Made by a program: the position numbers and the translations under genes. Below the pieces are notes generated by a model, which was not told the DNA's origin, searched no databases, and saw nothing but the letters and a program-made list of their open reading frames with translations. From a virus, in IMG/VR virus record IMGVR_UViG_3300035703_000441, positions 1 to 21,341 of that record: DNA of 21,341 bases. One strand, written 5' to 3'. Below are positions 1-21,341 of the stretch, one piece after another; position 1 is the first letter of the stretch, and every line of letters begins with the position of its first letter.

Positions 1-153
1 GATCCGTTGCAGTTCACGCCATGCCTGCAGCACAACCTGCCGCAGCTCGCGTGCATAGCTGGTGCGCTGGAATTGACCGGGGTAGGCGTGGGCTAGGTCC
101 CAGAAGATCGCCGCCCAGTCCGTTTCGCTCCGGCGCCATCCGCCGGCTGCGGC
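1..153 (-). CDS. Frameshift extension of the tail assembly chaperone (lambda gpT-like), partial
   Basis: This is the -1 reading frame entered at the slippery heptamer 153-159. It stays open for 51 codons to the left edge of the window, while the zero frame stops at 93. The visible product includes DWAAIFWDLAHAYPG followed by an Arg/Gln-rich helix. A W..(I/L)...L....PG pattern is what I expect of the gpT part of lambda-like gpG-gpT fusions. It would be made only as the C-terminal part of a fusion with the upstream chaperone, as a minor product that recruits tail subunits to the tape measure. I see no start codon with a convincing ribosome site of its own. The true end lies outside the window. 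The frame call is solid; the function follows from family knowledge. Confidence 0.65.
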
Positions 154-677
154 TTTCCCAACTCCTCCTCCGTGGGCGGCTCGTTCGGCATCGCCTCCGC
201 TTCTTGCTCCTCCTGCGCCAACTCCCAGATGGCGTTGAACAGGGCGCGGTGCATCTGGCGGGTGTCCTCCACGCGCCAGTCGCTGAGGTTGCAGCGACAC
301 CGGATCAAGGCGGTGACGGTGGCTTCCATGTTGCGCTGACCGGCGCTGGCATACACCCGTGCCACCTGCTCGATTTGCTCGGCGTGGCGGGTGCGGATGG
401 CCTCAGCCTCGGGCTCCAGCGCCTTACCGCTGATGGCGCTTTCAATGATGCTGAAAGCTTCGGAGATGCTGATCTCTTCTGCCTTGGCAATTGCATCTGC
501 GATCTGCGCACCTTTGACAAACGCGCTCTGCTCAGCGGCCAGCAGTTCACTTACCACCGCCGACTCACCTACGGTCAGACCGCCCAGCACCGGCATCTCA
601 AGGATCCCGCTAGCGGGTGTGCCAAGACGCCGCACGGTTGGTGTCTCAGGTGCCTGAACAAAGGGCAGCGTGGGCAT
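93..677 (-). CDS. Tail assembly chaperone (gpG-like), with programmed -1 frameshift
   Basis: A 194-residue acidic, helix-rich protein. Its last third has an R.R..L.DWR..D...MHRALFNAIWELAQEEQE-like region followed by a disordered acidic tail, the usual plan of siphovirus tail chaperones. Chaperones of this kind coat the tape measure during tail assembly and are absent from the virion. The strongest evidence is the frameshift signal at residues 174-175 (Gly-Lys), close to the C-terminus, as in lambda G. The start ATG at 677 follows the 37-residue gene by 13 bases and has only a weak AGAAG ribosome site. The gene lies beyond the tail fibre genes, about 7 kb from the tape measure, instead of between tube and tape measure. 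Assignment rests mainly on the frameshift and composition; the N-terminal half is not recognised. Confidence 0.66.
   Translation of the reverse strand: MPTLPFVQAPETPTVRRLGTPASGILEMPVLGGLTVGESAVVSELLAAEQSAFVKGAQIADAIAKAEEISISEAFSIIESAISGKALEPEAEAIRTRHAEQIEQVARVYASAGQRNMEATVTALIRCRCNLSDWRVEDTRQMHRALFNAIWELAQEEQEAEAMPNEPPTEEELGKPQPADGAGAKRTGRRSSGT
130..171 (-). promoter_or_regulatory. Programmed -1 ribosomal frameshift signal
   Basis: Read leftwards there are three parts. The first is a purine run GGAGGAGGAG (171-162) resembling an internal Shine-Dalgarno. The second is the heptamer GGGAAAG (159-153), correctly phased as G GGA AAG. The third, after a 6-base spacer, is a perfect 6-bp GC hairpin, CCGGCG-GATGG-CGCCGG (146-130). 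GGGAAAG is the heptamer known from the lambda G/T frameshift, and an upstream SD plus downstream hairpin are established stimulators in E. coli dnaX. The purine run also encodes Glu codons, so its role could be partly coincidental. Confidence 0.8.
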
Positions 678-690
678 ACGCTTCTGGTGA

Positions 691-804
691 TTACTTAGAG
701 GCTAATGCCCTGTTGACGATGCGCTGCTCTTTTTCCTTGCGTAGCTGTGCTTGACGCACTGCAGCCTGAACCTGCTTGCATTTAGCGATTAAAGATTCCT
801 GCAT
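691..804 (-). CDS. Small basic helical protein, 37 residues, unknown
   Basis: ATG at 804 to TAA at 691, lying 5 bases after the stop of the 461-residue gene and 13 bases before the chaperone start, so it fills the gap between them. The product begins MQESLIAKCKQ and is rich in Gln, Lys, Arg and Ala, predicting one amphipathic helix. No domain is recognised. Position, direction and tight packing support a real gene. Its small size and lack of a clear ribosome site leave doubt. Confidence 0.45.
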   Translation of the reverse strand: MQESLIAKCKQVQAAVRQAQLRKEKEQRIVNRALASK

Positions 805-809
805 GACGA

Positions 810-2195
810 TCACTGGATGAGGTAGAGAAGTGGATGGAGCTTTGGCTCCCACCACCGATCCTGGTCTTGCTCATAGCTAATCGGTGGGTTGTGCGGGGCG
901 GTCACCAAATTTGCAGGCGGATTCGTGTAGTCGTACATCGCCTTGTATATACCATTACTGCCTGTATCAAACGGTGCCTGCTTGTAGGGCTTCCTGGGGC
1001 TTGAGGCGACGCCTCCAGTGAGCACCTGTCCGCCTTGGCTGGGGTCATACAGCTGCTTGTCTAAAGCCGAGCGCTGCAAGACCTGCTGGGGCGGCGAGTC
1101 GAGATTGATGAGATAGCCGATTTCCTCCCAACCAGCCAAGGTTGTTGGTGCCTCAAACTCCAAGACCTCAAGATTTTGCCAGTAATCCCACGGGGTCAGG
1201 TTGGGGCCAAAGTTTGCACCGCCTGTCCACCAGAAATACTCGCTTTCGTCATCTTGTGGGGTGACGTGGAACTGGTATGACTCATATTGTGTGCCGCGTT
1301 GCCTCGTTTTGTTTATGAACGCAAAGTAGGCGCGCCCTGCCTTCACTTGATACTGGCCGGTATAACCCTGAGCGCGTAGCGCTACTGACGGGTCGCCAGC
1401 ATAGGCGTTCTGCTCATAGATCCGCCGCCACTCGGTTCCACCGCTTTGCCACGGCAACAAGTCTTCGGATCCTGGACCCCAGCCGCTGATGGTGGTGCTG
1501 GTGCTTGTCTCGCGCACCACCTTGGATTGCACACTGCCGGAGAGGGCATTGACCTTGAAAAACACGTACCAGTGGCGACAATCCCAAGTACAAACGGGCT
1601 CGCCGCTGAACTCGTCAGTGAGGGGGGTCGTGGTCCAGCATTCCGTGTGACGCTGCACGCCGTAGATATAACCGCCAGCGCAGGAGTAGACCGGTGGCTC
1701 AATAAAGTCGCGTGGGCCGCCGCTGGCCACGTTCATAAAGGGCAAGCCAGCTTGCACCTCCCAGCTGCCGCCGTACTTAAACAGGTGCTCGGGAACCGTA
1801 TTGCTGAAGAGCTCGCGCTGGGTGCTGACGCTGCTTAGCGGGGTCAGGTAGTGCCTGACCGTTGAGGCATCGTGAACGTCGTAGTAGTCCAGTTCGTTAA
1901 AAGTGGCAGGGCCTGATGCCCATACGCGATGCACCCGTGAAACCCAGTCACGGCAGTAAAACCAGAGTGCTCCACTGCGAGTAGCAGCCGGTCGGCGCTC
2001 TATAGATGTATCCGGGTTGCCGCCAACAGGGCGCAAAGCAAAAGCAGACTGCAGACTGACTTGGTTTGCGGCGCGCAACTCAACGCTGGTGTCACGATCA
2101 AGCTGCAACTGTGCTTCTCGATTGGCCTGTTGCACCTGCTTCACGCGGTTCACCAAAGCGCCAGCGCCGCTCGTGACCGTGATGTAGGTGCTCAT
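810..2195 (-). CDS. Unknown Trp/Tyr-rich phage protein, probably tail or host-recognition structural
   Basis: A 461-residue protein. An N-terminal helical stretch (about residues 12-45, VNRVKQVQQANREAQLQ region) is followed by a long beta-rich body unusually rich in Trp, Tyr and Pro, with several Cys around residues 160-220. There is no signal peptide or membrane segment. I do not recognise a family. An N-terminal helix leading into an aromatic beta domain is common for virion appendage proteins. It follows the hub-adhesin and two small tail proteins, which suggests a receptor-binding or tail-tip role, but that is inference from position. ATG at 2195 lies 3 bases after the upstream stop, with an AGGAC sequence as possible ribosome site. 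Confidence 0.8.
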   Translation of the reverse strand: MSTYITVTSGAGALVNRVKQVQQANREAQLQLDRDTSVELRAANQVSLQSAFALRPVGGNPDTSIERRPAATRSGALWFYCRDWVSRVHRVWASGPATFNELDYYDVHDASTVRHYLTPLSSVSTQRELFSNTVPEHLFKYGGSWEVQAGLPFMNVASGGPRDFIEPPVYSCAGGYIYGVQRHTECWTTTPLTDEFSGEPVCTWDCRHWYVFFKVNALSGSVQSKVVRETSTSTTISGWGPGSEDLLPWQSGGTEWRRIYEQNAYAGDPSVALRAQGYTGQYQVKAGRAYFAFINKTRQRGTQYESYQFHVTPQDDESEYFWWTGGANFGPNLTPWDYWQNLEVLEFEAPTTLAGWEEIGYLINLDSPPQQVLQRSALDKQLYDPSQGGQVLTGGVASSPRKPYKQAPFDTGSNGIYKAMYDYTNPPANLVTAPHNPPISYEQDQDRWWEPKLHPLLYLIQ

Positions 2196-2198
2196 GGA

Positions 2199-2603
2199 TT
2201 AGTCGTCCTGCACCAGAGTGATCACATACGACTTGGACTGCCCTGCTGCCAACGTGATGCTGGGCGATTCTGCAATCGTGCTGTGTAAATAGGTTTCGGT
2301 CCCAATACGAACGCAAATCGTGTCGTAACTGAAACCACTGCCGCTGCTGGTGAAGGTTGCAGTGATTGAGGGCAGCTCATAGCGAGCATTGCCGGCACTC
2401 CACGAGCCGGTACCAACGGTGCCGGTCACCGGTGCATAGCCGTTGGCGCTGGCGACTTCCACTGCTTGCCATGCGGCATAGGTGGAGTTGTTGGTGAGAC
2501 TGCCACTGTTGGTGGCAAGAAATACCTCATACGCCTTACCTTCAAATGCCAGGGCGGCTTGACGCTGCAGCTCGTATTGGCTAATCGAGAGGGTGAGTGC
2601 CAT
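2199..2603 (-). CDS. Small beta-rich tail-associated protein (second of two related copies)
   Basis: A 134-residue protein opening with a helix (MALTLSISQYELQRQAALAF) and continuing as Ser/Thr/Gly-rich beta strands ending in YVITLVQDD. It shares an A.GNGY-like element (here ASANGYAPVTG) and overall strand layout with the neighbour at 2603-3025, so the two look like distant paralogues. The ATG overlaps the upstream stop as TGATG, so translation is probably coupled. Likely a virion protein associated with the tail fibres; exact role unknown. Confidence 0.78.
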   Translation of the reverse strand: MALTLSISQYELQRQAALAFEGKAYEVFLATNSGSLTNNSTYAAWQAVEVASANGYAPVTGTVGTGSWSAGNARYELPSITATFTSSGSGFSYDTICVRIGTETYLHSTIAESPSITLAAGQSKSYVITLVQDD

Positions 2604-3025
2604 CAGGCCAAGGTCAAAACACCGGTGGTCGGATCGAAGTCAACAGCAAAGCTTTCGCCAGCAGCCAAGGTGACGGCACTGCCGTAGTCCCACCAGCCAA
2701 TCAGCTCGTCACTGGTAGCGGTGTCGTTGTAAAGCACGGCATAGCGGAAGGGACCGATGCTGCCGCCGCTAGCGGTCCATGTGGCCGGATCGCCGAGCAC
2801 CAGCTTGTAAGTGCCGGAGGTCTGGGCCGAGCTAGTGACCGATGCGGTGTTGCCACCAGCGGTGTAACCGTTGCCGGCACTGATCTCCGTCAAATCCGCC
2901 TTCACGCTGTTGGTGGCAACAGGCGCGGTGTTGGTCAGCAGCACCTTCAGCGTGTCGGCGCCCAGGTCATGCTTCTTTTCGGCTAACGCCTCCACGAAGC
3001 TGTTGAACTTATTGAACGCAGCCAT
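2603..3025 (-). CDS. Conserved phage structural protein, tail-fibre neighbourhood
   Basis: A 140-residue protein beginning MAAFNKFNSFVEALAEKKHD. It carries the pattern DTLKVLLTNTAPVATN, EI.AGNGYTAGG, GPFRYAVLYNDT, LIGWWDYGS and a final DFDPTTGVLTLA. I recognise this as a widespread phage protein found beside tail fibre genes, usually annotated only as a structural or tail protein. It starts at 3025, 19 bases after a copy of the GGCAACCTA motif, and has no Shine-Dalgarno core. Its stop overlaps the start of the next gene. The family is recognised; the function is not established. Confidence 0.85.
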   Translation of the reverse strand: MAAFNKFNSFVEALAEKKHDLGADTLKVLLTNTAPVATNSVKADLTEISAGNGYTAGGNTASVTSSAQTSGTYKLVLGDPATWTASGGSIGPFRYAVLYNDTATSDELIGWWDYGSAVTLAAGESFAVDFDPTTGVLTLA

Positions 3026-3044
3026 GAACGCAGGGCTTTGGAGC

Positions 3045-3053
3045 TAGGTTGCC
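3045..3053 (-). promoter_or_regulatory. Start-associated motif GGCAACCTA before gene 2603-3025
   Basis: Exact copy, 19 bases before the ATG at 3025. Its first G is the last base of the TAG stop of the hub-adhesin gene. No GGAG/GAGG sequence lies between motif and start. Whether it acts in transcription, translation or RNA processing cannot be told from sequence. Confidence 0.65.
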
Positions 3054-6000
3054 TACGCCCACGCCATGTAGACAGCACTCTGGCCGCTGCCAGTCACATT
3101 GCCAACACCGCCTGCGTCAACACTAAAGCCAGTGCTGGTGAGTTGGAATGTTGTGCTTGCAACTTCTACAGAGGTGGCATTTACACGCACGTAGTCTGCG
3201 TAACCAGTTCCGCCAGATGCTCTGTAGAGCATGAACCAGTCACCCGTGCCTAAGTAGGTTTTCACAAGAACGAAGCGAGGTGCAAAACCGCAATCCACAC
3301 TCAGAACGCCGCTGCCGTCGCCGCTAAAGGTGCCAATATCACTTAGTCCAGGGACAGATCTGAACGCATACCCCACGAAATTGTTTGATGAATTAAGCGT
3401 TGCGCCCAGAGTCACTGTGGTGCTATTAGCGGAGCGATACCAGGCAGTGTTGCTTGAGCGAGCTGCTGTGGTCGTCATGATGAGATAGAAGTCATCCCCA
3501 ATCAGCGACGACCCAACCGCACCGCCTAGCGCTGTGCCCGTTAAGCGCTTAACAATTACAAGCTCTGGGGTAGCACCAAGGCCATGACCAACCGTTTTCT
3601 CTGTGCCGTCTCCTGTCCACGCGAAAATGCTGTAACCCGCAGCCGCATTTGTGGAAACAGTTGTAGTCAGGCTGCCGTCATTATTGCTAGACGGCGTACC
3701 ACCTTCCTTCCAGCAAAACGCACGGTAAGAGATTGTACTTAAACCATTGATGTAGCTGGCGTTTCCGCAGCTAAATCCGTCGGTATCAAACGAGGTGAGA
3801 CTTGTAGATGCCGTGCCCTCGGCTGCCGTCAGGTTTGGATACCAGACCTTTGTAGCTCCACGTACATTGTCAAACACCGCATGGTTCTGCGTCGTTCCTG
3901 CAGTGTTCTTTGTCCAAACCAAACCAGGCTTAAAGCCCAAACCAGTTAAGGAGCGTGATGCGTTAGTGCCGGTGTACGACAGCATTTCAAATGCTGGAAC
4001 AATGTAAGACAATGCTGCAGCTTCACCGGCTGATGCAAAGGATGCTGATGCAGCTGGCACGATGTACGACTGCACCTTGCCGGTGTCTTGCCCAAGTAGT
4101 CCAAAACTGCCCGCAGCAGCGCTCATCGTCGTGGCGCCGCTGGATGCAGCGTTTTGTCCAGTCAGTACAAAGCTGCCGGCATTGGCACTAAGTGGAGCCA
4201 GCACGCGCTTTACTATGGCGCCTTGGCCGCTAGTCACAAATGTGCCGGCATTGGTGCCGATGGCGTAGTCACGGATGCTGCCAGCACCAAAGCCAGCGGT
4301 AGCAAAGCTGCCCATAGCACCGATCAGCTTGCGGCTGTAGGCGTAACCAGCTGCCTGACCTGCCACCACATAGCTGTTGGGGGCTGCCGGGAGCTTGCTA
4401 CCCACCACCAGCTTTGTCTTGCTGACGGCCACCTGTGTCTCGGTGCCACGGTTGAGCGTGTATGGGTAGTCCGTAAGGGCCACGGTGCTGCGGCTGATGC
4501 CTTCAACTTTCACGCTCTCCACATACGGCGCCAGCACCACAGCAGGTGTGATCACAGCGGAATAAGTCACACCGGTCTCTGGGTCAGTTGTGCCGCTGCT
4601 GGGGGTGTACGGCAGCGGCAGGCTGGTGGTGCCGGGCGCTAACGGCACCCAGCTGCTGGCAAGGTTGGTGCCGCTGGCAGCACTCACCGCACCCCACAGC
4701 AGCGCATCGGTGGAGGCCACGATGCCGTTGGCATCAAAGGCCCAGCTGGTGCCGTTGACGCGGTAGGCACCGGTAATGCCGCCGGCTTGTAGGTAAAGCG
4801 GATCAAAGGGGCGCTTGGGCAGTTGATCCGGTGCCAGCTGCAGACTGACGCCGTTGCGGTTCCCCAGCAGCAGCGCGTTCTGCACACGGCCGTAACGCAT
4901 TGCCTTTTGATCAGCATCGCTGGGTTCGCTGCTGAACGCACTGGTGGTCTCGTTCCAGCTGATTGCATCGTCTGGGGCGTAGGGCAGCGTGAACTCGGTC
5001 ACCGCTGTGCTGGTGGTGCTGCCAACGATCCAGGTGATTTCAGCCTTGGATTCGCTGATCTGCGGCTTGCTGTTGGCAGTGTTGTTGCGCTCCGCTTCGC
5101 TGGGGCGCTTCTGCAGCCCGTACTCACGCTGCGTGTGCAAGCTTGTTTCAGCACCGACATACACCTGGCGGCGAGCAAGACCCAGCAGGCTGCTGATGCT
5201 GTTGCTGAGGTTCGCAGTGTCAAGCTCCTGAGCGCGGGTCGCTAAGTCCTGCTGACCGGACACGGTTTGCGAGCGTGAGACCGAGCGCTTGGTGATCGTC
5301 TTGGAGATGCCAGAGCTGGTGTCCGTCTCGTATTCGACAACTACGAAGGAATCCAGCTCGGCTGCGATGGTGTCAAACTCCACTAGCGAACCGCTGTCGC
5401 TGATGTAGGTGTCGATGTTGAGGCTGCCGGCCAGCTCCAACTCGGAAAAGTAGTTGAAGGTCGTCTGAGATTTGACGACATCAGCGCCCTCGGGCACATC
5501 TTCTTTGCAGAGGTTCGCCAAGCCGGTGTGGGCCTCGGCTGCGCTGCCCAGTTGTGCCTTGATGTCGTTGACGCCGCCACCGATCTGCTGAACAGACATC
5601 AGGTTGGCGTTGTTGGCTGCGGCAGCCGCCTTCTCGTACTCAACGACCTCTCGCGTCAGACGGGCGGTGGGCAAGTTCCATAGACGCCCCTTGCGGAATG
5701 CATCACTGGCCCAGCGGTTGTTTGTCTCGGCCGAAGAGACCAGATTGAGAGAGATTGACTCAATCTTGCGGTCCCACACGTCGTAGCGGGTGGCAGCAAA
5801 GCTGTACGGGTAGAAAACGTCGCTATCGCTTTGCGTGTTGCCTTCGTCATCGGTGTAGCTGACCGTGACCTCAGACGGTGCGCCGAAGACTTCCTCAATC
5901 TCCCAGCTGCGCTTGAGGTACTCGTCGCCGTACAGCTCATCAGGAGGCAACAGACGCAGGTTGCTCCAGCGCACCACCACGCTTTCGCCTGGCAGTTCAC

Positions 6001-6640
6001 CGCTGCCAATCGGGCCAAGATCCACCACGTCGGACGGGGTGATCACCGGGCCGGTGCTGGCCTCTTCGGTCAGATCCAGGAACTGCAGCGTTTCCTCGCT
6101 GTCGAGATAGCCCGCGTAGCCCTCGCTTTGCAGCAGGTCGCTCATCACCTGGATGTAGCCAGGCGTCAGGTCAAACTCCTCAACCGAGAACTTGTTGGTG
6201 AGGGGGATGCTTGCGGCGTCAAGCTGCAGCGCATCAAGGCACTGCTGGAACACGTACTCGGCTGTGATCGGCAGCGTCGCCTTGAGAAACACCTTGCAAG
6301 GCACATCGGCGTTCTCGTCTTTGCTGCTTGGGTTCTCAACCGGCGGCTTGCGGTTCTCTAGGTAGGTCAGCTTGCAGCCCAGCTGCACCGTGGTGGTGCG
6401 GCGGAATGGATCGGCAAAGCTGCTCAGCACCCGCAGCACACGCGGCACCGTGTAGGTGTTGCCTGCCTTGGCGTAGGTGAAGGTCACCTCAGTGCCGACC
6501 TCAGGGGTTTGGGTGCCATCCAGCACCACCTCCCCACGGGTCTTGATCAGGCCGTTGCCCTGCAGGTAGTCATCGGCAAAGCTGCCGCTGATAACGGTGC
6601 CAAGGCTGCAGCTGACTTCGGCGCGAATGTCGATGGGCAT
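3053..6640 (-). CDS. Tail hub/baseplate protein fused to a C-terminal adhesin (fibre)
   Basis: 1195 residues in three parts. Residues 1 to about 420 look like a tail hub domain (early beta barrel, then VFQQCLDALQL and PGYIQVMSDLLQSEGYAGYLD), which caps the tube and holds fibres. Residues about 750-883 hold six repeats of roughly 22 residues with an AGSF..(A/L).GQ.A core. Residues about 885-1195 match what I recall of DUF7483 fibre domains: FKPGLVWTKN, DNVRGATK, SYRAFCWK, AGYSIFAWTGDGTEKTVGHGLG, PRFVLVK. Hub and host-binding parts on one chain make this the likely primary receptor-binding protein. The ATG has a strong GGAGGTGA site and directly follows the upstream stop (TAGATG). Confidence 0.85.
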   Translation of the reverse strand: MPIDIRAEVSCSLGTVISGSFADDYLQGNGLIKTRGEVVLDGTQTPEVGTEVTFTYAKAGNTYTVPRVLRVLSSFADPFRRTTTVQLGCKLTYLENRKPPVENPSSKDENADVPCKVFLKATLPITAEYVFQQCLDALQLDAASIPLTNKFSVEEFDLTPGYIQVMSDLLQSEGYAGYLDSEETLQFLDLTEEASTGPVITPSDVVDLGPIGSGELPGESVVVRWSNLRLLPPDELYGDEYLKRSWEIEEVFGAPSEVTVSYTDDEGNTQSDSDVFYPYSFAATRYDVWDRKIESISLNLVSSAETNNRWASDAFRKGRLWNLPTARLTREVVEYEKAAAAANNANLMSVQQIGGGVNDIKAQLGSAAEAHTGLANLCKEDVPEGADVVKSQTTFNYFSELELAGSLNIDTYISDSGSLVEFDTIAAELDSFVVVEYETDTSSGISKTITKRSVSRSQTVSGQQDLATRAQELDTANLSNSISSLLGLARRQVYVGAETSLHTQREYGLQKRPSEAERNNTANSKPQISESKAEITWIVGSTTSTAVTEFTLPYAPDDAISWNETTSAFSSEPSDADQKAMRYGRVQNALLLGNRNGVSLQLAPDQLPKRPFDPLYLQAGGITGAYRVNGTSWAFDANGIVASTDALLWGAVSAASGTNLASSWVPLAPGTTSLPLPYTPSSGTTDPETGVTYSAVITPAVVLAPYVESVKVEGISRSTVALTDYPYTLNRGTETQVAVSKTKLVVGSKLPAAPNSYVVAGQAAGYAYSRKLIGAMGSFATAGFGAGSIRDYAIGTNAGTFVTSGQGAIVKRVLAPLSANAGSFVLTGQNAASSGATTMSAAAGSFGLLGQDTGKVQSYIVPAASASFASAGEAAALSYIVPAFEMLSYTGTNASRSLTGLGFKPGLVWTKNTAGTTQNHAVFDNVRGATKVWYPNLTAAEGTASTSLTSFDTDGFSCGNASYINGLSTISYRAFCWKEGGTPSSNNDGSLTTTVSTNAAAGYSIFAWTGDGTEKTVGHGLGATPELVIVKRLTGTALGGAVGSSLIGDDFYLIMTTTAARSSNTAWYRSANSTTVTLGATLNSSNNFVGYAFRSVPGLSDIGTFSGDGSGVLSVDCGFAPRFVLVKTYLGTGDWFMLYRASGGTGYADYVRVNATSVEVASTTFQLTSTGFSVDAGGVGNVTGSGQSAVYMAWA
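3990..4386 (-). repeat. Six coding repeats of about 22 residues in the hub-adhesin
   Basis: Successive units begin NSYVVAGQAA, GSFATAGFGA, GTFVTSGQGA, GSFVLTGQNA, GSFGLLGQDT and ASFASAGEAA. The (G/A)(S/T)F..(A/S/T/L)G core is kept while DNA identity is low, so these are old protein repeats, not a recent expansion. Such Gly/Ala/Ser units typically form a beta shaft between hub and tip in phage fibres. Confidence 0.7.
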
Positions 6641-7393
6641 CTACTTCACCTCCGCAGCGTCAACGGTGATCGTGTAGCGGGTGCTCTTGGCGCCGCCGCT
6701 GATGATCACCTCGGCTTCTGCCGTTGGTGCGGAGATCGGGAACCAAGTGCCGGTGGTGGGCACGCTGGCCACGCTGGTTTCGTACCAGCTGCGCACTGCT
6801 GTCCAGCCGGTGCTGTCGGTTGTGCCTCTGATCCGACGCACGCGGGTGGCTGTCAGGGCGCCGTTAATCACATGGGTGCCGCTAGTGGTGAGCTGCAGCT
6901 GCGGGGTGTCTTGGTAGGTCTCCATCGGTGCCAGCAGCGTCAACGTGGCGGAGCCGAGGGTTACGGTGCCTAAATCAGGCTTCGCTATAGCCTCATCGCG
7001 TTGGCGGTCTTGCTCTTTCTGTTGCAGCAGGACCTCTAAGGATTGGGCCGCATCCACCAGTTCGCAGCTGGCTTGGATGTAGGGGCCAGCCTGATCACCG
7101 CTGGGAGCACTGCTGAACCAACAAGCCACACCGCTGACGCTGATGCCGTTGGCGCTGGCGGTCAGGCTGACGGTGGTGCCAACCGTGCCGCTGCTCACCG
7201 TGTCGGCATCGGTGAGGCGGGCGTCGCGCCAGGTGTTGTAGACGCTCAACAGCGATTGCCACTCGCTGGCACTCAGCAGGCCGCTGACGGTCCACTTGCG
7301 GGCGGTGAGGCCGTCGCGGGTGCTCGTCTCGTCGTAGCCGAAGGGCTGGGCGATCAGCTTGCTAGTGCTGAACGCGCCGATGGAAACGCTCAT
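6641..7393 (-). CDS. Distal tail / minor tail protein
   Basis: A 250-residue protein starting MSVSIGAFSTSKLIAQPFGYDE. It has TARKWTVSGLLSASEWQSLLSVYNTWRDAR and CWFSSAPSG, a pattern I associate with distal tail or minor tail proteins of cyanobacterial phages. It sits between tape measure and hub, exactly where Dit-type proteins lie. A charged helix (about residues 115-140, LEVLLQQKEQDRQRDEAI) splits it from a second beta domain of about 100 residues. The ATG at 7393 overlaps the tape-measure stop (ATGA) and has a strong GGAGGT site, so it is both coupled and independently initiated. The position-based function is likely but not proven. Confidence 0.75.
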   Translation of the reverse strand: MSVSIGAFSTSKLIAQPFGYDETSTRDGLTARKWTVSGLLSASEWQSLLSVYNTWRDARLTDADTVSSGTVGTTVSLTASANGISVSGVACWFSSAPSGDQAGPYIQASCELVDAAQSLEVLLQQKEQDRQRDEAIAKPDLGTVTLGSATLTLLAPMETYQDTPQLQLTTSGTHVINGALTATRVRRIRGTTDSTGWTAVRSWYETSVASVPTTGTWFPISAPTAEAEVIISGGAKSTRYTITVDAAEVK

Positions 7394-9615
7394 TGGTAAA
7401 CCTCCACGCCACGGGGCAGATCAGCAGTGGCCGGGGCGTTCACGTAAACGTTCCAGTCCTTCTCAGCCAAGTTTTGTGTTGCGTTCGCCAAGAGTTCGGT
7501 CCACTTAGATAAGGACTGGTTGACCTTGAAGAGGTCGTTGTTGGCTTTGGCAAGATCGGCGTATTGCCTGTTGATGTCCTCGGGAGCACGCAGCTCTTGC
7601 CGTGCAGCTGTGATGAACTCGTTGATCTGGCTGTTGCGCTGCGTAAGACCGCCACGGAAGGTGGCAGTCACGCCAAGCTGCTTTGCCAGATCGCTTGCTT
7701 CTCGCAGCAAGTTCACGTTGGCAGCCTGTTGCCGCTCACGGGCTTGCTGGGGGTCAATGAACTTATTGATGCCCTCAGCGCTACCGCGTGCGGCGTTTAG
7801 GGCAGTGACGGAATCTTCAATGCTGCGGCTGATGCTGCGCACCGCATCTTGTGCGGACCTAAAAGCGTCCTCTAAGTCAGCCTTGGTCTTAGCTGCAGAC
7901 AGCTGAACATTGGCTGCTGCTTGCTGTGAGGCGTTGAAGAGGCTGGTGTTGCCGGGGTCAGCGCGGAGGGCGGCTTGGGCGTCTTGCTCAGCTCGTTTGG
8001 CATCCTCCAGCGCTTTGACAGCTTGCAACGCGCCAATGCCAGTACCAGTCAAGCTGCCGCGCTGCTGTTGGATGGCGATCTCCTCTTGAATACTACGAAG
8101 CTGATTTGCAGCAGCAATACTTTCGGCAAAACGCTGGCCATCGGTCTTCTTCAGCTCATTGAGTCGCGTTTGCTTGTTGACGATCTCTTGCGAGATGTCT
8201 GCATAGCGCTGACTATCGACCGCCAATGCCTTCTGCTCTGAAGACAAAGCTTTTATGGCTTCTTGAATGTTTTCAACGCTGTCACGTCCTTTTTTCTGCT
8301 CTGCAGCAACACGAGCGGCCTCTGCCGCTTGTGCTTTCAGCTCTGTGACTGCATCCTTATTTTTGGCCCTGAACTCTTCGGCAAGTTTCGGCAAGCGTTC
8401 TAGCGCTCGCTCCAAACCTTTGGCGTCGGGGAGAAAGCCTGTGCTGGTAAGTGTTAGTCCTTCAAGCTTGGCCGCATCAAAGAACAGAGCCCGTGCCTGC
8501 TCAGCGGTCAGCTGATACTGCTCAGCCAGTTGCCGCACCGATGCAACGGCCTCAATGCCCGCATCTGGAACTAGGCCAAGGTTGCCAAAGAGACCACCAA
8601 GGCCAAGCTTGTTGGCATCGATTCCAATCTGCAACCCACTCAACGCACCGGTCAGGTTCTTGACCTGCTCGGTAATGGTTGGCAGCAAAGTTTTTCCAAA
8701 GGATGTCTGCAGCTCGTCAAAAGCATTAGCCAGCTTTTGGAAGTTCTGAGCTGCAGTTGCCGAACCACCAGCACCTGCTGTCAGCTCATTAAGGCCTTTG
8801 GTCAGAGCAGGGAAAAACTCAGATGCTGTGAGCCTTCCAGACTCCACGAGCTTAATTAGCTCTTGCTGTGTGATGCCAAGCCCTTTGGCAGTAGCGCCAA
8901 AAGCAATCGGCAAGCGCTCACCAAGCTGACCGCGCAGTTCTTCCATCTGCACGGTGCCTTTGGCTGCAACCTGCTGCAGGGCCAGCAGTGAGCCATTGAT
9001 TTCATCGTTGCTCAGACCAAGAGCCTGCGCCGCCTTAGCGACAGCAGCGAACAGCTCTTTCTGCTGGTCAAGCGGAACATTGGCCGCCGAGGCTGCGGCT
9101 GTAAAGCTGCCAAAACTACCGGCCAGCGTTTTGAAGCTGAGGCCCAGCTGATCAGCCAAGCCCTTGGTAAAACTGAGTGCCTGCCCAGCACCTTGCTCAC
9201 CGAGCGTATTGCTGAGTTTCTTGCTAATACTTTCAAGCTCTACAGCAGCATTAACGGAGCCACGCAGAAACCCAGCAGCGGCAGCACCAATACCAATCGC
9301 AGCTAGCGCATCACCTAGGCCGCTGATGTCAAAGCTTGCTCGCTTTGCACTTTTGCCGACGTTTTCAATCCCAGCCGCCTGCTGCTGTGCAACGGTCAGA
9401 AACTTACCAGCCGTATCACGGGCACGTCCCTGCGTATCAATGAAATACTGCAGACCATTGGCAGCAGTCTGCACCGACTTGCCGGACGGTGTGAAGGCTT
9501 TTTCTACAGCCCTTCCAGTCGCTGTTGCCTGACGTTCTGCAGCTTGCAGGCCTGCTTTGAGCTGGGCATCATCAACACTGACTGTTAAGACAGCTGAGCC
9601 CAGACTCTCCGCCAC
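7390..9615 (-). CDS. Tape measure protein
   Basis: 741 residues, mostly helical. The segment about residues 120-290 matches the phage tape-measure domain: LESISKKLSNTLG, SFKTLAGSFGSFTAAA, KAAQALGLSNDEINGSLLALQQVAAKGTVQMEELRGQLGERLP and LTASEFFPALTKGLNEL. Long coiled-coil stretches follow (about 400-700). The protein sets tail length and passes through the tube during DNA injection; at about 0.15 nm per residue it predicts a tail near 110 nm. I prefer the GTG start at 9615. It lies 20 bases after a GGCAACTTA motif and after an AAGG, and an ATG at 9628 is out of frame. The last gene before the hub module; its stop overlaps the next start. Confidence 0.93.
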   Translation of the reverse strand: MAESLGSAVLTVSVDDAQLKAGLQAAERQATATGRAVEKAFTPSGKSVQTAANGLQYFIDTQGRARDTAGKFLTVAQQQAAGIENVGKSAKRASFDISGLGDALAAIGIGAAAAGFLRGSVNAAVELESISKKLSNTLGEQGAGQALSFTKGLADQLGLSFKTLAGSFGSFTAAASAANVPLDQQKELFAAVAKAAQALGLSNDEINGSLLALQQVAAKGTVQMEELRGQLGERLPIAFGATAKGLGITQQELIKLVESGRLTASEFFPALTKGLNELTAGAGGSATAAQNFQKLANAFDELQTSFGKTLLPTITEQVKNLTGALSGLQIGIDANKLGLGGLFGNLGLVPDAGIEAVASVRQLAEQYQLTAEQARALFFDAAKLEGLTLTSTGFLPDAKGLERALERLPKLAEEFRAKNKDAVTELKAQAAEAARVAAEQKKGRDSVENIQEAIKALSSEQKALAVDSQRYADISQEIVNKQTRLNELKKTDGQRFAESIAAANQLRSIQEEIAIQQQRGSLTGTGIGALQAVKALEDAKRAEQDAQAALRADPGNTSLFNASQQAAANVQLSAAKTKADLEDAFRSAQDAVRSISRSIEDSVTALNAARGSAEGINKFIDPQQARERQQAANVNLLREASDLAKQLGVTATFRGGLTQRNSQINEFITAARQELRAPEDINRQYADLAKANNDLFKVNQSLSKWTELLANATQNLAEKDWNVYVNAPATADLPRGVEVYQ

Positions 9616-9635
9616 AACACGCCTTCATGTGCTCT

Positions 9636-9644
9636 TAAGTTGCC
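9636..9644 (-). promoter_or_regulatory. Start-associated motif GGCAACTTA before the tape measure gene
   Basis: Exact copy of GGCAACYTA, 20 bases before the GTG at 9615. It is one half of a back-to-back pair in the 51-base divergent region; the other half is at 9654-9662 on the plus strand. No sigma-70 -10 hexamer is apparent in these 51 bases on either strand. Confidence 0.65.
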
Positions 9645-9653
9645 GCTGATCGC

Positions 9654-9662
9654 GGGAACCTA
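9654..9662 (+). promoter_or_regulatory. Start-associated motif variant GGGAACCTA before the plus-strand cassette
   Basis: Eight of nine positions match GGCAACCTA, and it is the only start-associated copy on the plus strand, in front of the only plus-strand genes. The gap to the ATG at 9667 is just 4 bases, the main spacing exception. It is separated from the minus-strand copy by 9 bases. Confidence 0.55.
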
Positions 9663-9666
9663 GGCC

Positions 9667-10062
9667 ATGACTAGCGATCTCGCTGCACTGGCCAACGCCA
9701 CTGCAATCTTCACGGTCCCAACCGTTGGCACAGTCACTGATCCCGTCACCGGCAACGTTGTGCCGGCCACGGAAACAGTCACGGTCAGCTTGTACCTGCG
9801 TCAAGGCAGCACCAGGGCCTTGGACTTTCCTGGCGTTGACACTGAAGTTGAGACCTACGAGGGCTATGCGGTCAGTCCGCAGGCACTGGATGCCCGCATT
9901 AAGCCCGGTGTGGTTGGCACGCTCAACTTCGCTGGTCAAGGCGCCATTGACTGCGAAGTGATCAACAGCCGCTACCCCTACGGCACCACGGGCCTGATCG
10001 GCAGCACCGTGCAGCAGGTGATCGGCGACAAGATCCGGCTGGCCCGCTACGTGCAAGGCTGA
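9667..10062 (+). CDS. Putative head closure / head-tail connector protein
   Basis: A 131-residue, beta-rich, soluble protein with TETVTVSLYLRQGS near its middle and DKIRLARYVQG at the end. Size and strand content fit the SPP1 gp16-like head closure proteins that plug the portal after packaging, and such genes normally sit directly before a gp10-like neck gene, as here. It reads on the plus strand, opposite to all its functional partners. The stop overlaps the next start as TGATG. The ATG has no Shine-Dalgarno but a motif copy 4 bases upstream. Function is inferred from size and context, not from a diagnostic motif. Confidence 0.6.
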   Translation: MTSDLAALANATAIFTVPTVGTVTDPVTGNVVPATETVTVSLYLRQGSTRALDFPGVDTEVETYEGYAVSPQALDARIKPGVVGTLNFAGQGAIDCEVINSRYPYGTTGLIGSTVQQVIGDKIRLARYVQG

Positions 10063-10496
10063 TGCCAGTTCAGGTCAAGGCCAACTTCAAGCTGACCGGC
10101 TGGAATGCCAATCAGCTCAAGCTGCGCGTGCCGCAGATCCTGACCACCTACGGCAAGGTCTTGGGTGATCAGCTCAAGGAAGAAATCAAGACGCCGCAGT
10201 TCAGGTGGCCTCGTGCCACCAAACGCCGCAATGGGCAGACCGTTACCAGTCCCCGAGACATCGTGGACCTTGGCGGTCTGCTGCGATCTCAGCGGCGTGA
10301 TCGCCCCAGTGCCACGCAGCTACGGTTTACGTGGAACACGCCCTATGCGGGTTTGATCCTGAATGGCTATGTCACAGGCATTAAAGGCACTGTGGTTGAT
10401 GGCCGGAACTGGATCAAACCAGCACTTGAAAAGCAACCGCTAGATCGCTTCTTTGCTGAGCAGTGGCGACGCCTAGACGGCATCGGCGGACTGTAG
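10062..10496 (+). CDS. HK97 gp10-like neck / tail completion protein
   Basis: A 144-residue basic protein. The features I associate with gp10-like phage proteins are an N-terminal helix (QILTTYGKVLGDQLKEEIK), a DIVDLGGLLRSQ element, WNTPYAGLILNGY with an aromatic loop, and a final RNWIKPALEK..LDRFFAEQW helix. These proteins act at the head-tail junction. Start overlaps the previous stop (TGATG), so the two plus-strand genes form a small coupled operon. It ends facing the tail tube gene, with a terminator hairpin in the gap. Confidence 0.72.
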   Translation: MPVQVKANFKLTGWNANQLKLRVPQILTTYGKVLGDQLKEEIKTPQFRWPRATKRRNGQTVTSPRDIVDLGGLLRSQRRDRPSATQLRFTWNTPYAGLILNGYVTGIKGTVVDGRNWIKPALEKQPLDRFFAEQWRRLDGIGGL

Positions 10497-10500
10497 ACAC

Positions 10501-10529
10501 AAAAAAGCGGCCATCTCCAGCTGGCCGCT
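10501..10529 (-). terminator. Rho-independent terminator after the tail tube gene
   Basis: An 8-bp perfect stem, AGCGGCCA with TGGCCGCT, and an 8-base loop, followed on the minus strand by TTTTTT (10506-10501). It lies 29 bases beyond the tail tube stop. On the plus strand the hairpin is not followed by a T run, so it should mainly stop leftward transcripts before they run antisense through the plus-strand cassette. Confidence 0.88.
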
Positions 10530-10542
10530 CTGCTGTCCACCC

Positions 10543-10558
10543 GACAACCTAAGTTGCT
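10543..10558. promoter_or_regulatory. Near-palindromic double copy of the start-associated motif, no gene attached
   Basis: The core CAACCTAAGTTG reads almost the same on both strands: GACAACCTA forward (10543-10551) and AGCAACTTA reverse (10558-10550). Each differs from the consensus at one position. It sits between the convergent ends of the neck gene and the tail tube gene, overlapping the last base of the tube stop codon. No start codon lies at the usual distance on either strand. Confidence 0.5.
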
Positions 10559-11037
10559 CAGGCGTTGGTCTCAGCAGACCAGGAATACGAGCCGTAGCCC
10601 GACAGGGTAAAGCTAACGGTGGCCACGTTGCCTGCAGCAATCGACTCCGAGAAGTCGGTCACGAAGGCCACGCCGGAGTGATATTCAGGGCTACCGGTGC
10701 TGCTCATCTCAGGCGATTCGCGATACCACTCAACAGTGGTGCCACCAGCGGCATTCAGGGCTGCGTTTTTCAGCACCGCATAACCAGCATCGTTCAGGTT
10801 CAGGTTCATCTCGCAGGGGATGGTGTAAGCCTGCGTGGTCACCAGCGAAGCGGTAAAGCCCAGCGTGCTGCCGTAGTCCTGCACTTCCTGCGTTTGGCTG
10901 GTGCCCTGGATGCCAGCGTTGGTCAGGGACAGCACCTCAGTCATGCCGGTGCTGGCAGTGGGGTTGGTGCTAGCGGTGGTGCCGGCCTTCACATAGAACC
11001 GATACCCCAGCGAGTTAAAAAAGGCACCGGTGGCCAT
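10558..11037 (-). CDS. Major tail tube protein
   Basis: A 159-residue beta-rich protein with the signature ending of tail tube proteins: GVAFVTDFSESIAAGNVATVSFTL followed by SGYGSYSW, and a central TIPCEMNLNLNDAGY segment. Tube proteins polymerise as stacked hexamers around the tape measure. It lies between the sigma-like gene and the terminator, and is the last gene of the right-hand minus-strand block. A GGCAACCTA copy lies 24 bases before the ATG; no Shine-Dalgarno is seen. High expression would be expected, which fits having its own motif and a strong terminator. No separate tail terminator gene was recognised nearby. Confidence 0.85.
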   Translation of the reverse strand: MATGAFFNSLGYRFYVKAGTTASTNPTASTGMTEVLSLTNAGIQGTSQTQEVQDYGSTLGFTASLVTTQAYTIPCEMNLNLNDAGYAVLKNAALNAAGGTTVEWYRESPEMSSTGSPEYHSGVAFVTDFSESIAAGNVATVSFTLSGYGSYSWSAETNA

Positions 11038-11061
11038 GACTTAAACCTGTGGCGTGTGCCT

Positions 11062-11070
11062 TAGGTTGCC
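11062..11070 (-). promoter_or_regulatory. Start-associated motif GGCAACCTA before the tail tube gene
   Basis: Exact copy continuing as AAGG, starting 1 base beyond the stop codon of the sigma-like gene and 24 bases before the ATG at 11037, slightly more than the usual 19-20. Confidence 0.62.
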
Positions 11071-11071
11071 C

Positions 11072-11650
11072 CTAACTAGCAGCAGCCTCTTCCTCAGCCT
11101 CAAGCACCTCCCACGGCGTCATGCGCGGGCACACGTGCAGATCAAAGCCCTTCACGTCGTGAGCCACGCCTGCGGTCGCTAAGAGAGCTTCCTTGAGGTC
11201 TTGCTTGCTGCAGCTCAGCTCCTTGCAGATTGCTGCTGGCTGCCAGCCCAACGCCATCAGCCGCCTGGCGTTATTGCCTAGCAGTCGCACCTTGTGGGTC
11301 GCCTTAATCGTCCAGTTGTGACCGCGCAGGAAGTGCAGCACCTCACCTTGAGCAAAGCTCCAGAAGATCGTGCTCAACTTCCCCTTCTCCGGGTTCCAGG
11401 CACGGCACGCCTTCAGAAAGGCGATGTCACAGCAGGAGAAGATGTCCTCCTTGGCCATGCAGTGGCTGTATTTCCGGCACAGCTTCCCGCCGAACATCTT
11501 GATCAGGCCGATGTTCTCGGCATACATGCGCCCAAACCGCCGCTGTTCCTCGCGGGTCAGTGGTTTAGCAAGGTGTCCTTCGCTGCGCTTTTTCTCCGGT
11601 GCAGCGGCCGGAGTGCTGAAGAAATCAAGCTGGCCTTCAGCAACGCGCAT
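11072..11650 (-). CDS. Phage sigma-factor-like protein (region 2 plus helix-turn-helix)
   Basis: 192 residues from ATG 11650. Residues about 44-118 follow sigma-70 region 2: ENIGLIKMFGGKLC, then EDIFSCCDIAFLKACRAWNPEKGK, then LSTIFWSFAQGEVLHFLR and NWTIK. This parallels the gl..A...fdp..G..FSTya...irGEi.hfLR pattern of group 3 sigma factors. Residues about 134-158 (GWQPAAICKELSCSKQDLKEAL) look like a helix-turn-helix that could stand for region 4. The predicted role is redirecting host RNA polymerase to phage late promoters. The frame opens farther up (11716), but that would overlap the adaptor gene by 61 bases; ATG 11650 lies 5 bases past its stop. A non-sigma DNA-binding protein is the alternative. 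Confidence 0.68.
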   Translation of the reverse strand: MRVAEGQLDFFSTPAAAPEKKRSEGHLAKPLTREEQRRFGRMYAENIGLIKMFGGKLCRKYSHCMAKEDIFSCCDIAFLKACRAWNPEKGKLSTIFWSFAQGEVLHFLRGHNWTIKATHKVRLLGNNARRLMALGWQPAAICKELSCSKQDLKEALLATAGVAHDVKGFDLHVCPRMTPWEVLEAEEEAAAS

Positions 11651-11655
11651 CTTCC

Positions 11656-12213
11656 CTAACTTCGGAGGACAGTGCGCGACCCGAAGGCTGACGCTGCGGT
11701 GCTGGTGCATAAGCATCCCAACACTTTAGTCAAGTGCGGTAGGACGTTTAATGCGTTCTTGCTATCAGCCTGTGGTGTTGTATTGAACTCCACGCTGATC
11801 ACATCAATCTGCGCACGCTTGAGGTTGGCATTCGGGATGCCGCTGATCAGTTCGCTACTGCCAGCGCCAGCGGTTGACAGAGCATTGCTATCACCGAGCA
11901 GGTATTCGGCCAGATCAAAGGTGGCCTGCTTGATCGGCTTGGGGATCTCGCTGCTGGTGAAGCTCCAGTCACCGCACTCCGCTTCCGTGCGAGGCCAGAG
12001 CAGCGCTTGCGTGCTGGCGGCTTTTTCACCGATGTAGCTCAGCTCATCGAGATAGCGCGTGGCCATGATCAGCGCACGACCTTTGTTGTCGGTGCTCGCT
12101 GAGGCCCAGTTGAGGGTGCCGAGGTACAGATCAGCCAGATCGTCCGCAGCCGCAACTGTCAGATAGCTGTTGGCGTTCGACGCACCAGCAGTAGCAACGA
12201 CAGTGACGGTCAT
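11656..12213 (-). CDS. Head-tail adaptor, DnaT-like family
   Basis: 185 residues with the pattern of the phage DnaT-like (PF20557-type) adaptor family: NSYLTVAAADDLADLYLG, W..AS.DNKGRALIMATRYLDEL, then QALLWPRTEAE and IPKPIKQATFDLAEYLL. In head-tail modules such proteins form the ring below the portal; the family name comes from similarity and does not imply DNA replication. It sits between the gp7/F-type head protein and the sigma-like gene. The ATG at 12213 is exactly 19 bases after a GGCAACCTA copy. The C-terminal 20 residues are low in recognisable features. Confidence 0.8.
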   Translation of the reverse strand: MTVTVVATAGASNANSYLTVAAADDLADLYLGTLNWASASTDNKGRALIMATRYLDELSYIGEKAASTQALLWPRTEAECGDWSFTSSEIPKPIKQATFDLAEYLLGDSNALSTAGAGSSELISGIPNANLKRAQIDVISVEFNTTPQADSKNALNVLPHLTKVLGCLCTSTAASAFGSRTVLRS

Positions 12214-12231
12214 AGCGGCACACCCTTGCCG

Positions 12232-13257
12232 CTAGGTTGCCCGTCTGGGCTTGGGTGACTGCCAGAGCTTGACGGCACGATCAAAGCTGATCTCACCGTC
12301 TACCAAGCGTTGACCAAGCTTCTTGCCAAAGATCGCCTGAGCAGTCTCGGGGTTGTCTTTGACCCACTGCTTGGCAGCCACCTTGAACGACAGCGCACCT
12401 TCAGCGCCATCACCATCAGCCAGGCGATTGGGCTGCACCGGGTTGCCCTGTGGATCGGTCATCGTCTCGTTGCGCCATTTCCAAGGCAGGACTACACATC
12501 TACACTGAAAATGCGGTGATACCTTCCGGTAAGTAGCTGGAAATCGCTTGCCATCCAGCTTCAAGCAGATTGGGCAAACGTCGGAATCCAGCACTGCAGT
12601 CCAGGCCAAGCCGTCCGGTCCCATCCAGTCAGGATCGGCTTCAAACTCATAGATCGCCTGCTGCGCGGCGTTGCCCACTTCCTGCACACCTGTGCGGATC
12701 AAGGCCTCCACGTTGTTCTCGGTGATGCGCACCACAGCGCTCTCGTAGGTGGCGAAGGTTTCACCGCCGATGTCCGAGAGGCCAAGGCGTGCAAAGCGCT
12801 CCACACGATCCGCGACAAGTGCCGGCAGGCTTTGCGTGAGCTGTGTGCTCAGCGTCTTGCCAGCCACCACCGCGTCATTAACGATGCGCTGCACCTGAGC
12901 CGTCGATGCGGACGCTGCACCTTCATTGATCAAATCACCGCCGGCCATGGTGACCATGCGGCGGGCAAAGCTCAGCTGCTGCTCTACAAACGGTCGCAGG
13001 GCGTCCTGCAGCGCAGCCAGTTGCGGCACACCGAAGCTCTCCTGCACGCTGCGGGCCACAGCCGCCACCACCGCATTGATGGTCTGCTCACGGCCTGGCC
13101 CAAAGCTCAGCACACCCGACTGACCGACGACGCGCTCTACAGCCGTCAGCGTCGTGCGCAGGTCTCGTAGTGCTTGCCTGATCAGGCGATCTTCCAGCTG
13201 TTTTTGCCGCAGCGCATTGCGAAGGAACTCCTCAACTTGCTGCGACAGATCAGCCAC
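12232..13257 (-). CDS. Head morphogenesis / minor capsid protein, SPP1 gp7 - Mu gpF type
   Basis: 341 residues. The C-terminal part has the family's zinc-type signature: WTAVLDSDVCPICLKLDGKRF with Cys228 and Cys231, followed by PHFQCRCVVLPW with His249, Cys252 and Cys254. The N-terminal two thirds are helical, as usual. Members bind the portal and act in prohead assembly and early DNA ejection. It starts with GTG at 13257 inside the end of the 45-residue gene (8-base overlap), with GAGGACAAGGGC as ribosome site. Its final codons GCA ACC TAG are themselves part of the next motif copy, so the protein ends Ala-Thr. Unusually, it follows the capsid gene instead of the portal. Confidence 0.9.
   Translation of the reverse strand: MADLSQQVEEFLRNALRQKQLEDRLIRQALRDLRTTLTAVERVVGQSGVLSFGPGREQTINAVVAAVARSVQESFGVPQLAALQDALRPFVEQQLSFARRMVTMAGGDLINEGAASASTAQVQRIVNDAVVAGKTLSTQLTQSLPALVADRVERFARLGLSDIGGETFATYESAVVRITENNVEALIRTGVQEVGNAAQQAIYEFEADPDWMGPDGLAWTAVLDSDVCPICLKLDGKRFPATYRKVSPHFQCRCVVLPWKWRNETMTDPQGNPVQPNRLADGDGAEGALSFKVAAKQWVKDNPETAQAIFGKKLGQRLVDGEISFDRAVKLWQSPKPRRAT
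12233..12241 (-). promoter_or_regulatory. Start-associated motif GGCAACCTA before the adaptor gene
   Basis: Exact copy, 19 bases before ATG 12213. It overlaps the last codons and TAG stop of the head morphogenesis gene, so the same bases serve as coding sequence and motif. Confidence 0.65.
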
Positions 13258-13387
13258 GCCCTTGTCCTCTTAGCTTTTTGCGCCCGTGGTTTGGCCGGCT
13301 GTGCTGGCCATACCCTTGTCGGGTCTTCTTGGGTTTGCCCTGAACAAAAAGGCGGGCAGTGGCACCCGCCTTAGCTTTGACGGCCAT
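13250..13387 (-). CDS. Small very basic peptide ending RGQGRG
   Basis: 45 residues, MAVKAKAGATARLFVQGK then PKKTRQGYGQHSRPNHG and a final RKKLRGQGRG. About a third of residues are Lys, Arg or His and almost none are acidic, so it should bind nucleic acid or an acidic partner. I recall similar small peptides near capsid genes of cyanophages, with the KKTRQG and RGQGR ends kept; that is memory, not a search. The start overlaps the preceding stop as TGATG and its end overlaps the head morphogenesis start by 8 bases, placing it in a tightly coupled head gene chain. AAGGTC upstream is a fair ribosome site. Confidence 0.72.
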   Translation of the reverse strand: MAVKAKAGATARLFVQGKPKKTRQGYGQHSRPNHGRKKLRGQGRG

Positions 13388-13644
13388 CAGACCTTGTAAG
13401 CAACGACCTTGCCAGAGGTGAGCGTCACCGAGGTGAACAGCCCATCAATGGCACCGCCTGCTGGGATGGGTACAGCAGAGAAGGTGTTGCCACTGGCGTT
13501 TTGAACCGTGGCGGTGTTGATCACGGATGCCTCAAGGGCATAGAGGCGAAAGAAGCGCCCGGTGTGGGCACTGGTGTCAGCGATCAACTCAAAGCCAGCA
13601 CTGCCAGGAGTGCCAGCGGTTTCAGTTGCGGGAAAGACTGACAT
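13387..13644 (-). CDS. Small head-associated protein, possible decoration protein
   Basis: 85 residues, beta-rich, starting MSVFPATETAGTPGS and ending AIDGLFTSVTLTSGKVVAYKV. Repeated short strands with Gly/Ser/Thr turns and no charged clusters suit a small capsid-surface or fibre-base protein. The strong GAGGAGGAAGG site and position two genes after the capsid gene suggest abundant synthesis, as expected for a decoration protein. The family pattern (FFRLYALE..., ...ITL.SG.V.AY) looks familiar from phage genomes but I cannot name it. Start overlaps the 51-residue gene's stop (TGATG). Confidence 0.78.
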   Translation of the reverse strand: MSVFPATETAGTPGSAGFELIADTSAHTGRFFRLYALEASVINTATVQNASGNTFSAVPIPAGGAIDGLFTSVTLTSGKVVAYKV

Positions 13645-13799
13645 CAGCCTTCCTCCTCAACCTTCTTGCGCCCGCGCTTGGGGGCTTCTTTCTGCTCAGG
13701 CATGGAGCAGACTTCCGGCTCTGTAGAAAGAGAGGCCACTGCCGAAGCAGCAGCCTCTTCCTCTTCACGACGAGCCAGGTTGAACCCGGTCAGTCCCAT
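13644..13799 (-). CDS. Small protein directly after the capsid gene, MGLTGFN type
   Basis: 51 residues starting MGLTGFNLARREEEEAAAS and ending APKRGRKKVEEEG: an acidic first half with a basic patch near the end. A conserved G..GFN..RR start is typical of short, poorly understood phage proteins just after the major capsid gene. ATG at 13799 is 11 bases beyond the capsid stop, preceded by a TGAGGTTG ribosome site. An AGCAACTTC resembling the start-associated motif lies 17 bases before the ATG, inside the capsid's last codons. The stop overlaps the next start. Confidence 0.7.
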   Translation of the reverse strand: MGLTGFNLARREEEEAAASAVASLSTEPEVCSMPEQKEAPKRGRKKVEEEG

Positions 13800-13810
13800 G
13801 AAGATCAACC

Positions 13811-14863
13811 TCAGTCGAAGTTGCTGGTGACGGTGCCGCGCACGATGCCAATGTTCTTGGTCTCGTACACCTTGGTCCAGTTGGTGATGGTGGCCAGGGT
13901 TGCTTGGGTGGGGTTAGCACCGCCGGCGGTCTGGTACTGAGCACCAACGGGGTGGAACACGTTGTGCCAGGACACGGCCATGTAGTCGGCCAGCGCGAGG
14001 ATGTCGCGGTCCACTTCGGTCTTCAGACCCTGCTGCTCGCCGGAGGCAACAGCGCCGGGGGTGAAGAAATAAGTGGCGTACTTCTTGCTGGAGCTAGAAC
14101 CGCTGGTCTGCACATCATCAGAGACGATCACGCGCATACCCATGTAGAAGGGCACGCTGCCGTCAGCGGTGTAAGCGCCAGCCACAGAACCACCAAACAC
14201 GTCGGGGGTTGCAGCGTTAGAAGCAGCGGCGGTAGCGCGAGCTTCAGAGGCGGTCACGTAGTCAATGGCACGACGCTCAACGAGGTCGTAGTAGACAGCC
14301 GAGTGCATACAGATAGCGCTCAGCTTGTCGCCTTGATCACCCAGCAGGGCGCGGGCCTTGGCGACGTGACGAGGGGTGAGGGGGGTCTCACCAGAACCGC
14401 CGGCATCGAAGGTCAGGTCGATAAAGGCAGCGCCAGTGTTGGCAGAGCCGACAGCACCGAACACACCAGCGAGGCTGGCCAGCAGATCCTTCTGCTGTTG
14501 GTGAGCGATGTAGGCAGCGACCTTGTTACCGATGGCGGCCATCGGGTCAGCTCCGGCGGCCAATTTCGCTAATTCGCGAACTCCCCACGCACGGCCGCGA
14601 TGCAGCACAACACCGCGCTGCTTGTCGGCGGTGATGGCACCAGGGGTCAGGCTGGCGTTATCGGCCAGCACTTCAGCGTCGCCGCTAAGGTTGGCATCGA
14701 AGAACGGCACATTCACGTAGTCGCCGCCATCGGCCACAGCGTTGAGAGCCTCAAGAGGCTGCACAACACCAGAAGCGATAAACGCATTCCGAAGAGTGGT
14801 GGCCTCTTCAAGATACGGCGTGAAGACTTCTGGAATTACAATGTTCGACCGAACGGTCGTCAT
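13811..14863 (-). CDS. Major capsid protein
   Basis: 350 residues with the pattern of a siphovirus coat family (the Gp13-like group, PF20036 as I remember it): IVIPEVFTPYLEEATTLRNAF near the N-terminus, then NVPFFDANLSGDAEVLADN, LHRGRAWGVRELAKLAAGADPM and a VAAYIAHQQQKDLLASLAGVFG helix, the core of the HK97 fold. It follows the scaffold gene directly, the usual pairing. The ATG at 14863 has an excellent AAGGAG site. No protease gene or N-terminal delta domain is visible, consistent with a separate scaffold. Together with its 95-base leader, the gene appears set up for high expression. Confidence 0.93.
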   Translation of the reverse strand: MTTVRSNIVIPEVFTPYLEEATTLRNAFIASGVVQPLEALNAVADGGDYVNVPFFDANLSGDAEVLADNASLTPGAITADKQRGVVLHRGRAWGVRELAKLAAGADPMAAIGNKVAAYIAHQQQKDLLASLAGVFGAVGSANTGAAFIDLTFDAGGSGETPLTPRHVAKARALLGDQGDKLSAICMHSAVYYDLVERRAIDYVTASEARATAAASNAATPDVFGGSVAGAYTADGSVPFYMGMRVIVSDDVQTSGSSSSKKYATYFFTPGAVASGEQQGLKTEVDRDILALADYMAVSWHNVFHPVGAQYQTAGGANPTQATLATITNWTKVYETKNIGIVRGTVTSNFD

Positions 14864-14958
14864 GGTCTTAACTCCTTAGAGGAAGGTTTTGTGTTGGCGG
14901 CCACAGGCCCATGGGTCGGCACAGCCTTCCCTCTTGCTTGTAAGTATGCCAAACCGAA
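14864..14958 (-). other. 95-base leader between scaffold and capsid genes
   Basis: This is the longest gap within the minus-strand operon. Read leftwards it contains GGCATACTTACAAG, which could be a disrupted motif copy, a small GGGCC-TGT-GGCC hairpin and, just before the capsid ATG, CCTCTAAGGAGTTAAGACC with a strong Shine-Dalgarno. No clear sigma-70 promoter and no T-run terminator are present. Probably a capsid mRNA leader; promoter activity is possible but unsupported. Confidence 0.35.
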
Positions 14959-15642
14959 TTACTTACCGGCTGCAGCTTTCAAGCGTGCGTAGAGTTCGGG
15001 ATCAGTTTTGTAGATCCGTGCTTGTTCGGTGAGGTTGTAGTGCTCACGCGAGAAGGGGTTTTTGCTACCGGCGGGTAGCTCAGCGCTGCTGCGACCAACG
15101 GGTGCACCGGTGCCGGCGGGCTTGGGTGCTTTGAGGCGATATTGCGGCAGGCTGGTGCGTGCCCAGTCGCTGATCGGTGTGCGCTGGTAGCCATCGACAA
15201 CGACGACACTGCCGTCTGCTTCACGCTCGATCTGATCGGGCTTAAGGCGCAGGCGGATCACCTCATCGGGATCGTGCACGGTGTCAGCGAGAGCAGCGAC
15301 GGCTGGGCCGATCACTTTGAGTTCGCGGTTTTCGGCTTCCAACTCAGCGACCCGCTGCTGCAGTTGCGATTCACGGTCGCGGTACTGCTGTTCGTAGGTC
15401 TTGAGCGCTTCGTCGTACTTGCCTTTGGATTCCAGCTGCTGCTGTTCCACCTTGCGCTTGAAGTCCATGAGCTCCTGGACATCAACGCCATCGGGTACTT
15501 CAGGCAGCTTCTTGGCCAGCTTTTTCTTCTCGTCCAACAGCTCCGCATTTTTGCGGCGCATGGCATCGAGTTCTGCTTGCAGGGCCTGCAGATCAGAGGA
15601 AGGTGCAGACTGCTCCACAGGAGCGTTGTCGTTGTCGGGCAT
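14959..15642 (-). CDS. Capsid scaffolding protein
   Basis: 227 residues, strongly charged. A long coiled coil spans about residues 18-110 (LQALQAELDAMRRKNAELLDEKKKLAKKL, then QQLESKGKYDEALKTYEQQYRDRES). A basic, Pro-rich C-terminal part ends NPFSREHYNLTEQARIYKTDPELYARLKAAAGK. A Q...E.GKYDEALK element and a terminal NP.(S).E..NLTEQ...Y..DP..A..L segment are standard in siphovirus scaffolds; the C-terminal helices contact the coat protein. Lies immediately before the capsid gene. ATG 15642 is 28 bases after a GGCAACCTA copy, with no Shine-Dalgarno. Confidence 0.9.
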   Translation of the reverse strand: MPDNDNAPVEQSAPSSDLQALQAELDAMRRKNAELLDEKKKLAKKLPEVPDGVDVQELMDFKRKVEQQQLESKGKYDEALKTYEQQYRDRESQLQQRVAELEAENRELKVIGPAVAALADTVHDPDEVIRLRLKPDQIEREADGSVVVVDGYQRTPISDWARTSLPQYRLKAPKPAGTGAPVGRSSAELPAGSKNPFSREHYNLTEQARIYKTDPELYARLKAAAGK

Positions 15643-15670
15643 GTAGAGCCACAGGCTCAGAGTTGCTGAT

Positions 15671-15679
15671 TAGGTTGCC
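15671..15679 (-). promoter_or_regulatory. Start-associated motif GGCAACCTA before the scaffold gene
   Basis: Exact copy in the 59-base gap between the small membrane protein gene and the scaffold gene, 28 bases before ATG 15642. This is the longest spacing among the copies. Confidence 0.6.
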
Positions 15680-15701
15680 GCCCTAGAAGTAGTGCGGGTC
15701 T

Positions 15702-15887
15702 CTAGTCAGGCCGGGATTCAGGAGCGCTGCGGACGCAAACCGCAGATAGGCGGGAAGAAATCACCATTACTCCGCCGGACCTAGAGCATTGTTTCGCCAT
15801 ATTTGTTTCCTGTACAAGCTGATAACCAATGAAACCTAAGAGGCAAGCCCATATGGCGAGTGACAGGATTCGGTCTGCTTTAGTCAT
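15702..15887 (-). CDS. Small single-span membrane protein, unknown
   Basis: 61 residues with an N-terminal transmembrane segment at about residues 7-25 (ILSLAIWACLLGFIGYQLV) and a short basic soluble tail containing two Cys. MTKADR before the helix and mostly basic residues after it leave the topology open. Found inside the head operon between two soluble structural genes. A membrane protein here is unusual; exclusion, lysis timing or a transferred accessory gene are all possible, and none is shown. ACAAGG lies 7 bases before the ATG as a ribosome site. Confidence 0.6.
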   Translation of the reverse strand: MTKADRILSLAIWACLLGFIGYQLVQETNMAKQCSRSGGVMVISSRLSAVCVRSAPESRPD

Positions 15888-15912
15888 TAATCAACCTTGT
15901 AGTGGTGCAGAT

Positions 15913-16095
15913 CTATTGAGAAAAGCCTGTAAACACAAAGCGGCGCGGATCGCTTGGATCCTTTGCGTAGGTTGCGAAGTTGCCTTTGCCGTCAGTCGCC
16001 GGAACCTGAATGCGTGGTGCGCTTGCGTACCGCTCGGGTAGGGCAGCCCCGTCAGCTGGGCCGCCTATGAGGCGAGGAGGTGATAATTCAGTCAT
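15913..16095 (-). CDS. Small conserved phage protein, RLIGGPADG type
   Basis: 60 residues starting MTELSPPRLIGGPADGAALPE, then a central YASAPRIQVPATDGKG and an aromatic end RRFVFTGFSQ. The (R)L(I/V)GGP.DG start is a frequent signature of short phage proteins of unknown role. GAGGACACAGGCTG before ATG 16095 gives a plausible ribosome site. CCAACCTGAGG just above resembles the start-associated motif but matches poorly and is only 13 bases from the ATG. Confidence 0.65.
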   Translation of the reverse strand: MTELSPPRLIGGPADGAALPERYASAPRIQVPATDGKGNFATYAKDPSDPRRFVFTGFSQ

Positions 16096-16121
16096 CAGCC
16101 TGTGTCCTCAGGTTGGTCATA

Positions 16122-16148
16122 GGGCAGGGTGTTAGCGCACCGCTGCCC
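16122..16148. other. Strong imperfect hairpin between two small genes
   Basis: On the minus strand GGGCAG pairs with CTGCCC and, after one bulged C, GGTG pairs with CACC around a CGCTAA loop. That gives 10 GC-rich pairs in a 60-base gap. No T run follows on either strand, so it is not a classical terminator. A transcript-stabilising or processing element is possible. Confidence 0.5.
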
Positions 16149-16155
16149 TTCAACA

Positions 16156-16287
16156 TTAGCTCAACTGCTGACTAACTACCGTCTTGACGGCGCCATCAGC
16201 TTTGATGACGATCATCTTGTACAGGTGCTTCTGGCCGGGCTTTGCCTTCAGGAGGCGGCCTACAGCGGTGACTTCAGGTCTGGTCAT
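16156..16287 (-). CDS. Small basic protein, 43 residues, unknown
   Basis: ATG 16287 overlaps the stop of the 266-residue gene (ATGA) and has GGAG six bases upstream, so translation is well supported. The product is MTRPEVTAVGRLLKAKPGQK continuing HLYKMIVIKADGAVKTVV and ending SQQLS. It reads like a single beta hairpin or sheet with a basic first half. No family recognised. Coupling suggests a function with the basic protein upstream. It is followed by a strong hairpin. Confidence 0.6.
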   Translation of the reverse strand: MTRPEVTAVGRLLKAKPGQKHLYKMIVIKADGAVKTVVSQQLS

Positions 16288-17084
16288 TTGCGGCTCCGAG
16301 ATTTAATGCCTTTGCCAGCCCTAGTCCCGTGTATGGGATCAGCGCCGGCAGTCAGCTTTTGATACTTGTCCAGCAGACCGCGCTTGCTCAATGCAGAGTT
16401 CACGCGGCCACCACGCCTGTTGCTTCGCTGAATCAGGCGCATCTTCTGATTTAAATCGCCCCCGCCATCAACAGTCGCCTTCATGCTCTTGGCCAACTTG
16501 CCCATTACGCGGTCGGCCTGCTCCAAGACCTGTTGATCGCTCTTGGCCTTGCGCTTTGGTGCAGCTGGGCTGCTCCTGCCCTTAGCAGCTTGGGCCATGC
16601 CAATACCGCTACGGCCGGGCGCCATCTGGGGGAAGCTGCCCTCTGCTGCTGGATTCTTTATCGTGCTGTAACGACCAAACGGTGCGCGCTGCTTGCCTTG
16701 GGTTGAAGCCACCTGCTGCCCACGGGCGCGGGTCATGTTGGATTGCACCCGACGCGTCCGACTGGCATCTCTCGCTGCACCTTCAGCAGCTTGTCTTGCG
16801 CGGATGTCGCTGATCGGGGTTAAACCTTTTGCTCTTGATTCATCAGCTGTAGGCCTTCTACGCCGCGACGACTGCTTAGGCGCCGGCACCGTGGCATTTG
16901 GCTTGATTGCACCAGGTTTTGAATCTTTGGACTTGCCAACAGTCCCCGAAGGTTTCCGGCCGGCGATGGCCTTGGTCTGCGTCGCACGCTTGTTACCTGA
17001 TGCAGTAGCAAGCCTGCCCCCACGCGCAGTAGCACCCGCAGATGAAAACCTGCCACGGTTATCCCTGCTATAGCGGCGTGCCAT
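16284..17084 (-). CDS. Very basic 266-residue protein, possible internal head / DNA-associated protein
   Basis: It begins MARRYSRDNRGRFSSAG, a start seen in many phage proteins from head gene clusters. Residues 1 to about 190 are low-complexity, rich in Arg, Lys, Ala, Gly, Ser and Pro, with KPSGTVGKSKDSKPG and SSRRRRPTADESR; this resembles the tail of a linker histone. A helical, more ordered end follows (about 180-266: QQVLEQADRVMGKLAKSMKA, then LLDKYQKLTAGAD). The charge predicts DNA binding inside the capsid or during packaging. It lies between portal and scaffold genes and starts 19 bases after a motif variant. The function is inferred from composition and position only. Confidence 0.78.
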   Translation of the reverse strand: MARRYSRDNRGRFSSAGATARGGRLATASGNKRATQTKAIAGRKPSGTVGKSKDSKPGAIKPNATVPAPKQSSRRRRPTADESRAKGLTPISDIRARQAAEGAARDASRTRRVQSNMTRARGQQVASTQGKQRAPFGRYSTIKNPAAEGSFPQMAPGRSGIGMAQAAKGRSSPAAPKRKAKSDQQVLEQADRVMGKLAKSMKATVDGGGDLNQKMRLIQRSNRRGGRVNSALSKRGLLDKYQKLTAGADPIHGTRAGKGIKSRSRK

Positions 17085-17103
17085 TGAACCCAGCCTTTAG
17101 AGC

Positions 17104-17112
17104 TAGGTTTCC
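17104..17112 (-). promoter_or_regulatory. Start-associated motif variant GGAAACCTA before the basic protein gene
   Basis: One mismatch to GGCAACCTA, in the 36-base gap after the portal stop, exactly 19 bases before ATG 17084. The following bases GCTC are the same as after the copy at 3045-3053. Confidence 0.6.
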
Positions 17113-17120
17113 AATCCAGA

Positions 17121-18569
17121 TCAAGGCAGCTGCTGCAGGTTTGCATCAAGCTGCGCAGCCTGTGCATCGAGCCGTGATTGCTGCTGCGCGGCAGTGGCTT
17201 CAATCTCCTGATCGACGTTGAAGTCGTCGTAGAGCCACTCACCATCGGCCAGCTGGATCAGCAGCGTCTCTTGGGTGATGTCACCGTTGAGGCGCAGTTT
17301 GATCAGCTCAGCCACATGGCCAGGCTCCAGGGTGCGGGCCACAAAGTCGTTGTTGACCATGCTGCTGCCGCTGTTGGGCAGCCCGAGGAACGCGCTGTGG
17401 AAACGCAGGCAGTTGTCGATGAGATCTTGTAGGCCGAGGGCCACGGTCATCAGGGCAGCGTCGCCTTGGCTGCGGTCGATGGCCTTGGCTTCAGCGGCTT
17501 GGTTGGTCATGTTCTGACCAAGGATGGCGGCGAGGCCGAGCTGATTGATCTGCCGCTCAATGCGGTCCAGCTGCTGGAACTGGAAGCCGTAGCTGGTGCC
17601 TTGCGGTTCGACGAACTCAGCCCGTGAATCCACGGGCAAAGCCATGGCCGAGTCAGGGCCAGCAGTGATCTCGTCTAGTTCGGCTGGGACGCCGTAGAGA
17701 TGGAAGCGTGGCACTGCTGCAATGTGCAGCTGATTGCTGAGGTCAGAGCCGACGCGATAGCTCTGCAGGTTGAGGTGCGCGACCTCTTCCAGCGGCGGGG
17801 TGGATTCAAGGATACCAAGGCGGTTGGCATAGGCCACCGCAAAGGGGATCTCGTCGAGGGTGGTCTGGCCTTCGTTGACCAGCTCCCAATCGCGGCCTTT
17901 GCTGCCCTGCTGGCGGTAGAGACGGAAGCGCCCGATCTCAAGGACGCGCACCTGAGAAACAACCTCTTCGCCAAACTCCCCGTAAGGGACAACGACGCGC
18001 TCGTGTAGGCGCAGCTGCGTCAGCTTCTGCGTGCCCTGCACCACATCCGTGCGCCAGCCAAGGATGTCCCGTGGGCTGTAGCTGACCCAGTAGGGGCGGT
18101 TGAAGTCGGTGACCGGTGTGTCGTCACCCTCATCCCCACGGGGGAAGTCCACGAGCACACCCACGTGGCCGTAGCGGATGCAGGTCTTGGCCAGGCTGTG
18201 CAGGTAGACGTTGAGATCGTTGCCCTGTAGGTCAACGTCCATCATGTGCTCTTGCACAAGATCGGGCACGTTGTCGAGGCGCACAGGCTTGCGGCTGATC
18301 ATGCCGGCCAGCATTTGCTCGATGCGCTGGTAGTACGGCGGGCAGACGCTGCGCTTCAGACGTGCGAGGTAGCTCGCGTCTGATTCTTTGGGCTCTTGCG
18401 GGAGGTAGCGACGGCCTGCGGCTTGCAGCTGAAGGGTGCCGCCGATCAGCTCTTCGATCAGTTCCCAGCGGGGCTGCATCCGCTGCCAGGCGATGCCGGG
18501 ATCGTGAACACCAAGATCCTGAATCGAGAGGACTGGCTTGAGTTCAGTGGCAGCAAGATTAAAGTGCAC
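17121..18569 (-). CDS. Portal protein (DUF4055-like)
   Basis: 482 residues from GTG 18569. The DUF4055 portal pattern is visible: QRIEQMLAGMISRKPVRLDNVPD, MMDVDLQGNDLNVYLHSLAKTCIRYGHVGVLVDFPRG, RPYWVSYSPRDILGWR and, later, HLNLQSYRVGSDLSNQLHIAAVPRFHLYG. The final coiled segment (EIEATAAQQQSRLDAQAAQLDANLQQLP) is Gln/Ala-rich. Portals form the 12-subunit ring through which terminase pumps DNA. The frame also allows GTG 18587, but that codon overlaps the motif and has no ribosome site. GTG 18569 gives the 19-base motif spacing shared by other genes; I prefer it, with the caveat that this argument uses the motif. Confidence 0.9.
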   Translation of the reverse strand: MHFNLAATELKPVLSIQDLGVHDPGIAWQRMQPRWELIEELIGGTLQLQAAGRRYLPQEPKESDASYLARLKRSVCPPYYQRIEQMLAGMISRKPVRLDNVPDLVQEHMMDVDLQGNDLNVYLHSLAKTCIRYGHVGVLVDFPRGDEGDDTPVTDFNRPYWVSYSPRDILGWRTDVVQGTQKLTQLRLHERVVVPYGEFGEEVVSQVRVLEIGRFRLYRQQGSKGRDWELVNEGQTTLDEIPFAVAYANRLGILESTPPLEEVAHLNLQSYRVGSDLSNQLHIAAVPRFHLYGVPAELDEITAGPDSAMALPVDSRAEFVEPQGTSYGFQFQQLDRIERQINQLGLAAILGQNMTNQAAEAKAIDRSQGDAALMTVALGLQDLIDNCLRFHSAFLGLPNSGSSMVNNDFVARTLEPGHVAELIKLRLNGDITQETLLIQLADGEWLYDDFNVDQEIEATAAQQQSRLDAQAAQLDANLQQLP

Positions 18570-18588
18570 AGCCTTTCGCTCGATCACT

Positions 18589-18597
18589 TAAGTTGCC
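18589..18597 (-). promoter_or_regulatory. Start-associated motif GGCAACTTA before the portal gene
   Basis: Exact copy of GGCAACYTA, 24 bases past the terminase stop and 19 bases before GTG 18569. The next bases AAG match the copy in front of the tape measure gene. Confidence 0.62.
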
Positions 18598-18620
18598 GGT
18601 CGGCAAGCTAAAGATTGGGC

Positions 18621-19970
18621 TCAATAGAGCCTGAGGTTGCGCACTGCTTTGCCGCTGTGGCCACGGCCCACTTCAAAGCAACGGTGAACGATGTAGCCAA
18701 GCGCATCGTTCATGTGGTCGTAGCCGGCGTCCTTGTCTGGATCGCCTTTGTCGTTGTAGCTCTGCAGCTCTAGGCACTCAATCAGTTTCTTGCAGCGCTT
18801 GTCGATGAACAGGCGGCGTTCACCCATGCCGTTCTCCAGCAAGGCTTGCACCGCTGCTACGCGGTCTCTGACTGGTGGATTGGCTGAAGGTGCCATGTTG
18901 CTGATGTCGTAGCTCTCAAGGATGGCGATGTCGCTGCGGGAGCTATTGGTGCTGCGGTTGGCACCGGAGGCATCAGGGTAGCCAAGGATGCGTGCTTTGC
19001 CATAGCGGCGGCGCACTTCTTGGGCGAGAGCGTCGGTGTCATGGGCACCGCTGATCTCATCAAAGACGTGCAGCTCACGTCCACGACGCACGGCGAGCAC
19101 ACCGCTCATGTTGCCAATATTGAAGTCGATGCCGAGCAGGATCGGCTCTTCTGGATCCCAGTCCACGGTTTGGACGTTTAGCTCACGGTTGAAGCGGTCG
19201 TAAACCTGGCCGGTGGTGAGGCTGACGAACTCACCATTGAGGTAGGCCTGCAGCAGGTTCGGGTCGTAGTTGGCCTGAAGGCGCTCGATGAAGTCCGGCG
19301 GCAGATAGGGATTGTCTGCCGTGCGCATCTTGATCAGCTTGCGATCAGCGCGTTCCTTGGTCTCTTCTGAGGCAAAGGTTTGCCACATCCAGCGGAAGCC
19401 TTCAGGTGTGGAGGCTGCACCGAACTGCCGAACGTTGCCGGCACGAAGGCGGCCAAGGATCTTCGGGAAGGCTTTGTTGGCCGTAGACGGTGGAACGGTA
19501 TCAATCTCATCGCAGAGGCACCATGCAGCATTGATGCCGATGCAGCGCTGCCAGTTTTCAAAGCTGCGGCACAAGATCTTGGTATCACCGCCCGGCAGGT
19601 GCAGCACGTATTCCGGGAGCGGCGAAGCGCGGAACGTGTAGGGGATGTCGTAGGCCTCTAGGAAGTCGTCGAAGTCGTTCTGCCAGATGTCGCGGATCAG
19701 TGGGCCGGTCGGTTCCATGACGATGCCGATGAAGCCCTGATTGCTGGCAGCGAGGTGAACAGCTTTGCTGGCTAGCGCTCGGGTTTTGCCAGCGCCGTAA
19801 CCGGCAGAGATGCCAAGGATCTCGGTGGTCTGGTCTTCGACGAAGGCGAGCTGGCCAGGGTGCAGGTCTTGGCGGATGCGTGCCAAGAGGTCTGTGGTGT
19901 CCTGCTGCGACGGTGAGGCGAGGAAGCTGAGCAGGGGGGTTGGTTCAGTGATGCCGGTGAGCAGGCTCAC
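18621..19970 (-). CDS. terL: Terminase large subunit
   Basis: 449 residues with both domains. ATPase: Walker A GYGAGKT (residues 57-63) and Walker B WCLCDEID (150-157, Asp154-Glu155), with a GAASTPEGF coupling motif near 184-192. Nuclease (RNase H fold): Asp282 in LLGIDFNIGN, Asp333 in GYPDASG and Asp418/Asp422 in YDHMNDALGY, the expected acidic triad. It cuts and pumps the DNA concatemer into the prohead through the portal. GTG start at 19970 overlaps the small subunit stop (GTGA), a standard coupled pair. Complete, with no missing key residues. Confidence 0.97.
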   Translation of the reverse strand: MSLLTGITEPTPLLSFLASPSQQDTTDLLARIRQDLHPGQLAFVEDQTTEILGISAGYGAGKTRALASKAVHLAASNQGFIGIVMEPTGPLIRDIWQNDFDDFLEAYDIPYTFRASPLPEYVLHLPGGDTKILCRSFENWQRCIGINAAWCLCDEIDTVPPSTANKAFPKILGRLRAGNVRQFGAASTPEGFRWMWQTFASEETKERADRKLIKMRTADNPYLPPDFIERLQANYDPNLLQAYLNGEFVSLTTGQVYDRFNRELNVQTVDWDPEEPILLGIDFNIGNMSGVLAVRRGRELHVFDEISGAHDTDALAQEVRRRYGKARILGYPDASGANRSTNSSRSDIAILESYDISNMAPSANPPVRDRVAAVQALLENGMGERRLFIDKRCKKLIECLELQSYNDKGDPDKDAGYDHMNDALGYIVHRCFEVGRGHSGKAVRNLRLY

Positions 19971-20290
19971 GACATCTCAAAGCGCAGGAGTTTGGCTTGG
20001 TCTTCTAAGGCTTTGAGTGCGATGCCGAGCTGATTGGATTCAGAAGCGCGGCGTTCGTATTCAACAAGGCGTGCAACTGCAGCAGCTAGCCACTGGGGGC
20101 GTTCAAGTTCGGCGTCCAGTTGCATCAACTGGCGTGCGCGTTGGATATAGGTCTCGGCTGTACGTTCGGCCACACCCCACTCATCCGCCGCGTATCGCAG
20201 GATTTGGGTGCGGCTGTATGCACGAAGTAGCAGGTCGTATACGGCGTTGACCCGCTCATCAATTTCTACGTTAGTGCTCTTCTTTGCCAT
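19967..20290 (-). CDS. Terminase small subunit (putative)
   Basis: 107 residues, all helical. An N-terminal helix-turn-helix fits residues about 10-52 (VNAVYDLLLRAYSRTQILRYAADEWGVAERTAETYIQRARQLM): the region after TQILRYAADEWGV acts as recognition helix. A second helical region probably drives oligomerisation. It recognises the packaging site and loads the large subunit. Assignment rests on the helix-turn-helix, size and the 4-base overlap with terL. No motif copy or Shine-Dalgarno precedes ATG 20290; CCGG pairs in the 9-base gap region are the only structure. Confidence 0.82.
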   Translation of the reverse strand: MAKKSTNVEIDERVNAVYDLLLRAYSRTQILRYAADEWGVAERTAETYIQRARQLMQLDAELERPQWLAAAVARLVEYERRASESNQLGIALKALEDQAKLLRFEMS

Positions 20291-20299
20291 GGCCGGAGT

Positions 20300-20614
20300 T
20301 TAACCGGAGGAGGGCATGAGGAGGGTGCCGTCTGAGGCGAGGATATTAAGCTTGTCTTCAGCGTCTTGAAAGGAGCGTGCCCAGATGGTGGCTAGGCGTG
20401 CGACGGGTTCTGGTGCGACGAAGTAGAGAAAGAGGTAGTGACCTTTGAGGGAACGATGGCCGTTGGTGGGGAGGTAGCCACCGGTGAGGCGGAAGGTGGC
20501 GAGGAGATTGCGTGCGATGTGTTCAGCGAGTTCTGGGTCAACGTCGTGTTGAAGGACCAGGCCGAAGGGTTCGCCTGTTGCGGGATCTTCAGCAACGATG
20601 GACCAGGGTTCCAT
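20300..20614 (-). CDS. Unknown 104-residue protein upstream of terminase
   Basis: Starts MEPWSIVAEDPATGEPFG and continues DPELAEHIARNLLATFRLTGG, then HYLFLYFVAPEPVARLATIW. Mixed alpha/beta, soluble, mildly acidic. The open frame extends farther upstream to 20770, but that would overlap RusA. ATG 20614 gives a 20-base spacing to an exact motif copy, and the upstream residues look like antisense noise. No family recognised. Its place between a resolvase and terminase suggests a packaging or DNA-processing accessory, which is only a guess. Confidence 0.68.
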   Translation of the reverse strand: MEPWSIVAEDPATGEPFGLVLQHDVDPELAEHIARNLLATFRLTGGYLPTNGHRSLKGHYLFLYFVAPEPVARLATIWARSFQDAEDKLNILASDGTLLMPSSG

Positions 20615-20633
20615 GGCACAGGGTGCCGCTGCT

Positions 20634-21164
20634 TTAGGTTGCCAAGGGGATGATGGTGATGAGAGCACCGGGTTTTTCTTCTGCGGTGCAGTAGCGCTTG
20701 TGGGCAGCCAGCTGAACCACTTGAGAATCGTCGTGAAGAAGTGAGCCAGTGAGGGCATCAAGCACGGCACGGGAAAGTTTGTCGATGTCGCCCTTTAGGC
20801 GAGAGGTTAGGTGGGCTGGTGCTTTGGGGGATAGGCCAGATTTGTTGTAGTGGCCTTTGGGGCGTAGGAAGCGAAAGGTTATTGAGATCGAGACCGGGTG
20901 ATTGATTAGGGGGTTGTTGGTTGCTAGGGCTGCGTCGGTGACGAGAGAGCGCCAAGGACGTAGGCGTTGATTGGTTTCGCGCATGATGCCGTGACCGACG
21001 TGGCGTTTAGAGCCTTGGGTAGCGGCTTCCATGCCGATAACGTTGAAGGTGATGGCACTAGGCGCGGATGAGGATGGTGGTGGTGTTGATGCGTTGCTGT
21101 TCTCGTTCAAGCCACCAGCGTTCAGCGGTGAGAGCACTGGCAGGATCTGCGGAGAAGGTGCCAT
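20634..21164 (-). CDS. rusA: RusA-type Holliday junction resolvase (start uncertain)
   Basis: The RusA core is clear: ITFNVIG near the N-terminus, TQGSKRHVGHGIM and LRPWRSLV, then GDIDKLSRAVLDALTGSLLHDDSQVVQLAAHKRY with the catalytic-type Asp126, Asp128, Lys129 and Asp145/146 (numbered from 21164). RusA dimers cut four-way junctions; in phages they trim recombined or branched DNA before packaging, fitting its place beside terminase. The start is unresolved. ATG 21164 adds about 36 Pro/Ser-rich residues that overlap a better gene (21058-21234), while ATG 21032 would cut off the first strand. A rare start near 21053 is possible. The final codons GCA ACC TAA are part of a motif copy. Confidence 0.85.
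   Translation of the reverse strand: MAPSPQILPVLSPLNAGGLNENSNASTPPPSSSAPSAITFNVIGMEAATQGSKRHVGHGIMRETNQRLRPWRSLVTDAALATNNPLINHPVSISITFRFLRPKGHYNKSGLSPKAPAHLTSRLKGDIDKLSRAVLDALTGSLLHDDSQVVQLAAHKRYCTAEEKPGALITIIPLAT
20635..20643 (-). promoter_or_regulatory. Start-associated motif GGCAACCTA before the 104-residue gene
   Basis: Exact copy, 20 bases before ATG 20614. Its CTA overlaps the TAA stop of rusA, and its GCAACC encodes the last two residues, Ala-Thr, exactly as at 12233-12241. Confidence 0.65.
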
Positions 21165-21234
21165 TAGGAGTGAGGAACTGACCGCAGAGGGTGACGAGCT
21201 TGCAGGGCTGATAGTCAGGCCGCTTTGTCGTCAT
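21058..21234 (-). CDS. Unknown 58-residue protein upstream of rusA
   Basis: ATG 21234 to TAG 21058. Starts MTTKRPDYQPCKLVTLCGQ and ends AERWWLEREQQRINTTTILIRA. The composition (Trp pair, alternating Arg/Glu) looks like real protein, unlike the Pro/Ser-rich reading of the same bases in the rusA frame. Two Cys are spaced six residues apart. GGCAAACCAACCC before the ATG is not a ribosome site and only weakly resembles the motif. The stop lies just before the conserved rusA core, suggesting coupling. Confidence 0.55.
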   Translation of the reverse strand: MTTKRPDYQPCKLVTLCGQFLTPNGTFSADPASALTAERWWLEREQQRINTTTILIRA

Positions 21235-21266
21235 GGGTTGGTTTGCCGTGCGAGTAGTTGATCGGA

Positions 21267-21341
21267 CTACTGGGCTCTGAACTCACGGTCAATCGCAGCA
21301 TCAATGAGCCGCCGAAACCCGTTCAGCTCATCGTCCTGATT
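21267..21341 (-). CDS. C-terminal end of an unknown gene, partial
   Basis: Open from the right edge to TAG 21267, giving NQDDELNGFRRLIDAAIDRE and ending FRAQ. A charged helical tail on the same strand and 32 bases ahead of the 58-residue gene. Only 24 residues are visible, so function cannot be assigned. Confidence 0.45.
   Translation of the reverse strand, partial: NQDDELNGFRRLIDAAIDREFRAQ

Follow-up and report, generated by a model that had tools for sequence, protein, structure and literature searches.

Which protein reads a short sequence that recurs ahead of the late genes of a phage, and by what means, is the question raised by IMGVR_UViG_3300035703_000441, a 21,341-base virus fragment from IMG/VR that was analysed over its full length (hereafter, the window). 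Its minus strand encodes a siphovirus late module, with genes for terminase, portal, scaffold, coat, head morphogenesis, adaptor, tail tube, and tape measure. A megablast search with the window returned no DNA-level match among cultured phages, and the host is inferred to be probably a picocyanobacterium because the large terminase is 66–73% identical to those of the marine Synechococcus/Prochlorococcus siphoviruses S-H1, KBS-S-2A, and MED4-184/P-HS2. An earlier interpretation made from the DNA alone (the sequence-only reading) had proposed that the repeated motif and a sigma-like factor encoded among the late genes form a phage-specific late regulon.

The motif GGNAACYTAR was found at nine sites in the window (Table 1; sites are numbered by their first G), while 300 dinucleotide-preserving shuffles averaged 0.28 sites and never gave more than 3, which confirms that the motif is real. 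All nine are in gene orientation and lie 13–37 nt ahead of a gene start, as was claimed for the late genes. Eight fall within intervals of 10–44 nt before starts, which make up 2% of both strands, and so does the ninth, that of the portal gene, given its conserved start GTG 18569. The spacing of 28–29 bases given by the sequence-only reading stands as the mode (six sites) and fails as a rule (13, 33, and 37 at the remaining three), and the site at 3053 falls outside the range in which it had located the motif. The coat gene has no motif of its own and is presumably read from motif 15679. The motif of the plus-strand operon sits back to back with that of the tape measure gene, each facing its own gene. 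By eye, a hairpin (AGCGGCCA-loop-TGGCCGCT, then T6 on the minus strand, window 10501–10530) was seen that probably terminates transcription between the tail-tube gene and the plus-strand operon, which converge there. ARAGORN also called a tRNA-Arg(tcg) at 6747–6841 (+), antisense within a tail gene and probably spurious.

Table 1 Coordinates of the motif sites, genes, and protein regions (window positions unless another contig is named)
Feature	Coordinates	Strand	Remarks
Motif 20643, GGCAACCTAA	20634..20643	-	29 nt before ATG 20614 (unknown gene, then small and large terminase)
Motif 18597, GGCAACTTAA	18588..18597	-	28 nt before portal GTG 18569
Motif 17112, GGAAACCTAG	17103..17112	-	28 nt before ATG 17084
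Motif 15679, GGCAACCTAA	15670..15679	-	37 nt before ATG 15642 (scaffold-like, then coat)
Motif 12241, GGCAACCTAG	12232..12241	-	28 nt before ATG 12213 (head-tail adaptor, then sigma-like gene)
Motif 11070, GGCAACCTAA	11061..11070	-	33 nt before ATG 11037 (tail tube)
Divergent motif 9654, GGGAACCTAG	9654..9663	+	13 nt before ATG 9667 (predicted leaderless)
Motif 9644, GGCAACTTAA	9635..9644	-	29 nt before GTG 9615 (tape measure)
Motif 3053, GGCAACCTAG	3044..3053	-	28 nt before ATG 3025
Terminase unit, below motif 20643	18621..20614	-	Pfam Terminase_6N/6C
Unknown gene, first in terminase unit	20300-20614	-	
Small terminase-like	19967-20290	-	
Large terminase	18621-19970	-	Pfam Terminase_6N/6C
Portal-like protein (DUF4055)	17121..18569	-	
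Major coat protein	13811..14863	-	Relatives annotated coat protein
Head-tail adaptor Ad1	11656..12213	-	phrog_477
Sigma-like factor, 192 aa from ATG 11650	11072..11650	-	Regions 2-3, no region 4
QLDFF, residues 7-11, putative beta-sliding-clamp-binding motif	11618..11632	-	Consensus match
Sigma region 2 homology (residues 33-114)	11309..11554	-	Structure alignment to sigma70
Sigma region 3-like part (residues 115-165)	11156..11308	-	Profile and structure match
Tail tube / major tail protein	10558..11037	-	PHROG
Divergent two-gene operon, function unknown	9667..10496 (9667-10062, 10062-10496)	+	
Tail tape measure protein	7390..9615	-	PHROG
RpoD-like sigma (relatives)	L049:17283-18197 = G001 97283-98197	-	Equivalents in G002, G004, G007, G008, G010, G019

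An element profile was computed over 87 non-redundant sites, 74 of which have a leader and were used for the count of A offsets. The information is confined to 10 bp and a short A-rich stretch downstream and is flat upstream, with no -35 signal ahead of the motif in any part of the 87-site profile. An A is found 14 nt after the first G in 66% of the leader sites (p 6e-15) and 15 nt after it in 62% (p 1e-12), i.e., 4–6 nt beyond the motif end, which falls inside the 4–10 nt that had been predicted for the distance to the transcript start, in the absence of transcript data. The enrichment holds within every spacing class, and the motif fixes the position of the peak more sharply than the start codon does. 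The spacing is exactly 13 nt (once 14) at the divergent gene, the adaptor gene of loci L028 and L084–L086, and several genes of contig G016; such sites are predicted, again without transcript data, to yield leaderless transcripts with the A of ATG at the start site. The proposal of a -10-like element recognised alone, and not of a -35 element, gains from both the missing -35 information and the recurrence of this leaderless spacing. Taken as a promoter of the -10-only late type, GGNAA(C/G)YTAR is well supported by sequence, with no wet data, and its register suits a sigma-70-family -10 element with the conserved A near -11.

The likeness of the GG core to the ECF -35 element (GGAAC), pointed out at the time, did not survive: a -35 role is excluded because the start site would fall inside the several genes with 13-nt spacing, and no second element exists. 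A better match, missed then, is the -10 element of the group-3 factor SigB, GGGWAW (PMC11156646), whose GGGWA the motif's GG-N-A-A resembles more closely than it does the ECF -35.

The candidate specificity factor among the late genes was confirmed by a PHROG sigma family match (E 7.6e-12) and by its fold (regions 2–3). Its frame is open to 11716, and the start at 11650 is probably fixed by relatives. Pfam Sigma70_r2 was matched below threshold (E 0.007), and the NCBIfam SigB/F/G models were matched by 29/29 diverse members far below the curated cut-offs, with FliA/WhiG also below cut-off, as expected when half of the model is absent. Profile matches in the PDB were SigB, SigF, and FliA. An AF2 model from 29 sequences, modest in confidence (pLDDT 74), replaced a weak one from 13 sequences (pLDDT 66); its residues from about 32 to 114 align to residues 369–447 of E. 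coli sigma70 (rmsd 1.9), and longer alignments, to about residue 165, were obtained with sigma28 and SigB. No Pfam match to region 4 was found in the protein and only around 27 residues are left after the sigma-3 part; without region 4 no -35 reading would be possible, in agreement with a -10-only promoter. Judged from these profiles and the model, the best reading is a group-3-type sigma reduced to regions 2–3 by the loss of region 4: regions 2 and 3 are common to it and SigF/SigB/FliA (29/29 homologs match SigB/F/G-type models), from which it differs in having neither region 4 nor a -35 element in its promoters. The bacterial genome collection contained a single homolog, on a 5.8-kb contig of a Planctomycetia MAG (L107, RFRL01000240.1), which is probably a mis-binned virus or else may hint at a different host.

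Of the 29 IMG/VR loci in which this sigma-like gene also occurs, most show the motif at the same genes, with differing sequence just upstream of it. In four relatives of 41–43 kb (G002, G007, G008, and G010), the early region (about 11–13 kb, with a serine recombinase and a single-strand annealing protein) contains no site, and the rest contains 8–13. Contigs G002, G008, G014, and G016 were taken as complete based on direct terminal repeats. The sequence GGCAAGCTAG is common or dominant at late genes in G015, G016, G017, L092, L094, and L097, whose sigma-like proteins are about 43–49% identical, and likewise in L081 (71% identical). Coat-protein relatives (59–97% identity, with the region required covered) were then compared by presence or absence of the sigma-like gene, using the reversed pattern as control. 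The 17 loci with the gene (295 kb) contain 108 matches to GGNAA(C/G)YTAR vs. 21 to the control, and every one of them has at least 3 motifs, whereas the 20 loci without it (303 kb) contain 16 vs. 48 and none has more than 2. These counts are phylogenetically non-independent, the phages that supplied the sites and sigmas being related to one another, and the phages lacking the gene are mostly lower in G+C; the reversed control handles composition only. The hypothesis that the factor and the motif belong together in a late regulon is strengthened by this contrast (17/17 against 20 below the control) and by the restriction of sites to the late module. All the computational tests are consistent with the sigma-like factor reading a phage late regulon via a -10-only element, which is thus supported as an inference from sequence comparison, direct recognition being biochemically unproven.

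Two contigs have peculiarities of their own. Two facing copies of the motif form a near-perfect palindrome at L008:2882–2905 (GGAAACCTAGGAAACTAGGTTTCC); neither copy has a called ORF start behind it. G001 (106,734 bases; overall G+C lower, 0.52) has all its motif sites in 71.5–97 kb and none in its left part, where an AAA/DnaB-like replication protein is encoded; this part could belong to a separate element or to a phage-plasmid fused with this phage, or the contig could be a chimera.

The sequence-only reading, right to pair the factor with the motif, missed what is new here, a putative clamp-binding consensus at the factor's N-terminus (MRVAEGQLDFFSTP). QLxLF is the bacterial beta-sliding-clamp-binding consensus, with QLSLF as its full form (PMC4549789). 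A peptide of this type is present in 25/29 diverse homologs and within the first 20 residues of 1/349 other ORFs, and the N-terminus is otherwise a variable linker in which only Q-L-x-[LFM]-[FL] is kept (QLDFF in the window; QLSLF, QLDLF, QLCLF, QMDLF, QLLLF, QLALF, and QLTMF in others). That this N-terminus binds the replicative beta clamp is an inference, without binding data. No beta-clamp domain (PF02767) was found in 12 contigs carrying the sigma-like gene, so the host's clamp would have to serve; S-H1, a relative without the gene, encodes a beta clamp. No second protein with a conserved clamp peptide, as an analogue of gp33, stood out, and no dedicated gp33 search was made. A full-text literature search of incomplete coverage turned up no clamp-binding motif in any phage sigma other than that of T4.

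The explanation that we consider likely, with reasonable but far from complete confidence, is that a pared-down late sigma, anchored to the replication clamp, reads -10-only promoters, gp55-like in action and sequence-unrelated. It builds on what the sequence supports, namely the motif, its position and gene association, the domain content of the factor, and the conserved peptide. Host RNA polymerase with the 192-aa protein would read GGNAA(C/G)YTAR by direct recognition, which is inferred, with GG at about -15/-14, the invariant A at about -11, and an inferred transcript start at an A some 13–15 nt after the first G. Having lost region 4, the protein would contact no -35 element; its flexible N-terminal QLxLF peptide would instead bind the host replicative beta sliding clamp. 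After the onset of replication, polymerase held to DNA-loaded clamps would scan for -10-only elements and open them, so that the tether would make up for the lost -35 contact and link late transcription to the replication of the phage, much as gp55 and gp45 do in T4; this coupling is likewise inferred. Since the unit headed by motif 12241 contains the sigma gene after that of the adaptor, the factor would amplify its own synthesis; this feedback is inferred, as is the origin of the first molecules, from read-through or from an RpoD-like sigma where one is present.

The peptide is the part of this scheme most open to dispute, as the sigma-like factor might read the motif as an ordinary late sigma without clamp coupling, with QLxLF incidental or binding something else. 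We regard this as rather improbable, though it deserves to be kept in mind. Peptides of only five residues can arise by chance, P-SS2-type homologs have none, and no recognisable one is present in 4/29 distant homologs (L091, L094, L096, and L097), which keep the promoter motif and in whose lineages the peptide may be dispensable or replaced. Against this, the peptide is conserved in the other 25 while the remaining N-terminal sequence varies, the loss of region 4 calls for another anchor, and Q[GP]SLF is kept at the opposite end in S-CRES1-type homologs: S-CRES1 and all five full-length gp20-type relatives end in it (C-terminus; L204:12308-13042, L205–L209).

The sigma content of these phages also turned out to be larger than the single factor, itself upheld, that had been noted earlier, as a second, RpoD-like sigma had been overlooked. 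The closest relatives encode it in full (regions 1.2, 2, 3, and 4) at the early/late boundary, and it could in principle read the motif while the sigma-like protein does something else. This is unlikely, and we give it very little weight: G012, G013, G014 (complete, with terminal repeat), G015, and G017 lack the RpoD-like sigma and keep the motif and the sigma-like gene, so the former is not needed for the motif; KBS-S-2A has it and shows no enrichment of the motif; and its region 2.4, canonical by eye, predicts a TATAAT-like element. A motif site follows the RpoD-like sigma gene, ahead of a small ORF, at a spacing of about 31.

Equally slight is the case for an operator to which a repressor binds during lysogeny, as at the one-directional stoperators known from Cluster A mycobacteriophages. 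The sites are short, asymmetric, and oriented with transcription, and relatives carry a serine recombinase, but the early/integration regions of complete contigs are free of sites, the motif is associated with the sigma gene, and the A peak lies at start-site distance. The idea that the motif acts in RNA, as a start-associated signal for translation or processing, is the least credible, since, despite a position just upstream of starts like that of the start-associated sequences (SAS) of Cluster K mycobacteriophages (PMC3203893), the spacing varies over 13–44 nt, the A peak is sharper against the motif than against the start codon, and 13-nt sites leave almost no leader.

Among known systems, the SAS of Cluster K mycobacteriophages sit immediately upstream of starts and, with ESAS and stoperators, share with the window motif the form of short asymmetric repeats in gene orientation; in the portions of the sources available, nothing links them with a phage sigma gene, unlike the window motif (PMC3203893, PMC9283540), and no initiator-like A is reported for SAS there (PMC3203893). 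Closer are the cyanophages P-SS2, reported to carry one sigma of group 2 and one of group 3, with the group-3 factor described as "likely" for a particular regulon (PMC2784084), and S-CRES1, with the same pair. P-SS2 ORF003 (PMC2784084) and S-CRES1 gp20 are homologous to the window factor (hhalign prob 97.5) and adjoin the terminase, each phage having a second sigma factor besides. They differ in the clamp peptide, C-terminal Q[GP]SLF in the S-CRES1 type and none in the P-SS2 type, and GGNAA(C/G)YTAR is not enriched in the parts of the two genomes examined. By eye, other repeated strings were seen in P-SS2 (L203) upstream of 2777/31797 and 13316/34537 (TTCGAAGGTAGAYTGA and, roughly, AGGAACACTGGCGGCGAT), which might be its own late promoters. 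The regulon of the P-SS2 group-3 sigma was previously unknown (PMC2784084); a concrete regulon and promoter can now be put forward for relatives of that protein.

T4 offers the nearest likeness in action, its late transcription depending on gp55, gp33, and the gp45 sliding clamp (PMC2988020, PMC7892883). No relation to gp55 was detectable (hhalign probability 0.1), so the window factor would work like gp55 without belonging to its family; the absence of gp55 among the fold-search matches listed is not evidence either way. Both are small sigmas with region 2, no -35 contact, late promoters of the -10 type only, and a clamp peptide on a linker at one terminus, which is the C-terminus in gp55 (PMC2988020) and, putatively, the N-terminus in the window family. 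The window promoter is GGNAACYTAR and not the T4 late element, the phage is a siphovirus with its sigma gene within the late module, and neither a phage clamp nor gp33 was found. With a confidence only somewhat above even, we propose that clamp-coupled late transcription arose independently in a lineage of siphoviruses that is not related to T4, with a truncated group-3 sigma bearing a beta-clamp peptide, -10-only promoters (some leaderless), and the host clamp as activator, next to an S-CRES1-type sister lineage with the peptide at the opposite end. If true, this would be a second case, unrelated in sequence and relying on the host clamp; the coupling of late genes to replication would thereby be shown to be a convergent solution, and a small, testable set of sigma, promoter, and clamp would be at hand.

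Follow-up and report, generated by a model that had tools for sequence, protein, structure and literature searches.

Phage σ factors that lack region 4 and work with single-element promoters are already known. In phiEco32 gp36, homology to region 4 is missing, and a single-element promoter precedes the middle and late genes, with transcription starting 6-8 bp downstream of it (PMC8948821). T4 gp55 is similar: it has a σ region 2 domain, no equivalent of region 4 in the same chain, and a sliding-clamp epitope placed on a variable linker (PMC2988020, PMC7892883). The σ gene considered here lies in a 21,341-base virus record (the whole of it is referred to as the window), which is part of a genome only, and it probably represents a new form of these arrangements, in a group of uncultivated, probably cyanobacterial siphoviruses.

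The likeness to phiEco32 gp36 is that the window's σ also has no region 4 and that a single conserved element, with no -35 counterpart, stands before late genes. The elements themselves differ (tAATGTAtA in phiEco32, GGVAASYTAR in the window); unlike gp36, the window's σ is encoded inside the head-tail block and belongs to a clade with a clamp-like motif. With T4 gp55 it shares region 2 and the absence of region 4; a clamp-type motif in a variable segment of the σ of the window's clades may be a further parallel. T4, however, supplies the clamp itself (gp45), has the epitope at the C terminus and employs a coactivator (gp33), whereas the window's σ has an N-terminal motif of the bacterial-clamp consensus and retains region 3.

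The locus

A first-pass annotation of the window had placed a σ-like protein inside the head-tail operon, between the adaptor and tail tube genes, without stating its strand. Both the protein and its position are borne out (the former by profile, structure and conservation), and the strand is the minus strand, the orientation of the ORF:

11072-11650, minus strand: short σ factor gene, 192 aa (ORF list, profile matches, model)
11656-12213, minus strand: head-tail adaptor Ad1, upstream neighbour (PF20557, phrog_477)
10558-11037, minus strand: major tail protein, downstream neighbour (phrog_1407/38654)
9667-10496, plus strand: two inverted genes, 131 and 144 aa (orientation kept in the first set of relatives)

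An in-frame ATG lies further upstream, at 11716; starting there, the σ gene would overlap Ad1. The minus-strand head-tail block comprises TerS-like, TerL, portal, scaffold, major capsid protein, Mu F-like, Ad1, σ-like, major tail protein and tape measure genes. The inverted pair within it consists of neck/tail-completion-like genes; the 131-aa protein of the pair has no tblastn match among phage records.

The longest contigs of near relatives are mostly about 37-48 kb. Every locus of the first set of relatives that covers the region keeps the order Ad1, σ, major tail protein, two opposite-strand genes and tape measure, unchanged down to relatives at 44-48% identity. In some of the more distant, held-out relatives an extra ORF separates the σ and tail genes. 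One such ORF (L162:2518-3225, plus strand), which follows the σ gene, looks by eye like a homing endonuclease and has no Pfam match; the box described below is found again before the tail gene.

A σ factor of regions 2 and 3

As judged from profiles and a predicted structure, the gene product is a σ70-family protein with regions 2 and 3:

11315-11554, minus strand: σ region 2, residues 33-112 (Pfam, structure, alignment)
11171-11314, minus strand: σ region 3, residues 113-160, containing the helix-turn-helix of the first-pass annotation (NCBIfam, structure, alignment)
11075-11170, minus strand: C-terminal tail aligning with region 3.2, after which the chain stops without region 4 (alignment)

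The segments previously quoted as region 2-like occur verbatim in the ORF. Its similarity to σ factors exceeds chance: among PHROG families it scores E=5.9e-12 with phrog_351 ("RNA polymerase sigma factor") and 1.2e-5 with phrog_36098. Its matches to NCBIfam FliA_WhiG (E=1.1e-5, 25.3 bits against a curated cut-off of 189.6) and Pfam Sigma70_r2 (E=0.006, 16.8 bits against 24) are under the cut-offs; relatives L066, L074 and L084 pass the latter. The suggested resemblance to group 3 (FliA/SigF-like) σ factors thus holds in that these are the best NCBIfam matches, with scores far under the cut-offs of those families. PF04539 gave no score of its own for region 3 of the window protein.

An AlphaFold2 model built from 32 homologues (mean pLDDT 75; regions 2 and 3 mostly 80-94) finds σ factors as its structural matches in the PDB, aligned over residues 30-164, and so does another model, made for a relative with 47-48% identity. 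Structure prediction, which had been put forward as a check for an unrelated fold without the region 2 helices, returned the fold of region 2, the domain with which σ factors bind core and read the -10: that region of the model matches the SigE N-terminal domain (Z about 10, 77 residues aligned at 2.0 Å). When both domains are aligned together the rmsd is large, and region 2 by itself fits at about 2 Å; we read the difference as one of domain orientation. The C-terminal helix-turn-helix also exists (residues 119-158), but it belongs to region 3: the FliA profile and chain align to residue 158-160 and the model to residue 164, and profile and structure together rule out its being region 4. Aligned with full-length phage σ factors, the protein has regions 2 and 3, with the region 3 hairpin shortened, then the region 3.2-like tail, and then it ends.

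Region 4, a usual part of primary, group 2, group 3 and ECF σ factors, is absent from the window protein and from more than 90 distinct relatives, a feature that the first-pass annotation had not recorded, any more than the box before late genes and the N-terminal clamp-binding-like motif taken up below. The complete proteins among about 80 loci share one end point, just after the region 3.2-like tail, and the 47 distinct proteins of a separate scan stop there too. Across regions 2 and 3, 24 alignment columns stay invariant even among relatives with only about 45% identity; some region 2 positions are unlike those of primary σ factors. A subgroup (L077-L084) has an insertion of about 50 residues within region 3.

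Some relatives of the window also encode a full-length σ (304 aa, regions 1.2 to 4; L096:17286-18197, minus strand; L085:11575-12486, plus strand; L090:3307-4218, minus strand), and in these there may be a two-σ cascade. In three records the full-length σ gene is followed, some 170-180 nt past its end, by a GGGAACCTAG site. Small ORFs with weak matches to σ region 4 (G008:C1:18550-18627, G009:C1:8526-8603, G011:C1:9262-9330) sit in records that have no full-length σ, and might encode a separate region 4 partner or a mere helix-turn-helix.

A box before late genes

The 10-bp box GGVAASYTAR precedes nine gene starts of the window in the sense orientation, at 3-27 nt (mostly 18-23). Boxes fall mostly in the late half. 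Pattern search places those of the window as follows:

3044-3053, minus strand: GGCAACCTAG, 18 nt upstream of a gene that starts at 3025
9635-9644, minus strand: GGCAACTTAA, 19 nt upstream of the tape measure gene
9654-9663, plus strand: GGGAACCTAG, 3 nt upstream of the neck-like gene at 9667, which is inverted
11061-11070, minus strand: GGCAACCTAA, 23 nt upstream of the major tail protein gene
12232-12241, minus strand: GGCAACCTAG, 18 nt upstream of Ad1, with the σ gene behind
15670-15679, minus strand: GGCAACCTAA, 27 nt upstream of the scaffold gene
17103-17112, minus strand: GGAAACCTAG, 18 nt upstream of a 266-aa ORF
18588-18597, minus strand: GGCAACTTAA, 18 nt upstream of GTG 18569, the likely start of the portal gene as judged from relatives
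20634-20643, minus strand: GGCAACCTAA, 19 nt upstream of a likely ATG at 20614

A count that does not depend on the pattern has GGCAACCTA as the most over-represented 9-mer of the window (5 seen, 0.37 expected). In one relative (G005; L090, L091) a CTAGCGCTAG-like palindromic 9-mer, TAGCGCTAG, is over-represented, with 11 seen and 0.73 expected.

The 3-nt spacing before the inverted gene is at odds with a usual leader; either its mRNA has no leader or this box acts in the opposite direction. In the relatives examined, GGCAASCTAG-like sequences form an inverted pair in the 52-bp gap that separates the tape measure gene from the two inverted genes. A base-paired hairpin alone is ruled out as the meaning of this divergent repeat: distant relatives keep the box with mismatched arms. 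Where the tail gene and the inverted genes converge, the gap has two near-boxes that overlap in opposite orientations (window 10543-10558).

Across 42 non-redundant loci the box is present in 141 of 395 homologous upstream regions, distributed over 10 gene families, where 2000 permuted patterns applied to the same regions averaged 0.54 with a maximum of 22; because homologous regions share descent, such counts make the evidence look stronger than it is. Homology plays no part when the box recurs before different gene families of a single genome, and by that measure all six genomes with the short σ (6/6) have box-before-ORF counts above every one of 300 permutations. No excess is seen in the controls that lack the short σ: S-CBS1, S-CBS3, KBS-S-2A, PSS2 (its first 40 kb) and the phage that shares contig G001 with a relative of the window. 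Placement is selective: the box is found before the major tail protein gene at 40 of 42 loci and before Ad1 at 29 of 39, and it is absent before TerS, TerL, major capsid protein, Mu F, the σ gene itself (0/37) and others.

A scan with a distant subfamily supplied a held-out set of 47 new distinct σ factors. The strict box is near the σ stop codon in 24 of these. With positions 3 and 6 free the number rises to 40, with none in antisense and permutations averaging 0.1-0.2; since this relaxed form was defined after the held-out loci had been viewed, 24/47 is the clean number. Among the seven exceptions, the six with a located tail gene start have the box right before it, behind an intervening ORF.

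Aligning 128 distinct sites reveals no conserved element (no -35) upstream of the box, as expected for a σ without region 4. Positions 12-17, counted from the start of the box, are A-rich, and some clades have a TATA-like hexamer 3-4 bp past it. Two readings are open to it: the box could itself serve as the -10, or it could sit immediately 5' of a weak -10 and be read by region 3.

How late transcription might work

On the strength of these sequences and models, we consider it likely that the short protein is a late σ that does without region 4 and starts transcription at GGVAASYTAR, perhaps tethered to the sliding clamp in the window's clades. By way of region 2 the σ would bind the core RNA polymerase of the host, and its regions 2 and 3, making no -35 contact, would initiate at the box before late structural genes. 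No box precedes the σ gene itself, which follows the Ad1 box, so that σ, once made, would amplify its own transcription. A motif of the QLxLF type in the N-terminal tail, which is modelled with low confidence and is probably flexible, may in the window's clades tether the σ to the host's sliding clamp and thereby couple late transcription to DNA replication, much like gp55 and gp45 in T4; of all the steps this one is the least certain.

11618-11632, minus strand: QLDFF codons (residues 7-11), beta-clamp-binding-like motif (by the QLxLF consensus)

QLxLF is a published beta-clamp-binding consensus (PMC4549789). The N terminus in the window's clades is variable save for Q[LM]x[LFM][FL] (QLDLF, QLSLF, QLLLF, QLDFF and others), which is present in 42 of 46 distinct sequences, as judged by eye; the codons of its fixed residues show synonymous change, and its third residue varies freely. 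Within the first 35 residues the motif occurs in 6 of 328 ORFs of the same genomes, and most of the six are the σ itself. The pattern used fails to find it in 44 of the 47 held-out relatives (one of them cut at its 5' end), which rules it out as a trait of the whole family; part of clade C is also without it.

Can such a σ do without the clamp altogether? It might act by promoter choice alone, in the manner of phiEco32 gp36, with QLxLF serving as no functional tether, and we would give this an even chance of being right. Most of the held-out relatives have kept σ and box with the motif missing, and gp36 needs no clamp in the published account (PMC8948821). Against this stand the retention of the motif under synonymous change in the window's clades and its rarity in other ORFs. 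The bolder proposal is that replication-coupled late transcription evolved here independently of T4, with a σ lacking region 4 tethered to the host clamp by an N-terminal QLxLF in place of the -35 contact; from the sequences at hand we advance it tentatively, and on balance lean against it. If the tether is real, clamp-activated transcription, described in the papers cited here for T4-related phages, would have arisen a second time, and with a host clamp.

Searching 14 relative records, which may be incomplete, for a bacterial-type clamp gene (PF02767) found none, with positive controls detected. PolA was not found in the phages either, and a search of the relatives with PF09116 (gp45), run without a positive control, gave no clamp match. 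A literature search of partial coverage yielded no paper linking a non-T4 phage σ to a clamp. The full-length σ of KBS-S-2A (L102:7779-8708) has LQLPLIP at its C terminus, a sequence similar to a clamp-binding peptide, perhaps by chance.

What reads the box, and is it a promoter?

In six phage records and five controls the presence of the box goes with that of the short σ, and from this correlation we take GGVAASYTAR to be the probable late promoter of the short σ. It is unlikely, in our estimate, that the short σ acts elsewhere and that the box is read by another phage DNA-binding protein, a full-length phage σ or a host σ. The full-length σ of some relatives, and the TATA-like hexamer, which a host σ might use, leave room for this, box recognition by the short σ being deduced. 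However, two relatives (G010 and G013) have short σ and box but no full-length σ, and named phages with a full-length σ have no box; this pattern points to the short σ and disfavours the full-length one as reader. The missing -35 is likewise what a σ without region 4 would lead one to expect.

Could the box act in RNA instead, as a ribosome, processing or termination signal? The near-constant 18-23 nt separating many boxes from start codons and the inverted repeats that some boxes form would suit such an element, and yet we think it quite improbable. The distance for one and the same gene differs among relatives (14-24 nt for the major tail protein, 11-18 nt for portal), which argues against a ribosome signal; most box sites of the window have no inverted partner; many structural genes have no box; and presence of the box tracks the short σ across genomes.

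More remote still is a degenerate or repurposed σ without promoter function, for instance an anti-host factor sequestering core polymerase: the lost region 4 and deviant region 2 positions would permit it, but the strong conservation of regions 2 and 3, the fixed place in the late block and the matching box speak against it.

Read as a late σ with its own promoter, the pair amounts to a testable late-transcription switch, composed of a minimal σ of regions 2 and 3 and a likely promoter box, for widespread, uncultivated and probably cyanobacterial siphoviruses. It is compact enough to offer itself for study.

Named relatives and the host

Among 50,697 phage records the only named tblastn match is the "type III RNAP sigma factor" of Cyanophage PSS2 (GQ334450; 33% over 81 residues, E=7e-5). 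It matches the same PHROGs as the window's σ, but its gene adjoins terL instead of the adaptor and tail tube genes, it has no QLxLF, and there is no excess of boxes in the first 40 kb of the genome. The RpoD-like factors of S-CBS1, S-CBS3 and KBS-S-2A are also cyanosiphovirus σ factors, and a cousin of theirs is present in some relatives of the window; unlike the window's σ they are full length including region 4, are encoded outside the structural block and come with no box.

That the nearest named σ relative is from a cyanophage, and that relatives of Ad1 include cyanophages among others, are the clues to the host. The 106,734-base virus record behind L003 (G001) is apparently two phages joined, about 70 kb with structural genes of its own followed by a relative of the window; the ORFs of those first 70 kb look like another phage, so that they are rejected as host flank and give no host. 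A scan of genome contigs found one relative, from which no reliable host can be taken: L084 (RFRL01000240.1), with the same gene order, is on a 5.85-kb contig in a Planctomycetia MAG and is probably a phage contig binned there by chance.
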